Source: Candidatus Methylomirabilota bacterium
GTDB lineage: Bacteria > Methylomirabilota > Methylomirabilia > Methylomirabilales > Methylomirabilaceae
Direction of reading: 5' to 3'
Assembly (NCBI GenBank): GCA_028870115.1
Contig: JAGWQH010000042.1
Span: forward strand, 1 to 63,708
Length of the DNA stretch: 63,708 nucleotides
In this document: piece by piece, positions 1-63,708 of the stretch
How the letters are laid out: each line of letters opens with the position of its first letter
How positions within the stretch are numbered: the stretch's first letter is position 1
Notes under the pieces: generated by a model
What the model was told of the DNA's origin: nothing
What the model saw: the letters and a program-made list of their open reading frames with translations, nothing else
Databases searched by the model: none
Program-made: the position numbers and the translations under genes

Positions 1-784
1 CCCCCGCGATCAGGACCGACAGCGTATTGCCGGCGGCAATCAGGCCGATCTTGGTGGCATTGCGGAAGGCGGCGGAGGCGCCGACCAGATCGGTGAAGGT
101 ATACTTGGCCCCCACGACGATCGCCTTCGGCTTGCGGGAGGAGGGTGGCTCCAGCCGCGGCTGGGCGGGCAAAAGCAGCGCTGCACCCCCGTGGCCGTGG
201 AGGGGCACGCCCCAGGCTGTCAGGAGGCGGCCGTTGCGACTGTCGTAGACCTTGACCTCCTGCGGGGCGGGCGGCGCGTCGGTCAGTAGCGTCCGGCCGA
301 CCGCCTGCAGTTCCGGGTAGGCCGCCAAGGAGGGAGCGGCCGGGTCGAGCCGCAGCAGCAGGGCGGCGGCCCGATTGCACAGCACGAGCTGGCCCTGGGC
401 GTCCAGCACCAGCAGGCCGTCACTGAGGTAGTCGGCGACGGCGACGAGCGGGCCGAGGAGGCGCGCGGCGTCAGGGCGCAGCGGCGGCGCGAGGAGGGAG
501 CCCGCGAGCAGCTCAATAACCAGATCGCTTTGGACGTGCGTGCGACAGAGCAGAACGTGGCCTTGGGCCTGTTCGCTGGGGGACAGGACGTGGGTCGGCG
601 GCTCGACCAGGTGGACCTGGCCGGAGCGGATGCGGGCCTTACACCCGCCGCACTCGCCGTCGGCGCACCGGTAATCGACCAGGCGGAGGCCCTGCCGCAG
701 GGCGTACTGCAAGATCGGCTCGGTCGCCTCACACTCAATGGTGATGCCCAGCGGTTCAAACCGGACCTTGCGCGTGCGCGTCAT
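1..784 (-). CDS. Ferredoxin-PAS-sigma54 activator, truncated by window edge
   Basis: The first 261 codons are visible; the 3' end lies beyond base 1. ATG at 784-782. Residues ~1-90 form a 2Fe-2S plant-type ferredoxin domain with CADGECGGC and a later LLCRT cysteine. A PAS-like segment follows (LSDGLLVLDAQGQLVLCNRAA, about residue 125). The visible end, YTFTDLVGASAAFRNA then TLSVLIAG, matches the start of a sigma-54 (NtrC-type) AAA+ domain; the window stops just before the Walker A motif. A redox-sensing enhancer-binding activator of sigma-54 promoters is the natural reading. The target genes are not visible. Confidence 0.8.
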   Translation of the reverse strand, partial: MTRTRKVRFEPLGITIECEATEPILQYALRQGLRLVDYRCADGECGGCKARIRSGQVHLVEPPTHVLSPSEQAQGHVLLCRTHVQSDLVIELLAGSLLAPPLRPDAARLLGPLVAVADYLSDGLLVLDAQGQLVLCNRAAALLLRLDPAAPSLAAYPELQAVGRTLLTDAPPAPQEVKVYDSRNGRLLTAWGVPLHGHGGAALLLPAQPRLEPPSSRKPKAIVVGAKYTFTDLVGASAAFRNATKIGLIAAGNTLSVLIAG

Positions 785-891
785 CGTCGGTCCATCCTCG
801 TCCTCCCTGGTGGGGTGGGCGGCGCCCGCTCCTCGTGGCCGGGCACTGCTCTCGTCTCACACCTAGCAACTCTTGTTCCAGGTGGAGGGGC

Positions 892-2112
892 TCACCCGTC
901 CTCGGTCTCCGTTGATCTCCGCCCCGGACGGACGCTATTACGGACTGCCGCTGCACCGACACCCGCCCCTGGGGCAAACACCGATTCATCCGGCCACTGC
1001 ACAGGGATCTTGAATCCGATGTACCGCTCGATCGCGTCGAGCGACAACACATATTCCTCGTCAGCCAGGCTGATCGCCTTACCGGCCGCCCCGGCTCGCG
1101 CTGTCCGTCCGATCCGGTGGACGTAATCCTCCGGATCCTGTGGGAGGTCGTAGTTGATCACGTGACTGACCGCCTCGACATGCAGCCCGCGCGATGCGAC
1201 ATCGGTCGCTACCAGGATCGGCAACGTGCCCGCTTTAAACTTGGCGATAATCCGGAGGCGCTTGCGTTGGTCGATACTACCGCTGATCAGATCGGCCCGG
1301 AGGCCGCACCGGACCAGCTTGTCGGTGAGCCGCTCGGCGCCCTGCCTGGTATTCGAAAAGATGAGAATCCGTTGCCATGGCTCGCGCTGGAGCAACCAAC
1401 GCAGCAGCCGGAATTTTTCCTGCTTCTCGACGTGAAAGAGCAGGTGTTCAACCTTGTCCACCGTGACCTGCTCGGGGGAAATGGCAACCTTGATCGGGTT
1501 ATTCATAAACTCATACGAAAGCTCCATCTCTCGGAACGAGAGCGTCGCCGAAAAGAGGAATGACTGGCGCTTATGGTAAGGGGGGAGCCGCCTCAGCAGG
1601 AAGCGAAGGTCTTTGATGAATCCCATGTCGAACATCCGGTCGGCCTCGTCCACAACCAGGACCTCGACCTGAGAGAGCTCGTAGACCCCTTGCTTGAAGT
1701 AATCGATGAGCCGCCCGGGTGTCCCGATGAGTATGTCGACGTTCTGTTGCAGCGCATCCCGCTGTTTCTGGTAGTCTACTCCTCCATACACAGCGAGCCG
1801 CGTCAGGCCGGTGAACCCGCCCAGCAGCTCCGCATCCCACAGGATCTGCACAGCCAACTCACGTGTAGGGGCCAGGATCAGGGCACGGGGGGCGCCCGGA
1901 AGCGTGGGACGCCTTGAACTGAGCAGTTTGACAAAGAGGGGGATCAGAAAGGCGGCCGTCTTACCACTGCCGGTCTGGGCTTGCCCGGCGACATCCTTCC
2001 CTCCCAAGGCGAGCGGCAACGTCTCAGCCTGGATAGGCGTGCACTGAGTAAAGCCAGCTGCCTCTATCCCCTTGCGGACCGGCCCAGATAGTGACAGGGC
2101 GTCAAACGTCAT
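892..2112 (-). CDS. rhlB: DEAD-box ATP-dependent RNA helicase, RhlB-like
   Basis: Cytoplasmic RNA unwinding enzyme of 406 residues. All core motifs are present: the Q motif GFTQCTPIQ, Walker A AQTGSGKT, PTRELA, TPGRLIDYF, DEAD in VVDEADRMFDMGF, SAT, and HRIGRTAR near the C-terminus. DEADRMFDMGFIKD and the length are typical of RhlB, the degradosome-associated helicase. I chose ATG 2112 over the in-frame GTG at 2127 because a GGGAG-type ribosome site lies just upstream of it. The tail after ~375 is low complexity and probably unstructured. It has its own promoter at 2209-2237. Confidence 0.93.
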   Translation of the reverse strand: MTFDALSLSGPVRKGIEAAGFTQCTPIQAETLPLALGGKDVAGQAQTGSGKTAAFLIPLFVKLLSSRRPTLPGAPRALILAPTRELAVQILWDAELLGGFTGLTRLAVYGGVDYQKQRDALQQNVDILIGTPGRLIDYFKQGVYELSQVEVLVVDEADRMFDMGFIKDLRFLLRRLPPYHKRQSFLFSATLSFREMELSYEFMNNPIKVAISPEQVTVDKVEHLLFHVEKQEKFRLLRWLLQREPWQRILIFSNTRQGAERLTDKLVRCGLRADLISGSIDQRKRLRIIAKFKAGTLPILVATDVASRGLHVEAVSHVINYDLPQDPEDYVHRIGRTARAGAAGKAISLADEEYVLSLDAIERYIGFKIPVQWPDESVFAPGAGVGAAAVRNSVRPGRRSTETEDG

Positions 2113-2208
2113 ACGCCGCTCCCGCACGAAACGGTCCGGGAAGGTTTCCCCGCTGGGCGCGCGATAGTCAGTCGTTTGTGCCTTGCGAGCGTGTGCATTA
2201 TTGTAACC

Positions 2209-2237
2209 ATTATGCCTCTCGCAATGGGGATTGACAA
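2209..2237 (-). promoter_or_regulatory. Sigma70-type promoter of the helicase gene
   Basis: On the minus strand TTGTCA (2237-2232), a 17-bp spacer and CATAAT (2214-2209). It lies about 100 bp upstream of the helicase start. Confidence 0.6.
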
Positions 2238-2259
2238 GGTAAATCGGTTGTGGTAAAAA
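2231..2259 (+). promoter_or_regulatory. Divergent sigma70-type promoter, lipoprotein side
   Basis: TTGACA (2231-2236), 17-bp spacer, TAAAAA (2254-2259). Its -35 box overlaps the -35 of the opposite helicase promoter, so the two divergent promoters probably compete. The 2113-2421 gap holds nothing else that I can identify. Confidence 0.45.
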
Positions 2260-2421
2260 AACGTGTTTTGTTCTTGAGCGGCCAGATGTGGTCTTGAAGA
2301 TCGTACGGAAAGGTGATTACCGAAGCCTGCCCGTTGATCCCCCCTCGATGGCCCACCATCCGGGAAGCGTTGCTTGGAACAGGAGTCCATTCTAACACTT
2401 TAACTTTCTACGGAGGTGACA

Positions 2422-2859
2422 GTGAAGCTGAGAAACGTTGTGACAGGAATGTTTATCTTAACCGTAGTTTTCCTTGCCGGCTGCGGCGGCGGAGGAGGAG
2501 AGGGGAAAGGGAATCCCATAGGCGTAGCAGAGCAGTTCATGGATCTCTATTATAAGAAAGGGAACGCTCAGGAGGCGAAGGCGTTGGCGAACCCTGAGAT
2601 GGCCCAGAAGATCGAGGCGGCCGGGGCTGCTGCTGCAGGGGCTGCGGGAGAGCAGGAGGTCTCGTACAACCTGAAGGAACAGAGCAGAGAGGGAAAACAT
2701 TCGTACGCCCTGTATCAGATGACTATCAAGAGAAAAGAGGGTGAGCCCATTTATAAAACGGTCTCCCTCTTCGTCGATCTGGTCGATGGAGCCTGGAAGA
2801 TTACCCTGTTTGATGAGAAGACCATGAGTGGACCACATCAGGAAACATCGAAGGGCTAG
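2422..2859 (+). CDS. Small lipoprotein of unknown function (DUF4878-like)
   Basis: A 145-residue exported lipoprotein. The signal peptide ends in LAGC, followed by a Gly-rich linker. The remainder (VAEQFMDLYYKKGNAQEAKALANPE, then strands ending DLVDGAWKITLFDE) looks like the small alpha+beta NTF2/DUF4878 type of fold; this family call is tentative. I chose GTG 2422 because GGAGGT ends 4 bases upstream; the in-frame GTG at 2416 would lie inside that ribosome site. No functional neighbours. Confidence 0.7.
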   Translation: MKLRNVVTGMFILTVVFLAGCGGGGGEGKGNPIGVAEQFMDLYYKKGNAQEAKALANPEMAQKIEAAGAAAAGAAGEQEVSYNLKEQSREGKHSYALYQMTIKRKEGEPIYKTVSLFVDLVDGAWKITLFDEKTMSGPHQETSKG

Positions 2860-2869
2860 TTCAAAAAAG

Positions 2870-2966
2870 TAGCGTTCAGCAGTTAGCACTCAGCGCCAAA
2901 AGCAGGTGGTTAGACTGACAGCCTCTTCCGCTCGGTGCGAAAAGCTGATCACTGAAAGCTGGTAGC
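2870..2966. repeat. GCTGA/CAGC-rich dispersed intergenic repeat
   Basis: Stretches such as agcgttcagcagttagcac and gaaaagctgatcactgaaag belong to a family of low-complexity intergenic text. It recurs at about 5573-5607, 13946-13982, 35361-35390 and 37041-37064. Confidence 0.45.
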
Positions 2967-2979
2967 ATCCAAGTAAACA

Positions 2980-3015
2980 AAAAACCCCCAGGGGATTCCC
3001 CCTGGGGGTTTTTTG
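2980..3015. terminator. Bidirectional intrinsic terminator
   Basis: Perfect palindrome: A6 C5 A G4, loop ATTC, C4 T G5 T6. It sits between the convergent lipoprotein and groEL genes and can end transcripts from both. Confidence 0.9.
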
Positions 3016-3046
3016 GGCTGATAACTAATCGCTGACCCCTGTTTTA

Positions 3047-4681
<1,635 letters not shown>

Positions 4682-4757
4682 ATCAGCTTTCCTCCTTCAT
4701 CTGTATCAGTGTTTGACCACGAAATGGCGATCGCTTCGTCGACGCCCCGCAGACCTG

Positions 4758-5045
4758 CTATTGCAGGATGCAGAGAACGTCTTCCTCCCGCATGATCAGC
4801 AGTTCCTCGTCGTTAAGCTTCACCTCCGAGCCGGAATATTTACCGAAGAGGATCTTGTCGCCGGCCTTCACATCCATCGGCTGTCTTTTCCCATCATCGC
4901 CGATCTTGCCGGGGCCAACGGCAATGACCTCGCCTTCTTGAGGCTTCTCTTTCGCTGTATCGGGAATAATGATCCCGCCCTTCTTGACTTCTTTCTCTTC
5001 CAGGCGCTTCACCAGGATTCGGTCGTGCAGTGGCTTCACCCTCAC
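4758..5045 (-). CDS. groES: 10-kDa co-chaperonin GroES
   Basis: 95 residues, the normal GroES length. It starts [16 protein letters not shown] and contains the mobile loop ([15 protein letters not shown]) and the beta-barrel stretch [16 protein letters not shown]. It forms the heptameric lid of GroEL. It is first in the operon and is preceded by a CIRCE operator overlapping a good promoter. Confidence 0.98.
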
Positions 5046-5177
5046 GATCGCTCACTCCTTTCTCCGCCGAGCAGATGCGCTCCAGCAAGACTCCCTGCCT
5101 GTGCGATAGACGCAGGCAGGCGATACGGTTTATCCTCAAGCACCACACAACAAGCATCTCAGCAGCTAACTGTTCTG

Positions 5178-5204
5178 TTAGCACTCTATTGTGGAGAGTG
5201 CTAA
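5178..5204. promoter_or_regulatory. CIRCE operator (HrcA site) of groES-groEL
   Basis: An exact consensus CIRCE inverted repeat, TTAGCACTC-N9-GAGTGCTAA. It lies about 130 bp before the groES start and immediately downstream of the -10 box. HrcA bound here would block transcription, and heat would relieve it. No hrcA gene is in the window. Confidence 0.95.
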
Positions 5205-5206
5205 TT

Positions 5207-5235
5207 ACTATAGGCAGTGTGGCTCTCATTCGCAA
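5207..5235 (-). promoter_or_regulatory. groES-groEL promoter
   Basis: On the minus strand TTGCGA (5235-5230), 17-bp spacer, TATAGT (5212-5207). The CIRCE begins 2 bp after the -10 box, the usual arrangement for HrcA-controlled sigma-70 promoters. Confidence 0.8.
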
Positions 5236-5617
5236 GGACGATTATCCGAATATTTCGACGAAACTTCCGAAATAAGTCCAGTTATAGCTAAATAGACGTT
5301 TATTTTGCCGTTTATCACTCATACAATCATATACCTGTTGTGTTGATCCTGCTTTTAACGCCAACTTTCGGCGCTCAACGGGCAAGGTCCAACGTCATAC
5401 CTCAAACCTTGAACTTCACTCGTCACCGCCACTCCCTTTGGCTGATAATGGTCTTGACAGCATTCAACCCGGGTACCTATACTCCTTGAACGTAGGTGGA
5501 AAGACTGAAGGCCGAAGACTGAAGGGGCAAGGGGCTGAACCTGAACGCCTTCAGTCTTCAATCTAAACCGGTAGCCGCTGAGCGCTGACTGCTGAACGCT
5601 TTTTTTAAGGAATACAC
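5236..5617. other. Non-coding gap between groES promoter and sugar transferase
   Basis: No credible gene. It holds a hairpin with perfect 12-bp arms (GAAGACTGAAGG at 5514-5525, CCTTCAGTCTTC at 5548-5559) and a GCTGA-rich repeat at 5573-5607 directly before the next gene. Confidence 0.6.
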
Positions 5618-8140
5618 ATGAAAGCCGTTATCATGGCGGGCGGATTCGGAACTCGGCTGCGGCCGCTTACGACCAGCATCCCCAAGCCGATGATCCCGAT
5701 GGCTGTCAAGCCGCTGATGGAGCACACGGTAGCGCTGCTCAAAGATCACGGCTTTGATGACCTCGTCACCCTCCTCTATTTCCAACCGGATACAATCGAG
5801 CGTTATTTCGGCGACGGCAGCGAATTTGGCGTCAAAATGGTCTACGCCATTGCCACCGAGGACTACGGCACGGCCGGGGCGGTCAAGAACGCTGAGGCCT
5901 TTCTCGACGAGACGTTTCTAGTCATCAGCGGCGATATCCTCACCGACTTCGACCTCTCGGAGGCTGTCAAGGCTCACAAGGATCGCCGGGCCCTGGCGAC
6001 TATCGTGCTGACCAGGGTCGAGAATCCGCTCCAGTATGGTGTGGTCATCACTGCTTCCAACGGCCGGATCACGCACTTTCTCGAGAAGCCGACTTGGGGC
6101 GAGGTCTTAAGCGACACCGTGAACACCGGAATCTATATCCTCGAGCCTGAGGCACTTGAACTGATCCCGGCCGGGAGAGAGTTCGACTTCAGTCGCGATC
6201 TGTTCCCGAGGCTGATGCAGGAGGGCCGCGCCCTGTACGGGCATGTTGCAACCGGGTACTGGAAGGATGTGGGCGATCTAATTGAGTACCGCCTTGCGCA
6301 TCGAGACATCCTGGCCGGCATGGTGAAGGTCACACTCCCCGGAAAGCAGGTGGAGGGCCTTGATAAGCCGATCTGGCTTGGCGAGGGGAGTCGCATCGAT
6401 TTCACTGCGTCGTTAAGAGGTGGCGTCCTGGTCGGTAGGCACACGCAGGTCGGGCCAAACACCCATATCACGCGGAGCGTCATCGGCGATAATTGCGTCA
6501 TCGAGGAGGGCGCCGTCATCGTCGGTTCGGTCCTCTGGAACAATGTCTTTATTGGCGCCCGGGCCGTTTTGAAGGAGAACGTGGTCGGCCGGGGAAGCGA
6601 GATCAAGGCAAATGCCCACATCTTTGAGGGCGCGTTGATCAGCGAACAGTGCAAGGTCGGCGAGGGGTCAGTGGTGAAGGCCGACGTCAAGGTGTGGCCC
6701 CACAAAGTGGTAGAAGACGGAGCCGTCCTGGCCACCAGTCTGATCTGGGGCCAAAAATGGTCTCGGTCTCTGTTCGGGGCCTACGGCGTGACCGGACTGG
6801 CCAATCTCGAGATCTCGCCCGAGTTCGGGGCCAAACTTGGAGCATGTTTTGGGGCGACCCTCCGAATGGGGTCGATCATCCGAACCAGTCGCGATAGTCA
6901 CCAGGCCTCCCATATGGTCAAGCGGGCCATTATCAGCGGCCTTCTCTCTGCTGGCGTGAATGTGCGTGATTTTCGCGTCGCCCCCATCCCTGTGGTCCGG
7001 TACAGTATGAGCGCAGGCAGCGCGGTGGGCGGCGTCCATGTCCGAAAGTCCCCCTTCGATCCGGAGCTGATCGACATTATATTCTTTGATGAACGCGGCA
7101 TGGATATCTCATCCAGTCGGGAGAAAAGCATCGAACGGCTCTTCTTCCGGGAAGATTTCCGCCGCGCCAAAGTCGATGAGATCGGCCGCATCTCGCCTCC
7201 CTCGTACGGCATGGACTATTACCAGGATGGAATACTGAGCTTTATCGATCGGGATACGCTCAGCCGTCGCGGCTTCAGGATCGTCGTCGACTACGCCTAC
7301 GGCTCATCGTCGATCATCTTCCCGCAAATCCTTGGGATGCTAGGGTGTGAAGTGATTGCGTTGAACGGCTGCATGGACGAGAGCAAAATCACCAAAAGCG
7401 CGGAGGGGTTCCATCGTTCGCTGCAACAACTCTCGGAGATCGTCAAAAGTCTCCGGGCCGACATGGGGATCATGCTCGACGCCGGGGGAGAAAAGATTTT
7501 CATTGTGGATGACGCCGGCAATCTGCTGAGCGACGACCTGGCTCTGGCAGTCATAGCCCTGCTGGTGATGCGGACCCATTCTCCAGCGGTGATCGGCATC
7601 CCGATCACCGCCAGTTCGGTCATAGAAGAGCTGGCTCGAGACTTAGGCTTCGGGGTCCTCAGGACAAAAACGGCTCCGCGAGCATTGATGGAAGCGGCAA
7701 CACAGGAAGGTGTGATCTTTGTGGGCGACGGTCTCGGCGGTTTCATCTTCTCCGGGTTCCAACCGGCCTTTGACGGGATGCTGGCCATCCTTAAGCTCTT
7801 GGAGATGCTCGCGTCTCAGGACCTCCGATTACATCAGTTCATCCCGTCTATTCCTCAGCGTTTCAAATGTCGCGAGCAAGTGCCGTGTTCCTGGGAGCGG
7901 AAGGGCGGGACGATGCGGGCCCTGATCGCCGCCACGGCGGATGATCGCATCGAGCTGGTGGACGGGGTGAAGGTCCACCTTGACAGCGACTGGGTGATCC
8001 TCTATCCGGATCACGACCGACCGTATTTCCATATCATCGCCGAAGCCGATACGCCGGCACGGGCAGAAACCCACGTATCCCGATATCGGGACATCCTTGA
8101 GCACTGCATGAAGGCAAACGCTGGGGAGGCGGCCTCGTGA
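5618..8140 (+). CDS. Sugar-1-phosphate nucleotidyltransferase fused to degenerate phosphohexomutase
   Basis: An 840-residue fusion. Residues ~1-240 are a Rossmann nucleotidyltransferase (MKAVIMAGGFGTRLRPLT, KPMIPM), as in mannose-1-phosphate guanylyl- or glucose-1-phosphate nucleotidyltransferases. Residues ~250-370 are left-handed beta-helix hexapeptide repeats. From ~390 it follows the alpha-D-phosphohexomutase fold, but the phosphoserine loop (TASHNP in active enzymes) reads VHVRKSPFDP and the metal-binding DGDxDR loop reads DAGGEKIFIVDD. The mutase half is therefore probably not a normal mutase. The next gene, overlapping by GTGA, encodes an intact mutase, so the pair may together feed nucleotide-sugar synthesis. 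The substrate cannot be read from sequence. Confidence 0.9.
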   Translation: MKAVIMAGGFGTRLRPLTTSIPKPMIPMAVKPLMEHTVALLKDHGFDDLVTLLYFQPDTIERYFGDGSEFGVKMVYAIATEDYGTAGAVKNAEAFLDETFLVISGDILTDFDLSEAVKAHKDRRALATIVLTRVENPLQYGVVITASNGRITHFLEKPTWGEVLSDTVNTGIYILEPEALELIPAGREFDFSRDLFPRLMQEGRALYGHVATGYWKDVGDLIEYRLAHRDILAGMVKVTLPGKQVEGLDKPIWLGEGSRIDFTASLRGGVLVGRHTQVGPNTHITRSVIGDNCVIEEGAVIVGSVLWNNVFIGARAVLKENVVGRGSEIKANAHIFEGALISEQCKVGEGSVVKADVKVWPHKVVEDGAVLATSLIWGQKWSRSLFGAYGVTGLANLEISPEFGAKLGACFGATLRMGSIIRTSRDSHQASHMVKRAIISGLLSAGVNVRDFRVAPIPVVRYSMSAGSAVGGVHVRKSPFDPELIDIIFFDERGMDISSSREKSIERLFFREDFRRAKVDEIGRISPPSYGMDYYQDGILSFIDRDTLSRRGFRIVVDYAYGSSSIIFPQILGMLGCEVIALNGCMDESKITKSAEGFHRSLQQLSEIVKSLRADMGIMLDAGGEKIFIVDDAGNLLSDDLALAVIALLVMRTHSPAVIGIPITASSVIEELARDLGFGVLRTKTAPRALMEAATQEGVIFVGDGLGGFIFSGFQPAFDGMLAILKLLEMLASQDLRLHQFIPSIPQRFKCREQVPCSWERKGGTMRALIAATADDRIELVDGVKVHLDSDWVILYPDHDRPYFHIIAEADTPARAETHVSRYRDILEHCMKANAGEAAS

Positions 8141-9561
8141 AGCCCATCCGGTTCGGTACCTCCGGCTGGCGCGATATCATCGCCGATACCTTCACCTTTG
8201 CCAATGTTCGCCTTGTGGCGCGAGCCATTGCAGAACACCTGCTCGCTGAGGGGATTGATCAACCGTATGTGGTTGTAGGGTACGATACACGCTTTCTCTC
8301 GGAGGCCTTCGCGGCCGAGACGGCGGCAGTTTTGGCAGCTCACGGTGTCCGGGTCTGGCTCACTGATCGGGACGTACCCACGCCCGTTGTCGCATATGAA
8401 GTGATTCGCCGCGGCGCAGCCGGCGGCCTGAACATTACGGCCAGCCACAACCCGTCCGAATATAACGGGCTCAAATTCTCCGGCCCTTCCGGCGGCCCGG
8501 TCCTTCCCGCGGTCACCGACCGAATCGAGAAGAGGGTTCAGGGGCTGCTGGCGCAACCCGAGACCCCGTGTCCTCCGCTCGGAGAGCTGGAGGCCAAAGG
8601 CCTTGTGGTACGGATTGACCCGCGGCCGACATACCTGAACCGACTGCGAGAGTTGGTAGATCTGCACACGATCGCTGCAGCACGCCTGAAGGTGGCGGTC
8701 GACCTGCTCTATGGAACTGCCGGGGGCTACCTGGACGAGATCCTGCGCGAGGCCGGGTGTGACGTACAGATCCTGCACGGATCCAGAAATCCCGCGTTCG
8801 GCGGTATGGCGCCGGATCCCTCAGAAGCGAACCTGCGGGAGCTTGCGGCGTTCGTAAGGTCCGGCGGATTCCAGCTTGGATTGGCCACCGATGGTGATGC
8901 CGATCGATACGGGATCATTGACCGGGACGGCCGCTTCATCGAGCCAAACTATATCCTGGCTCTTCTCCTGCGACATCTGATCACAACTCGCGGATGGCGC
9001 ACGGGGGTCGCTCGATCGGTAGCCACCAGCCATCTTGTTGATGCGGTAGCTCGGCCGCAAGCGGTCCCGGTGTATGAAACCAAGGTCGGGTTCAAATACC
9101 TTGGTGAACTCATCACTCAAGGCAAGGTCGCGCTCTGCGGCGAGGAAAGCGCCGGTCTGTCGATCCTTGGGCACGTGCCTGAAAAGGATGGAATTCTTGC
9201 CGCCCTCTTAGTCACAGAAATGGTCGCCATGGCCGGTGGTACCGGTGTCCAAGGCCTGCTCGATGCGCTCTATGCCGAGGTGGGGGGCGCGATTTACGCT
9301 CGCCGCCTGAACCTCCATCTTACGCCGGAACAGCAAGGACGCCTGGCCGATCGTCTGAAAGAGTTACCAACGCGGGTGGCCGGACTGGCCGTGGTGGAGG
9401 TGAACAGACTGGATGGCACGAAACTGCTGCTTGAGGACGGCAGTTGGTTCCTCGTGCGGTCTTCAGGAACAGAACCGGTCGTGCGTCTCTACCTGGACGC
9501 GCATTCCGAGGCGCAGATCGAGGAGTTGACCGCAGCGGCCCGGGCGCTCCTCGACGTCTGA
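8137..9561 (+). CDS. Phosphoglucomutase/phosphomannomutase family enzyme
   Basis: 474 residues with an intact active site: the phosphoserine loop TASHNPSEYNGLKFS (~residue 103), metal loop DGDADR (~251), sugar-binding GEESAGLS (~332) and phosphate-binding RSSGTEPVVRLY (~450). It interconverts hexose-6-P and hexose-1-P in the cytosol. GTG start overlaps the previous stop (GTGA), so translation is probably coupled. It likely supplies sugar-1-phosphate to the upstream nucleotidyltransferase. Glucose versus mannose preference is unresolved. Confidence 0.93.
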   Translation: MKPIRFGTSGWRDIIADTFTFANVRLVARAIAEHLLAEGIDQPYVVVGYDTRFLSEAFAAETAAVLAAHGVRVWLTDRDVPTPVVAYEVIRRGAAGGLNITASHNPSEYNGLKFSGPSGGPVLPAVTDRIEKRVQGLLAQPETPCPPLGELEAKGLVVRIDPRPTYLNRLRELVDLHTIAAARLKVAVDLLYGTAGGYLDEILREAGCDVQILHGSRNPAFGGMAPDPSEANLRELAAFVRSGGFQLGLATDGDADRYGIIDRDGRFIEPNYILALLLRHLITTRGWRTGVARSVATSHLVDAVARPQAVPVYETKVGFKYLGELITQGKVALCGEESAGLSILGHVPEKDGILAALLVTEMVAMAGGTGVQGLLDALYAEVGGAIYARRLNLHLTPEQQGRLADRLKELPTRVAGLAVVEVNRLDGTKLLLEDGSWFLVRSSGTEPVVRLYLDAHSEAQIEELTAAARALLDV

Positions 9562-9581
9562 TGGCCGTAGATGGAGTGAGG

Positions 9582-9947
9582 ATGCGGACGGGACGGGTTG
9601 TCGCCGGCAGACAGGAAGAGTTCGCAGCGGCGAGGAGCGCCCGCAAACGGCGACTCACCTTCGTCGCCGTACTGGCGATTGTGATTGCGGTAGCCTCTGT
9701 GGGCGGGAAGAAGAGTCTCGTCAAGGTCCTTCAAATGAGCAAGACCAGAACCGAGCTTCAGCAGGAGATCACACGGCTCAGGCAGGTCAACGAAGAACTA
9801 GATCGGGAGATCCGGGCCTTCGTCAATAATCCGGGTCAGGTCGAGGCGATTGCTCGCGAGGATCTCGGACTGGTGAAACCAGGGGAAATCGTGTACCAGT
9901 TCGGTCCGCCGAGACCGACCACTGCTCCGCCCGCCTCCTCCCGTTAA
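9582..9947 (+). CDS. ftsB: FtsB/DivIC-type cell division protein
   Basis: About 121 residues: a basic N-terminus (ARKRR), one membrane helix (LTFVAVLAIVIAVASVGG) and a coiled coil (TELQQEITRLRQVNEELDRE). It ends with the family motif IAREDLGLVKPGEIVY. Members are bitopic divisome proteins pairing with FtsL and FtsQ. ATG 9582 has GGAG five bases upstream; ATG 9561, overlapping the mutase stop as TGATG, is an alternative. Confidence 0.85.
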   Translation: MRTGRVVAGRQEEFAAARSARKRRLTFVAVLAIVIAVASVGGKKSLVKVLQMSKTRTELQQEITRLRQVNEELDREIRAFVNNPGQVEAIAREDLGLVKPGEIVYQFGPPRPTTAPPASSR

Positions 9948-10030
9948 GGTGCCGCTCCATCCTTGATCCGATCCCTCTGCGTACCTTCATCATGATAAGG
10001 TCTTATTATGTGCGGGCTGGACTTTTGTGC

Positions 10031-10060
10031 TTGACAATGCTCAGCAGTTTCGTGTACCTT
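10031..10060 (+). promoter_or_regulatory. Promoter for small membrane peptide
   Basis: Perfect -35 TTGACA (10031-10036), 18-bp spacer, weak -10 TACCTT (10055-10060). About 110 bp upstream of the 42-residue ORF. Confidence 0.4.
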
Positions 10061-10169
10061 CACTATTAACGTGCGGCGTGTGGTTGGAGTAACAGGCAAG
10101 TGGCCTTCAGGGGTATATCCCCACGGTAGCGGCCAGTCAACAGTTGTAGTAAAAAGGAGATGATGCCAG

Positions 10170-10298
10170 ATGGCAGGAATGTCGCAGGTCGTACTTGACA
10201 TACTTATGACACCAATGGGAGCGATCGCCGGGCTCGTCGCAGTTGTCGTGCTTGTTCTTTTCGCTCGGTGGGTCTTTACCGACCAGCCGCAGAAGTAA
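10170..10298 (+). CDS. Small single-span membrane peptide, 42 residues
   Basis: A short ORF (MAGMSQVVLDILMTPMG then a hydrophobic helix AIAGLVAVVVLVLFARW and a polar tail FTDQPQK). AAGGAG lies ten bases before ATG. It has a plausible promoter and a possible terminator hairpin downstream, so it looks like an independent unit. The family is unknown to me. A tail with W/FTDQP after one helix resembles small subunits of membrane complexes, but that is only a resemblance. Confidence 0.6.
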   Translation: MAGMSQVVLDILMTPMGAIAGLVAVVVLVLFARWVFTDQPQK

Positions 10299-10348
10299 CG
10301 CAGCCGCACTCGAACCTCCCATCACGTCTTACACGTACGAGAGGATCG

Positions 10349-10373
10349 AAGGCCTACAGTAGTGGGCCTTTGG
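10349..10373. terminator. Possible weak terminator hairpin
   Basis: AAGGCC (10349-10354) pairs with GGCCTT (10365-10370) followed by TTGG. The short stem and poor U-run make this uncertain. The stretch to 10542 shows nothing else. Confidence 0.35.
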
Positions 10374-10542
10374 TCTTCCCTGTCCAGCGTAGCGCCTCAG
10401 CGTTAAATAACCAGCCTATCCGATGAGCCAAAAGCTCTTGCCAAAGACTCACGATCCAACTATACTACGTTATCAAACACATATGGACAGCGGACTTGCC
10501 GTTAACGAGAGGCGTGGAGTACGGCCGAGCGGAGAGGCGACA

Positions 10543-11697
10543 GTGAAACGCGTGAGCATTCTGGGCTCAACAGGGACAATCGGGGTCAAGGCGTTAGCCA
10601 TGATCGATCTGCACCGCGACTCTTTTGAGATAGCGGCCCTTGCGGCTAGGGATAATATCGATCTTGTGGAGCAACAGATCAGGCAATTTTCCCCACGCAT
10701 TGTCGCCGTCGGAACATCGAATGCCGCAAGAACCCTAAAGGAACGAGTAAAAGACATCCCTGTCGAGATCGTATGGGGAGACGAGGGCGTACTGAATGTT
10801 GCCACGGCGTCTGAGGCCGACATCGTTCTCACCGCGATCGTCGGCGCGGCTGGCCTGCTCCCGAGCCTTGCCGCTATCAAAGCGGGAAAGGATATTGCCC
10901 TCGCCACGAAGGAGGTTATGGTGATGGCGGGGGAGCTGGTGATCGCCGAGGCCCGAGCGCGAGGCGTTCGGCTCCTTCCCGTAGATAGTGAACATTCGGC
11001 CATCTTCCAATGTCTGGGTGGACAACATAGCTGCGCGTATTTGAAGCGAGTGCTCTTGACTTCCTCAGGAGGACCGTTCCGCCAGCGATCCAAGGAAAGC
11101 TTCGCCAGCATTACTCCGGATGAGGCGCTACGGCACCCAACATGGGTTATGGGGAAGAAGATTACTATTGATTCGGCCACCCTTATGAATAAGGGATTGG
11201 AAGTCATCGAGGCCAGCTGGTTCTTCTCCCTCACGCCGCAACAGATCGACGTCATCATTCACCCGCAGAGCATTATCCATTCAATGGTAGAGTTCGTGGA
11301 TGGGGCGATCCTGGCTCAGATGGGGGTGACCGATATGGGACTGCCGATCCTGTACGCCCTCTCATTCCCTGACCGGCTACAGACTCCACTGCCGCCCCTT
11401 GACCTGAACAGTCTGTCGGCGTTGACCTTTGAACCGGTTGACCGCGAGAAGTTCCCGTGTCTTGGATTCGCCTATCAGGCGCTCCAGGCCGGTGGAACCT
11501 ATCCGGCTGTTCTCAACGCCGCCAACGAAGTGGCGGTGGACCTGTTTCTCTCCGGTCGGATTAACTTCCCTGACATTTCCGCCCTCATCGCTAGAGCGAT
11601 GGACAGCCACCGGGGTCGCAAGATCGATTCCCTTGAAGATGCCATAGATGCTGATCGCGAGGCCCGGGAACTCGTGTTGGCGGCACTGCCAACCTAA
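10543..11697 (+). CDS. dxr: 1-deoxy-D-xylulose 5-phosphate reductoisomerase
   Basis: Second step of the MEP isoprenoid pathway: NADPH-dependent conversion of DXP to MEP. The 384 residues contain the NADPH loop GSTGTIG, the metal/substrate motif LLPVDSEHSAIFQCL, LTSSGGPFR, and HPTWVMGKKITIDSATLMNKGLE. I moved the start to GTG 10543: the ribosome site GGAGAGG is at 10531-10537 and the protein then begins VKRVSILGSTGTIG, as in the family; the ORF is open for 40 more codons upstream. It heads a dxr-rseP-ispG cluster. Confidence 0.97.
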   Translation: MKRVSILGSTGTIGVKALAMIDLHRDSFEIAALAARDNIDLVEQQIRQFSPRIVAVGTSNAARTLKERVKDIPVEIVWGDEGVLNVATASEADIVLTAIVGAAGLLPSLAAIKAGKDIALATKEVMVMAGELVIAEARARGVRLLPVDSEHSAIFQCLGGQHSCAYLKRVLLTSSGGPFRQRSKESFASITPDEALRHPTWVMGKKITIDSATLMNKGLEVIEASWFFSLTPQQIDVIIHPQSIIHSMVEFVDGAILAQMGVTDMGLPILYALSFPDRLQTPLPPLDLNSLSALTFEPVDREKFPCLGFAYQALQAGGTYPAVLNAANEVAVDLFLSGRINFPDISALIARAMDSHRGRKIDSLEDAIDADREARELVLAALPT

Positions 11698-11712
11698 GGT
11701 GAGGAGAAGAGT

Positions 11713-12855
11713 TTGCACGCTGGTATGATGGCCTCGATACCTACGGTTGCCCTCAGCCTCTTGGGTGCGATCGATCCTCGACCGTTTCTCTCACGCCTTG
11801 ACTATCTTCTGTGGGCTGTTCTTGTTCTGGGTGCGCTCATCTTCGTTCACGAGCTCGGCCACTTCCTGGTGGCCAAGCGGGCGGGGGTCAGGGTCCTGAA
11901 GTTTTCTCTCGGTTTCGGCCCGAAGATCATCGGGTTCACGCGCGGCGGGACCGAATATCTCCTGTCTGCTATCCCGCTTGGCGGCTATGTCAAGATGCTC
12001 GGCGAGGATCCAAAGGAAGAGGTCGTCGACCAGGAAGGGTCGTTCTCCGAAAAACCGGTCGGATGGCGCTCGCTGATCATCCTGGCCGGTCCGGGATCAA
12101 ATTTTCTTCTTGCCGTCGCTATCTTTTGGGTTGTCTTCACACTCGGCGTCCCGACCCTCGCTACCAAGGTGGGAGAGGTCATGCAGGACTTTCCGGCGCA
12201 CGAGGCCGGCGTGCTGGTCGGCGATCGAATCAAGGCGATCGACGGGCACCCCATTGAGAAGTGGGAGGAGCTGGCAACCCAGATCCATAAAAGCCCCGGG
12301 CGGCCTGTTCGCCTGACAGTCGAACGAGAGGGGAACCGGTTTGATCTGGTGGTGGCTCCAAAGGCCACTCGCCAGAAGAACCTCTTCGGGGAGGAACAGG
12401 AGGTCGGCCTGCTCGGGATCGCGCCGGCCGAAGAGTTCCTCACCGAACGGATCAATCCGGTCGCCGCATTGGCAAAAGCGCTCTACAAGACGTACGATCT
12501 CAGCCGCCTGATCCTGCTCACCTTTGTCAAGCTGATCCAGGGGGTCGTCCCGGCGAAGACCATCGGCGGACCGCTCCTGGTGGCGCAGATGGCCGGCCAG
12601 CAGGCGCGCCAAGGTATCTTGAATCTTATGTTCTTTACCGCGTTGCTATCCATCAACTTGGGGATCCTGAATCTGCTTCCGATCCCTATTCTGGATGGGG
12701 GACACCTGTTCTTTTCTCTGATTGAAGCGGTTCGCGGTAAACCAGTCAGCCTGCAGAAGCGAGAGATGGCCCAGCAGGTCGGACTGGCCCTGTTGGTGGC
12801 CCTGATGATTTTTGCCTTCTACAACGATATCTTCCGCCTGCTCGGAAGACAGTAA
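11713..12855 (+). CDS. rseP: RseP family site-2 zinc metalloprotease
   Basis: 380-residue inner-membrane protease for intramembrane cleavage of anti-sigma factors. The zinc site HELGH is at residues 46-50 in the first helix, with a PDZ domain in the middle (EAGVLVGDRIKAIDG) and the third zinc ligand in PIPILDGGHLFF near the C-terminus. Start is TTG 11713 with GAGGAG six bases upstream; ATG 11725 is the alternative. It lies between dxr and ispG, a very common order, and ends one base before the ispG ATG. Confidence 0.95.
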   Translation: MHAGMMASIPTVALSLLGAIDPRPFLSRLDYLLWAVLVLGALIFVHELGHFLVAKRAGVRVLKFSLGFGPKIIGFTRGGTEYLLSAIPLGGYVKMLGEDPKEEVVDQEGSFSEKPVGWRSLIILAGPGSNFLLAVAIFWVVFTLGVPTLATKVGEVMQDFPAHEAGVLVGDRIKAIDGHPIEKWEELATQIHKSPGRPVRLTVEREGNRFDLVVAPKATRQKNLFGEEQEVGLLGIAPAEEFLTERINPVAALAKALYKTYDLSRLILLTFVKLIQGVVPAKTIGGPLLVAQMAGQQARQGILNLMFFTALLSINLGILNLLPIPILDGGHLFFSLIEAVRGKPVSLQKREMAQQVGLALLVALMIFAFYNDIFRLLGRQ

Positions 12856-12856
12856 T

Positions 12857-13933
12857 ATGATTGAACGACGTAAGACGCGGCAGATTCAGGTGGGAACCGT
12901 CAAGATCGGCGGCCACGCGCCGGTATCGGTCCAGTCGATGACGAAGACCGATACGCGGGATGTCCGGGCCACGGTGGATCAGATCTGGGCATTAGAGGTC
13001 GCCGGATGTGATATCGTGCGGGTCGGCGTCCCGGAGAGAGAAGCCGCAGAAAAACTGTGGGAGATCCGTAAGCAGATCCGAATCCCCTTAATCGCCGACA
13101 TCCACTTCGACTACAGGCTTGCCCTGATCGCTCTCGAACAGGGCGTAGACGGCCTCCGTCTCAACCCAGGTAATATCGGGGACCGTTCTCGCGTGGAGGA
13201 GGTCGTCAAGGCGGCGGCCGAGCGAAAGGCGCCGATCCGCATCGGCGTGAACGCCGGATCTCTGGAAAAGGATCTGCTGGCCAGAGACGGTGGGCCGACT
13301 CCAAAGGGGATGGTGGAGAGCGCCCTGCGCCACATTCGGATTCTCGAAGATTTGAACTATCCCGAGATGAAGGTCTCGTTGAAGGCCTCTGATCCCCTGA
13401 TGATGATTGAGGCGTACCGCCTGCTGGCGGAAGAGATCGAATACCCCCTCCACCTGGGTGTCACAGAGGCCGGGACACCAGGAGTGGGAACGATCAGGTC
13501 GGCCGTCGGTATCGGGACGCTGCTGGCCGAAGGGATCGGTGACACGATCCGGGTGTCGCTCTCGGCTGATCCCGTTGAGGAGATCAAAGCTGGCGTTGAG
13601 ATCTTGAAGTCACTCGGACTTCGGAGGGGTGGACTCACGTTGGTCGCCTGTCCATCTTGCGCGAGAGCCGATATCGATCTGGTTCCCCTTGCCAAGGAGG
13701 TAGAGCGGCGGCTGGCGGGGATCACGAAGGAGATCCACGTCGCCGTGATGGGGTGCGAGGTCAACGGACCGGGAGAGGCCAGAGGGGCCGATATCGGGGT
13801 CGCCGGCGGCAAGGGGATCGGCTGGATTTTCAAAAAGGGAGCGGCGGCGCGGAAAGTCAAGGAGTCCGAGATCGTTGACGCCTTGGTCGAGGAGGTCAAC
13901 AAGATGGTGTCAGAAGGCGACGGTCATGCCTAG
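12857..13933 (+). CDS. ispG: 4-hydroxy-3-methylbut-2-enyl diphosphate synthase (IspG/GcpE)
   Basis: 358-residue Fe-S enzyme of the MEP pathway, converting MEcPP to HMBPP. It begins ERRKTRQIQVGTVKIGG and has the three cluster cysteines in ACPSCARADIDL and MGCEVNGPGEA. Only one base separates it from the rseP stop, so the two are co-translated. It completes the pathway pair with dxr upstream. Confidence 0.97.
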   Translation: MIERRKTRQIQVGTVKIGGHAPVSVQSMTKTDTRDVRATVDQIWALEVAGCDIVRVGVPEREAAEKLWEIRKQIRIPLIADIHFDYRLALIALEQGVDGLRLNPGNIGDRSRVEEVVKAAAERKAPIRIGVNAGSLEKDLLARDGGPTPKGMVESALRHIRILEDLNYPEMKVSLKASDPLMMIEAYRLLAEEIEYPLHLGVTEAGTPGVGTIRSAVGIGTLLAEGIGDTIRVSLSADPVEEIKAGVEILKSLGLRRGGLTLVACPSCARADIDLVPLAKEVERRLAGITKEIHVAVMGCEVNGPGEARGADIGVAGGKGIGWIFKKGAAARKVKESEIVDALVEEVNKMVSEGDGHA

Positions 13934-13993
13934 CGGTCAGATAGAAAGCTTTTGCTGAATGCTGGCTGCTAATAGCTGACCTCTATTTCCGAG

Positions 13994-14027
13994 GGAGGAT
14001 GGACGATCCATTCCTCCTTTTATTTTT
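13994..14027 (+). terminator. Intrinsic terminator after ispG
   Basis: GGAGGA-TGGA, loop CGA, TCCA-TTCCTCC (one bulged T), followed by TTTTATTTTT. It ends the dxr-rseP-ispG unit. A GCTGA-rich repeat precedes it at 13946-13982. Confidence 0.85.
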
Positions 14028-14062
14028 GTCGGTCGGATTTACATGAGACGACAGGTATTGCG

Positions 14063-15769
14063 ATGCGTTGGACAAGGTCGCTGATCCCGACACTGAAAGA
14101 AGAACCTGCAGAAGCCGAGGCGGTCAGTCATAAGCTGATGGTCCGCGCCGGCTTGGTCCGGCAACTCGCAGCCGGGATCTATATCACCCTGCCGCTGGGC
14201 CAGCGAGTGATGGACAGAATCAGCGCCATCATCCGCGAGGAGATGAACCAAATCGGCAGTCAGGAGATCACTATGCCGGTCCTGCACCCGGCGGAGCTGT
14301 GGCAGCAGACCGGGCGATGGGCAACGATCGGCGAGGAGATGTTTCGGTTGCACGATCGCGGCAAGCGGCAGATGTGTCTCGGAATGACGCACGAAGAGGT
14401 CATCGCCTGGCTGGCGGCGCGTGAGATCCGCTCCTACCGAGACCTCCCGCAGATCTGGTATCAGATCCAGACCAAGCTTCGGGACGAAGCGAGGCCCAAG
14501 AGCGGCGTCCTGCGGACGCGGGAGTTCGTGATGAAGGACTCCTACTCATTGGATCGGGACGAGGCGGGGCTGGAGAAAAACTACGAACTCCATAAGGAGG
14601 CGTATTGCCGTATCTTCGCGCGTTGCGGCTTGGCCTTTCACGTCGTTGAAAGCGATCCGGGCATGATGGGCGGCGCGGTCGCACACGAGTTTATGGCGCC
14701 GAGTGAAGCCGGAGAGGACGAGATCGCCCTGTGCGACCGCTGCAGTTACTCGGCTAATGTCGAGCTGGCTGTCTCCAGGTTGCGAAGCCCGGTATTCCCG
14801 GAGTGGGACCTGGAGGAGATCGCCACACCAGGCGCCGGAACCATTGAAGAGGTGTGCCGCTTCCTCCGGATCGACCCGGCGCTGACCATCAAGTCGTTGC
14901 TGCTCGTGACAAAAGATGGCTCGGTCCTGGCCCTACTAAGGGGCGATCAGCAGCTCCATGAGAAGAAGCTCGCAAGGGTGGTCGGAGAGGCTCGCCCGGC
15001 CCATCGCGATGAAATGCTGATGCACCTCGGGGCCGGACCCGGCAGCATCGGTCCCGTCGGCGCAAAACTACCCATCATTGCCGATGAGTCGTTGCGCAAA
15101 GGTCGATATGTCGCCGGGGCCAACAAGGATGGATTTCATCTTCGTGGTGTTGGGCCGGGCATCCACTTCCAGCCGCGTTGGGCCGATATCCACCAAGTGT
15201 CAAACGGGGATCAGTGTCCACATTGCGAGGGCAGCCTGCGCATCGAACGGGTGATTGAGGTGGGAAACATCTTCAGGCTCGGGACGAAATACTCCGTCTC
15301 GATGAAGGCGGTCTACCTGAATGAAGCGGGGGAGGAATGCCCTATCGTGATGGGAAGCTACGGAATTGGACTGGCGCGTATTGCGGCGGCGGCAGTTGAA
15401 CAGTGCCACGACGACCTGGGAATCGTCTGGCCTCCGGCTCTCGCGCCCTTTCAACTCCATCTGCTGCCGGTCAACATGCGCGATCAAAAGATGGCGGAGC
15501 TGGCGGAGGCGCTCTATATCCAACTCCAGCGGGCGGGAATCGAGGCCCTGTATGATGACCGGGATGAGCGAGCCGGAGTGAAGTTCAAGGACGCTGATCT
15601 GCTTGGTCTGCCCCTTCGGATGACCGTTGGGACCCGGGCCATCAAAGAGGGAACGGTTGACTTGAAGGTACGAAAGACCGGCGAAGAGTCGCAGATCCCG
15701 ATCTCGGAAGCGGTCTCCAGGGCGCAAGCCCTCCTTACCCGCTCCGCGGAGCCACAATACCAAAAGTAG
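14063..15769 (+). CDS. proS: Prolyl-tRNA synthetase, bacterial type
   Basis: 568 residues, the usual length for the bacterial ProRS with an inserted YbaK-like editing domain (about 225-390). Class II motifs: the N-terminal SLIPTLKEEPAEAEAVSHKLM, motif 2 around KSGVLRTREFVMKDSYS, and motif 3 GSYGIGLARI. The C-terminal anticodon domain includes DDRDERAGVKFKDADLLG. It charges tRNA-Pro in the cytosol. Single-gene unit ended by the hairpin at 15769-15804. Confidence 0.98.
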   Translation: MRWTRSLIPTLKEEPAEAEAVSHKLMVRAGLVRQLAAGIYITLPLGQRVMDRISAIIREEMNQIGSQEITMPVLHPAELWQQTGRWATIGEEMFRLHDRGKRQMCLGMTHEEVIAWLAAREIRSYRDLPQIWYQIQTKLRDEARPKSGVLRTREFVMKDSYSLDRDEAGLEKNYELHKEAYCRIFARCGLAFHVVESDPGMMGGAVAHEFMAPSEAGEDEIALCDRCSYSANVELAVSRLRSPVFPEWDLEEIATPGAGTIEEVCRFLRIDPALTIKSLLLVTKDGSVLALLRGDQQLHEKKLARVVGEARPAHRDEMLMHLGAGPGSIGPVGAKLPIIADESLRKGRYVAGANKDGFHLRGVGPGIHFQPRWADIHQVSNGDQCPHCEGSLRIERVIEVGNIFRLGTKYSVSMKAVYLNEAGEECPIVMGSYGIGLARIAAAAVEQCHDDLGIVWPPALAPFQLHLLPVNMRDQKMAELAEALYIQLQRAGIEALYDDRDERAGVKFKDADLLGLPLRMTVGTRAIKEGTVDLKVRKTGEESQIPISEAVSRAQALLTRSAEPQYQK

Positions 15770-15804
15770 ACCCCCCGTGAGAACAATATCTCCACTGGGG
15801 GGTC
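15769..15804. terminator. Terminator between convergent proS and csp
   Basis: GACCCCCC (15769-15776) pairs with GGGGGGTC (15797-15804); the stem continues through GTGAGA/TCTCCAC. The U-run is modest on both strands. Confidence 0.65.
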
Positions 15805-15832
15805 CTTGACTTCACGTTTATTCGACTATGAA

Positions 15833-16036
15833 CTACAGCTTGACGACGTTAGCGGCCTGCTTTCCCTTCGGCCCTTCCACGACATCAAACTCCACTTCCT
15901 GGCCCTCCGCCAGCGTCCTGAAGCCATTACCCTGGATGGCAGAGTAATGGACGAACAGGTCGCCACCCTCAGATCGCTCGATAAAGCCGTATCCCTTGGC
16001 CTCGTTGAACCATTTTACCTTCCCGGTGCCTCGCAC
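15833..16036 (-). CDS. Cold-shock domain protein
   Basis: 67-residue single CSD protein. It starts (GTG) [20 protein letters not shown] and carries RNP1 KGYGFI and RNP2 DLFVHYSAI. These proteins bind single-stranded RNA/DNA and act as RNA chaperones. The GTG follows a strong GAGGAGGTGAGGG ribosome site; a longer ORF to 16099 adds an Arg-rich extension that does not look like the family. A leader of about 165 nt separates it from the promoter, as in cspA-type genes. Confidence 0.95.
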
Positions 16037-16123
16037 GCCCTCACCTCCTCTCTGTAGACCCTCAACGCTCCTTCGCCGTCGAGTCGCTTCCTTAATCACT
16101 TAAGGCCCCGGGCCTTTGCATAC

Positions 16124-16161
16124 AAAAAACCGCGGCTCTGCCCTTCTCTAGAGCTCACGGT
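16124..16161 (-). promoter_or_regulatory. Candidate attenuator hairpin in csp leader
   Basis: Reading the minus strand, ACCG and GCTC pair with GAGC and CGGT, then six Ts (16129-16124). A second perfect hairpin (AAGGCCC-C-GGGCCTT) sits at 16102-16116. Both lie in the untranslated leader. The 16037-16350 gap holds only this leader and the promoter. Confidence 0.35.
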
Positions 16162-16207
16162 CCCTCAGCAGTCCCGACAAGCCACGCCTACCATCGGAAG
16201 CGGCGAA

Positions 16208-16236
16208 AACTTATCGTATCCTCTGGACACTGTCAA
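16208..16236 (-). promoter_or_regulatory. csp promoter
   Basis: Perfect -35 TTGACA (16236-16231), 17-bp spacer, -10 TAAGTT (16213-16208), reading the minus strand. Confidence 0.55.
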
Positions 16237-16350
16237 GCGATTTTTGCGGGCATGATACCAATATAGGGGGGACTGAATCAACCTGGAACCAACTGGAGGG
16301 AACGGATCTTACATCAGTTGGAGGGGAACCAGCGGAGCCCTTGCTGACAG

Positions 16351-17136
16351 TCAGGCTGGTTTCTTCCGCCTGCCGTTCATATAGTATCGTACGCCGCCTG
16401 CCAAGGCGCAAAGCGCCAACAATGTAACGGCCAGCTGGAACCCCAGATTTGACACAATCCAGGGAAGGCGGCTGTGCGCCCTTACCGGCAGACCCACAGT
16501 AAAGGGGAAGCTGTAGGTAGGATTCACGGCATGTATCTCGGCTTCTGTAGGGTCAGTGCCGGGCCCGTGGGTATGACTGACCCGCTGCCATTCCCCAACT
16601 TCGGAACCGCGATGCGGCTTGTGGGCAATACCGGGCCCCACCTTTTCCAACGTCATGAGAGCGATGTAGTGACCGGCCTTGGGGATCTCGGTATCGATCC
16701 GTATCGACCCATCACCATACACAGCAGGCGGAAGCGAGAAGACAGCGTGCGAGTGTTCGCCGCTGCCCTTGTCCTCGTGGGCCCCAACGGCCTCAACAAT
16801 CCGGACCGAGATGGGGAGCTGTCGCATCTCTTCATTGTACAGGTCAAACGCTATCGACAACTTGCCGGTCTTCGGAACGCCCTCGCAGTAGGACTGAAAT
16901 TCCTCCTTCACCTTCTTCGAACCTACTTCGTGCAACAAGGGAACCATGCCTGCGCCCACAAGCTCCTGATAGGCCGTGAAGTGAACAGTATAGTGACCCT
17001 TCTGGGCAGTGCAGGCATCTGCGGCGTCCCAGTCGCCCATCACATCACCACCGCCATGGGCAAACGCCTGAGATACCCCCAAGACAGGCAAGGACATTGC
17101 ACAAAGTAACAACACTACGCGTTTCACCTCACCCAT
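16351..17136 (-). CDS. Exported, C-terminally membrane-anchored protein of unknown function
   Basis: 261 residues. A signal peptide (VVLLLCAMSLPVLGVSQAFA) is followed by a His-containing start HGGGDVMGDWDAADAC. A periplasmic region rich in His and aromatic residues (GAHEDKGSGEHSHAVF, VSHTHGPG) leads to one C-terminal helix (LAVTLLALCALAGGVRYY) and a basic tail. It should be a periplasmic protein held in the inner membrane. The histidines suggest metal binding but no named family is evident. It stands alone. Confidence 0.75.
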   Translation of the reverse strand: MGEVKRVVLLLCAMSLPVLGVSQAFAHGGGDVMGDWDAADACTAQKGHYTVHFTAYQELVGAGMVPLLHEVGSKKVKEEFQSYCEGVPKTGKLSIAFDLYNEEMRQLPISVRIVEAVGAHEDKGSGEHSHAVFSLPPAVYGDGSIRIDTEIPKAGHYIALMTLEKVGPGIAHKPHRGSEVGEWQRVSHTHGPGTDPTEAEIHAVNPTYSFPFTVGLPVRAHSRLPWIVSNLGFQLAVTLLALCALAGGVRYYMNGRRKKPA

Positions 17137-17196
17137 ACTCCTCTCTTACTAATCTAGAGCGCCCTTCTTCTGCCGTCAAGCTTAATATCCCCACCA

Positions 17197-17215
17197 GATC
17201 AGCCGCAGGCTGATC
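17197..17215. terminator. Perfect hairpin downstream of aspA
   Basis: GATCAGCC-GCA-GGCTGATC, an 8-bp perfect stem just past the aspA stop codon. No U-run, so terminator function is only likely. Confidence 0.4.
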
Positions 17216-17225
17216 CGCTCGGCTA

Positions 17226-18638
17226 TCACGGCGATTCATCCGGCTTGCCGGGTAAGCCGGGCTCGGTAAGCTTCACCGGGGTTAGGATCTGGGCAATCTG
17301 AGCCTCGGTGAGCAGCTTTCCCTCGCGAACCACGTCAATGATGCGCTTCTGCTCGCGTCCGGCGCGCTTCACCACCTCAGCGGCCCGGGCATAGCCGATA
17401 TAAGTGTTCAGCGCCGTAGCCAGCGCCATACTGCTTTCGGCATAGCGGCGGCATCGGTTAGCATCAGCGACGATGCCGACAACACACCGGTCGACAAAGG
17501 CTCGCGTGGCGTTCTTCAGGATATCGATCGACTGATGCAGGTTGTAGGCCATGACCGGCATCATGACGTTCAGTTCAAGCTGCCCGGCCTGGGCCGCCAT
17601 CGAAACGGTCAGGTCGTTACCGATCACCTGGAAGCAGACCATATTCACCATCTCGACTACAGATGGGTTGACCTTGCCCGGCATGATCGAGGAGCCCGGC
17701 TGCGCCGCAGGCAGCGCGATCTCGGCGAACCCTGTGGTGGGACCTGAGGTCAGGAGGCGCAGATCGTTGCAGATCCTGGTCAGCTCGAGCGCCAATAGCC
17801 GCAGGGCCGATGAGGCCTCCGCGACGGGCAGGTTCGACTGCATCGCTTCGCGCATGTCAGGCGCGGCGCTCCACTCGATTCTCGTCCAGGCGCGCAGGTA
17901 CTCTACCAGTCTGGTGCGATACTGCTGGTGGGTGTTTAGACCGGTACCGACGGCGCTTCCACCGATCCCCAGCTCTTCAAGTGATCGTGCTGCGACGGCG
18001 ATCCGCTCCTGACATTTTCCGATAGTTACCGCATAGGCCGCAAACTCCTGTCCCAGCCGGATAGGAACCGCGTCCTGCAGATGCGTTCGACCCGACTTCA
18101 GGATGTCGTCGAACTCCTTCGCCTTTCCGATCAGGGCGGTTTTCAGATCCTTCAGGACCGGCAGCAGCTCTTCCAGTAGCAAGCGAGCAGCCATCCGCAT
18201 GGCGGTCGGAAAGACGTCGTTAGTTGACTGAGCCATGTTGACATGGTCATTGGGGTGAACTATCGTATAGTCGCCCTTCTTCCCGCCCAGAAGCTCGATG
18301 GCCCGGTTAGCCAGGACCTCGTTGACGTTCATATTAAAAGATGTCCCGGCGCCCATCTGGTAGACGTCTACCACAAACTGATCGCGGAGCTTGCCGGCCA
18401 GGACCTCGTCGGCCGCCGCTGCGATCGCCCTGCCTATCTCCGGCTTCAAGAGCTCCAAGTCGGTGTTGACCAGCGCGGCCGCCTTCTTGACCGTCACCAT
18501 CGCCTCTACCATTTTCGGATGCAGCCGGAGCCCGCTGATGGGAAAGTTTTCCAGCGCCCTGACTGTCTGGAGGCCATAGTAGGCATCGACCGGAACCCCC
18601 TTCGGTCCCAACGAATCCTGCTCGATCCGCGTCGCCAT
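17226..18638 (-). CDS. aspA: Aspartate ammonia-lyase
   Basis: 470-residue member of the aspartase/fumarase family: reversible L-aspartate to fumarate plus ammonia. The catalytic signature GSSIMPGKVNPS is present. Two sites favour aspartase over fumarase: GAGTSFNMNVNEV (fumarases read GSGTQSNMN) and VDAYYGLQT. Start ATG 18638 (MATRIEQDSLG) has a GGGAGAAAAGG ribosome site; the ORF is open further upstream but overlaps the previous gene. It lies 17 bases after the phosphoesterase gene and is probably co-transcribed. Confidence 0.9.
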   Translation of the reverse strand: MATRIEQDSLGPKGVPVDAYYGLQTVRALENFPISGLRLHPKMVEAMVTVKKAAALVNTDLELLKPEIGRAIAAAADEVLAGKLRDQFVVDVYQMGAGTSFNMNVNEVLANRAIELLGGKKGDYTIVHPNDHVNMAQSTNDVFPTAMRMAARLLLEELLPVLKDLKTALIGKAKEFDDILKSGRTHLQDAVPIRLGQEFAAYAVTIGKCQERIAVAARSLEELGIGGSAVGTGLNTHQQYRTRLVEYLRAWTRIEWSAAPDMREAMQSNLPVAEASSALRLLALELTRICNDLRLLTSGPTTGFAEIALPAAQPGSSIMPGKVNPSVVEMVNMVCFQVIGNDLTVSMAAQAGQLELNVMMPVMAYNLHQSIDILKNATRAFVDRCVVGIVADANRCRRYAESSMALATALNTYIGYARAAEVVKRAGREQKRIIDVVREGKLLTEAQIAQILTPVKLTEPGLPGKPDESP

Positions 18639-18655
18639 CCTTTTCTCCCAAGCAG

Positions 18656-19168
18656 TTACGAGGTTTCGCACGGTGGCGTCTTCACCGCCAACGCCTTGAG
18701 TCGAGTCGGCGTAAGCTCGCTCCTGAGCGTCCAGGCTGGATCGGTATACTGATCCCTCTTCTTCATCAACAGCCATTCCTTCCCGGTCTCGCCCCTGGCG
18801 AACCGGGCGAGCGCGAACGTCCCCTTCAATTTCCGCCCGTTCAACACGAAAACGAGCTTTCCGCCTGCGAGCTGAACCTCCGGCGAAGTGGGCTCTATCG
18901 TCTCGTACGTCCCCTCATCCCACACTACTACGGGTCCAGCGCCATAACTGCCCTCCGGGATAATCCCCTCAAAGTTGATATAGTCCACTGTATGGTCGAC
19001 GACCATCACGGCCAGCCGCTTGTCGGCAGGATTCATGGATGGACCCTTAGGGACCGCCCACGATTTGAGGATCCCGCCCATCTCGAGCCGAAAGTCGTAG
19101 TGCAGCCGCGTCGCCTTATGCTCATGGACGACAAACCGTAGCGTCACCCTTGCCGTGGATTTCGACAT
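18656..19168 (-). CDS. Stand-alone LigD-type 3'-phosphoesterase domain protein
   Basis: 170 residues matching the phosphoesterase (PE) module normally fused to ligase D: RFVVHEHKATRLHYDFRLE, SWAVPKGPS, PEGSYGAGPVVVWDEGTY and the C-terminal GKEWLLMKKRD. PE modules trim 3'-phosphates and ribonucleotides during non-homologous end joining. No ligase, polymerase or Ku gene is nearby. Start ATG 19168 has GGAAGGTG upstream. Confidence 0.9.
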   Translation of the reverse strand: MSKSTARVTLRFVVHEHKATRLHYDFRLEMGGILKSWAVPKGPSMNPADKRLAVMVVDHTVDYINFEGIIPEGSYGAGPVVVWDEGTYETIEPTSPEVQLAGGKLVFVLNGRKLKGTFALARFARGETGKEWLLMKKRDQYTDPAWTLRSELTPTRLKALAVKTPPCETS

Positions 19169-19419
19169 CTTCTTACACCTTCCCTGAAAGTGATCCCGTT
19201 TCACCCGGCATTATGTCATACGCACAAGGAGTGGAGCAAACATCTCGTAACACTCATTTTCAACGGAGCATGGTATTGGCTCCAGGAGACAGCGGCATAT
19301 GTATAATATATATAGATAGTATGTAAGTCATTCCGACCATCGTGTTTGTGGACGTGTGGTAAGAGCCGAACATTCGAGGATTCGGTCAGGATGATGGGGT
19401 GTACGTGCTTGGCATGGGT

Positions 19420-19618
19420 GTTGCTCTAATCCTTATCTGAAGCCACAAATGAGGCGGCGAGGAGAGAGCCTCAGCCGGAGCGCTACGTGGCGCGATTGTT
19501 GGTGGGAGCCCAGCCCCATCGGCGCGGGCGTCGGTGGTACAGTTGGTGTGGCAGCCGGAGTCCTCTAGGAAGACATCAACAAGACTCTGGGCGGTGGGAA
19601 GAAGTCGACATCTAAGTA
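19420..19618 (+). pseudogene. Possible remnant of a Gly-zipper protein
   Basis: Within the 490-bp gap before 19660 one frame reads IGAGVGGTVGVAAGVL, an in-frame TAG, then EDINKTLGGGKKSTSK and TAG. This looks like the end of a small Gly-zipper membrane protein broken by a stop. The rest of the gap (AT-rich tract near 19300-19325 included) shows no gene. Confidence 0.3.
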
Positions 19619-19659
19619 GGGACCGATCACCTTCTGAAAAAAGAAAGGGGGATGCTCAC

Positions 19660-20100
19660 ATGCGAAAATTTCTTATCGCTGTCTTGCTGGCCCTGACCAT
19701 TGGGGGGATGCTTGTGCCTGCCAGCGCTCTCGCCAAGCGCGTATCGGTCTTTGGGAGCCTGGCGATTGCCAAGTGCACCGACGGAGCATGCACCAGCACA
19801 ACAGGGTTGACCACTGAGTTCAACGGGATTGCGGTCATCGCCAACCCCGGATTGGAGAAGACTATCACGTTTCAGATCCCACCCTTTACGTTTCCGATCT
19901 TCGCGAACAAGGAGAGAAGTGACCCGGGCGACAGCGATCTGGACACAATCCTGTGCCTGGTGAACGTCAGCGGAAGCTCCCAGACGATCAGGTTGACGCT
20001 CCGAGATATGGATGGGAATCCCGTCGCGCTCACAACCGACACCTTCACAGTAGATGTTAACCACACCCTCAGCCTCCTTCTCTCGGATCTGCTTCCATAG
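19660..20100 (+). CDS. Secreted protein of unknown function
   Basis: 146 residues. Signal peptide MRKFLIAVLLALTIGG followed by a cleavage site near SALA-KR. The mature part is beta-rich, with two early cysteines (KCTDGACTSTTG) and a later one (TILCLVNVSG), and ends hydrophobic (LSLLLSDLLP). AAAGGGGG lies just upstream of the ATG. I do not recognise the family; it resembles small extracytoplasmic beta-sandwich proteins. Confidence 0.65.
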   Translation: MRKFLIAVLLALTIGGMLVPASALAKRVSVFGSLAIAKCTDGACTSTTGLTTEFNGIAVIANPGLEKTITFQIPPFTFPIFANKERSDPGDSDLDTILCLVNVSGSSQTIRLTLRDMDGNPVALTTDTFTVDVNHTLSLLLSDLLP

Positions 20101-20265
20101 CTGGACAAAAGGAGACAAGAAGCCACCTCTTTTTCTCATTAAAAGAGCTCCTGGCCGCAGTGAGTGACTTTCTCTTGAAGCCCGGATATGGTTGCCTGTG
20201 TTGCACCCGCGTAGTAGAATGGCGCAGCGTTCCTCTCATACGTAACGAGGCGGAGGTTAAGTTGG

Positions 20266-20298
20266 CTGTAAGGGCGGGTTTGAAACCCGCCCTTACAG
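20266..20298. repeat. Perfect 16-bp inverted repeat (REP-like)
   Basis: CTGTAAGGGCGGGTTT, one central G, and its exact complement. This type of GGGCGGGTTT palindrome is a dispersed intergenic repeat in many genomes. It lies in the 20101-20379 gap, which contains no other recognised feature. Confidence 0.8.
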
Positions 20299-20379
20299 TT
20301 GGAGTGAGGTGATCACACCATCAGCGCGAGCGTAGCTGGAAAACCACTTCAGCGTCATCCCACTCGCGAGGCGCGCGGG

Positions 20380-21078
20380 CTGGAGGCGCTTTGCCGACAG
20401 GTTATCGCCTGCCGGCGATGCCCGAGGCTGGTGCGACATCGAGAGCGGACGGCTCAAGAGAAGGTGCGGCGCTACCGCGATTGGGACTACTGGGGACGAC
20501 CGGTCCCCGGTTTCGGCGATCCGACCGCCCGGCTATTGGTAGTCGGCTTGGCGCCCGCAGCTCACGGTGGCAATCGGACCGGTCGAATCTTTACCGGGGA
20601 TCGGAGCGGCGACTTCTTGTACCGGGCGCTCCACCGGGCTGGGTTCGCCAGTCAGCCGACCTCAACCGATCGCAATGATGGCCTTCACCTCACGGATTGC
20701 TATATCACTGCCGCTGTCCGATGCGCCCCACCAGACAACAAGCCAACCCCAATCGAACTTGAGCGCTGTCGCCCCTTCCTCCTGGAGGAACTCACGCTAC
20801 TCCGGAAGATCCGGGTGATCGTGGCCTTGGGCCAGATCGCCTTCCGGGCCTGCCTTCATGCTCTGGAGACACATGGCGTTCCGCTGCCGACCCCCACGCC
20901 ACGCTTCGGACATGGACAGGTCACGATCTTTCAGCATGATCTCGTGCTGATCGCCTCGTATCATCCGAGCCAACAGAATACTCAGACCGGCAGATTGACC
21001 GAAACGATGTTCCAGCAGATTTTTGACGTAGCAAGGCGCTATCTGGATGCAAGTTCTGGTGAATCAGCGACGGGATAA
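20380..21078 (+). CDS. Family 5 (UdgB-type) uracil-DNA glycosylase
   Basis: Base-excision repair enzyme removing uracil from DNA. Motif A is LAPAAHGGNRTGRIFTGDRS and motif B is ASYHPSQQNTQTGRL. Two cysteines in ACRRCPRLVRHRER near the N-terminus and two further ones (CYITAAVRC) fit the 4Fe-4S cluster. To include the CRRCP motif the protein must start upstream of the first GTG (20431), and the only candidate before the in-frame TGA is a CTG (20380) or another unusual codon. Start uncertain; identity firm. Confidence 0.88.
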   Translation: MEALCRQVIACRRCPRLVRHRERTAQEKVRRYRDWDYWGRPVPGFGDPTARLLVVGLAPAAHGGNRTGRIFTGDRSGDFLYRALHRAGFASQPTSTDRNDGLHLTDCYITAAVRCAPPDNKPTPIELERCRPFLLEELTLLRKIRVIVALGQIAFRACLHALETHGVPLPTPTPRFGHGQVTIFQHDLVLIASYHPSQQNTQTGRLTETMFQQIFDVARRYLDASSGESATG

Positions 21079-21091
21079 CGACACAGCGCAG

Positions 21092-21808
21092 ATGGCGGGA
21101 ACTAAATCCGGCTGTCGGCGAGCTGTTTTGCTGGATTTCGATCATACCCTCTTTGATACGGATCGTTTCTTTTGGGTCGATCTGAAGTCTGCCTTTACTC
21201 AATTCGGCGTCTCCGATGACGCCTGGGAAAAGAGCTACGAGACGATCTGGCCATCAGGATATTCGCTCCAGAAGCACCTGGAGGCGCTTTTCAGGCTGGG
21301 CGCCATCCCATCCGCCTCCATAGCTTCTGCGATGCAAGAGGCCCTAGAACAGACTTTTTCTGACCTGCGCCCGTACCTGTTCCCCGATGTTGTAGTGTTT
21401 CTGAATGCGGCGCGCCGTCGAGAGTTCGATCTGCTCCTGCTCTCCTTCGGTGACCCGGCTTGGCAAAGCTATAAGGTACGAGCCTCCGGGCTTACCTCGT
21501 ATTTCACGCAGATCGTGTATACACCACACGAAAAAGGGAAAGCAGACATGCTTGTTACGCTTGCTTCAACCTATGCGGAGATCCACGTCATCGATAACAA
21601 TCCGGCTGATCTTGATGCCATGAAGACGTCCATCCCTCGACTGCACACGTATCTGATCTGTCGCGTCGAGCCATCCGCGCTTGAGGGGGCTGACCCGCTA
21701 GTGCGGGATCGCTTCCGCGAGGCCGCCAGGTATCTCACAATCCCCTCCCGCTTGCCGCACCGGCAATGCCGGAACTTGAATGAGGTGCCCCTTCCATGGC
21801 CGAACTGA
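21092..21808 (+). CDS. HAD-superfamily hydrolase
   Basis: About 238 residues with the HAD motifs: nucleophile DFDHTLFDT, motif II in LLLSFGD, the lysine in HEKGKADML and acidic motif IV VIDNNPADLD. A small helical cap lies between motifs I and II. These are phosphatases or phosphomutases of small metabolites; the substrate is unknown. An in-frame ATG at 21047 would overlap the glycosylase gene. Its end overlaps the next gene by 13 bases, suggesting a unit with the sugar kinase. Confidence 0.85.
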   Translation: MAGTKSGCRRAVLLDFDHTLFDTDRFFWVDLKSAFTQFGVSDDAWEKSYETIWPSGYSLQKHLEALFRLGAIPSASIASAMQEALEQTFSDLRPYLFPDVVVFLNAARRREFDLLLLSFGDPAWQSYKVRASGLTSYFTQIVYTPHEKGKADMLVTLASTYAEIHVIDNNPADLDAMKTSIPRLHTYLICRVEPSALEGADPLVRDRFREAARYLTIPSRLPHRQCRNLNEVPLPWPN

Positions 21809-22818
21809 TTGTCGCCAAGGCTCCGACGCGCATCGACTTTGCGGGCGGTACGCTCGACATCCCGCCGCTCCACGTCTTTCACCAACCGGCGATCACCGTC
21901 AATGTCGCGATCGACCTTGTCGCCGAGGTTACTGTGACACGCCGGCCGGGTTGCGCGATCAGACTGATCGCATCCGATCAAGGGCGACAACTGATCTGGT
22001 CGTCCCGCGAAAAGATCGCCTGGGCGCGCCGGCCATTTCTGGAGATGCTGGCCAGGCTGATCCGATCGCTCGCGCCCGATACCGGCCTGGAGGTCAGGAC
22101 TGCCTGTCAGGCGCCGGCCGGCGCCGGCACCGGCGGTTCTTCGGCATTGGCGGTCGCCACCGCGGCCGCCTTATCGGCGGCCGCGGGCCGGCCGCTTAAC
22201 CGTGGAGCACTGATCGAGCACGCGAAGGCTATCGAGACGCAAGCGATCCGTGTCCCCACCGGCTATCAGGATTACTACGCCGCCGCCTACGGCGGCGCCA
22301 GCAGCATCGAATTCGGGCTCACCGGCATCCACAGGACCTCGATTGCGCAGCGGCCATTTCTTATGGAGCTTCAGCAACATCTCTTGCTCCTCTATCTCGG
22401 CAAGCCTCGCTTCTCGGGCGCCAACAACTGGGATCTGTTCAAGCGCCACATGGAAGGGGATCGCGGGACGCTGGCCTTCTTCGATGCGCTCCAGAAGAAT
22501 GCCCTTGCTATGCGGGATGCCTTCCAAGCGCAGGACCTGCATGGCATCGCCCGGCTCCTGAACCGAGATTGGGAGATCCGGCGACAGGCGCTTCCCACCA
22601 TGAGCAGCCCCGCCATCGACCAATTGATCCATTCCCTGAAGCGTGCCGGCGCCCTCGGGGCCAGGATCTGCGGCGCAGGCGGCGGAGGCTGTCTCGCCCT
22701 CATCATCAAGCCGGAGGCCAGGACGACGCTCATCGCCCTGGCCGAGGCCGCAGGCGCCAAAAGCCTGCCCTCTGTCATCAATACGCGAGGCCTGGTGGTC
22801 CGCCGCAGAAAGGCATAA
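21796..22818 (+). CDS. GHMP kinase, heptose-7-phosphate kinase-like
   Basis: 340-residue GHMP-fold small-molecule kinase. It begins APTRIDFAGGTLDIPP, the start seen in HddA-like D-glycero-D-manno-heptose 7-phosphate kinases. The ATP loop is APAGAGTGGSSALAVA (~residue 105) and the C-terminal motif is CGAGGGGCLALI. It may work in heptose-nucleotide synthesis with the rfaE2 product at 35.4-35.9 kb, but it is not adjacent and a fucose/galactose-type substrate cannot be excluded. Confidence 0.85.
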   Translation: MAELIVAKAPTRIDFAGGTLDIPPLHVFHQPAITVNVAIDLVAEVTVTRRPGCAIRLIASDQGRQLIWSSREKIAWARRPFLEMLARLIRSLAPDTGLEVRTACQAPAGAGTGGSSALAVATAAALSAAAGRPLNRGALIEHAKAIETQAIRVPTGYQDYYAAAYGGASSIEFGLTGIHRTSIAQRPFLMELQQHLLLLYLGKPRFSGANNWDLFKRHMEGDRGTLAFFDALQKNALAMRDAFQAQDLHGIARLLNRDWEIRRQALPTMSSPAIDQLIHSLKRAGALGARICGAGGGGCLALIIKPEARTTLIALAEAAGAKSLPSVINTRGLVVRRRKA

Positions 22819-22921
22819 CCGCCTGAACGCCTGACCGCTGCCTTGTAGATGCACCGTAAGAAGCTCTATTCATTTTTCCCTTGCATCGGCTGAAAGGTTC
22901 CACTATCGTAAAATCACACAA

Positions 22922-22983
22922 GAAAGGAGGTGATCCAGTGGGCTTACCATTAACCATCTGGACATGTGAGGTGATTGTAACGT
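22922..22983 (+). CDS. Tiny ORF behind an extended anti-16S ribosome site
   Basis: AGAAAGGAGGTGATCCAG (22922-22939) is an 18-nt match to the complement of the usual 16S rRNA 3' end. The following GTG (22938) opens a 15-codon ORF (VGLPLTIWTCEVIVT) ending at TAG 22983-22985. The perfect ribosome site suggests a translated leader peptide or a ribosome-sequestering element, placed before a structured region. Confidence 0.4.
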
Positions 22984-23120
22984 AGGCGTGTCTTCCTCAC
23001 CGGATCGACTGCCTATGGATTCCGCCTACGGAATTCCAGCGGTCACCGAGCCCCGAAGCCTTGGCCTTGTCCAGCCAGGCCCCGCGATGTTGCAGCGGGG
23101 AAGCGCTTCGGGGCTTTTAC
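22981..23120 (+). ncRNA. Candidate structured RNA with three-way junction
   Basis: Domain 1 pairs CGTAGGCG (22981-22988) with CGCCTACG (23023-23030). Domain 2 is a three-way junction. P1 is 11 perfect pairs (23049-23059 with 23105-23115), P2 is 23060-23065 with 23074-23079, and P3 is CCCCGC (23080-23085) with GCGGGG (23095-23100). A short U-run follows P1. It matches no RNA family I know. The 22819-23378 gap has no other gene; 23260-23325 repeats GGATCCTT three times. Confidence 0.5.
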
Positions 23121-23378
23121 TTTCGGTGGGGGTCGCCGGACGATGCGGTGATACTGCATACTTCAGCCGCGTCCTGCTCCACGATCTCCGGTTCTCTCTA
23201 CTCCAACTTCTGACCCACATCTTCAACCGTTATCCTAATCTTCAGAACTTGCCTATAAGTAAGGATCCTTGAAACGCCCGGTGCAGCATGATCACACCGC
23301 AGGATCCTTCGTAACGATCCTTGGAATCAGTCCCGCCCTCTGCTATCATTGCATTAAGATGACGTAGCAGGAGAGGCC

Positions 23379-23618
23379 ATGCCGACCCCTGAGGAACTCA
23401 AGGAAGAGGAAAGAAAGTTACGGCAACTTCGGCTGGTGGTCAGCCTCACGATGAGCACGATCAGCCAGACGACACTTTCGCTGGAGGAAGCCTCCAAGAT
23501 GGTTGTCGCCACGAGGGAGTTGGCGCTGCGCCTCTTTCCCGGGAAGGAGCTGGCCTTCGATCTGATTTATCAGCCCCGCTTTCGGAGACTTCTGGCCGAA
23601 CGGTTCCGCCTCCATTGA
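23379..23618 (+). CDS. Small helical cytoplasmic protein, unknown function
   Basis: 79 residues, strongly charged and predicted helical: PEELKEEERKLRQLRLVVSL, then an ISQTTLSLEEASKMVVATRE segment, and a basic tail FRRLLAERFRLH. AGGAGAGG precedes the ATG. Coding character and spacing to nfo (31 bp) support a real gene co-transcribed with it. No recognised family. Confidence 0.7.
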   Translation: MPTPEELKEEERKLRQLRLVVSLTMSTISQTTLSLEEASKMVVATRELALRLFPGKELAFDLIYQPRFRRLLAERFRLH

Positions 23619-23649
23619 GGTAGGGATCCCCTCGGCATTCTCACCAATA

Positions 23650-24549
23650 ATGACGCAGAAATCGCAGCAGCTCGCTGGGGCCGACCTGCTCCTCGGCGCT
23701 CACATGTCGATCGCGGGAGGGGTCGATCTGGCGCCGCTGCGGGGTCAGCAAGTTGGCTGTCGGACGATCCAGCTTTTCACCAAAAGCAGTAATCAGTGGC
23801 GGGCCAGGTCCTTACCCTCCGAAGAGATCGACCGATTCCGTACAAATCTTCAGGCTGCTGCCATCGCTCCGACCATAGCTCACGGCGCCTATCTGATCAA
23901 TCTGGCGTCAACGGATCCAGTATTGCATCAGAGATCGATGGCCGCCTGCCTGGAGGAAATCGAGCGGGCCGAGGCGCTGAGCATCCCGTATTTAGTGATT
24001 CATCCAGGAGCCCACATGGGAGCCGGCGAGGAAGTGGGATTACGACGGGTGGCTAGCAGTCTCCGGGAACTGCTGAAGCGGACGAAGGGCTATCGGGTCC
24101 AGGTGGTGCTCGAGACCACGGCCGGCCAGGGAACCACCTTGGGGCATCGCTTCGAGCAGATCGCGCTGCTTCTGAATCAGATCGATCTGCCGGAGCGGAC
24201 GGGGGTCTGCCTGGATACCTGCCACCTGTTTGCGGCCGGCTACGACATCCGGACATCCGAAGGATATGACGCCGTCCTGCGTGAGTTCGATCAGGTCGTG
24301 GGCCTCTCCTGTCTCAGAGTCATTCACCTCAACGACAGTAAAAAGCAGTTGGGATGTCGCGTGGACCGCCACGAGCACATCGGCAAGGGGACGATCGGCC
24401 TTGAGGCGTTCCGCTGCCTGATTACCGATTCCCGCCTGTGTGAGATTCCGATGATCATCGAAACCCCGAAGGACGGCGACTTCGTCAAGGCCGATCGCCG
24501 CAATCTGAAGACCCTCCAAGAGCTTGCGAAGAAGCAGCCGGTGGCGTGA
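23650..24549 (+). CDS. nfo: Endonuclease IV (AP endonuclease)
   Basis: 299-residue TIM-barrel AP endonuclease acting on abasic DNA in base-excision repair. Three family signatures are intact: LETTAGQGTTLG, VCLDTCHLFAAGYD and HLNDSK followed by RVDRHEHIGKG, which carry the tri-zinc ligands; the barrel ends IIETPKD. It starts ATG 23650. The uracil-DNA glycosylase encoded 2.6 kb upstream would create its substrate. Confidence 0.96.
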   Translation: MTQKSQQLAGADLLLGAHMSIAGGVDLAPLRGQQVGCRTIQLFTKSSNQWRARSLPSEEIDRFRTNLQAAAIAPTIAHGAYLINLASTDPVLHQRSMAACLEEIERAEALSIPYLVIHPGAHMGAGEEVGLRRVASSLRELLKRTKGYRVQVVLETTAGQGTTLGHRFEQIALLLNQIDLPERTGVCLDTCHLFAAGYDIRTSEGYDAVLREFDQVVGLSCLRVIHLNDSKKQLGCRVDRHEHIGKGTIGLEAFRCLITDSRLCEIPMIIETPKDGDFVKADRRNLKTLQELAKKQPVA

Positions 24550-24573
24550 TTTTATGGCTTCGAAAGCCCCTAT

Positions 24574-24663
24574 GTCATTGCGAGGCGAAGCCGAAGCAAT
24601 CTCACAGCCTTTCCGGATAACTACAGCAAGATTGCCGCGCTCCCGTTGGTCGCTCGCAATGAC
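24574..24663. repeat. GTCATTGCGAG dispersed repeat, copy 1
   Basis: Starts GTCATTGCGAGGCGAAGCC and ends CGCTCGCAATGAC, with outer arms in inverted orientation. The same element occurs at 29168-29256. The remainder of the gap to ftsE shows no gene. Confidence 0.85.
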
Positions 24664-24793
24664 GTCTGACCGCTGAGATTTTTGGTTGCATTGATTCTGA
24701 AAAGGAGTTAACGTGAGATTCTGAGGAGAGGTGAGAAAAGCTCCGCGGCCGGCAGGGTAAAGATGCAAGGAGGTCACCCAGGGCTATTTCGCT

Positions 24794-25501
24794 ATGATCC
24801 AGATGTTCCATGTATACAAAACGTTTGGAAAAGATCTGGAGGCCCTGGTCGATGTCGATCTTCATATTCACAAAGGAGAGATGGTCTTTCTGGCGGGTCC
24901 TAACGGCGCCGGGAAAAGCACGCTGCTCCGCTTGATCTTTTGCGATGAGCTTCCTACCTCCGGCCAGATCCTGGTCAATGGCCGCAACATCGTCCGCATG
25001 AAACCAAGAGCCGTCCCATATCTGAGGCGGACTCTGGGGATCGTCTTTCAGGATTTCAAGCTCCTTCGCGACCGGACCGTCGCGGAGAATCTTGCCCTGG
25101 TTGCCAGAGTGGTCGGCATGACGACGCTGGAGGCCCAGCGCAAGGTCGAGCAACTACTGAAGCTGGTCGGGCTGTCGCACAAGGCGCAGATGACGCCGGT
25201 TAAGCTGTCAACCGGCGAGCAGCAGCGGGTGGCAATGGCGAGGGCGCTGATGAATGATCCTCTCGTCATTTTGGCTGATGAGCCGACCGGGAACCTGGAT
25301 CCTGAGCTGGCCACAGACGTGCTGCAATTGCTTTCTGAGATTAACGCGCAGGGGACTACGGTCTTGGTAGCCACTCACAATCTCAAGCTGGCACAGGAGG
25401 CGGGCTGCCGCACAGTTTTCCTCAAGCACGGCAGGATCGTCGAGGAATGGCAGCGAGTGAATGGGCTGGCAGGCCCGGCTCGACTGAAGAGTTTGGGGTG
25501 A
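24794..25501 (+). CDS. ftsE: Cell division ATP-binding protein FtsE
   Basis: 235-residue ABC ATPase: Walker A GPNGAGKST, Q-loop FQDFKLL, signature LSTGEQQR, Walker B ILADEPTGNLD. With FtsX it forms the divisome ABC complex that activates septal peptidoglycan hydrolysis. The nearest ribosome site (AAGGAGGT) is about 18 bases before ATG 24794, farther than usual; no better start is seen. Followed by ftsX and envC, the complete FtsEX-EnvC set. Confidence 0.95.
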   Translation: MIQMFHVYKTFGKDLEALVDVDLHIHKGEMVFLAGPNGAGKSTLLRLIFCDELPTSGQILVNGRNIVRMKPRAVPYLRRTLGIVFQDFKLLRDRTVAENLALVARVVGMTTLEAQRKVEQLLKLVGLSHKAQMTPVKLSTGEQQRVAMARALMNDPLVILADEPTGNLDPELATDVLQLLSEINAQGTTVLVATHNLKLAQEAGCRTVFLKHGRIVEEWQRVNGLAGPARLKSLG

Positions 25502-25555
25502 AGCGCTTCGGACTGAGGCCGGGTCTCCCCGTATATCGCCCGTGGCATCCGGCTG

Positions 25556-26452
25556 ATGATTGAGAAGCTGAAGCATCTCTTGACCTATGCCCTGATCAAC
25601 CTGGTTCGCGCCGGATGGGGTGGCTTGGCGTCGATTGCCAGCATCGCGGTATCGTTTGTCATCATCGGCATCTTTCTTCTTTTGATTCAACATTTCAACG
25701 CACTTGTTACTGAGTGGCAGGAACAGTTCCAGGTGTCTGTCTTTCTGGATAACCAGATTACCCCTTTACAACTGGAGATGCTCAGGCGACGGATCGAGAA
25801 CGAGGCGGCCATCAAGACCTTCACGTTCACGAGTAAGGAAGAAGCGCTTGCCAACTTCCGCCGGGAACTCAAGGGGCAGGAAAGTCTCCTCGAGGGTCTG
25901 GGGGATAACCCGCTCCCCGCGTCGTTCCAACTCAAGATTCGCGAAGGATATCAAAGCTCGGAAGCCCTCAAAGCGCTCAGCGCGTTTCTGAGCCGCCTCG
26001 AGGGGGTGGAGGATATCCAGTACGGGCAGGAATGGGTCGAGCGTATATCCCAGGCCGCACGACTCATCAGGCTGCTGGGCGCCATCATCGGTTCGGTGCT
26101 CACGCTCGGGTCGGCGATGATCGTCTCGAATACCATTCGACTCGCAGTCTATGCGCGCGCGCAGGAGATTGAGATCATGCGCCTCGTCGGCGCCACCAAG
26201 GCATATATCCGCGCCCCCTTCCTGGTGGAGGGGATGCTCCAAGGCGGCCTTGGCGCCGGGCTCGCACTGGGTGTACTGTTCGCGGCCTACCGTTTCGTCG
26301 CGCCGACCTTCAATTTAGCCTCCCCGCTCTTCCCGACAGTGGCGGGTCGAGGATTCCTGGAATCGTCGATGATGGCAGGTCTGGTGGGCGGGGGCGCGGT
26401 GATCGGCGCCCTGGGCAGCTCGCTCGCTGTCAGCCGCTTCCTCAAGATGTAG
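25556..26452 (+). CDS. ftsX: Cell division protein FtsX
   Basis: 298 residues with the MacB/FtsX permease layout: a first helix (ASIAVSFVIIGIFLLLIQHF), a periplasmic domain (about 45-160, FQVSVFLDNQITPLQLEML), then three C-terminal helices including LLGAIIGSVLTLGSAMIV and the coupling stretch EIEIMRLVGATKAYIRAPFL. It transmits FtsE ATP hydrolysis to the periplasmic activator encoded next. Confidence 0.95.
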   Translation: MIEKLKHLLTYALINLVRAGWGGLASIASIAVSFVIIGIFLLLIQHFNALVTEWQEQFQVSVFLDNQITPLQLEMLRRRIENEAAIKTFTFTSKEEALANFRRELKGQESLLEGLGDNPLPASFQLKIREGYQSSEALKALSAFLSRLEGVEDIQYGQEWVERISQAARLIRLLGAIIGSVLTLGSAMIVSNTIRLAVYARAQEIEIMRLVGATKAYIRAPFLVEGMLQGGLGAGLALGVLFAAYRFVAPTFNLASPLFPTVAGRGFLESSMMAGLVGGGAVIGALGSSLAVSRFLKM

Positions 26453-26476
26453 CCGGCAGTCACTGGAAGGGGGATA

Positions 26477-27712
26477 ATGGCTCGTTCACCTTGTACCCTT
26501 CTGGCAGTGATGGCCCTTATAGCGACCTTTTTTCTCGTCTCTTCATCCGGCCTGGCGGCTGAACCAAGGATGGGCTCCTCATCGCGCCTCCGCAAGAAGC
26601 GCGAAGAGCTCAGTCACGTAAAAAAAGAGCTCGACCGTGAGCGTAAGCAGGCGCAGCGGGTAGCGCAGAAAGAGCGAACACTTTCCGAGGAGTTGGACCG
26701 GATTGATCGGGAGCTTCAGCAGAAGGGACGGGAACTGAAAGAGCTGCAGGTCAAGCTGAAAATCGGCACGGAACGGCTTCAGACTACTCAGCGCGATATC
26801 AAGCTGACCCGGACTCACCTTGACCAGTTACAGGACCTGTTTCGGAGGCGTGTCCGCGCCATCTATAAACAGGGGCGGTATGGCTATGTCCAGGCCCTCC
26901 TATCCTCGGAGGATCTGTCGGGCGCCGAGCGCCGCATACGATATCTGGCGACGATTGCGAATCAGGATCAGCGAATGGTTGCTGCGTACACCGCTACCCT
27001 CCAGACGCTTGGGACTCAGCAGGCCGAACTGGAACGATCGAAGGCTGAGCTGACCCTGGGACAGAAGACCGTTACAGAAAAGCGCGAAGAGATCTTGGAA
27101 CAGAAGTATGCCAGACGCGTGTTGTTGGCCAAGGTGCAGGAAGAAAAGAAGGGGCACCTGGCGGCAGTTCGGGAACTGGAGCTGGCAGCCCGCGAGCTCC
27201 AGAGCCTCATCGGTCGCCTGCAGCAACAGAGGCGGCTCCAGATCGGGAGAGCGCCTCATCCCGCACCGTCTCGGACCACTGGCTTGACTGAAGAACCAAA
27301 CGGATCGTTTGCATCGCTCAAGGGCCGCTTGCCGTGGCCTACCGCCGGCGTCCTGGCCTCCACATTCGGCCGGAAGGAGCACGCACGCTACAGGACGGTG
27401 ACCTTCAACCACGGCATCGAGATCAATGCTCCAGACGGACAAAAGATCGCTTCGGTCTCCGACGGCGTTGTGCTGTACGCCGATTGGTTCAAAGGGTATG
27501 GCCGCTTGATCGTCCTTGACCACGGGGAAGGATACTACACCGTCTATGCGCATGCCGCAGAGATCCTCGTCAAGGTGGGTGATCAAGTGGCGAAGGGACA
27601 GACCATCGGGTCGGTGGGCAGTTCGGGGTCGGTAACCGGATCACAACTTTATTTCGAAGTACGGTATCGGGGTGGGCCTCAGGATCCCGTAGCCTGGCTT
27701 GCCCCCATGTGA
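26477..27712 (+). CDS. envC: EnvC-type murein hydrolase activator with degenerate LytM domain
   Basis: 411 residues. Signal peptide ending near SGLAA, a long coiled coil (~35-245) that contacts FtsX in the family, and a C-terminal M23/LytM domain. The zinc ligands of active M23 enzymes are replaced: the usual HxxxD reads NHGIE and the usual LHFE reads LYFEVR, exactly as in non-catalytic EnvC. It therefore activates an amidase rather than cutting peptidoglycan. The cognate amidase is not in the window. Confidence 0.92.
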   Translation: MARSPCTLLAVMALIATFFLVSSSGLAAEPRMGSSSRLRKKREELSHVKKELDRERKQAQRVAQKERTLSEELDRIDRELQQKGRELKELQVKLKIGTERLQTTQRDIKLTRTHLDQLQDLFRRRVRAIYKQGRYGYVQALLSSEDLSGAERRIRYLATIANQDQRMVAAYTATLQTLGTQQAELERSKAELTLGQKTVTEKREEILEQKYARRVLLAKVQEEKKGHLAAVRELELAARELQSLIGRLQQQRRLQIGRAPHPAPSRTTGLTEEPNGSFASLKGRLPWPTAGVLASTFGRKEHARYRTVTFNHGIEINAPDGQKIASVSDGVVLYADWFKGYGRLIVLDHGEGYYTVYAHAAEILVKVGDQVAKGQTIGSVGSSGSVTGSQLYFEVRYRGGPQDPVAWLAPM

Positions 27713-27801
27713 AGTGGAAGCGCAGGATCGAGGGCTAAAGATTTAGGATTTCAAACCGGAGGGGACCCTACCCCCTATACCCGTTCTTTTAGGAGGAATC
27801 G

Positions 27802-29142
27802 ATGAGATCTGGAGGTCCTTTTTGGAAGGGGCGGAAGGGCATAGTCGTCGCACTGATTCTGGCGCTGTTGGTCATCGGTGGCGGCGTCCACCATGAGGTC
27901 ACGGCTGTCGAGGACAGCTACGAGCGGTTGAAGGTCTTCGCCGAGGTCCTGTCGCTGATCCAGGCGAATTACGTAGAGGAGACGAAGCCCCGCGACCTTA
28001 TCTACAGCGGCATTAAAGGGATGCTGGAGTCGCTCGATCCTCATAGCGCGTTCATGCCGCCCGATATCTTCAAAGAGATGCAGGTCGAGACCCAGGGCTC
28101 GTTCGGAGGTTTGGGGATCGAAATCACGGTCAAGGACAGGATGCTCACGGTGGTGGCGCCGATCGAAGGGACCCCTGCCGATCGAGCCGGCATTCATCCA
28201 GGCGACCGAATCATCAAGATCGACGGGAGCCCGACTAAAGATATGACCCTCATGGAGGCGGTGAAAAAACTCCGCGGTGCTAAGGGTACGAGCGTCACCC
28301 TGGTTATCCTCCGCGAGGAGTCCCCTGGGCCGTTCGAGCTGACGTTGGTTCGGGAGGTCATCGAGGTCAAGAGCGTCAAGGCCAAAGACCTGGGCGATGG
28401 GGTCGCTTACGTCAGGATCAGCGCGTTCCAGGAGCGGACCGGGAAGGATCTTCAGAAGGCAATCGAACAGTTGGGACAGAACGGGATGTCCGCGATGGTA
28501 CTGGATCTTCGCAACAACCCGGGCGGCCTCTTGAATCAGGCTGTCCAGGTGTCCGATCTGTTCCTGGACCAAGGGCAGCTCATCGTCTACACCGAGGGTC
28601 GGATCAAGAACCAGAATCTCCGCTTCTCGGCCGAACACGGGAATCAGATCCCCAAGGTCCCTATGGTCGTGCTGGTGAATGGGGGGTCCGCCAGCGCCTC
28701 CGAAATTGTCGCAGGCGCGCTTCAGGACTGGAAGAGGGCAGTGGTCCTTGGGACCAAAACCTTCGGGAAGGGATCGGTGCAGACGGTTGTTCCGCTAAGC
28801 GATGGATCCGGTCTGCGTTTGACCACGGCGAAGTACTTCACGCCAAAGGGGCGATCAATCCACGGCACAGGACTTATGCCTGATATCATTGTGGAGGCGC
28901 CACGGCCCGCCATGGCGAAGGCGCAAGTTAGCCCCGTTGAAAAGGCGGGTGAGCCGGGAAAGGAGCGGCCTGAGAAGAGACAGGAGAAAAAGATTTCCGA
29001 AGAGGAGGGAGACGCAACTCTCCAGATCGGCAAGCAAGAGGGGCCAGATCCGAACAGCGATGTCCAGTTAAAGCGGGCGATGGAGATTCTCAAGGCGAGT
29101 CAGATCCTCGAAAAGGGTCTTACGAAGGGAAACGCAGGCTAA
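27802..29142 (+). CDS. ctpA: C-terminal processing peptidase, S41 family
   Basis: 446 residues. An N-terminal signal/anchor helix (IVVALILALLVIGGGV), a PDZ domain (~90-175, GSFGGLGIEI, RAGIHPGDRIIKIDG) and the S41 catalytic core. The serine is in NGGSASASEI and the lysine in GTKTFGKGSVQT. It ends in a charged, probably disordered tail. A periplasmic protease that trims hydrolases and lipoproteins. AGGAGG precedes the ATG. It follows envC, as is frequent. Confidence 0.95.
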   Translation: MRSGGPFWKGRKGIVVALILALLVIGGGVHHEVTAVEDSYERLKVFAEVLSLIQANYVEETKPRDLIYSGIKGMLESLDPHSAFMPPDIFKEMQVETQGSFGGLGIEITVKDRMLTVVAPIEGTPADRAGIHPGDRIIKIDGSPTKDMTLMEAVKKLRGAKGTSVTLVILREESPGPFELTLVREVIEVKSVKAKDLGDGVAYVRISAFQERTGKDLQKAIEQLGQNGMSAMVLDLRNNPGGLLNQAVQVSDLFLDQGQLIVYTEGRIKNQNLRFSAEHGNQIPKVPMVVLVNGGSASASEIVAGALQDWKRAVVLGTKTFGKGSVQTVVPLSDGSGLRLTTAKYFTPKGRSIHGTGLMPDIIVEAPRPAMAKAQVSPVEKAGEPGKERPEKRQEKKISEEEGDATLQIGKQEGPDPNSDVQLKRAMEILKASQILEKGLTKGNAG

Positions 29143-29167
29143 AGACAGTGATTAACGGCCACCCCCT

Positions 29168-29256
29168 GTCATTGCGAGCGACTGAAGGGAGCGTGGCAAT
29201 CTCACCGCACTTTCCCTGCGAGATTGCTTCGGTCGCTACGCTCCCTTGCAATGACA
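29168..29256. repeat. GTCATTGCGAG dispersed repeat, copy 2
   Basis: Starts GTCATTGCGAGCGACTGAAG and ends CTCCCTTGCAATGAC. Same family as 24574-24663 and lies between ctpA and tsaD. Confidence 0.85.
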
Positions 29257-29275
29257 TACCGGGACGTTTGCATTG

Positions 29276-30370
29276 ATGGCACACCTGACCTTGGGGATCG
29301 AAACGTCCTGCGATGAGACAGCGGCCGCTATCCTGGAGGATGGCCGACATATCCGCTCTTCCGTCGTCGCCTCCCAGGATATTCTCCACGCCCCCTACGG
29401 CGGGGTCGTCCCTGAGCTGGCCTCCCGACGTCACGTCGAGGCGATCTGGCCGGTGGTCCAGGAGGCGTTCATGAGAGCGGAGGTCGGCCTTGGCGACCTT
29501 GATGGTATTGCGGCAACGGCCGGACCAGGGCTGATCGGTTCCCTGCTGGTCGGTCTCTGCTTCGGGAAGGCGCTCGCCTTTGCCGGTGGTATCCCACTGG
29601 TCGGCGTGAACCACCTGGAGGGACATCTGTATGCCGCCTTGCTGGATCACGAGGGACTTTCTTTTCCCTTCACCGGACTCGTGGCATCGGGCGGCCACAC
29701 CCACCTGTATCTGGCCACAGCCCCTGGTAATTATCGCCTGCTTGGTCGGACCAGGGACGATGCGGCGGGAGAGGCGTTCGACAAGGTGGCGAAGCTGCTC
29801 AGCCTCGGTTATCCGGGCGGGCCGCTGATCGAGGAGTGGGCGCGGAAGGGCGATCCGAACGTTGTACGATTTCCCAGACCGGTTCCTTCGCGAGGTTCAT
29901 ACGATTTCAGCTTCAGCGGCCTGAAGACCGCGGTGGTCAATTACGTGCAAAGGGTGAAGGGTGAAGGCCAAAATCCCCCCACCCCCCCTTTACAAAAGGG
30001 GGGCACGGGGGGATTTGGAGAACGAGGTGCAGTGGGAGCTACCCTGGACTCTGCGTTTGTCGCGAACATCTGCGCTGGATTCCAGGAGGCGGTGGTGGAT
30101 GTGCTAGTTCGCGTCAGCCTGGCGGCGGCGAAGGCGTCCGCCTCTCGTCGCCTCGTCCTGGCAGGAGGGGTGGCCTGCAACGGCAGGCTTCGGTCGAAGC
30201 TTGCAGACCGTGCAGTAGAGGAAGGCATACAGGTCTACTACCCCAAACCGTCTCTTTGCACCGATAACGCCGCCATGATTGCTGCCGCCGGTTACCCTCG
30301 CCTTCTGCGCGGCGAGCGAGCGTTACTTTCGTTAAACGCCGATGCCGATCTCACTCTGAGCTTGATGTAA
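29276..30370 (+). CDS. tsaD: tRNA N6-threonylcarbamoyladenosine synthase subunit TsaD, with inserted repeat
   Basis: 364 residues of the Kae1/TsaD ASKHA family, essential for the t6A37 tRNA modification. Motifs: GIETSCDETAAA, the iron-binding NHLEGH, VASGGHTHLY and CTDNAAMIAAAG. After KTAVVNYVQRVKGEG the protein carries an additional QNPPTPPLQKGGTGGFGE peptide encoded by the palindromic element at 29971-30016. The family continues normally afterwards with FVANICAGFQEAV. ATG 29276 is preferred over the adjacent TTG. Confidence 0.95.
   Translation: MAHLTLGIETSCDETAAAILEDGRHIRSSVVASQDILHAPYGGVVPELASRRHVEAIWPVVQEAFMRAEVGLGDLDGIAATAGPGLIGSLLVGLCFGKALAFAGGIPLVGVNHLEGHLYAALLDHEGLSFPFTGLVASGGHTHLYLATAPGNYRLLGRTRDDAAGEAFDKVAKLLSLGYPGGPLIEEWARKGDPNVVRFPRPVPSRGSYDFSFSGLKTAVVNYVQRVKGEGQNPPTPPLQKGGTGGFGERGAVGATLDSAFVANICAGFQEAVVDVLVRVSLAAAKASASRRLVLAGGVACNGRLRSKLADRAVEEGIQVYYPKPSLCTDNAAMIAAAGYPRLLRGERALLSLNADADLTLSLM
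29971..30016. repeat. Palindromic element in tsaD (copy 1)
   Basis: Begins AAATCCCCCCACCCCCCC, centre TTTACAAAA, ends GGGGGGCACGGGGGGATTT. It is read in frame. Related copies lie at 31905-31947, 32069-32114 and 34473-34519. Confidence 0.9.
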
Positions 30371-30380
30371 GGGAACATGA

Positions 30381-30884
30381 ATGGCGAAACTGCCGATCCT
30401 GCTTTACCCATCCCCCGTCATCCGAAAGAAGTCGCGGTTGGTCACATCGATTGACGGCGAACTGCAGCGCTTCATGGATGACATGGTGGAAACCATGTAT
30501 GCGGCGCCAGGCATGGGGCTTGCCGCTCCCCAGGTGGGAGCACTCAAGCAGGTCATCGTCCTGGACCCGTCCGACGATCGTGCATCCCGCCGACCCCTGG
30601 TCCTTATCAATCCCGTGCTGGTCGCTGGTGAAGGACACATCGTGGAGGAAGAGGGATGCCTCTGCATCCCTGACCTGAATGAGCCGGTCTCGCGATTCAA
30701 GCAGGTGGTTGTGAAGGCCTATGACCGGAATGAGAAGGAGATCACTCTGGAGGGAACTGACTTGCTGGCGCGTATCCTGCAGCACGAGATCGATCACCTG
30801 GATGGTGTCTTATTCATCGACCGCCTGAGCACGGCTAAGCGTCTTTTGCTCAAGCGACGGCTCAAGAAGGCCGCAAAAGACTAG
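30381..30884 (+). CDS. def: Peptide deformylase
   Basis: 167 residues; removes the N-formyl group from nascent proteins. All three motifs are present: GMGLAAPQVG, EEGCLCIPDL (metal cysteine in GCL) and QHEIDHLDGVLF (HExxH). It lies 10 bp after tsaD and is probably co-transcribed. Confidence 0.97.
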   Translation: MAKLPILLYPSPVIRKKSRLVTSIDGELQRFMDDMVETMYAAPGMGLAAPQVGALKQVIVLDPSDDRASRRPLVLINPVLVAGEGHIVEEEGCLCIPDLNEPVSRFKQVVVKAYDRNEKEITLEGTDLLARILQHEIDHLDGVLFIDRLSTAKRLLLKRRLKKAAKD

Positions 30885-30886
30885 GG

Positions 30887-30942
30887 TGTAGGGGCGCTGC
30901 TTGCTGCGCCCGAGGTGGGCAGGACAAGCTCTGCCCCTACAA
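30887..30942. repeat. TGTAGGGGC palindromic repeat between def and surA
   Basis: Outer arms TGTAGGGGC and GCCCCTACA with an imperfect middle containing GCTGCTTGCTGC. It separates convergent genes and could act as a transcript end. Confidence 0.6.
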
Positions 30943-31980
30943 TTTCATTTCGATGTTGGCCTTGGTCTTGAGATCTTCGATCCATTCCTTAAATTTGGCC
31001 TCAGTCCTCTGATCAAACAGGATAGTGCGGAGGCGCTCCTTCACCTGTTCGAATGGCAGAGGCCGACCAGGGACCCGCTCCTCGACCACAATGATGTGGA
31101 AACCGGCCGGCGTCGTGATGATGCCGCTGGGCTGCCCGATCGGCAGGGTGAGCGCAGCCTGCTCTAACTCAGGCGCAAGCTCTCCACGCTTCATCGTCCA
31201 GACCTCACCGCTGGATGACGCGAGCGGCCCTTCGGAGTACTGCTCGGCGACCGTAGAGAAATTGGTCCCCGTCTTGAGAAGCGCCTGCGCCTCCTCAATC
31301 CGGTTCTTGGCGCGCAACAGCTCGCTGGGCGTCGCTTGCGGCGGTATAGCCACGAGGAGATGGCGAATCTTGAACTGGGGGATCTCTCTGAATTGGTCCT
31401 GCTGTTGCTGGTAATATTGCTGAACCTCCTCGTCAAGCACCACGACCTTGGCTCGCACCCGCCTCGCCACCAGCTTTGTCAGGGTCACCTGGTCGGTGAT
31501 CCCTTTCCGAAACTGCTCCTCACTGAGTAGTTCTCTGGACAGCGCAGCCTTCAGATCTTCGTCGCTGTTCAACCCGTTGCGCTTCTTCAACTCCTCAATA
31601 GCGGACTGAATCTCTGTCGGAGTCGCCTCGATCTTCTCCTTCTTCGCCTCCTGGAGTTGCAGTCTCCTGAGAATCAACTCGTCCAGGATCTGGCGTTCCG
31701 TACTACGAAGCTGCCGTTCTCGCTCCGCCCCCAGCGTGTCTTGCACAATCCTTCGAATGGCCTGGAGTCCTTCCTCTTGCACCTCGGTCAACGTAATCAC
31801 GTCATCGTTGACAACGGCGACGATGCGATCGAGGATGACTGCTTCGGAACTCTGGGCTGTGAGGATACCGAGCAGGATGGCTGCGGCGGCGCACCCCCTA
31901 CTCCAAATCTCTCCGTGCCCCCCTTTTGCGGGGGGGTGGGGGGATTTTACGCCCCGCACCCTGCGCCTGTTCATCGACAC
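30937..31980 (-). CDS. surA: SurA-type periplasmic chaperone/peptidyl-prolyl isomerase with inserted repeat
   Basis: 347 residues. SurA N-terminal domain (ILDRIVAVVNDDVITLTEV) and one parvulin (PpiC) domain (KIRHLLVAIPP to TPAGFHIIVVEER). It escorts outer-membrane proteins. The palindromic element at 31905-31947 is translated as VKSPHPPAKGGHGEIW between MNRRRVRG and the hydrophobic signal core (AAAAILLGILTA), giving an unusually long n-region. The start overlaps the mfd stop by 10 bases, so translation is probably coupled. Confidence 0.92.
   Translation of the reverse strand: MSMNRRRVRGVKSPHPPAKGGHGEIWSRGCAAAAILLGILTAQSSEAVILDRIVAVVNDDVITLTEVQEEGLQAIRRIVQDTLGAERERQLRSTERQILDELILRRLQLQEAKKEKIEATPTEIQSAIEELKKRNGLNSDEDLKAALSRELLSEEQFRKGITDQVTLTKLVARRVRAKVVVLDEEVQQYYQQQQDQFREIPQFKIRHLLVAIPPQATPSELLRAKNRIEEAQALLKTGTNFSTVAEQYSEGPLASSSGEVWTMKRGELAPELEQAALTLPIGQPSGIITTPAGFHIIVVEERVPGRPLPFEQVKERLRTILFDQRTEAKFKEWIEDLKTKANIEMKL
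31905..31947. repeat. Palindromic element in surA (copy 2)
   Basis: Plus strand begins AAATCTCTCCGTGCCCCCC and ends GGTGGGGGGATTT. It encodes part of the SurA pre-signal segment on the minus strand. Confidence 0.9.
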
Positions 31981-34900
31981 GTCTGAAGTCGCGATAACAG
32001 CGTCTGAGCGGTAGTGATCTTGTCGCCCCCATCCACCGCATATTCCAGGGCATCACACCCTGCTCCGTAAATCCCTCCGTGCCCCCCTTTTGTAACGGGG
32101 GGGTGGGGGGATTTCGGAATGTAGCGCAACCGGCCGCCCTCTTCACGAAGCAGGGCCGCCACCTTGTCCGCAGCAAGGGGTGGCGACTCACTGAACACGA
32201 TACGGATCGTCTTGCCTACGGCGTCAACCTCGCGAATGTGGAGCGTCCTGGCCAGGATCCTGAGGGCCATTGCGGTCAGCAGCCGTTCTGTCTCGTGGGG
32301 AGGCTCGCCAAAGCGATCGACCAGTTCCTCCCGGAAGGCGGAGACCTCTTGCAGCACAGAGAGCGCAGCCAACCGTTTGTAGAGCTGGAGCCGGATGTTG
32401 GGATCCTCCACGTAGGCCTCCGGCAAATATCCCTCCGCCTCCAACCTGATGGAAGGCTCAACAGATTCCGCAACCGCTTCACCCTTCAACTCCTTGACCG
32501 TCGACTCGATCAATCGGCAGTACAGATCAATTCCCACAGCAGCGATCTGGCCGTGTTGCTCCGGCCCCAGGAGGTTACCCGTACCTCTGATCTCCAGATC
32601 CCTCGCCGCTACCTTGAATCCGGAGCCAAGATCGGTCAGTTCCGCAATGACCTGGAGTCTCTTCTTGGCCACCTCGGTAAGCACGGTATCCTTCGGCACC
32701 AGGAGGTAGGCATAGGCTCGATGCTTATCCCGACCGACCCGCCCGCGAAGCTGATAAAGCTGCGCCAGGCCCAAGGCATCGGCTCGATCGATGATGATGG
32801 TGTTGGCCGTGCCTACATCCAGACCGGATTCGATGATCGTGGTGCACAGCAGGATATTAAACTTGCCGTCGTAGAAGTCGCACATAACCCGTTCCAGGCG
32901 CTCTTCCGGCAACTCGCCGTGCGCTACCGTCAGCTTCGCCTCTGGGACCAACCGCTTGATCAGACGCGCCACGTTCTGGATGCTCTCCACGCGATTGTGG
33001 ACGAAAAAGACCTGTCCGCCTCGATCTAATTCGTGCTCTATCGCCTCCTTAATGAGAGCAGGATCGAACCTGGCCACGGTCGTCCTGATCGAGAGACGGT
33101 TCTCCGGCGGGGTTTCGATGGTACTGATATCCCTGACCCCCAACATCGACATATGAAGGGTCCGCGGAATCGGCGTTGCCGTGAGCGTCAGGACATCGAC
33201 CTGTCGCCGGAGTTGCTTCAGGCGTTCCTTGGCTGCGACGCCGAAGCGGTGTTCCTCATCCACCACAAGCAGCCCCAAGTCCCGGAAGTGGATATCCTTT
33301 TGGAGCAGGCGGTGGGTCCCGATTACAATGTCGACGGTACCGTCACGAACGCCGCGCAGCACGTCGCCCTGCTCCTTGCGGCTGCGGAAGCGCGACAGCA
33401 TCTCAACCTTGGCTGGGAAGCCGCCGAACCGCTCGGAAAACGTCTGAGCATGCTGTAGGGCGAGGACCGTCGTCGGCACCAACACCGCCACCTGTTTCCC
33501 CCCTATGACCGTCTTGAAGGCGGCCCGCATCGCTACCTCGGTCTTACCGTACCCGACGTCACCGCAGATCAGACGATCCATCGGCCGGTCTCGCTCCATG
33601 TCGGCCTTGACGGCGGCGATCGCCTGGAGTTGGTCCGGCGTTTCCTCGTACGGGAATCCGGCCTCGAATTCCCGTTGCCACGGCGTATCGGGAGGGAGGG
33701 CATGTCCCTTGATGACCTTTCTGGCCGCATACAGCGTGAGCAGCTCCTGGGCCATCTCGCGGACGGACGCCTTGACCCGTTCCTTCGCCTTGGCCCAGGA
33801 GGCGCTCCCCAACCGATCGAGGGCCGGTGGATTGCCGTCAGCACCCGCATACCGATGAATCAGATGGAGTGTCCTGGTAGGCACATAGAGCTTGGCGTGA
33901 TCGGCATAGACGAGGAGCAGGTAGTCGCCCTCCGTCCCCCCTACAGTGAGCTGTCGCAGCCCTTTGTATACGCCGATCCCATGATCCTCGTGGACAACAT
34001 AATCGCCGTAGGCCAGGTCCTGGTAGGAAGCAAGGGAGGAGACCTCCTTCGGTCGTGAGCGGCGAGGCGGAATATGTCGAGTCCCGAAGATCTCGGCCTC
34101 TGTGATATAGGTCAGTGAAGCCTCATCCAGATGGAAGCCGCCGCTGAGTTCGTGAGAAAGAATGGTAATTTCGCCCGGCGAGGCCATCCCCAGGCCGACA
34201 GAGGCCGCGACGTCGTGCTCCCTGAGCACCTCAGCCAGACGCCGACCCTGGGCCTCACTCCTGCAGACCAGGTGGATTCTTCGGCCCTGCCGACGCCACC
34301 CTTCAAGGTCGCCGATGAGTCCCGTCATTCGTCCACGGTAGGCCGTGATGGTGCGCACCTGAAAACCGATGGTCGCCGCTTCCCCAAGGCTGTTCGTTGG
34401 TAAGAACTCCTCCAGAAAGATCCGCGGCCTCAGGGAGAGTTTCTGCTCAAAGTCACTCCAGTCGAGGTGCGAAAATCCCCCCGTACTCCCCTTTACCAAA
34501 GGGGGGCCTGGGGAGATTTGTTGCGGGCTATGTTCAGTGAAGTCGCGCGCCGCCGCTCGGAGTCCCGCGGGATCTATCAGGGCCCACAGGGCGTCCGGCG
34601 CCACGTACTGCAGGAGATCGGCCGGTTCCTCCAGCGCCTGCCGGCGCGCGTCATCGGTCAGTGGCACTTCTACAACAGGCAGGACGGTCACCTGCTCGAC
34701 GGGGCGGATAGACCGCTGGGTAGCCGGATCGAATGCGCGGAGCTCAAGTACCTCGTCGCCGAAGAACTCAGCGCGCACAGGAAGATCCGGCGCATCGATA
34801 CAGCTCAGGCCAGGGCTGAGGGGAAACAGGTCGAGGAGATTCCCGCGCAGGCTGTATTCGCCCCGGTCTGTCACCTGATGTACTCGACGGTAACCACCTA

Positions 34901-35357
34901 TTTCGAGAGCAACGAGAAGCTCGTCTCGCGTGATCAATCGCCCGACGTACAGCGTGAAGGCTGCTCCCAGGAGAGCTGAGGGGGGAGAGAGCGGTTCGAG
35001 CGCCGCTCGAAAAGAGATAACTGTTAGAGGAAGCTCTTTGGTGGCGAGACCTGCCAGGCAGGTAATCCGCTGATACCCGGTTTCAGGGTCCTCATCACGT
35101 TCCGGTAAGAAACCCACCGAGCCGGAGAAGAAGACCTGCAGATCCTTCGCCAGCAACTCGGCCTCAGCGGACGAGGAAGCCACTACCACAAGGGGGCGCC
35201 TCGACCGGCGAGCGATATGGGAGAGGATCAACGCTTTCGAGGTCCCGAAGAGACCGGTGAGAGATAGCGCGTCTTCCCCGCTGTCAAGCCGAGCCATAAT
35301 CTCCGCAATCTCAGGGATCAGGAGATCTTCCGACGACTCCTTTGAGCGTATCACCAT
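31971..35357 (-). CDS. mfd: Transcription-repair coupling factor Mfd, with two inserted repeats
   Basis: 1128 residues. N-terminal UvrB-homology region, RNA-polymerase-interacting domain (GDYVVHEDHGIGVYKGL), RecG-like translocase (Walker A GDVGYGKTE, DEEHRFG, TATPIPRTL, RGRVGRDKHRAYAYLL) and C-terminal TRCF domain. It removes stalled RNA polymerase and recruits UvrA. Two palindromic elements are translated in frame: QQISPGPPLVKGSTGGF near residue 285 in the N-terminal half (34473-34519) and IPKSPHPPVTKGGHGGIY near the C-terminus (32069-32114). Motor motifs are intact, so it is likely functional. Confidence 0.96.
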   Translation of the reverse strand: MVIRSKESSEDLLIPEIAEIMARLDSGEDALSLTGLFGTSKALILSHIARRSRRPLVVVASSSAEAELLAKDLQVFFSGSVGFLPERDEDPETGYQRITCLAGLATKELPLTVISFRAALEPLSPPSALLGAAFTLYVGRLITRDELLVALEIGGYRRVHQVTDRGEYSLRGNLLDLFPLSPGLSCIDAPDLPVRAEFFGDEVLELRAFDPATQRSIRPVEQVTVLPVVEVPLTDDARRQALEEPADLLQYVAPDALWALIDPAGLRAAARDFTEHSPQQISPGPPLVKGSTGGFSHLDWSDFEQKLSLRPRIFLEEFLPTNSLGEAATIGFQVRTITAYRGRMTGLIGDLEGWRRQGRRIHLVCRSEAQGRRLAEVLREHDVAASVGLGMASPGEITILSHELSGGFHLDEASLTYITEAEIFGTRHIPPRRSRPKEVSSLASYQDLAYGDYVVHEDHGIGVYKGLRQLTVGGTEGDYLLLVYADHAKLYVPTRTLHLIHRYAGADGNPPALDRLGSASWAKAKERVKASVREMAQELLTLYAARKVIKGHALPPDTPWQREFEAGFPYEETPDQLQAIAAVKADMERDRPMDRLICGDVGYGKTEVAMRAAFKTVIGGKQVAVLVPTTVLALQHAQTFSERFGGFPAKVEMLSRFRSRKEQGDVLRGVRDGTVDIVIGTHRLLQKDIHFRDLGLLVVDEEHRFGVAAKERLKQLRRQVDVLTLTATPIPRTLHMSMLGVRDISTIETPPENRLSIRTTVARFDPALIKEAIEHELDRGGQVFFVHNRVESIQNVARLIKRLVPEAKLTVAHGELPEERLERVMCDFYDGKFNILLCTTIIESGLDVGTANTIIIDRADALGLAQLYQLRGRVGRDKHRAYAYLLVPKDTVLTEVAKKRLQVIAELTDLGSGFKVAARDLEIRGTGNLLGPEQHGQIAAVGIDLYCRLIESTVKELKGEAVAESVEPSIRLEAEGYLPEAYVEDPNIRLQLYKRLAALSVLQEVSAFREELVDRFGEPPHETERLLTAMALRILARTLHIREVDAVGKTIRIVFSESPPLAADKVAALLREEGGRLRYIPKSPHPPVTKGGHGGIYGAGCDALEYAVDGGDKITTAQTLLSRLQTCR
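32069..32114. repeat. Palindromic element in mfd C-terminus (copy 3)
   Basis: Begins AAATCCCTCCGTGCCCCCC, ends GGTGGGGGGATTT. In frame, followed by the normal C-terminal helix of Mfd. Confidence 0.9.
34473..34519. repeat. Palindromic element in mfd N-terminal half (copy 4)
   Basis: Begins AAATCCCCCCGTACTCCCC, ends CCTGGGGAGATTT. More diverged than the other copies but with the same ends and size. Confidence 0.85.
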
Positions 35358-35375
35358 AAGATCAGCTCTTAACCC

Positions 35376-35882
35376 TTAGCTTTCAGCTTGTTGCGGAGGC
35401 GCCATCTCCAGGATACGACGCACGATACGGCTTGTGGAACAGCCCTCCATCAACGGGATCGTGACAACCTGCCCGCCACGCCTCTCTACCGTCTGCCGAC
35501 CGACGACCTCTTCCTTGGCCCAGTCGGCGCCCTTAACCAACAGATCGGGCTCAAGCGCTGCAATGATGCGGCTCGGGTCCGCTTCCTCGAAGATCACGAC
35601 GTAGTCGACCGAGGCCAGAGCCGAGAGTAACTCTGCCCGCTCATCCTGTAAGAGCACAGGTCGGGACGGACCCTTGAGAAGTCGGACGGACGCATCACTG
35701 TTCAAACCGACGATCAGCAGGTCGCCCAGCGCCCGCGCCTGCTGCAACAAGCGGGTATGTCCTCGGTGGAGTAGATCGAAACAGCCATTCGTAAACACTA
35801 CCCGCTTGCCCAGCGCCCGGCGCTGCCTGACGATGACACACAGCTCTTCTAGGGTTCGGAGCTTTCCGACATCGACCGTCAT
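35376..35882 (-). CDS. rfaE2: Heptose 1-phosphate adenylyltransferase (HldE C-domain type)
   Basis: 168-residue nucleotidyltransferase of the cytidylyltransferase fold. The motif is FTNGCFDLLHRGHTRLL (HxGH-type), with LLVKGADW and the terminal CSTSRIVRRI. It activates D-glycero-beta-D-manno-heptose 1-phosphate to ADP-heptose for LPS core. The kinase half of HldE is absent; the GHMP kinase at 21.8 kb is a candidate kinase partner. Its ATG overlaps the preceding DUF2007 stop (ATGA). Confidence 0.92.
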   Translation of the reverse strand: MTVDVGKLRTLEELCVIVRQRRALGKRVVFTNGCFDLLHRGHTRLLQQARALGDLLIVGLNSDASVRLLKGPSRPVLLQDERAELLSALASVDYVVIFEEADPSRIIAALEPDLLVKGADWAKEEVVGRQTVERRGGQVVTIPLMEGCSTSRIVRRILEMAPPQQAES

Positions 35883-36139
35883 TCCGCCTTCTCAACCTTC
35901 CCTGGTACAAGAGAGAGTGATCCATGCAGAATGGCCTGTTCGATCAGCCGTCTCCCTTTTTCAGCATACGGAGTGGAGGTGATCAGCCGGATCTCCCCAA
36001 GCGGGCCGAACGTAATCCCTTGAAATCCACCGACTCGCATAGAACGGAGCCAGCATGGGACCCCGTGGCGCTCTAGATGCAGGCGGAGCAGTTCCGCCTG
36101 CATCTCATCATACGTCACATAAATCATCCGTTCAGACAT
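35879..36139 (-). CDS. DUF2007-like small protein
   Basis: 86 residues: MSERMIYVTYDEMQAELLRLHLERHGVPCWLRS then an FGPLGEIRLITS strand and an AEKGRRLIEQ helix. This is the alpha-beta pattern of the putative signal-transducing DUF2007 family (PII-like fold). It overlaps rfaE2 by 4 bases and heads the rfaE2-mfd-surA transcript. Biochemical role unknown. Confidence 0.8.
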   Translation of the reverse strand: MSERMIYVTYDEMQAELLRLHLERHGVPCWLRSMRVGGFQGITFGPLGEIRLITSTPYAEKGRRLIEQAILHGSLSLVPGKVEKAE

Positions 36140-36162
36140 CCGTAGCCTATCGTAAACTGGTG

Positions 36163-36210
36163 GCCGTTCGACCTGCCTGTACCGGAGTCACGGCAGACAG
36201 GTCGAACGGC
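36163..36210. repeat. Long inverted repeat between pal and DUF2007 gene
   Basis: GCCGTTCGACCTG (36163-36175) and its perfect complement (36198-36210), 22-nt loop. No U-run; a REP-like palindrome or RNA-stabilising hairpin. Confidence 0.65.
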
Positions 36211-36244
36211 ATAAAGCAGGGCGGTTTCCCGGAAGAGGAAGTGA

Positions 36245-37015
36245 TTATTGCAGAACGAAATGAGCCCTCCGATTCCATTTCCAGGCCGACTCGTCGTGGC
36301 CTTGAGCGAAGGGCCGCTCCTTCCCATAGCTGATGACCGTGATCCTCTTGGCGCTGATCCCGGCAGCTACGAGGTAGTTCTTTATCGACGCTGCGCGTCG
36401 CTGGCCGAGCCCTTGGTTGTACTCTACGGTTCCGCGTTCATCGCAGTGGCCCTCGATGATAATCGAGGCCGTCGGATTCGCCTTCAACCATAGAACGTTC
36501 TCGGCGAGGCTCTTTTTCATGTCCGCCCGAATCGATGATCGGTCAAAGTCGAAGAAAATGTCCTGCAGAGGCGATGCCTTTTCTTCTGCTGCTCCTGCCG
36601 CCTGAGCGGTCTCCGGCTGTGGCGTCACCGGAGGCGGGACTACTTCAGCCGCCTTTTCTTCTGCTGCTGCTCCTACCGGCGGAGCAGCTTCAGCCTCTGG
36701 GGCGGCAGCCATTTTTTCCCTCAGCGCGACAAAAGCGGCCTGACACTTACCACGTATGCGGGCGTCAGGATCGGCCAATGGATAGAACTCAGTGGCCTCA
36801 TGGGTAAACCAATCCAGGCAGGCTTCTGCCGCAGCGTATTCCTTGGGCGCGCGCATCTCGGCGCCCGCGGCCTTTGTTTCGGCGAGGGCGGTCCTCATAC
36901 TCTCATACTCTGGGCGATAGGAAGCGGTGGTCGCACACCCTGCAATCGTCAGAGCCACCGATCCAGCGACAAGCGCAAGTCGGATTACCCGGCCCCTCTT
37001 CGGACTCCCGTTCAT
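36245..37015 (-). CDS. pal: Peptidoglycan-associated lipoprotein with N-terminal extension
   Basis: 256 residues. Lipobox IAGC, a helical segment (~30-100) resembling the DUF4398 lipoproteins, a Pro/Ala/Glu-rich linker, and a C-terminal OmpA domain (IFFDFDRSSIRADMKKSL, EGHCDERGTVEYNQGLGQRRA, ISYGKERP). It anchors the outer membrane to peptidoglycan as part of the Tol-Pal system. The extension makes it longer than typical Pal (about 170). It follows the DUF4398 lipoprotein gene; tolQRAB are not here. Confidence 0.92.
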   Translation of the reverse strand: MNGSPKRGRVIRLALVAGSVALTIAGCATTASYRPEYESMRTALAETKAAGAEMRAPKEYAAAEACLDWFTHEATEFYPLADPDARIRGKCQAAFVALREKMAAAPEAEAAPPVGAAAEEKAAEVVPPPVTPQPETAQAAGAAEEKASPLQDIFFDFDRSSIRADMKKSLAENVLWLKANPTASIIIEGHCDERGTVEYNQGLGQRRAASIKNYLVAAGISAKRITVISYGKERPFAQGHDESAWKWNRRAHFVLQ

Positions 37016-37062
37016 CTTCGAGATCCCTCCCTTTGAGGCGCTGTCAGCTTATAGCTGCCAGC

Positions 37063-37419
37063 TCATTTTCCGTGCTGCGCGATCGTCTTGGCTTGCTCTG
37101 CGGCCTTCCTGGCGATCTCAGCCGTCGTCTCCGCCGCCGCGAAGTCGCGGTCCGACAGCTCATCCTCAGCCAGGAGGATATACTCCCTCGCTTTCGCCAT
37201 CGGGTACCGAGCTGCACCAACGTTCGCCGCACCCGCGGCCTGAGCCTCGGCCATGGCCGCTTTGGCTGCCCTCACCGCAGCAGGCGCCGTCCGCTCCCCG
37301 GTAACCCAATCGTAGGATTCCGGCCTGAGATGCACTCTTGAGCAGCCCCAGAGTAGCGCCCCCACACTGATCAGGGCGAGTGTGAGGAGCTGTCGAGCAG
37401 CCCCACCGCTGGTTCTCAT
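37063..37419 (-). CDS. DUF4398-like lipoprotein
   Basis: 118 residues. Signal peptide with lipobox LLWGCS, then an Ala-rich helical repeat region (APAAVRAAKAAMAEAQAAGA, YPMAKAREYILLAEDELSDR). This domain often sits next to OmpA/Pal proteins. ATG 37419 has AGGAGGGA upstream. Probably first gene of a two-gene unit with pal, which carries a similar segment. Confidence 0.8.
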   Translation of the reverse strand: MRTSGGAARQLLTLALISVGALLWGCSRVHLRPESYDWVTGERTAPAAVRAAKAAMAEAQAAGAANVGAARYPMAKAREYILLAEDELSDRDFAAAETTAEIARKAAEQAKTIAQHGK

Positions 37420-37503
37420 CGCGTCCCTCCTGTACAATCAACTGATAGTTAACAGCTTTCCCTTAGAGACCAGACTCCTGCCCGCCGATTCATCTTACTC
37501 GCT

Positions 37504-37533
37504 GAATTTATCACACTCTGTTGTCTCTCGTCA
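37504..37533 (-). promoter_or_regulatory. Promoter of DUF4398 lipoprotein-pal
   Basis: On the minus strand TTGACG (37533-37528), 18-bp spacer, TAAATT (37509-37504); about 85 bp before the lipoprotein start. Confidence 0.5.
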
Positions 37534-37564
37534 AAGGCGACCCTCGCCTCTTCGATCGGTGGGG

Positions 37565-39010
37565 CTAGCGAACGGTATACTGCTCAAGATGTTGATGGGC
37601 GCGGACGTGGCGGGCCGGAGGGAGGTGGGTGAGAAGCGCCGCAAAAGCCAGGGCAGCGATGACAAGGATCCACTCCAGCCGCATGAACTGGCGCAGGCGA
37701 CGGCGAATCGCCGATGCCTGGTCGCTCCCTGTCCCTACGAGCCACGCGCTGCCCAGCCGCCCGATCATTTTTACCAGTAGTCGGTTACGCGCTTCAACAG
37801 GGGCTCGCAGGAGCGGTAAGAGGTAATACCGGTTTACGGCAGCCAGCGCTAATGCCAGCCCCACCAGAAAGAGTTTTGCAAGTAGGGTCAACCCATAGGA
37901 GGTCGCGACAAGGAGTTGCAGCGACCCCACCTGCAACCACGCGTTAAAGAGCCCTGCTACGAACAGGGTGAACACGCAGTAGGCTGCCATCCTCGAGAAA
38001 GGGCGGCCGATCGCTGTGAGTCCACGCGCCACCTCGTCCGTGCCAGAGGGAACGGCAACGTGCTGGAGCACGAATCCGAACGTAAAGAGGCCGCCGATCC
38101 AGATGCCGACCGCAACCAAGTGAATCCAGTCGATGAGGACAGGCATCGTCAGGTCTCCCCATTCCCCGGCCTGTCCCGACAGGCTTGTTGTCAACGCGAT
38201 AATCGCGGCCGCAGCAAGAGGGAGCACAATGGCCCGTTGGCGCTGCGGCGCAGTCGTCTGCCCCAGCCCCCATACAAGGCCCAGGAGCCCAACAAACCCG
38301 AGTCGGATGAGCCAGACGACGCCAAAGTGGGTCTGTAGAAGCACGACCGGGAGGGTGACGTGTAGCTCGGCAAGGCGCCCGCCGCTCATCATCTGCGTTC
38401 TCAGGATAAGTTCGCCGATACTCGTCAGCGCCACAAGTATGATCGAACTCAGCTCCAGTCGCCGAAGCGGCTGCTCAACCGTCCCAAATCCTTCAGGCGG
38501 GAGCACAACTGATCGAACAACGAGCAAGCGAAACGCCAGCGTGCCAATCAGCATCGAGAGGCCGATGAAGCTGAGCCAGCGGACAAAGAGCTGCGGAGGC
38601 GTAGCGGGGACGCTGGTGGCCAGAGGCCGCTCGGACAGGCCGGGACCGATGGTGAACGAAAGATCGCCTTCGGTGCGGTGACTGTCGTGAGCGACAACGT
38701 TCCACAAGATATGGTATTGCCCTGAGGGCAGGGGCGGAAGAGACGCCTCCAGGACGGTGTGGTCGGCAGGATTCACCCCTCCGTCCCCCTTGTCAACCTG
38801 CTGATAGCGAGCATCGACCACCTTGATCGTACTGAAGACGGGCTCCAGCGCTCCATCAAACCACAGTCTCGCGCGCGGGAGCGGCGTCTGGGGCGTCCAC
38901 CCTACCTGCGGCTCCGAGTGATCGGGGAAAGCGTGGCCCCACGCGGAGGCGGCCGTAAAGAGCAGCAGGCCGGCTGTCAGCAGGGCGGGCCATTGTAATA
39001 ATCTGTTCAT
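37565..39010 (-). CDS. CopC-CopD fusion, copper transport/resistance
   Basis: 481 residues. Signal peptide, then a CopC beta-barrel starting at the mature N-terminus HAFPDHSEPQVG and ending with the copper-site stretch HDSHRTEGDLSFTI (~115). From ~140 a CopD membrane domain with about eight helices follows (RWLSFIGLSMLIGTLAFRLL, DWIHLVAVGIWIGGLFTFGF). Such fusions move copper across the inner membrane. It is followed upstream by an RND efflux pair, pointing to a copper/heavy-metal handling locus. Confidence 0.9.
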   Translation of the reverse strand: MNRLLQWPALLTAGLLLFTAASAWGHAFPDHSEPQVGWTPQTPLPRARLWFDGALEPVFSTIKVVDARYQQVDKGDGGVNPADHTVLEASLPPLPSGQYHILWNVVAHDSHRTEGDLSFTIGPGLSERPLATSVPATPPQLFVRWLSFIGLSMLIGTLAFRLLVVRSVVLPPEGFGTVEQPLRRLELSSIILVALTSIGELILRTQMMSGGRLAELHVTLPVVLLQTHFGVVWLIRLGFVGLLGLVWGLGQTTAPQRQRAIVLPLAAAAIIALTTSLSGQAGEWGDLTMPVLIDWIHLVAVGIWIGGLFTFGFVLQHVAVPSGTDEVARGLTAIGRPFSRMAAYCVFTLFVAGLFNAWLQVGSLQLLVATSYGLTLLAKLFLVGLALALAAVNRYYLLPLLRAPVEARNRLLVKMIGRLGSAWLVGTGSDQASAIRRRLRQFMRLEWILVIAALAFAALLTHLPPARHVRAHQHLEQYTVR

Positions 39011-39077
39011 CCCAGTACTCTCTACACGTCCGGCGTACCGATGGGCATGAGAGCAGGTGGGGGGACCTTCTGCAATG

Positions 39078-42000
39078 TCATTGCACGGTTCGCTCTGAGT
39101 TCACTGTCGGAACATCCGAAGACGGTGCACCCGGCCGAAACGGATCGCCACGCTCCAGAGCCAACTGGTGCCGGAAGATCTCCTCCCGCTCCCAGCCGAA
39201 CTGCATGAACAGGGTCGGCACCACGATCATGTTCAGGAGGGTTGAGGTGAAGAGGCCTCCCAGGATAACCTGGGCCAGTGGCCGCTCCAGCTCTTTCCCG
39301 GTCGCCTCGCCGAACAACAGAGGGAGCAAGCCCAACGCGGCCGCGGCCGCCGTCATCAGGACCGGCGCCAGCCGGTCCTTCGACCCCTGGATAATGGCTT
39401 CCTCCTTCGAGACGCCTTCAGCCCGAAGCCGCCGGTAGTGGCTGACCAGGATGATCCCGTTTCGAGATGCGATTCCAAATACACTGATAAACCCGATCAG
39501 CGAGGGGACGCTCGTCACCATCCCCGTAACCAGGATGGCCGCCACGCCACCGATCAGGGCCAAGGGGAGATTGGCCATGACAAGGAGGGCAGCGCGGGTC
39601 GAGTTGAAGGCTTTGTACAGCATCAGGAAAATCCCGATCACCGCAAGCCCGCCATACACCATCAGGATCCTCGTCGCCTCCCGCTCACTTTCAAACTGCC
39701 CGCCATACTCGATGAAGTAGCCGGCGGGAAGCTGCACCTCCCTGGCGATCCTGTCTTGGACCTCACGGATCACGCTGATAAGGTCCCGGTCCGCCACGTT
39801 CGCCTGAACAACGATCCGCCGCTGCAACCGCTCCCGATTGATCATAAAGGGGCTGTTCACGATCCGAAGGTCAGCCACCAGCCGAAGCGGGATCTTTCGC
39901 CCTTGTGGCGCATCGATCAAGAGGTTTCGCATGGAGACGCGGTCCTTGCGGGAGGTCTCGTCAAACCAGACAAACAGGTCAAACGCTCGCTGCCCTTCAA
40001 CAACCCGAGAGACCGATCGTCCGCCGAAGGCCACTTCGGTCGTCTCAAGGATGTCGCCCACGTCCAGGCCGAGACGGGAGGCCTCTTCCCGATCGACCGT
40101 GATCCGCATCCCTGGAACATTAATGAGGGGCTCGAGCAGCAGATCCGTGACCCCATTGATGTCCCTCATGATCTGTTCGACCTGCTGCCCTTTCGCGCGG
40201 AGCACGGCCAGGTCTGGTCCGTAGAGCTTGATGGCAATCTGGGCCCGGATGCCCGAGAGGACCTCGTCCAGCCGGTGGGAGATGAACTGACCAAGCACGG
40301 TGGCGACACCGGGGACCTTTTCCAGATGCTCGCGGATGGCACGGAGTAGCAGTTCCGGATCGCGCGCGCTGTATCGAATCGCGATATCGAATTCACTCAC
40401 GTTCGGCGGGAGCGCCTCCTCATCCAGTTCCGCCCGACCCGCCCGCTGGGAGACGGAGATGACCTCGGGATGCTGCTTCAAGATCCCGACAATCCGCTCC
40501 CCCACCCGCATCGACTCCGCAAGCGAGACCCCCGGTAGCATCGTCATCTGCAGGATGAAGTTGCCTTCGCGGAACTCGGGGAGGAAGGAGCGGCCGAAGA
40601 ACGGGGCCACAGCCAGGCTGGCGGCTATCAGGACTATGCAGGCGGCCATCACCCACCGGGGGCGGCGCAACGCTCGGCGCAGGAGCGCTTCATAGGCCCG
40701 CTTTATGCCTCTGACCGTCAGGCTCTCCTGTTCCGGTTGGGCTTTCCCACCACGGATCAGCAGCATGGCGGCCAAGGCCGGGACCAACGTCACCGCGACC
40801 AGGAGAGAGGCGAGGATCGCGAAGGTGTACGCGAACCCAAGCGGCGTAAAGATCCGCCCCTCCACCCCGCCAAGCAGAAAGATCGGCATGAAGACGATCA
40901 GGACGATCCAGGTGGCGTGGACCACGGCATGCCGGATCTCTACCGACGCCTCGTAAATCACCTTCAGGGGGGGATCGGGACGGGCCTTCTCTGACTCTCG
41001 TCTGAGCCGGCGGATGATATTCTCGACGTCCACGATCGCGTCGTCCACGACCTCGCCGATGGCAATGGCCAGTCCCCCCAGGGTCATAGCGTTAATACCG
41101 ATCCCGAACACCTTGAGCAGCAGCACACCGAAGATCAGTGAGGTCGGCAGCGCCGTCAAGGTAATGAGCGACGCCCGGACATTGAAGAGAAAGAAGATGA
41201 CGACGATGCTGACGACCACCACCCCTTCCAGGATAGCCTGGCGCAGGTTGGAAATCGAGGACTCGATAAAGCTCGCCTGGCGGAAGACCTGCGTATTCAG
41301 CTCGACTCCCGGCGGCAGCGTTTTGCGGATCTCCTTCAGCGTCTGTTCCACCTGATACGTGACCGTCAAGGTATCCGCCCCAAACAGCTTCGAGACCGTT
41401 CCGATCACGGCAGGCCTACCCTCCCACGATGCGTCTCCCCGCTTGAACTCCGGACCGAAGCGGACCGTCGCCACCTGATCCAACCGGATCGGCGTCCCGC
41501 CTCGCTCTGCCACCTTGGTCTGTTGGAGTTCCTGGAGCGACGAGATCCGACCGGCCCCGGTGATCACGTACTCCTGGCCGGGCGTTACCAGAAAGCCTCC
41601 AGGCATACTGACGTTCGCCTTCCTGACAGCATCAAGGATCTCCTTGACGGTCAGGCCGTATTGAAACAGTTTGTCCGAAGACAGCAGCACCTGATACTGC
41701 TTCACCTCGCCGCCGATGGAGACCACTGACGCCACGCCGGGGATCGCCAGCAGCCGATTGCGGATCTCCCAGTCTGAGATCGTCCGAAGCTCCATCAGGG
41801 AGACGCGGTCGCTTGTGAGCGCATATTTGACAAGCCAGCCCACCGCTGACGTGATCGGAAGCATCACAGGACTCTTGGTTCCCGCTGGAAGTCGATCCTG
41901 GACCACCTGAAGGCGTTCGCTCACGAGTTGGCGGGCCGCATAGATGTTGGTCCCCCACTTGAAGACCACAACAACGCTTGACAGCCCGGCGGTTGATTTC

Positions 42001-42251
42001 GACCGGATCACCTCCACCCCAGGCGTTCCATTAATAGCGGACTCAATCGGGACGGTAATGAGGAATTCGACGTCCTGGGGCGGCAGGCTGGGCGCCTCGG
42101 TCTGAATGACGACCTGAGGTGGGGCAAACTCGGGGAAGACATCGACCGTGATCCGGCGTAGCGTGAATACACCCACAATCAGCAGGACCACGAAGGCGAC
42201 CACCACGAGGACGCGATTTGTCAGTGACCGTTCGATGATCCAGGCAAACAT
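39078..42251 (-). CDS. Heavy-metal-type RND efflux pump (CusA/CzcA family)
   Basis: 1057 residues. The first helix VLVVVAFVVLLIVGVFTL, then the porter domain (FPEFAPPQVVIQTEAPSLPPQDVE), TM4 region GGLAIAIGEVVDDAIVDVEN, and the duplicated second half. TM4 carries acidic residues of the proton relay, and the start matches the CusA/CzcA (HME) subfamily. The metal cannot be called from sequence; CopCD next door favours copper. It is 15 bp after the adaptor gene. Confidence 0.9.
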   Translation of the reverse strand: MFAWIIERSLTNRVLVVVAFVVLLIVGVFTLRRITVDVFPEFAPPQVVIQTEAPSLPPQDVEFLITVPIESAINGTPGVEVIRSKSTAGLSSVVVVFKWGTNIYAARQLVSERLQVVQDRLPAGTKSPVMLPITSAVGWLVKYALTSDRVSLMELRTISDWEIRNRLLAIPGVASVVSIGGEVKQYQVLLSSDKLFQYGLTVKEILDAVRKANVSMPGGFLVTPGQEYVITGAGRISSLQELQQTKVAERGGTPIRLDQVATVRFGPEFKRGDASWEGRPAVIGTVSKLFGADTLTVTYQVEQTLKEIRKTLPPGVELNTQVFRQASFIESSISNLRQAILEGVVVVSIVVIFFLFNVRASLITLTALPTSLIFGVLLLKVFGIGINAMTLGGLAIAIGEVVDDAIVDVENIIRRLRRESEKARPDPPLKVIYEASVEIRHAVVHATWIVLIVFMPIFLLGGVEGRIFTPLGFAYTFAILASLLVAVTLVPALAAMLLIRGGKAQPEQESLTVRGIKRAYEALLRRALRRPRWVMAACIVLIAASLAVAPFFGRSFLPEFREGNFILQMTMLPGVSLAESMRVGERIVGILKQHPEVISVSQRAGRAELDEEALPPNVSEFDIAIRYSARDPELLLRAIREHLEKVPGVATVLGQFISHRLDEVLSGIRAQIAIKLYGPDLAVLRAKGQQVEQIMRDINGVTDLLLEPLINVPGMRITVDREEASRLGLDVGDILETTEVAFGGRSVSRVVEGQRAFDLFVWFDETSRKDRVSMRNLLIDAPQGRKIPLRLVADLRIVNSPFMINRERLQRRIVVQANVADRDLISVIREVQDRIAREVQLPAGYFIEYGGQFESEREATRILMVYGGLAVIGIFLMLYKAFNSTRAALLVMANLPLALIGGVAAILVTGMVTSVPSLIGFISVFGIASRNGIILVSHYRRLRAEGVSKEEAIIQGSKDRLAPVLMTAAAAALGLLPLLFGEATGKELERPLAQVILGGLFTSTLLNMIVVPTLFMQFGWEREEIFRHQLALERGDPFRPGAPSSDVPTVNSERTVQ

Positions 42252-42266
42252 CTCACGCTCCGCACA

Positions 42267-43535
42267 TCAATGTGTGTGCCCGCCAAGGGCCGATCCGCCG
42301 CCTTGGGCCGTAAGCCACTTCGTGTAGAGCTGGCGGCTGCCGTCCGTGACAACCCGATCCCCTGCTGTGAGACCTCGCGTAACCTCAGCGAAGCGGTCAT
42401 TCCGGGTTCCCAATCCGAGGTCTGCGCGGAGATACACGCCGCCGCGTTCGACAAAGGTGAACTCCGATCCTTCAGCACTGATAAGAGCCTCAACCGGGAT
42501 AGTGAGGCTTCTGCGCTTCTCGCCGACAATGACGTAGACTTGAGTAAAGAGATCCTGTTTCAGTAACCCCCGGCGATTGATGACCTCTGCCCACACCGGA
42601 ATGGTCCGCTTTATCGGGTTGACCGTCGGACTGATAAAGCTGATCTTCCCCTCGAACACCTCATCCGGATACGCAGCGACAACCACCCGGACCTTCTGTC
42701 CGAGCTTCAGCATCGGCAGGATGTCCTCGAAGGCCTCCCCCTCGACAATCATGATCGAGGCGTCAATAATCCTCATCAACGCCACGTTGGGCTCAATCGC
42801 TTGGCCAATCACGACGTTGCGTTCGACGATCGTCCCACCAATGGGAGCCGGCAAATGCAGCGTGGCGACCGTCTGCTCCTCACGAATCCGCGTGATCGCC
42901 TGCTGAGGCAGGCCGAGAAAGTTCAGTTGGCGCGTCAGGCTCTCGATCTCATTCAGGGTCTCCCGATGTCGGTTCTCGAGGGCCAGCAGTTCCTTCCGGG
43001 CCACAATTTCCCGTTCAACGAGTTGTCGCACTCGCTCCAGATCCAGCTTCGTCAGCGCCAACCTGTTCTCCGCCTGAATCAGGCTTAACTCCAGCCGTTC
43101 CAGCTCCACACTTTTGATGTCCAACAGATCATCGCCGCGCCTGACCCAGGCGCCAAGCGACGCATGAACACTGAGCACGATGCCCGGTACGCGGCTGGTC
43201 ACCTGCGCTAACCGATCGGGATGCGGCTTGACAATCCCATTCAGCTTGCGGACATCCTCAACCGGCCGAAGCTGGACAACCTCGGTCCTGAGGCCGATGT
43301 TCTCGCGCTCTTCCGGAGTCAGTCGGACGCCGATTGGCGCCTCGCCGGGGCCGACCGTCTCCCGACGCTCTTCGTCGTGCGGCGCATGGTCATGCCGATG
43401 TTCTTCCGAACCAGGAGGGTGTGCTACCTTACCCGTCTCGTGCGACGCCGGCGCGGTCTCCTGCTTACCGCAGCCTCCCGCCGCAACGGCGATTGCCAGT
43501 AATGTCGCACTCACGAGTTGCTTTACTTGCACCAT
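42267..43535 (-). CDS. RND periplasmic adaptor lipoprotein (CusB/CzcB-like)
   Basis: 422 residues. Lipobox AAGGC, a His-rich segment (EEHRHDHAPHDEE) at ~45-57 that could bind metal, then barrel-sandwich (GIVLSVHASLGAWVRRGDDLLDI), a helical hairpin and beta-barrel domains (VRVVVAAYPDEVFEGKISFI). It ends with another His motif GGHTH. It links the RND pump to an outer-membrane channel; no channel gene (CusC) is present in the window. Confidence 0.92.
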   Translation of the reverse strand: MVQVKQLVSATLLAIAVAAGGCGKQETAPASHETGKVAHPPGSEEHRHDHAPHDEERRETVGPGEAPIGVRLTPEERENIGLRTEVVQLRPVEDVRKLNGIVKPHPDRLAQVTSRVPGIVLSVHASLGAWVRRGDDLLDIKSVELERLELSLIQAENRLALTKLDLERVRQLVEREIVARKELLALENRHRETLNEIESLTRQLNFLGLPQQAITRIREEQTVATLHLPAPIGGTIVERNVVIGQAIEPNVALMRIIDASIMIVEGEAFEDILPMLKLGQKVRVVVAAYPDEVFEGKISFISPTVNPIKRTIPVWAEVINRRGLLKQDLFTQVYVIVGEKRRSLTIPVEALISAEGSEFTFVERGGVYLRADLGLGTRNDRFAEVTRGLTAGDRVVTDGSRQLYTKWLTAQGGGSALGGHTH

Positions 43536-43664
43536 TGACTACTCACCAACAATGAGATGAAGGAATTTGGGAGGTCGATCCCCTCGCCGGGTAATCGCAC
43601 GGGCAGAAACACGAATCAGCACGGTCGAGGAGATGCCTATAATGCGAGAACGCGGGCGGGGCAA

Positions 43665-44051
43665 TTAAACCTGGTAGACCACGTATAGTATATGCAGCTT
43701 GTTAGAAAAGGAAGGCAAGACGGATCGGGACCCAGTCAGCAAGGCGCTACTCAGTTCACGGTGTCTGACGGCCCAGAACCGTTCACAGAGAGCTGTTGAC
43801 GGAGAAAAACTGTGGAGGCTGAGACCGGCCTTTGCGTCGGCGCCCGTTTCTTGGCCGGTTATTGCCGCATGAAACAGGTGCGCATCGCAAATGGCGGGTG
43901 AGGATGAGCCATGATCGAAGTCAGGCGAGTTAACGCGGTGGTACGCAACAGTGCTGGCCTGGTGGAATAGGCAAAATGGATAGACCCACAACAGGCAGAT
44001 AGCCGCGATGAGAGCTACGGTCGGAGCTGTCGATCCAGATCCCCGTCCCAT
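43665..44051 (-). CDS. Small exported Cys/His-containing protein, unknown
   Basis: 128 residues with an N-terminal hydrophobic helix (TVALIAAICLLWVYPFCLFH), then a stretch with His and Cys (PAICDAHLFHAA). No recognised family. Same strand and 129 bp upstream of the RND adaptor, so it may belong to the metal-efflux unit. Coding evidence is moderate only. Confidence 0.45.
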   Translation of the reverse strand: MGRGSGSTAPTVALIAAICLLWVYPFCLFHQASTVAYHRVNSPDFDHGSSSPAICDAHLFHAAITGQETGADAKAGLSLHSFSPSTALCERFWAVRHRELSSALLTGSRSVLPSFSNKLHILYVVYQV

Positions 44052-44219
44052 TGAGTCATCCCTTTCGCTGTCGAGGACAACTCAATTCTATCACGACCCG
44101 TTTACGCTTTCAATCCAATATGTTCAAAGTCGTGCTGGGCCTGAGCGACTCAGTTTTCGAGCGCAGTGTTTCAGACATCCCCTTATGGCTCTTTCGAATC
44201 TTGTGTGGGTGGAAAAGGT

Positions 44220-44311
44220 CGTCATGCCGGCGAAAGCCGGCATCCAGTGATGTAGAACTTGATTGTGGAACTCGTGTGAGAATCTGGATTCCGGCGTACG
44301 CCGGAATGACG
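44220..44311. repeat. GTCATGCCGGCGAAAGCCGG dispersed repeat
   Basis: Begins CGTCATGCCGGCGAAAGCCG and ends CGTACGCCGGAATGACG: two hairpins at either end of about 90 bp. A widely seen intergenic repeat. A separate fragment cgttcgtgctgagcctgtcc at 44361-44380 resembles another common repeat. The gap 44052-44415 has no gene. Confidence 0.85.
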
Positions 44312-44415
44312 GACAGCAATTAACCCACGTACAATCTGGAAGCCATCCCCTTGATAATCCGTTCGTGCTGAGCCTGTCCAAGTACGATACGGCGTTTACA
44401 GGACAGACCTTTTTG

Positions 44416-45525
44416 TTACACCTTCATGAATTGATTACCATGGCCGACCAGACCGCGGGGTCGAATGACGACTTTGTGCTCCGGATCGCGTACCACGCGG
44501 CCGATCTGCAACGCTTCCCGGCCGTGATGTTTCACGATTTCCACAAAAGGCTCTGCATCCTCCTCAGCGACAACGACACAAAACCCGATCCCCATGTTGA
44601 AGACCTGAAACATCTCGTGATCGGGGATACCGCCTGATTGCTGAATCAGGGAAAATATCGGAGGGATCGGCGGGAGTTGGTCGATCTCATATCCGACCGC
44701 GTGAGATGCGGTGTCCAGTCGCAGGAGGTTCAGCAACCCGTCGCTCGTGATATGGGCGAGTCCTTTGATGGCCAGCGGTCGCTCTAGCGCTTCAACCACC
44801 TCCGGCACGTAGATGATAGTCGGCTCCAGCAACTCTTCCCCAAGCGTCCGCCCAAGCGCCTCGAACTTCGTGTCCACGGTATACTTGTTCTGCGCGAACA
44901 GGACCTGTCGGGCCAGCGTCAGACCATTACTATGGATCCCGCTGCTTCGAATCCCGATAATGACATCGCCGGGAGTCACCGACTTTCCAACGATTATCTT
45001 GTCGAGCGGAACATGCCCGACACACATCCCGACCAGATCGCATCCCCACCCCTCACGCTCGGACGCAAGCATCTCCCTGACCTGGGCGATCTCTCCACCG
45101 CAGATGGCCACCCCTGCGCGACGCGCCCCTTCCTTCAACCCTTGCATGAGCTGATCGATGAGGTCCGGGTTCGCGTGTTGCACCGCGATATAATCCAGAA
45201 ATGCTGTCGGGCGCGCGCCTACACAGAGCACATCGTTCACATTCATGGCCATGCAGTCGATCCCGACCGTGTCGTACTTCTGCATCATCTGCGCAACCAT
45301 GAGCTTCGTGCCTACCCCGTCGGTAGAGAGGGCCAGACCTATCCCGTGACCGATGTCGATGACGTTGGCAAAAAAGCCGATCGGCAGAACCGGCTTCCCG
45401 ACCCCTCGCACGAAGGCAAACGTCTGGCTCACCGTCTCGATCACACGGGACAGCACCTGCTCTTCCCGCTCGACATCGACGCCGGCACCACGATAGCTCG
45501 CTGCGTCCTCTGGATACTTCTGCAT
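44416..45525 (-). CDS. purM: Phosphoribosylformylglycinamidine cyclo-ligase (AIR synthetase)
   Basis: 369 residues. ATP-dependent closure of FGAM to AIR in purine synthesis. Motifs: SYRGAGVDVEREE at the start, LALSTDGVGTKLMVA, AMNVNDVLCVGARP, CGGEIAQ, and GIRSSGIHSNGLTLAR. ATG 45525 (MQKYPEDAASYRGAG) has GGGGACAGAGGAA upstream; an upstream extension is possible but unlike the family. Stands alone with its own promoter. Confidence 0.95.
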   Translation of the reverse strand: MQKYPEDAASYRGAGVDVEREEQVLSRVIETVSQTFAFVRGVGKPVLPIGFFANVIDIGHGIGLALSTDGVGTKLMVAQMMQKYDTVGIDCMAMNVNDVLCVGARPTAFLDYIAVQHANPDLIDQLMQGLKEGARRAGVAICGGEIAQVREMLASEREGWGCDLVGMCVGHVPLDKIIVGKSVTPGDVIIGIRSSGIHSNGLTLARQVLFAQNKYTVDTKFEALGRTLGEELLEPTIIYVPEVVEALERPLAIKGLAHITSDGLLNLLRLDTASHAVGYEIDQLPPIPPIFSLIQQSGGIPDHEMFQVFNMGIGFCVVVAEEDAEPFVEIVKHHGREALQIGRVVRDPEHKVVIRPRGLVGHGNQFMKV

Positions 45526-45616
45526 TTCCTCTGTCCCCTTCTGACGTCGCTGCATTAACCTCAGAATATGTCGGAACGCCGGACAGCGGCACCACGAACC
45601 GACCAAGCGTCAGCCA

Positions 45617-45645
45617 ACAGTAAGAGATTCGCCGGAGCGCGTCAA
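45617..45645 (-). promoter_or_regulatory. purM promoter
   Basis: Minus strand TTGACG (45645-45640), 17-bp spacer, TACTGT (45622-45617), about 90 bp upstream of the purM start. Confidence 0.45.
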
Positions 45646-45672
45646 GCAGGATCGTAGGTTATCCGCCAAGGC

Positions 45673-46278
45673 TCAAAGAATCTCCTCAGGAATGTCTCGA
45701 ACCTCTTCTTCTGTGGGGGCAAGCAGGCGGGCCAACTTCCTATCTCGACCAGTCCGCTCAGCAAGTTGAAAGGTGATCGCTTTTTCTTCCTCCGTCATCA
45801 AGCGGATGAGGTTCACCGCATCGTCGGCGTCTTTGAATCCTGTAGCCTGTAGTTTCATGGCGACAAGATGCGGTTTAGTCAGCACGGGGATGGAGACACC
45901 CGGAAGATGCTCAGCCCGCTCGATGGCCTCCAGCTCCCATGTATATCGCGCAATCAGCAGGTCCATCCGCGGATATTCGCCCCTGCGATCCTCAAGAAAG
46001 ATGATATCGTGCTTAAAGGGCTCCTCCGGAACCTTGCTCCCTTGAATCAGCTCCGCGCGAAATCGCTCCGGAAGGTGTTGCGTCAACACGGCGAAGAACG
46101 CATCAGTCCCGGACGTTCGAATCACGTCCGAGTACAGGCAGAAGTCTGCGTCAAGAGTGGTCCGCTCGATTCCATGCAGGATGACGGCATAGCCGCCGAC
46201 CACGGCCATGTCAACCTTAACGGGCAGAGCGCTGATAATGCCGCGGATTGTCTCGAAGGTATCTTTGATAGATTTCAT
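45673..46278 (-). CDS. Nucleotidyltransferase-fold protein (MNT/AbiEii-like)
   Basis: 201 residues. The N-terminal motif VVGGYAVILHGIERTTLDADF fits the polymerase-beta nucleotidyltransferase core, with a further acidic residue in RMDLLIARYTWE. KPHLVAMKLQATGFKDADDAVNLIRL is typical of the AbiEii/DUF1814-like group. ATG 46278 overlaps the upstream small gene by 62 bases. Such pairs behave as toxin-antitoxin or as stand-alone transferases; the polarity is not known here. Confidence 0.75.
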   Translation of the reverse strand: MKSIKDTFETIRGIISALPVKVDMAVVGGYAVILHGIERTTLDADFCLYSDVIRTSGTDAFFAVLTQHLPERFRAELIQGSKVPEEPFKHDIIFLEDRRGEYPRMDLLIARYTWELEAIERAEHLPGVSIPVLTKPHLVAMKLQATGFKDADDAVNLIRLMTEEEKAITFQLAERTGRDRKLARLLAPTEEEVRDIPEEIL

Positions 46279-46420
46279 AGACCGAGACCCCCTCCGCATC
46301 GGCTTTGAGGGCAAAGATGCTGGAGATCAGGCGATGCATGGCCTCCGCCCGTTCGAGGGGCGGTAGTCGAAGAAACCTTGCGCGCTCCTCGGCTTTTTTG
46401 CTGTCCAGGATGGAAGGCAT
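46217..46420 (-). CDS. Small partner of the nucleotidyltransferase
   Basis: 67 residues (MPSILDSKKAEERARFLRL then LERAEAMHRLISSIFALKAD and an EIYQRYLRDN tail), entirely helical and charged. It overlaps the nucleotidyltransferase gene by 62 bases, typical of tightly coupled two-gene modules, and is a candidate antitoxin. ATG 46438 is an alternative start. Confidence 0.6.
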   Translation of the reverse strand: MPSILDSKKAEERARFLRLPPLERAEAMHRLISSIFALKADAEGVSVYEIYQRYLRDNPRHYQRSAR

Positions 46421-46438
46421 GTGCATACTGTACCACAC

Positions 46439-46718
46439 TTCCCGCCGCTATCACCAAAAGCAAAGCCTTCTCCGCATGGAGGCCACAGCAGGCCCGTAGT
46501 GCCGGCGGCTTAACATTATGGCGCTCGTAAGACTGCTAATGGCGGAAACGATAGCCCCCGACTCTCCACTTGCCCACCCCCTTTGAGAGAGGCGCGTATG
46601 CACCAATCCTGCATTTCTACGGTGTGGCGCGAGGTCGGCTTGCGCCTGGGAGCGCGAAGGAGTATGATCCATCGGACAAGATCTGAAACGGCTCTTCTCT
46701 TAGCCGAAGAAGGGAACG
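46439..46718. other. Intergenic region between divergent small-gene pairs
   Basis: No gene or clear terminator. It should contain the divergent promoters for the nucleotidyltransferase pair and hicBA; I cannot define them. Confidence 0.4.
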
Positions 46719-46946
46719 ATGATGCGTTACTTCAAGGTGATCGTGGAGAAACATCCGGAGGGCTATGTCGCCTATCCCATGGGGCTCAAAGGGGTAGTGA
46801 TCGGCGAAGGCGAGACCTACGAGGATGCCTTGGAGGATGTGCGATCGGCCATCCGCTTCCACATCCAGACCTTTGGACCGGAGGCGCTGGAAGCCGAGTC
46901 CCCCATCCTGGACGCCTTCATTGCGGAAGCCACAGTCACGGTCTGA
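46719..46946 (+). CDS. hicB: HicB-family antitoxin
   Basis: 75 residues: MRYFKVIVEKHPEGYVAYP, the partial RNase H-like HicB fold (GEGETYEDALEDVRSAIRFHIQ). It lacks an obvious C-terminal DNA-binding domain, as in short HicB proteins. Its stop overlaps the hicA start (TGATG). It should neutralise the toxin encoded next. Confidence 0.85.
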   Translation: MMRYFKVIVEKHPEGYVAYPMGLKGVVIGEGETYEDALEDVRSAIRFHIQTFGPEALEAESPILDAFIAEATVTV

Positions 46947-47197
46947 TGCCCAACTTTCCGGTGGAGGCCCAGAAAACAAGAGCCATCAAGCCCCTGGAGC
47001 GGCTGGGCTTCCAGGTGGTCCGAGAGGGGCCGCATCTGGCGATGGTGCGCAAGAACCCGGATGGGACGCAAACATCCCTCACCATACCTAATCACTCCGA
47101 CATCAGAGGCTCGACCCTCCGCACCATCTGCATCCAAGCGAGTATCGCCCAAGACGAATTCCTCAAGGCCTACGAAGAGACATGCGTCGGGACTTGA
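46946..47197 (+). CDS. hicA: HicA-family mRNA interferase toxin
   Basis: 83 residues. Double-stranded-RNA-binding fold: KPLERLGFQVVREGPHLAMVRKN (catalytic His in GPH), then SLTIPNHSDIRGSTLRTICIQA. These toxins cleave mRNA in translation-independent fashion. Antitoxin-first order (hicB-hicA) is the less common one. Start ATG 46946 overlaps the hicB stop. Confidence 0.85.
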   Translation: MPNFPVEAQKTRAIKPLERLGFQVVREGPHLAMVRKNPDGTQTSLTIPNHSDIRGSTLRTICIQASIAQDEFLKAYEETCVGT

Positions 47198-47594
47198 TGA
47201 ATCCGCGAATGCGCGGTGAGCTTTATAGCACCACTATTCCCGCGCCCTGACTCTCCCCGTTTCAGTCCGATGTGCCCCCGCCTATCCTGTGTAATAAACG
47301 CTCCACCGAAGTGCGTCAGGTTCTTGGCCAGAGCAAAACACATGCCCTTAACCGCACTATATCAAGGTGAAAGAAGATTCTCACGTTGGAATGATCTTTC
47401 GGCCTATTGATTCGCCTGTCTGCCAATTGTCTGAGTCGAGATCAAATTGAAGGAGAAGTCAATTCCATTGGAAACCTTAACGCAATGCTCAGCCGCGCGT
47501 AGCGCTTCGGTCTCATGAGCGAAAGTTAGGCTCAACAATTCAGAATGTCCCTTTTTCTTTTTTCAACCCAGCAGTTGGGTGGAAGCGCGCCAAA
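47198..47594. other. Non-coding gap after hicBA
   Basis: No convincing gene. A minus-strand stretch without ATG (about 47560-47410, including HETEALRAAEHCVKVSNG) may be a short remnant but is not supported further. Confidence 0.4.
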
Positions 47595-47632
47595 AGAGAA
47601 ACCCGGTCCCAAACGGGGGACCGGGTTTCTCT
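47595..47632. terminator. Strong terminator-like hairpin
   Basis: AGAGAAACCCGGTCCC (47595-47610) pairs with GGGACCGGGTTTCTCT (47617-47632). Lies just downstream of the beta-helix gene; the A/T-rich stem ends could serve both strands. Confidence 0.75.
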
Positions 47633-47675
47633 GGCTTGTCAGCCGGAGACTACAATAGGCCAAGAGCTAATTCGC

Positions 47676-48963
47676 TTACTCCTTCCCGCCGAGCTGGTCG
47701 GGAGCGACTGGCAGTTCAACACAGGGGGCCTGTGGTGCTCCCCCGCCATAACCGTAATTGTTTGCGGCAGCCCAACTAGGGTTATTGAACTGGATGTCGA
47801 ACACGTAGTAGCCGTTCGACGCCGGGTAGTTGAGGCTCTCGTTTTGGAAGATACCGCGGAAATGTCTGCTAATGCTTCGATATGATCTTGTCGCCCGGTT
47901 GTGCGATGGCCTGCTCACCTGCCAGTAGCGCACCTATGCGCCGAATGTTATTAAATACATAAGTGCCGCTCGTGTACGAATAGGTGCGCAAGTCCTTCGG
48001 CGGCTTGGGTCCAGTCGCATACGCACTGTCAAACTTGTTCTCATTAAAATACATTTTCCAGTCGAACTGGCTGTTGTCGTACGTTCCGCGTGCGCGAATG
48101 TGCCCCTCTTTTAGGAGTTGCAAAGAATCACTAGAGTCGAAGGTATTGACAAATGTGTTATCGCGGATGACCGCGCCGCCCACCGAATAGATGAACCACT
48201 CCACGCCCGTGTCGGATCCGTTGAAGCTGATCGAAGGCCAATAGTTCGAGTTGGCGAACTTATTTTTCTTGATCACCCGGCCCTTTACCGGTCCAGAAAA
48301 GCCGGCTCCATTCGCGATGTCTATGCTGACTCCGTCCTGGAAGTTGTTGCCCTCGATACGATAGCTCCGCAAGTGCGAGCTATTGTTGATCGTATCAAAA
48401 CTGAAGTCGTTTATGTAGACGCTCCCCCCGATATCAGAGATGTCGCAGTCACTAAGAGTGAAATCGTCGCCGATGACCTCGATCGTCTTGTTCTGGCCGT
48501 GAAGGTTCACGCCGATCCCCAGCCCGCTGATTGTGACCCCGTCGCCCTCGACGAAGATGCCGCTGGGACCGAAGTCGCTGGTCGAATTGGTCGTGATGAA
48601 GGCCTTGACCTCGCGGTAGTTATCAATACGCTCGCCATCCGTATCGACGCCGCGAATCGTAATCCCGCTCCTGTTCAAGCCGATGAAGAGCCCGAACTGA
48701 TAGGTGCCTCCGATTGATGCGAGCGTGCGACCGCTGGCGGTTTCCGTGTAGTTGCCAGGGTAAACGTCGATGGTGTTACCAGGGCTCGCCGCGTCGATAG
48801 CAGCCTGGATGGTTGTTTTGCAACCATGCGCGCCAAGAGGCTCCGCACACTGCGCGCCAGCGTGTTCATCCTCTGCGTATGCCAGACCGAATGCACTGGT
48901 GCTAAGGAAAAGCATTGTAAGAATGACTGTGAGTTCCCTCGACGTTTTCAGGAAAGCTCTCAT
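47676..48963 (-). pseudogene. Secreted right-handed beta-helix protein, frameshifted near the C-terminus
   Basis: A signal peptide (VILTMLFLSTSAFGLAYA) precedes a parallel beta-helix domain. It opens CKTTIQAAIDAASPGNTIDV, a pectate-lyase/NosD-like start, with repeated turns (SGITIRGVDTDGERIDN, GVTISGLGIG, DDFTLSDCDISDIGG). Frame 1 stops at 47869 after GDKIISKH. The downstream frame continues without break as RHFRGIFQNESLNYPASNGYYVFDIQ to LGGKE (stop 47676). A one-base shift around 47872-47880 would join them. It is either a real mutation or a sequencing error. AAGGAG precedes the ATG. Confidence 0.75.
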
Positions 48964-49191
48964 AATGATTGTCTCCTTGTTGTTGAGAAGATAGAAAATC
49001 GCTTTTGTCTATTCGACTGGAGAACAGAAACCGCACGTGATAAATGAGCCTATTCTCACGTGATATTACCTGTGTTGCCGTCTATCGCATTAACCCAGCT
49101 GCCAGCGTAAGGGTTAAAATCTTTTGCTTTTTGATCCTAACACCTCGTTTCATCATCCCATAGAGCATCTCCTCCTTCTGGGCCTGCTTCG

Positions 49192-49533
49192 TCAGAAAAG
49201 AACGTAAGGCTCGCGAAGAACCCACACAAACCCGCCGAGCCGGAGAATTCGCTTGAACAGGTTGTTTTCCGGCTGTTTTCGGGCCTGACAATATGGCGGT
49301 GGTCGCTTAGCGTCAATACGCCTTTTGGCGGATATGATCTGTCCTCGCAAAACAGGAGAGGCGATGTTCCTTGCCTCGTCTCTTTGAATCGCCATTACCG
49401 CCTTTCCCGGCATCCCTCGGTTGTTGATAGCCATAACGTCGCTGGCGCCAAGTCGCAAAGCCTCAAAAACAATCCCTTCATCGCAATCCGTCGGTAGAAC
49501 TATGGCAAGGTCTTCAGATAACTGAGCCCGAAC
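49192..49533 (-). pseudogene. Remnant resembling a response-regulator receiver
   Basis: The open stretch reads LSEDLAIVLPTDCDEGIVFEALRLGASDVMAINNRG. This follows the beta3-alpha4-beta5 pattern of receiver domains (EALRLGAxD), but there is no phosphorylation-site half. It starts directly after the stop of the transposase fragment and decays after ~45 residues. The gap 48964-49191 holds only the promoter region of the beta-helix gene and a signal-peptide-like fragment. Confidence 0.35.
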
Positions 49534-49635
49534 CTACTTATCCTTTTGCGCAACAACTAATCGTACCCGGTCTCGATCCACGGTCCATGGCTCCAACGAT
49601 CCCAACAGGAGCCGGTACAGTTCAGTATCGCGCAT
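49534..49635 (-). mobile_element. Possible ISL3-type transposase N-terminal fragment
   Basis: 33 codons, MRDTELYRLLLGSLEPWTVD..., matching the conserved start of ISL3-family transposases (LYxxLLGLxxPWxV). GGAGGG precedes the ATG. It stops at TAG, so only a fragment remains. Confidence 0.4.
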
Positions 49636-49671
49636 GATGACCCTCCTTGTTTGAGATTGAGGAAGGTATCT

Positions 49672-49837
49672 ATGCCAGGACATTTACTCACGACAAGACA
49701 AGCGGAAGAACCACAAGTCAACCTGGATAGGAGAATTAGCACAACTCTGACGCAATTGCTCGCGGCCGCGCGTGAGTTGGGCAACAGCGGCCACTATAAC
49801 TTGGCGATTTTAGAGAGGAAGGGATGGTGGGCAGGGG
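49672..49837 (+). pseudogene. Gene fragment interrupted at the tRNA-Phe scar
   Basis: ATG 49672 with GAGGAAGG upstream opens MPGHLLTTRQAEEPQVNLDR to AARELGNSGHYNLAILERKG. Then the frame runs into the tRNA-derived sequence at 49825. A coding region probably cut by integration; family unknown. Confidence 0.3.
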
Positions 49838-49866
49838 CGGAATCGAACCGTCGACACCAGGATTTT
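49825..49866 (-). tRNA. 3' fragment of tRNA-Phe (attachment-site scar)
   Basis: Reading the minus strand, 42 nt begin AAAATCCTGGTGTC in the anticodon loop, run through the T-arm GACGGTTCGATTCCGCC and end CCTGCCCACCA. The 5' half of the tRNA is absent. tRNA-Phe (GAA) is inferred from the AAAATCCTGGTGTC context. Confidence 0.7.
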
Positions 49867-50044
49867 GAGACCGACCAAGCCTATCTCCGCAACCTCGCGT
49901 CAACAGTGGAGTCACTGAACATTGACGCGGGGAGGGGTAGAACATACCGTAGCGACCAAGGCAGACAAAATACGCTGTTTTCGGAGACTGAACTGGCACC
50001 AAAGGTGCCGCCAGATTTGTCGACGAATGCCGCAGATACCCCGC

Positions 50045-50073
50045 TTGACACGTCATCTCCTCGGGCCTATAGT
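50045..50073 (+). promoter_or_regulatory. Promoter of the XRE-ImmA pair
   Basis: TTGACA (50045-50050), 17-bp spacer, TATAGT (50068-50073). One of the best sigma-70 matches in the window. Confidence 0.8.
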
Positions 50074-50090
50074 TATATAGGTCATATAAC
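50072..50090 (+). promoter_or_regulatory. Candidate operator for the XRE regulator
   Basis: GTTATAT-AGGTC-ATATAAC, a perfect 7-bp inverted repeat overlapping the -10 box and the expected start site. It is well placed for autorepression by the protein encoded at 50110. Confidence 0.65.
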
Positions 50091-50109
50091 AGTCACACGG
50101 GAGGAGACG

Positions 50110-50505
50110 ATGGTCACCCATCACGCCTTTGGAACATACCTTCGAGAGTGCCGTCTCAAGGCCGGGTATGGCCTCCGCAGCTTGGCTGAAGCGATCGACA
50201 TGCAGCCGTCCAACCTTAGCAATGTGGAACATGGACGAGTAGCCCCTCCGCAAGATCCCGCAGTGTTGGCGAACATTGCCGACACCCTCGGCCTCCCCGA
50301 GGGGTCTGCGGAGCGTACGCGATTGTTTGATCTCGCGGTCGCCCACAAACAGCCTGCCTTACCGCCGGATGTCGCGGCCTTTGCTTCAAAGACTCCAGGG
50401 ATTCCGGTACTGCTTCGCACGATCGAGAATAAGCGGCTCACCCGAGAGGACTTAACTAAGCTGACGGACTATATCAACCAGCGCCTCGGAAAGCCCCAAC
50501 GGTGA
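50110..50505 (+). CDS. XRE-family transcriptional regulator
   Basis: 131 residues. Helix-turn-helix FGTYLRECRLKAGYGLRSLAEAIDMQPSNLSNVEHGRVAPP in the first half, then a C-terminal tail (ENKRLTREDLTKLTDYINQRL) typical of partners of ImmA-like proteins. GGGAGGAG precedes ATG 50110. GTGA overlap with the next gene. Probably represses its own promoter. Confidence 0.9.
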   Translation: MVTHHAFGTYLRECRLKAGYGLRSLAEAIDMQPSNLSNVEHGRVAPPQDPAVLANIADTLGLPEGSAERTRLFDLAVAHKQPALPPDVAAFASKTPGIPVLLRTIENKRLTREDLTKLTDYINQRLGKPQR

Positions 50506-51146
50506 AGATCGAAGACGTTCCCGCCTACTCCATTCCCAGACTAGAACAGATTGCCAAACTCCTCTTGGAAGAACGCTGGCTTGGGCTAACAATCCCAATT
50601 GATATCGACTATATCGTGGAGCAGGAACCGGACACGATCCTTGACTACCTGCCCGGATTACGAACGGTTCACGGCGTCGCGGGCGCGGTGATCAGCCACC
50701 CCCAAGAGGCCCGCTTCACCATCCTGGTCGATAGGGAGGTTGCGGATGGCAATCTTTCTTTCTATCGCTTCACAGTCGCTGAAGAGTTTGCTCACCTCAA
50801 GCTCCATCGGAAACTGCTGGCGACGGTGACATCAGTGGAAGAGGTCATCCAGCTTCATGAATCGGAGCGATACCACGAAATTGATCGAAACGCGAAGTGG
50901 CTTGCGTCGGCGTTACTGATTCCTCCCGGGCCTGGGCTTGAGGATGCTCACCGACTGTATCCTGAGATGGTTCGCCGCGTGGGGTTTACGAACCCCGAAG
51001 CGGTCAAAGCCTACGTCGTAGATCGACTGAGCCGGAAGTATCTCGTGTCCCCTCAGGTCATGCGTATCCGATTGCAGTGTTGGCCTGTCGATGCGTTGAA
51101 GAAGATCGACACCGCCGTGAGGGAGGAGTTGGACTTCCTGGAGTGA
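50502..51146 (+). CDS. ImmA/IrrE-type metallopeptidase-fold protein with altered metal motif
   Basis: 214 residues of the COG2856 type. The usual HExxH in AHELGH reads VAEEFAHLKLH (residues ~92-102), so the first histidine is replaced by Glu while the second His and a downstream LHESERYHEIDRNA-type stretch remain. It pairs with the XRE regulator, as toxins or derepressor proteases do in TA and phage-regulatory modules. Proteolytic activity is doubtful. Confidence 0.85.
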   Translation: MKIEDVPAYSIPRLEQIAKLLLEERWLGLTIPIDIDYIVEQEPDTILDYLPGLRTVHGVAGAVISHPQEARFTILVDREVADGNLSFYRFTVAEEFAHLKLHRKLLATVTSVEEVIQLHESERYHEIDRNAKWLASALLIPPGPGLEDAHRLYPEMVRRVGFTNPEAVKAYVVDRLSRKYLVSPQVMRIRLQCWPVDALKKIDTAVREELDFLE

Positions 51147-51359
51147 GGTTGTCATAAGCCGACACAGAGGAACGGACGATACCCCCCGAACTGTGAGGCC
51201 GGTGGTAGCGGCACGATAAGGAATGAAGGAATAGGAGATCTGGAGCCAGACGGGAGGAAGGCGATCGTGTTGATCTCAAGGAGCGTGAGGAAGATATTGA
51301 ATATGGGATCTTCCGGAAATTGTGCTATTCGCTGAACTTCCCCTCCACGACCTACCGAA

Positions 51360-54065
51360 TTACCATGGCGCCGAGAGGCGATCGACGACATCCCGCCGCG
51401 CAAGCACACGCGAGCACAATTCCCAGCGGTCCTTGTCCGGGTCGATGGTTTCCTGGTATCGCATCTCGAAGACGTCGCGCGCTTGCTGCCGAAGATGGAT
51501 GTACTCGTCCATCATGGCTTCCAGATCCTCCACGTTCTCGATCCATTCGTCTTCGATCGTATCCGGCAGGCCGCCGAAGATATCGTACCGGTCCTTCATA
51601 CGGCGCGATATAACTTGATAGACCTTTTCGTCCTGGGTTTCGTGATAGACGAGGTTGAGCATATCCACGGTCCGCCGTGCCTGTCCGAGTCGTTTGATCC
51701 GGCCAAGCCGCTGCTCAAGCCGTGACGGATTCCACGGCAGATCGACGTTGATGAGCGTACCGAGGGTCTGCAGGTTCAACCCCTCACATCCGGCATCGGT
51801 GGCGACAAGAAGGCGAACCTCACGCTTCTTGACGGCAGCCTTGATGTCCTCACGCTCGACCGAGGCGAAGTCCTCACCGCGGAAGAGACCGCTCTTGCCC
51901 GCGCCCGCATAGACGCCAACGGGCTCGCCCGGCAACAATTTCGCCAGTTCTGCGCCGACACAATACACCGTGTCGTAGTACTGGCTGAAGACGATGCAGC
52001 CGTGCTCGAGCCAGGTCTTGCCCTCGGTGCGATGCTCTGTAAGGAAGTACCTGACCGCGGCGAGTTTCGGGTCGCGAGCTTCCGGACGCGACAATTCCTC
52101 GACAATCGTGCGCAGGTGTCCTGTTTCTTCAGGCGTAAGCGCACTGAGCGCCTCTTCGATCAGCTTCGTCTGTTCCTCGTCCTCAAGAACCTCGCGCCGC
52201 AGCATCTTTTTGGCCGTTGACCGGCCTGACGCGAAGCTCGAACAGATGCGTTGCAGGAGCAACGTCTTCATGAACCCGGCCGCCCTGGTACGCTTTTGTA
52301 ATGCGTCCGTGAACGCTTCCGCTGCCCGATAAGCGAGATCGAACGGGTGATTTGTCAGCAAGCCAAGGCCGCTGAATCCGACGCCCGTGTATGCAGCAGC
52401 CGGCGCATCCGGGTCGGGATGGATATCCACACCGACCTTCTCCAGCAGCCCGGCGTCCTCCAACGTCTGCCGGCGGCGCAGCACCGTATGGCGCACAATC
52501 GGGTTATGCTCGCGCAGGAATCCGTGAGCGAGGGCTTGCCCGAGTTCCTGCTTTTCCAGGAATCCCAGCGAACCGAAGCCGCGATCGGTAAAAAAAGTCT
52601 GGTCGGGAAGCCCCAATTGCAGCCGCAGCGCTGCGAACAGGGCGTCCTCGCTGGCGGGAGGCAACGGGTTACGAAGCCACTCCCAGGCGTCCTTCTCATC
52701 CGACGGCCTCTCCTCGCCCTTCACAGTGGGAAGCGCCCTCTCCCAGTCAGGCCATTTTGCAAACGGTTCGCGCCCGAGAACGAAGTCTGCGCCGGAACTC
52801 AGAATTCGCAGCAGATCCCACAACTCGCGTACCTCGGTCTGGATCGGCGTCGCCGTTCCGAGCAGTAAGTTCCTCGTACGCGCCCCGATCCGAATCATGA
52901 AGTCGAGCAAGTTGTTCGGTTCACCCTTTTTCTCTCCCAGCCCACCGCGCCGTCTTGCCTTGTGCGCCTCGTCGAGAACCACCGTCCCATACTTGCGTTC
53001 GAGCAGGTACCGGCGCTCTTCGGAATTGTGGACGATCAATCCGGTGGACACGATGGCAATACGAAATGGGCAGCGGGCGATGTCCTCCGGCCCGCGCGTC
53101 TTGATAACGTGGCCCTTCGCATCGATCCACTCTTTCTTCGTGGACAACCAGACCGCGCTCGGAATGCCGAGCTTGTCCGTCAGCTCTACCTGCCACTGCA
53201 GCGTCAGCGTCGAGGGGCAGAGGATGAGCACCGGGCCGTCGTCCAGCAAGGCGGAGATCATCGCGCTCGCGCCCAGTGAGAGCGTCTTGCCGACGCCGAC
53301 CTCATCGGCGAGCAGCAGGCGCGCCTTGCCGTAGGTCTCGCGATGCTGGAGGAACATCGTCACGAATGAGCGCTGCCACGGCTGGAGTTGTTCTCCACCC
53401 CGGTAGATCGGACTTTCGACAAGCGCGGCCGCGGGCAGTTCCTCAGTCGTCGCGTCCTCGAAGCGGATCTCCACGCGATCGGCGACGCGCTTGATCTCCT
53501 CGATGATGGCGTCGGGCAGCGGATAGGCGTCCTTCCAGAGCGCCTCAAACTCTTCTTCGACCCAGGTAACGCCTTCCGGCGAAGGGTCCTCCCAGAGGAT
53601 TTCGTAGTTCTCCGCAAAGGCGCTCCTGGTTTCATTGATCGAGCCCAGGAAACAGGTCTTCGATCCGTCGGCCGCTTCGATGACGCCGGCCTTGCCGTGG
53701 ATGAAGACACGGTCTCTCGGCACCACGCGGATCTCGACCCGACCGCTCGTCAGCAGATCATGCAACCGTCGATAGCGTTCCCGGTGCAGCAGCGCTTCGA
53801 CCTCCGACGGCGCTTCGTTCCAACGCTCCTTCAGCGCGGTCTCGCGGACGTGCTTCGAGACGGCCACATCGGCGGCGTCCAGCTCACTGTTGCAGACGAT
53901 CTGCACCTTGGGGATCGCGGCAATCTCTTCACCGACAAGCTCGAAGATCGAACTGCGGAAGTAGCCGGCGATGCGCCTGTAGGACTTCGCCTCCTTCAGC
54001 CTCACGCTGAGGAAGGAGTGGTCGAGGCGCTGGCGACGAGAGGAGAAACGGTTCAGCGCATTCAT
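51360..54065 (-). CDS. PLD-domain/SNF2-family helicase of the defence operon
   Basis: 901 residues. An N-terminal phospholipase-D-like nuclease module has HxK at H123/K125 (FIHGKAGVIE) and GSINET at 141-146, one HKD half-site. The C-terminal two-thirds is a SNF2-like ATPase: Walker A DEVGVGKT (254-261), DEAH (366-369), GTATPIQT and QRLGRIKRLGQ. It would translocate on DNA or dismantle complexes, with the PLD part possibly cutting. Last gene of a five-gene operon, joined to the preceding gene by a one-base overlap. Confidence 0.92.
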   Translation of the reverse strand: MNALNRFSSRRQRLDHSFLSVRLKEAKSYRRIAGYFRSSIFELVGEEIAAIPKVQIVCNSELDAADVAVSKHVRETALKERWNEAPSEVEALLHRERYRRLHDLLTSGRVEIRVVPRDRVFIHGKAGVIEAADGSKTCFLGSINETRSAFAENYEILWEDPSPEGVTWVEEEFEALWKDAYPLPDAIIEEIKRVADRVEIRFEDATTEELPAAALVESPIYRGGEQLQPWQRSFVTMFLQHRETYGKARLLLADEVGVGKTLSLGASAMISALLDDGPVLILCPSTLTLQWQVELTDKLGIPSAVWLSTKKEWIDAKGHVIKTRGPEDIARCPFRIAIVSTGLIVHNSEERRYLLERKYGTVVLDEAHKARRRGGLGEKKGEPNNLLDFMIRIGARTRNLLLGTATPIQTEVRELWDLLRILSSGADFVLGREPFAKWPDWERALPTVKGEERPSDEKDAWEWLRNPLPPASEDALFAALRLQLGLPDQTFFTDRGFGSLGFLEKQELGQALAHGFLREHNPIVRHTVLRRRQTLEDAGLLEKVGVDIHPDPDAPAAAYTGVGFSGLGLLTNHPFDLAYRAAEAFTDALQKRTRAAGFMKTLLLQRICSSFASGRSTAKKMLRREVLEDEEQTKLIEEALSALTPEETGHLRTIVEELSRPEARDPKLAAVRYFLTEHRTEGKTWLEHGCIVFSQYYDTVYCVGAELAKLLPGEPVGVYAGAGKSGLFRGEDFASVEREDIKAAVKKREVRLLVATDAGCEGLNLQTLGTLINVDLPWNPSRLEQRLGRIKRLGQARRTVDMLNLVYHETQDEKVYQVISRRMKDRYDIFGGLPDTIEDEWIENVEDLEAMMDEYIHLRQQARDVFEMRYQETIDPDKDRWELCSRVLARRDVVDRLSAPW

Positions 54066-55651
54066 TAACCCTTCGTCCCCTTCATAGACCGCTTCACTGT
54101 CGGTATGGACTGCTTCTTTCTAGGCTTAGCTGCCGCTGCATCGCCCGCGCCGGGAGTCCTTTGAGCCGTATGTGAGCCCTTTGGTGTGGATGAGCCCTTT
54201 GAGCCCTTTGTGAGCCCTTTCGGGTTCAGGACGTAGTGCGTACCTTTGCCAGTGCGTCCCACCTTGACGAGTACCTGCTTGCGCCTCAGTACCTCCAGGT
54301 CCCGTGTGGCTGTCGGCTTGGAGACGGAAAATGCATCCTGATACTCGGTGTTGCTTATGCGCCCGCTTCGCCGAACGAGCTGAATTACCTCCCTCTGCCG
54401 TTCATCAAGCGCCAAAGCCTCCATGACCTTCGCAGTCAGCCAATTCCGCCACAGGGTCTGTACGAACATTCCCCCGTCCTGCCGGAATTCCGGTTCTGGC
54501 AGGCCGGCCTCACGAAGAAGCGCGATCATGTCGAGCGTGCCGGTGCCGGCTTTCTCGATGTAGCGTGCGAGGAATAACGGGTCCGCTATCAAAGGATTGC
54601 GCGGGATCGAGGGGTGCGGCACGCGCAACCGCTCCATAGTCAACGGCGGCGGCAGTTCGCCTGGATTCCAGATCTCCAGCCGGTCGCTGAACAGCGAGAC
54701 CTGCACGCTGGCATTGCTGGCATAGTCGCGATGCGCCACGGCATTTACGATCGCCTCCGCCACCGCCCTTTCTGGAAGTTCGTATTCGACCGGCGCCTCC
54801 GGTCCCTGGGCGCGGGTGCCAACTGTTCGTGTGATCTTCGACATGACGAAATCTGTCGCCTGGTCCACGAGATCGAACACCGTGCCCTTGTAGATCTGGT
54901 ATGACGGGATCGGCTTGCGAATCTCAGTTCCGTGAAAGTGCATGCACTTCACCTCGGAGGTGAGTAGGAACCTTTGCGGTTGTCTGCCGAACAGCAGCAC
55001 GGCGGCGTGTGTCGGCATTCCACCATCGAGCAGATTGAGATGCGCGAGAGCCTCCTGCGGCGGGGTATTCTCCGCGAGCGCAAATTGCCGTTCGCGGCGT
55101 GCGCGGGAGAGAAACCACCGCAGCTTCTCCTCGGACAGATCGGCGAGAGTCGATCCGGGGCAGATCGAGGCATCGAACGGCCGGGTGCGCAGCGAACCTT
55201 CGCGTTCGAGGTAGTCGACGAGGCTCGCATACAGGGCCGCGGTCAGGTCTGGAATGCTGCCGAACCGGCGTCGAATCAGTTGGTCGCCGGCCTTGCGGAC
55301 CAGGGTCCGCATTTTCTTGTGGCGTACCTTGTCGTCCGTGCCTCTGACGAATATGAGCCGAGGTTTCGCGCGGAGCGTGGCGCGGTCGAACTCGCGTTCT
55401 GTGGGCGAGACACCGTCCTTGTCTTCGTGGCCGTAGTCGTTGCCGAACAAGCCGACATAGATCGCGCAGCGATCGACTTCGTCCAGATATACCTCGTCAG
55501 CCCGGCGGTCGGCGGCGGGCAGGTCCTCGAACAGGAATGCCGTGAAGTATCGTCGCAGGAGCGCGTCGCCCTCTACGAACGCCTTGACTGCACGGCGCTC
55601 CTCAGCCAGTTCCTTTTGCACGCTGCTGATAAAGATGGATGTGGTGGCCAC
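54065..55651 (-). CDS. DUF4062 + Schlafen/RecG-like ATP-binding + winged-helix protein
   Basis: 528 residues. Residues 1-~110 form a DUF4062 module (SIFISSVQKELAEERRAV, YVGLFGNDYG), a TIR-like Rossmann fold found in defence proteins. The middle has the AAA_4/HATPase_c_4 region (LPERAVAEAIVNAVAHRDY ~292-310 and EIWNPGELPPP). A winged helix follows (~415-470, GRISNTEYQDAFSVSKPTATRDLE). The tail has repeated KGS units (four GAGCCCTTT copies at 54174-54220). Role in the operon unknown: nucleic-acid sensor, regulator or effector. 16 bp after the methyltransferase. Confidence 0.88.
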   Translation of the reverse strand: MATTSIFISSVQKELAEERRAVKAFVEGDALLRRYFTAFLFEDLPAADRRADEVYLDEVDRCAIYVGLFGNDYGHEDKDGVSPTEREFDRATLRAKPRLIFVRGTDDKVRHKKMRTLVRKAGDQLIRRRFGSIPDLTAALYASLVDYLEREGSLRTRPFDASICPGSTLADLSEEKLRWFLSRARRERQFALAENTPPQEALAHLNLLDGGMPTHAAVLLFGRQPQRFLLTSEVKCMHFHGTEIRKPIPSYQIYKGTVFDLVDQATDFVMSKITRTVGTRAQGPEAPVEYELPERAVAEAIVNAVAHRDYASNASVQVSLFSDRLEIWNPGELPPPLTMERLRVPHPSIPRNPLIADPLFLARYIEKAGTGTLDMIALLREAGLPEPEFRQDGGMFVQTLWRNWLTAKVMEALALDERQREVIQLVRRSGRISNTEYQDAFSVSKPTATRDLEVLRRKQVLVKVGRTGKGTHYVLNPKGLTKGSKGSSTPKGSHTAQRTPGAGDAAAAKPRKKQSIPTVKRSMKGTKG

Positions 55652-55667
55652 GGGTCGATTCGCTTCC

Positions 55668-58600
55668 TCAGCCCAGCCGCTGGTTCTTCACCAGCTCGCG
55701 CAGCACGCGGGCGGCGCCGGCCTCTTCCGGGCGCATCGCTTCGAGCCGCCGGGCGAGGTAGTCGGCCAGATCTACCGCCAGCTCGCGCCGGGTCATGTCG
55801 CTGTAGTAGTCGGAGATGTTGAGGATGAGGTGGGCCAGCACCTCGCTGCCGTCCACGTTGTTCACCAGCTCCATCACGGCATAGAGCACGGCGCGTAGCA
55901 CCGACTGGTGCAGCTCCGAGCCTTCGCTCATCTCGGCGCGGCCGAACTCAACCGCGCTCTTGAGCCGCGCCTCATTGGCCCGCTGGCTCGCCATGAGCGG
56001 CCTGAAATCGCGCACCTTGAAGGCCTTGGCGAAGTTCTGGTAGTTGTCGAGCGTCTTCGCGCCGCGAGCTTCCATGTCGAGCATCTTGAGGTAGAAGCGC
56101 TCTACGCCGCTGAGCTTGTCCCAGTGGCCTTGAGGGATGCCCTGCGGCACCAGACACTGGTTGGCTGTGGCAACTGCAAATTCGATCAGTCCGTCAACAA
56201 AAGTGGTTTCGCCCTTCACGCGCGGGCGGATCGCCTCGGCGGTCATGTCCCGGCCATCGATCACGGCGTAGCGGGTGAGTACGCGCAGCGCCGCAGCGTA
56301 GCCGGCCATCTGGATATCGGCGTCCTCGAAGACATTCTCGTCGCGGTAGAGACCCTTCGCCTGCTGGTTAAGGCCGGTCAGCGCATCCACCTGCTTCTGG
56401 ACCTCTTCTTGGATTTCCCATGCAAGGTCGTCGCGAGTGGTCTTGTACGCGCCGTGGCGCTTGCGGCAGACGAGCAGGACGGTACCTTTGACGTAGCTGC
56501 CCTCGCGCAGCGCGCTGTCGGTCTCGGTGGCCACGTACCAGGCGGCGGTGACCTGCAGGCCTGAGGCCCAGACGATATTCGCCATATCGGCCCAGATGGA
56601 GCCGGACTGGTGGGTGAACATAATGACCTGGATGCCGTTGTCCGGCATGCATTCGGTCATCCGCTTGTAGGCCGCCACCATACCGCGCCGGAAGTTCTCA
56701 TCGTCACCCTTGATCGCGAGGGAGCGGCGGCTATCCCAGACCCAATCGGCAAACTCAGGCGGCGGGTTCTTGCGGAGCCAGGCAATGAAGAACTCGAGGA
56801 TTTCTTCATAGTTCACCGCGCTACCGTAAGGCGGGTCGGTAAGACAAATGTCCGGCGAGGCTAAAATATCGGCCGCGGGTTGGCAGACGACACTTGCAGG
56901 TCCGAGCGATACCGCTTCAGGCAGCGGGGCTCCGAACAGTTGGAGGAGCGGAAAACTTCCTCGACATCCATAATTGTAGAACGTGTTCAGAGCTTGGTTG
57001 TAAAAGACATGAGCTGGATTGTCGCTGGCACCGCCTGTACGACCCCCTTCGCCACGGGTTCCGGACCCAGCCCTGGAGGTTGTCCACTGACAAAGCTTAC
57101 TCGTGTAGTCGAGGATTCTGGAGAGCAGGACCAGTTCTTCTCCACGCTTTGACTCTCGCCTCAGCAAGCCGAGCAGCAATAAATGGCGAGCGGGAAATAG
57201 GTGATGCCAATGCGTCCACCCGCGCGTCCGAATCGGTTCATTCGTCTTATCGCCCGTCTCGATCCGCATGTCCGGTATCCAGCCCTTTTCTTGCCAATCG
57301 AAAAGCTGCTTGGCAACGAACTCCTCGACAAGAAGCTCGCGCCTGATGTCATTGTCCGAAACGGTGCGGAACTCATAGTCAAATTTCTTTCCATTCGCTC
57401 TGGGTTTCATCCAATGGACAGCGTAAAGGCGCTCCTGGAAGATATCTTCGGGGCGCGGTTTGAAATCGGTCTTTTCCCAAAGACGCAGCTTATTGCCTGT
57501 GACGCCATCGGCATTGCGATAGTCGCCGCGTAGCGTGGAAATTTTAGTCCGATACTCGACACCGTTCACGCTGTGAATGAGATACGGGTCCTGACCGCGG
57601 CCGTCGGAACGCACCGTGCCCTTCGATGCGGCCTTCAAATCATCGTCTGAAACGCCCGACCGGACGCGAATGTCGTAGCGTTTTTGAGAAGCAACCGGAA
57701 CCAGCTCGGCGATCGCTTGTTTGCCGTAGCTAAGCACACGCGATGGTATTAAGGGCACCATCCAGCCGGATTGCGGGCAGCGAACCTCGACACAGTACAG
57801 GTAAGCTTTCGCACGCCACCCATGCCCATCGGTTTCAACGCCCAGCTTATCGATTTCTCCAAGCACCTTGTCCACAAGCTCTTGCTGGCGACGCTCAAGC
57901 TGGGCACGCTCATCTGCTGAGCCGCCGATGATCCGGAACGCGCCCCAGGTCAGCATGCAGGCTACCGGGTTGAGGTCGGAGGCGTAGACGTCGCAGCCGA
58001 GCCGCGCCGCCTCAAAGGGACTCTGACCGGACCCGCAGAAGGTATCGGCAACGCGCGGCCGGTGACCATAACGCATGATCCCAAGCTGCTCGACCAGCTC
58101 CGGGAACGATCGACCGCTCGTGCCCAGGTGCGCATTGACCGCATCCCAGATGTGCTCATGGACAATGTTCGCGACCTCCTCGGGGCGTTTGGCCGCTTCC
58201 ACTCGTTCGCGGTACCGTGCAAGCGGGAGCATTTGCGCTTCCAGGCGGCGGCGCTCCAACTCGGACATATCATCGCGCCAATGAACCCTGACATCCTCCA
58301 ATTCCGGCTTGGACCAGTCCACAGGCGCCGACTGGGGTATGGGCGTAGGGGGATCGAAGACGAAGTAATCGGTGATCCGGGTGATGCTCAGGGTGGCGAG
58401 GATCTCCTTGGGCTTTGGGCGGCTGGGCCAGCGGGCGACGAACGATTCGTCGTCCATCGCCATCAGCTTCTCGAAGATCTCCAGATCGCGCGTCGGGTCG
58501 TTGGTAGCCGGAAGGAGGCAGCCGAGGATGCAGGCTTTGTTCAGAATGAGCGGCTTGCGTCCCTTCCAATACGCGCCAAGCGGCACCAGTGTTTGACCTG

Positions 58601-58712
58601 CGCCCGCTTTGCGCTCCTTGAACACCTCGGCGGAGAGCTTCTGCACCGGCAGCAGACGCTCGATGAGCGCGGGCTCATCCTTCAGCGCGAACGGTATTAC
58701 GCCGGCACTCAC
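55668..58712 (-). CDS. DUF1156 (COG1743) DNA methyltransferase
   Basis: 1014 residues. N-terminal DUF1156 (~1-70), SAM-binding motif VADTFCGSGQSPFEAA (FxGxG at 225-229), a large intervening region with possible Zn-ribbon cysteines, and the catalytic DPPYG at 626-630, typical of adenine-N6 or cytosine-N4 methyltransferases. It presumably marks host DNA so the helicase/ATPase partners spare it. Start codon overlaps the DUF3780 stop (4 bases). The target sequence cannot be read. Confidence 0.95.
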   Translation of the reverse strand: MSAGVIPFALKDEPALIERLLPVQKLSAEVFKERKAGAGQTLVPLGAYWKGRKPLILNKACILGCLLPATNDPTRDLEIFEKLMAMDDESFVARWPSRPKPKEILATLSITRITDYFVFDPPTPIPQSAPVDWSKPELEDVRVHWRDDMSELERRRLEAQMLPLARYRERVEAAKRPEEVANIVHEHIWDAVNAHLGTSGRSFPELVEQLGIMRYGHRPRVADTFCGSGQSPFEAARLGCDVYASDLNPVACMLTWGAFRIIGGSADERAQLERRQQELVDKVLGEIDKLGVETDGHGWRAKAYLYCVEVRCPQSGWMVPLIPSRVLSYGKQAIAELVPVASQKRYDIRVRSGVSDDDLKAASKGTVRSDGRGQDPYLIHSVNGVEYRTKISTLRGDYRNADGVTGNKLRLWEKTDFKPRPEDIFQERLYAVHWMKPRANGKKFDYEFRTVSDNDIRRELLVEEFVAKQLFDWQEKGWIPDMRIETGDKTNEPIRTRGWTHWHHLFPARHLLLLGLLRRESKRGEELVLLSRILDYTSKLCQWTTSRAGSGTRGEGGRTGGASDNPAHVFYNQALNTFYNYGCRGSFPLLQLFGAPLPEAVSLGPASVVCQPAADILASPDICLTDPPYGSAVNYEEILEFFIAWLRKNPPPEFADWVWDSRRSLAIKGDDENFRRGMVAAYKRMTECMPDNGIQVIMFTHQSGSIWADMANIVWASGLQVTAAWYVATETDSALREGSYVKGTVLLVCRKRHGAYKTTRDDLAWEIQEEVQKQVDALTGLNQQAKGLYRDENVFEDADIQMAGYAAALRVLTRYAVIDGRDMTAEAIRPRVKGETTFVDGLIEFAVATANQCLVPQGIPQGHWDKLSGVERFYLKMLDMEARGAKTLDNYQNFAKAFKVRDFRPLMASQRANEARLKSAVEFGRAEMSEGSELHQSVLRAVLYAVMELVNNVDGSEVLAHLILNISDYYSDMTRRELAVDLADYLARRLEAMRPEEAGAARVLRELVKNQRLG

Positions 58713-59284
58713 GCCGAATCCTCGAACAGCGGCAACTTGAACAGATCCTGCTCGATGGGTCGCGGCCGTCGCTTGCGGGACGCGGGCTTCTCGCCATCCG
58801 AAAGCGCGAGAAAGAGCGCACGCCGCCAGCCGCGCTGGGTGTCATTCGGCAAGCCGGCCTCGGCGACTGTCACGGAGAAGAGCCACCAGCGCTCTTCGGG
58901 GCGCAGCGCCGCCCACTTGCTGCAAATGATCGGAAGCTGCTCTTCGTTGGCGGGCTCGGCCGCCCACGCCAATACGCACAGCTCTTTGCCGAGAAGCCGG
59001 TCCACCAGGTTGGTGCCGGTATGCCAGCGGCCGGTCAGGATCTTCGCCGCCTTGAGCCGGTCATTGAATTCACGGCGGGCGATGTGGGCGATGGCCGACC
59101 ACACCGGACGCGCGATAATGGCGCGTTCCTCCTCCCGCGGGATGCCGCCCTGCTGACCGCGGTAGCCGTAGTCCTCGACGATCACGACCGGCTCATGTCG
59201 TGAGGCAAGAATCTCGACGCGGAAGAGATGCGCGCCGTACGCATCGGGCGCGCCGAAGTCGATCGTCTTGGGCCGCTCAATCAC
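58709..59284 (-). CDS. DUF3780 protein of the defence operon
   Basis: 191 residues: EDYGYRGQQGGIPREEERAI, an RREFNDRLKAAKILTGRWHTG helix, the ELCVLAWAAEPA strand and GWRRALFLALSDGEKPA. It matches the DUF3780 family that accompanies DUF499/DUF1156 genes. Overlaps both neighbours by 4 bases, so stoichiometric co-translation is likely. No catalytic motif is obvious; probably a structural subunit. Confidence 0.85.
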   Translation of the reverse strand: MIERPKTIDFGAPDAYGAHLFRVEILASRHEPVVIVEDYGYRGQQGGIPREEERAIIARPVWSAIAHIARREFNDRLKAAKILTGRWHTGTNLVDRLLGKELCVLAWAAEPANEEQLPIICSKWAALRPEERWWLFSVTVAEAGLPNDTQRGWRRALFLALSDGEKPASRKRRPRPIEQDLFKLPLFEDSA

Positions 59285-62200
59285 TGCTCGACATCCCCTT
59301 GCTGCAGCTCAAGACCGAGCTTCCCGGCAAAGTCCTTCAGATCATGGCCCGATGCAAAGTGGGCCTTGCGAAAGGTCATGGTGATCGGCGTGTCCGGCGT
59401 GAACTTCTCCAGCACCTTGACGAGCAGCGCTTCGACGAATGCGGCGTCCACGGCAATGTCGCCAATGTTGACGCCGATCATCTGGTTGCCCTGACCCACC
59501 GTGAGCACAATACCCTCGAAGGTGGCCGATTTCTCGGCGGCCTGCTTCAGCCCCTCGAAGGTCTTGCTGCGCGAGTCGAGCTTGCGGCCGGTGCGCGAGA
59601 TGAGGCGTCCGGGCTTTACGTCGTCGATCTGCATCCCCTTCTTGCCCTTGGCCGGGAAGCGGAATTCGTTCTTGGCCTCGATCCCGTCTGCCTCCGCGAA
59701 GGCACGCAGTATCACCTCGGCGTCACCGATTGCGATCGGCCCATCATACGCGATCCCCTCGCGCGGTTCGCTGCCGTCCAGCGTGTAGCGGATCGACCCT
59801 TTCGGGGCGACGAACAGCTCGACCCTGCGCTTGCCGCCTTTCTCCGAAAGCTGATTGCGAAGGGTGAGCTTGTTGGACCAGGTCACCGGATCGCCGGTCT
59901 CGTACTGCCCCGATACGTCGTGCACAAGGAAGCTGACCCGCAGAGCGTTCGTGACGTAAGGGTTGTCCTTCAGTTGCGCGCTCGACTCGGAGACCGGCGC
60001 TTCCTCGGCGTAATAGATGCGAGGCGCGGGACCGGCATTCTGCGGATTGATGCGCAGCCGCACCTTGCCTTCATCGCCGGGCTCGGGCTCAGCAATCACC
60101 TGGACGAAGGTACGCTTCTTCTTTGGCTTCTTCGTCACGTAGCCGTTGCCGAGGTCCTCCCACAGTCCGCGGTTGCAGGCGATCGATTTCAGCGTGTCGA
60201 GGCCTTTGGGCGGCAGCCACACCATGCCGGCCTGCTCAGCATAGCGGTCTGCCACATCGGACCAGCGCGCGTCGTCCTGGTTCTCGGGCCACAGCAGGTC
60301 CTGCGCCTTGTCGCGGATGGCGTCGAACTCCTTTTCCACGTCGAGGTAGAGCTTCAGCGGGTTGGATGTCAGCGTCTTCTCGATCTGCTCCTCACCGTTG
60401 AATTGTTTAGTGGCATCGCGGGTCATATCCAGAGGTTTGGAGGCAAGCTGGGCCGGCTTATCTGCGCGCTGGATGGGAAACAGGACCTTGTCGAACAGAT
60501 TGAGGATGGTGGCGTTGAAATCCTGCTCATAGGTCTGCTGCTTACTCTCCAGATCATCCCGTTGCGGATGGCCCTTGGGGATGCGACCATCGGCCTTCTG
60601 CGCCGCGAAGAGTTGGCGGGCGGCCTTTTCTACGCTGCCCATGGCGGTCTTGTCGCCGGTGAGCACGCACAAGTTGTTCTTCTGGCTGAGGCCCTCAAAG
60701 AACTTCTGCACTTCTTCCGGTGGGATTTTTGAATCCGGGCTCACGACGAGCAGCACACGTCCCCTGCGCACGCGATCGGCGACCTCTTCCAGCCTGGGTA
60801 GGGGCAGCACGTCTTCGTAGCCGGTCTTGCGCACCGGTTTGAACATGTCGCGAAGGCGGTGTCTGATCAGGTCATCGACCTGGTTTTCGGGTGCGTCATG
60901 GGCGAGGCTTTGCAAGAGCTTGGTGAGGTTTTCCTGCCGATCGAAGTAGTAGCGACCTTCCGGCGTATGATGCACGTACCAGGCGACCTTTTCCAGCTCC
61001 TCAAAAGCGGCAAGGAACTCCGACGGTTCGCGCAGGGGTGAGATAAGACACTCGACCATCTCCTCGCGGGTGAGGCCCTTCACCGCGTTGACGGCGGTGG
61101 ATAGACTTGCGGTGAGCAGCAGCGCGCCGACCTGCGTTGCCGCCTCCTTGCCGGTTTGCAGATCGATGATCTGGGCGTGTGCGGATTGCTGTGCGTCCCA
61201 GAGATCCTTGGCAATGACATCGCGCATGCCGGATATCTCGGTCAGCTTATCGCGCACCTCCGGCACCGACAGGTCGAAGTGCTGCGGGCCGATGAGGAAG
61301 ACATCGTTGGCCTGTCGGTCCCACACCGACCTGAGCAGGCGCGACACGAGTTCGATCAGGCCGCGGGTCTGTTTGAATTGCTCGTTCTCCTTGAAGAGCG
61401 CGATGACATTCTTGAGCCGCGGGTGGAAGGGATACGTCGCAGCGATCTCGTCGGCGATCGCCTCGGCGCCGCGGTTGGCGGTCTTCGACTTGGCGGCCTC
61501 TTCCAGCTTGCGGCCGAAGGCTTCGGCAATGTCGCCGATCTCGGCTTTGTCGGGAAGCGACTTGAAGAGGCGCTTGCGCAGGATGTCGTAAATCTCGTTG
61601 GCGGCAAGGTCAACCGGCGTGATGTTGCGCTCCTGACGGCCAAGCTCCGAGCGCGCATCTTCCAGTGCCCGGTTGATGAGCTTGGCGCCGGTGTCATAGG
61701 CGGCGGCGAGGTCGGACACCACGACGCACACGTTCTTCTTCTTGCCGGCCGCCGTCAGCAGATTGGCGAACGCCCGGGTAGCGATGTCGGCGACGGTGCC
61801 GTTTCCGACCTTCTGCGTGTCGAGATAATGGAAGTAGGGCGGCATTTCGTCGAGCAGGATCAGGACAGGCGTATCGCCTTCGAAGAGCTTGAGCCAGTCC
61901 TTCTCGTCCGGCGCCTTGGGACCGCCGGTCCAGAAAGCCCTGAACTGCTCACCCTTGCCGAGCTGATTGGCGATCTCGCCCCAGAAGAAGTGGTCGGGAT
62001 TGTTGCGGCCGTTGAAGGCGGCGATGTTGGCGCTCTGAAACGCTGAGGCGTAGAGCGTCCCTCCGCAGTACTGCTTGCGAAGCTGGGGATGCTTGGCGAG
62101 CAGGCCGAAACCAACGAGCAGGTGAGTCTTGCCGCCGCCCATTGCCTGCTTGAGGTGAAAAACCGCCTGCGTCGAAGCGCCGGCCAGTCGCGCGGTGCCC

Positions 62201-62364
62201 TCACTGATCAGGTCCTGCATACCTTGGGTGATGTGCGTCTTCTCGAAGAAGGCCGCGCCACCCCCCTCGGCGGTGATCAGCTCATCGAGTTGCTCAACCT
62301 GGTCGCTGAGCTTGATGGACAGGGCATTTGGCTGTATCTGGCAGGCATCGCGGACGGTCTTCAT
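59281..62364 (-). CDS. DUF499 (COG1483) AAA+ ATPase, PglY/BrxC-like
   Basis: 1027 residues, first gene of the operon. Walker A QAMGGGKTH (73-81), Walker B with LLDEMPPYFHYL (171-181), and a sensor-like VSDLAAAYDTG. The C-terminal part has a CHB_HEX-type beta domain (IRYTLDGSEPREGIAYDG, ~855-880). DUF499 ATPases are related to the large ATPases of BREX and Pgl systems. ATG 62364 has GGAGG 10 bases upstream; an extension to 62406 lacks support. Confidence 0.93.
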   Translation of the reverse strand: MKTVRDACQIQPNALSIKLSDQVEQLDELITAEGGGAAFFEKTHITQGMQDLISEGTARLAGASTQAVFHLKQAMGGGKTHLLVGFGLLAKHPQLRKQYCGGTLYASAFQSANIAAFNGRNNPDHFFWGEIANQLGKGEQFRAFWTGGPKAPDEKDWLKLFEGDTPVLILLDEMPPYFHYLDTQKVGNGTVADIATRAFANLLTAAGKKKNVCVVVSDLAAAYDTGAKLINRALEDARSELGRQERNITPVDLAANEIYDILRKRLFKSLPDKAEIGDIAEAFGRKLEEAAKSKTANRGAEAIADEIAATYPFHPRLKNVIALFKENEQFKQTRGLIELVSRLLRSVWDRQANDVFLIGPQHFDLSVPEVRDKLTEISGMRDVIAKDLWDAQQSAHAQIIDLQTGKEAATQVGALLLTASLSTAVNAVKGLTREEMVECLISPLREPSEFLAAFEELEKVAWYVHHTPEGRYYFDRQENLTKLLQSLAHDAPENQVDDLIRHRLRDMFKPVRKTGYEDVLPLPRLEEVADRVRRGRVLLVVSPDSKIPPEEVQKFFEGLSQKNNLCVLTGDKTAMGSVEKAARQLFAAQKADGRIPKGHPQRDDLESKQQTYEQDFNATILNLFDKVLFPIQRADKPAQLASKPLDMTRDATKQFNGEEQIEKTLTSNPLKLYLDVEKEFDAIRDKAQDLLWPENQDDARWSDVADRYAEQAGMVWLPPKGLDTLKSIACNRGLWEDLGNGYVTKKPKKKRTFVQVIAEPEPGDEGKVRLRINPQNAGPAPRIYYAEEAPVSESSAQLKDNPYVTNALRVSFLVHDVSGQYETGDPVTWSNKLTLRNQLSEKGGKRRVELFVAPKGSIRYTLDGSEPREGIAYDGPIAIGDAEVILRAFAEADGIEAKNEFRFPAKGKKGMQIDDVKPGRLISRTGRKLDSRSKTFEGLKQAAEKSATFEGIVLTVGQGNQMIGVNIGDIAVDAAFVEALLVKVLEKFTPDTPITMTFRKAHFASGHDLKDFAGKLGLELQQGDVEQ

Positions 62365-62383
62365 GGGGTGATTGCCTCCTTCG

Positions 62384-62524
62384 CTAAGCCGCAAGCACCA
62401 GCCCAACGTCGTCCGGCAGGTCGGCAGTAAGTGTGTCGGTCACGGGGTCCATGCGCCGGTTAGTATGGACAGTGTCGGCGCAAGCGATCTGGCCCTCGAT
62501 GCCGGGGTCTTCCTCTATCGCCAT
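62384..62524 (-). pseudogene. 46-codon ORF, likely start of an IS21 istA remnant
   Basis: MAIEEDPGIEGQIACADTVHTNRRMD... ending at TAG just before the DUF499 ribosome site. Its first residues and the preceding DNA resemble the beginning of IS21-family istA genes. The protein is then unrelated and short, so probably a remnant, though a small operon gene cannot be excluded. Confidence 0.35.
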
Positions 62525-62585
62525 CAGACCCCATTAATCCCATAAGTGCCCAATATCTTTAACACAAAACCGCCACAGCAGCGAG

Positions 62586-62646
62586 TCCTTTTTACCCTAT
62601 CAAGGTGGGTCCTTTTTGCGTTGTCAAAACGAAAAGGAATGGAGTG
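62586..62646 (-). mobile_element. Possible IS21-type terminal repeat with promoter-like sequence
   Basis: The minus strand carries GCAAAAAGGACCCACC and GTAAAAAGGACTCGC, a repeated AAAAAGGAC unit like the multiple end repeats of IS21 elements, preceded by TTGACA (62626-62621). It lies upstream of the defence operon and may supply its promoter. The rest of 62365-62653 has no feature. Confidence 0.35.
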
Positions 62647-62653
62647 ATGCGCC

Positions 62654-63553
62654 CTACTTCTGTTGTAACTTCATGGCCAACTCGAATTCCCCGTCATAGG
62701 GTAAGTTTAGATGGGAGACCATTTCGGGAATGGCTAACTTCCAGCTCACGTAGTAGAAGGCCAATATGTGATAACCCGAGAATATCTTTTCGGGGATAGC
62801 ATTGACTTTGTAGCCCTCTTTGTCCGGACTGAACCCCTGTGTTCCCAACAATGCGATCTCATGTGCGATTTCTTTGATTCTCTCTTTTGGCATATACCTG
62901 AAGTAGTTCAACGCATCAACCATGAACATGACCACCGCCATGTTAGTCCCGGTTTCTGTCTGAGATTTCTGGAACCTTTCTTCATCCCTCCGCTTGTCGA
63001 TATCCCTTGACTCAACGCCGTGAGGGCCTTCTTCTATCGAAGTCAACAGCTTGTCGATATCCGTTCTCTCGCCACGGTATTCCTTTTCATCAATCAACTC
63101 AAAACATTCGTCGAGACCAAGGCGTTCTGCCCAATCAAGAACCATTTCGTATTCCTGGCCGGGCTTGCGGCTATCCTTATGCTGCAGGAAGTCACTGTAG
63201 AAAGCCTTCGCGTTCGATAGCTCTGACGACGTTGCGTGAAACTCCTGAACAACGGGAACCCCATAGAGGTCCTTGAACTGCATGGCACTGACAATATTGA
63301 AGATCTTGCTACTCCACAATATATTTGGCGGCGCATGTTCAACGATTTCCTTGTTTGTTACCGCATGCAAACCTTGCTTCAGCAAACCAAACAGGGAGAT
63401 GAATTGGTATGGCCGGAGTTCCTCGAATTCATGGTAAAGAAAGTCCTCTATGAAAAGGTCTATGGGGGCATTGAAGATCTGCAGATTGATTCCATCAAAA
63501 AGAGTCGTACAGAAACCTGAGATGGATTCTTCAGGGACCCCCTTTTTGCGCAA
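62654..63553 (-). CDS. Unknown accessory protein, possibly 5'-truncated
   Basis: 299 residues from TTG 63553. The same frame stays open upstream to a TAG at about 63628 and looks coding (VHDATVKIQDYSLRKL), but has no usual start codon, so the true N-terminus may be lost. C-terminal region MFMVDALNYFRYMPKERIKEIAHEIALLGTQGF and KIFSGYHILAFYYVSWKLAIP looks like a helical domain I cannot name. Lower GC than its neighbours suggests separate transfer. Same strand as, and 130 bp before, the DUF499 leader. Confidence 0.6.
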   Translation of the reverse strand: MRKKGVPEESISGFCTTLFDGINLQIFNAPIDLFIEDFLYHEFEELRPYQFISLFGLLKQGLHAVTNKEIVEHAPPNILWSSKIFNIVSAMQFKDLYGVPVVQEFHATSSELSNAKAFYSDFLQHKDSRKPGQEYEMVLDWAERLGLDECFELIDEKEYRGERTDIDKLLTSIEEGPHGVESRDIDKRRDEERFQKSQTETGTNMAVVMFMVDALNYFRYMPKERIKEIAHEIALLGTQGFSPDKEGYKVNAIPEKIFSGYHILAFYYVSWKLAIPEMVSHLNLPYDGEFELAMKLQQK

Positions 63554-63708
63554 CTTCCTGAGGGAATAGTCTTGTATCTTTACAGTAGCGTCATGAACAG
63601 GTATAGAGTCGTGGTCGAGGATCTAACACATCCGGACGTGACAGACCGCGTCAGTCTTGGTCCGGTGAGACCGTGAGATAGCACGGGTCGTCACGTCCTG
63701 TCCCTCAC
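63554..63708. other. Window end
   Basis: No complete gene. A 27-codon plus-strand ORF at 63594 (MNRYRVVVEDLTHPDVTD) is too short to support. Confidence 0.4.

Follow-up and report, generated by a model that had tools for sequence, protein, structure and literature searches.

Tyrosine integrases that use tRNA genes as targets cut the gene in two and rebuild it from a copy of their own, and the displaced piece ends up at the opposite end of the island, as described in the Islander survey (PMC4383910). Among the main sites of crossover is the anticodon loop: the collection counts 2083 anticodon-centred islands, and it further lists 3760 islands with 3' fragments and 125 tandem arrays, each of at least two islands (PMC4383910). 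A second described system that bears on the present locus is the Type-2 BR class of defence operons. Its authors infer a mode of action resembling restriction-modification, in which the methyltransferase would mark self DNA, the ATPase would scan and the HKD-helicase would cut unmarked DNA (PMC12839542). DUF4062 is not mentioned in the main text of that paper.

The stretch of DNA analysed here (the window, 63,708 nucleotides) is contig C42 of a Candidatus Methylomirabilota assembly, which consists of 122 contigs with 3.9% estimated contamination. It contains 42 bases of a tRNA-Phe gene (AAAATCCTGGTGTCGACGGTTCGATTCCGCCCCTGCCCACCA, the minus strand at 49866..49825), which are very probably the scar of a tyrosine-recombinase insertion into the anticodon loop of tRNA-Phe; a defence island lies on the right and, less certainly, an older insertion on the left. 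A genome search and direct comparison showed that all 42 bases are identical to both tRNA-Phe(GAA) genes on a separate contig, C75. The scar comprises the 3' part of tRNA-Phe, beginning with the AAAA of the anticodon loop and running through to CCA. The match ends within that loop, where the next three bases are CTC in place of the CTG of tRNA-Phe. One base of the presumed 7-bp crossover therefore differs from the tRNA, which counts against the main reading.

No 5' half of tRNA-Phe was found at the scar. ARAGORN detected no tRNA in the window, and an Rfam scan of 49600-50100 returned a chance 13-base match to a T arm and no tRNA or other RNA. For all 28 other tRNA genes compared (42 tRNA genes were found in the genome), the longest match to the window was at most 13 bases, which excludes a chance match. 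The 42-base identity confirms both the position and the content given in the original prediction, namely that only the part of tRNA-Phe from the anticodon loop to CCA is present. The scar overlaps no Pfam-supported gene among those scanned, the ORFs flanking it end at 48963 and 49458, and the XRE gene begins at 50110, 244 bp to the right, with the operon next. The scar was thus correctly described as lying just before the XRE-ImmA pair and the defence operon. The features of both contigs are listed in Table 1.

Table 1. Features of the window and of contig C75 that make up the tRNA-Phe locus; positions refer to the window unless preceded by C75.
Feature	Position	Strand	Evidence or remark
purM, native gene downstream of tRNA-Phe in the genus	44416..45606	-	NCBIfam TIGR00878, 353 bits; synteny
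611-bp block with HicA-domain ORF (46583-47197 +)	46633..47243	.	87-90% to the tRNA-Phe/purM interval of G005, G011 and G014
~105-bp block, read as left end of an older inserted element	49720..49824	-	likeness to DNA after intact tRNA-Phe
Displaced 3' fragment of tRNA-Phe, attR-like scar	49825..49866	-	42 bp exact match
XRE-type HTH regulator (HTH_31)	50110..50505	+	Pfam
ImmA/IrrE-like metallopeptidase (Peptidase_M78)	50502..51146	+	Pfam
HKD/PLD nuclease-helicase	51360..54065	-	Pfam PLDc_2 (22-177) and SNF2/Helicase_C; PADLOC PLD_Helicase 1506 bits
DUF4062 + HATPase_c_4 (RecG C-terminal-like) + HTH protein	54065..55651	-	Pfam; optional operon member
DUF1156 DNA methyltransferase	55668..58712	-	Pfam; PADLOC DUF1156_MTase 1462 bits
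DUF3780 protein, standalone gene	58709..59284	-	Pfam; PADLOC
DUF499 ATPase with Fn3-associated C-terminal domain	59281..62406	-	Pfam; PADLOC DUF499 1649 bits
299 aa ORF	62654..63553	-	no family match
Left end of IS110-type element, contig break	63568..63708	+	repeated at 5 other contig ends
tRNA-Phe, first full copy	C75:11584-11659		intact gene
tRNA-Phe, second full copy	C75:12541-12616		957 bp from first copy
Opposite end of IS110-type element	C75:14196-14336		last 141 bases of C75, repeated at four other contig ends

The chromosomal context was compared in 15 genomes of the genus, which is presumably Methylomirabilis, nitrite-dependent methane oxidisers. Read on the tRNA strand, the order is pyrF, rarA, hbd, tRNA-Phe, a variable stretch of 0.2-5 kb, and purM. 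The gap between tRNA-Phe and purM is below 0.2 kb in G001 and 2-5 kb in G005, G006, G011, G013 and G014; in G010, the intact tRNA-Phe and purM are on different contigs, purM coming after a 3' fragment of tRNA-Phe. C75 carries the pyrF-rarA-hbd side of this locus, and purM, located 4.2 kb past the scar in the window, anchors the chromosomal side. The synteny from hbd and tRNA-Phe to purM therefore places the defence region, to the right of the scar, between tRNA-Phe and purM, as an island in tRNA-Phe requires. A second tRNA-Phe fragment was sought beside purM in the window and not found, the best ungapped match elsewhere being 24/49. The neighbourhood of purM also contains, at 37565-43535, genes for a CopC/CopD-domain protein, an RND pump and its membrane-fusion protein, which likely form a metal-handling cluster.

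As in displaced tDNA of the anticodon class, the scar is a 3' end fragment that starts in the anticodon loop and includes CCA, and an intact gene is present in the same genome. Synteny places it downstream of tRNA-Phe, in the same orientation and with variable DNA between the two, on a presumed physical join of the contigs. The intact tRNA-Phe with a matching 42-bp block, proposed as a check in the original prediction, was located on C75 in the expected orientation.

C75 and the window contig are separate in the assembly, which weakens the main reading, and would be joined by a copy of an element of IS110 type, at whose ends 11 or more contigs break. The ends on C75 and the window have compatible orientations, and one copy could bridge them as the synteny demands. 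Homologues of both ends are found in G001 and G010 on one strand, about 1.18 kb apart, and the protein of the G010 copy, recognised by its sequence and not by an HMM, is presumably an IS110-type transposase. No contig in the match lists has both IS110-type ends. If one IS110 copy joins C75 and C42, the island from the second tRNA-Phe to the scar would measure about 1.7 + 0.9 + 13.8 = 16.5 kb; Islander uses intervals of 2-200 kb between tDNA and fragment. On C75, a TPR gene is located beyond the second tRNA-Phe and before the IS110 end, and a HigB/HigA-like toxin-antitoxin pair sits between the two full tRNA-Phe genes (L041, 11584-12616). A DNA homologue of this pair (86%) is found on contig C1 of G011, apart from the tRNA-Phe of that genome. 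The 5' end of the second tRNA-Phe reads GGGCCGG instead of GGGCAGG, with a C-U mismatch in the acceptor stem, and this second full copy is at odds with a simple single insertion, a further point against the main reading.

A relative, G009, shows the insertion process at tRNA-Phe as a complete case. On its contig C34, tRNA-Phe at 30.7 kb is followed by a 432-aa tyrosine integrase (PF00589) pointing at the tRNA gene, and a scar of 45 identical bases is present at 40.1 kb. The whole phage-like element of about 9.3-9.4 kb lies on one contig (L056, 4757-14155), and its genes give phage-type matches, including helicase/primase and head-protease families. This 9.3-kb element and the window island are alike in target gene and scar boundary. 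Unlike the window island, the G009 element contains a tyrosine integrase and primase/helicase-like and head-protease-like genes, and no defence operon was seen in it. The tRNA-Phe fragment of G010 comprises 49 identical bases. The G009 and G010 fragments are independent of that in the window, and all three run from the anticodon loop or stem to CCA. In the literature, no tRNA-Phe island was found for Nitrospira.

The proposal of a tyrosine-integrase insertion at the anticodon loop is supported by the 42-bp match, the synteny, the integrase-bearing element of G009 and the island class described by Islander (PMC4383910). The accompanying expectation of an integrase beside tRNA-Phe or the scar was not borne out: PF00589 is present on neither C42 nor C75, the contigs that hold the island's ends, and the five PF00589 integrases of the genome are on C104, C119, C66, C50 and C64. 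A missing integrase had been named in advance as a possible refutation. A search of this genome with the G009 integrase returned only a 36% relative, on C66 near tRNA-Glu. Relatives of that integrase in other genomes have no tRNA-Phe-like sequence in the short flanks compared. Loss of the integrase from the island, further DNA in the interval besides the single IS110 copy, or movement of the unit in trans would account for the missing gene. An integrase is presumed as the agent, as is the order of the insertions. The locus resembles the anticodon-class islands of Islander in its intact tDNA, its 3' fragment in the same orientation, the foreign cargo between them and the anticodon-loop crossover. 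It differs from them in that an integrase was not found in the assembled parts, the interval is unclosed in the assembly and an apparent second left end follows the fragment. Since C42 and C75 carry no integrase, the island is not classed as a putatively active Islander-type island.

By its gene content, the cargo is a predicted defence operon of the Type-2 BR kind, i.e. DUF499-centred and BREX-related, with a DUF499 ATPase, a standalone DUF3780 gene, a DNA methyltransferase and a helicase with an N-terminal HKD (PLD) nuclease. The Type-2 BR systems of PMC12839542 have in common with it the DUF499 ATPase with Fn3-type domains, DUF3780, the methyltransferase and the HKD nuclease-helicase, whereas the window operon differs by an additional DUF4062-ATPase-HTH gene, placed between those for the methyltransferase and the helicase. 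This DUF4062 gene is present in 8 of 80 related loci. For the window DNA from 51,356 to 62,632, a Methylomirabilis MAG (L161) has a counterpart of 91% identity, located at another site that lacks tRNA-Phe sequence, and a betaproteobacterial MAG (L114) has one of 80-86% identity. The operon has therefore moved horizontally, and the transfer was probably recent and between phyla. In L161, a reverse transcriptase (RVT_1) gene is found upstream of the BR operon, at 2051-3157.

Several other explanations of the scar and its surroundings have to be considered. It is highly improbable that the scar is a decayed duplicate of tRNA-Phe, produced by tandem duplication and loss of the 5' half with no integration. 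Duplication does occur here, as the two full tRNA-Phe copies on C75 demonstrate, but the 3' half is intact and its border falls at the anticodon loop or stem, a position shared with the G009 and G010 fragments, and in G009 the integrase lies directly beside tRNA-Phe. Random erosion would not have ended at almost identical points in three cases. The DNA to the left of the scar bears on the number of insertions. Similarity to the DNA directly 3' of intact tRNA-Phe in G002, G010 and G011, and of the second C75 copy, continues for about 105 bp past the CCA of the scar (80-85% over 133-138 bp when the tRNA part is counted). As native flank these ~105 bp are disfavoured, because they are absent in G001 and at the G010 scar, where the native flank and purM come directly after the tRNA sequence. 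Present after intact tRNA-Phe elsewhere and missing at these two sites, the block is therefore most readily explained as an element's left end, and on this basis an older insertion is placed between the scar and purM. The same observations argue against a single island whose outer edge is the scar, followed by 4 kb of native DNA up to purM. This explanation is unlikely, although the 611-bp block within the 4 kb is common to the same interval of G005, G011 and G014, and part of the 4 kb is therefore old in the genus. The window scar is probably the inner junction of two stacked insertions rather than the outer edge of one island, and the locus is best read as an older, decayed insertion of ~4 kb left of the scar and the defence island right of it. 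Of the original description as the scar of an integrated island, the insertion scar is retained, and the outer edge is replaced by the more likely junction. Tandem tDNA arrays in Islander likewise have more than one insertion per tRNA gene and tRNA sequence between the units. In contrast to those arrays, the units of the window and C75 are without an integrase of their own, and one separator, the second C75 copy, is a full-length tRNA gene.

The operon may also have a history separate from that of the island. It is conceivable, if somewhat doubtful, that it entered a pre-existing tRNA-Phe island by transposition or homologous recombination, and that the scar marks this host island. The block in common with L161 is limited to the stretch between 51,356 and about 62.6 kb and includes neither the XRE-ImmA genes nor the scar, and an IS110 copy is located just beyond the operon block. 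Against a separate entry, a tRNA gene was found by ARAGORN in 10 of the 59 related loci scanned, and its 3' end faces the operon in nine of these ten; at least nine of ten has a chance of about 0.01 by orientation alone in a rough test, the loci being not fully independent. A locus in a Hydrocarboniphaga MAG (L142, 5434-18154) is an independent BR island at tRNA-Phe, in which the operon lies between the tRNA gene and a 23-bp repeat of tRNA 3'-end sequence. Remnants of an integrase are preserved there as a frame-broken gene by tRNA-Phe, split over two frames with matches to PF12834 and PF12835; the island also contains a DarTG-like pair. When repeats of the tRNA end were sought with a 12-base seed in the tRNA-bearing DUF3780 loci, L142 alone yielded a credible one. 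The nine loci with this orientation and L142 therefore make arrival inside tRNA-borne islands plausible as a rule. There is also a slim chance that tRNA-Phe of the genus is an accretion site for integrase-less cargo that shares the ~105-bp block as an attachment arm and is moved in trans, for example by the G009 integrase. That the defence operon, and the higBA-like pair between the two full tRNA copies, would be such cargo units is a similarly remote prospect.

For the favoured reading of stacked insertions, the following course of events can be proposed. An element would integrate in tRNA-Phe when a tyrosine recombinase exchanged strands within the anticodon loop. The 3' half brought in by the element would restore tRNA-Phe, and the original 3' half would be displaced to the far end of the element, where it would constitute the scar. 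From the tRNA side, the resulting locus would consist of the intact tRNA-Phe, the higBA-like pair, the second full tRNA-Phe, the TPR gene and the IS110 copy at the contig break, continued by the operon of DUF499, DUF3780, DUF1156, DUF4062 and HKD-helicase genes, ImmA, XRE and the scar. After the scar would come the older, decayed insertion of ~4 kb, starting with a similar left end, and then purM. The scar would be inert at present and could still act as an attachment site, given a matching integrase in trans.

The scar is a fresh example of a well-known kind of insertion scar, and it locates one boundary of a defence-carrying island with single-base precision. Specialists would be drawn to three aspects: the stacked insertions, the missing integrase and the mobility of the Type-2 BR operon. 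With this locus, Type-2 BR operons carried by tRNA-borne islands gain a clear example, in which the operon has moved horizontally, probably between phyla, and the comparison shows the tRNA-Phe/purM interval as a hotspot in this genus.
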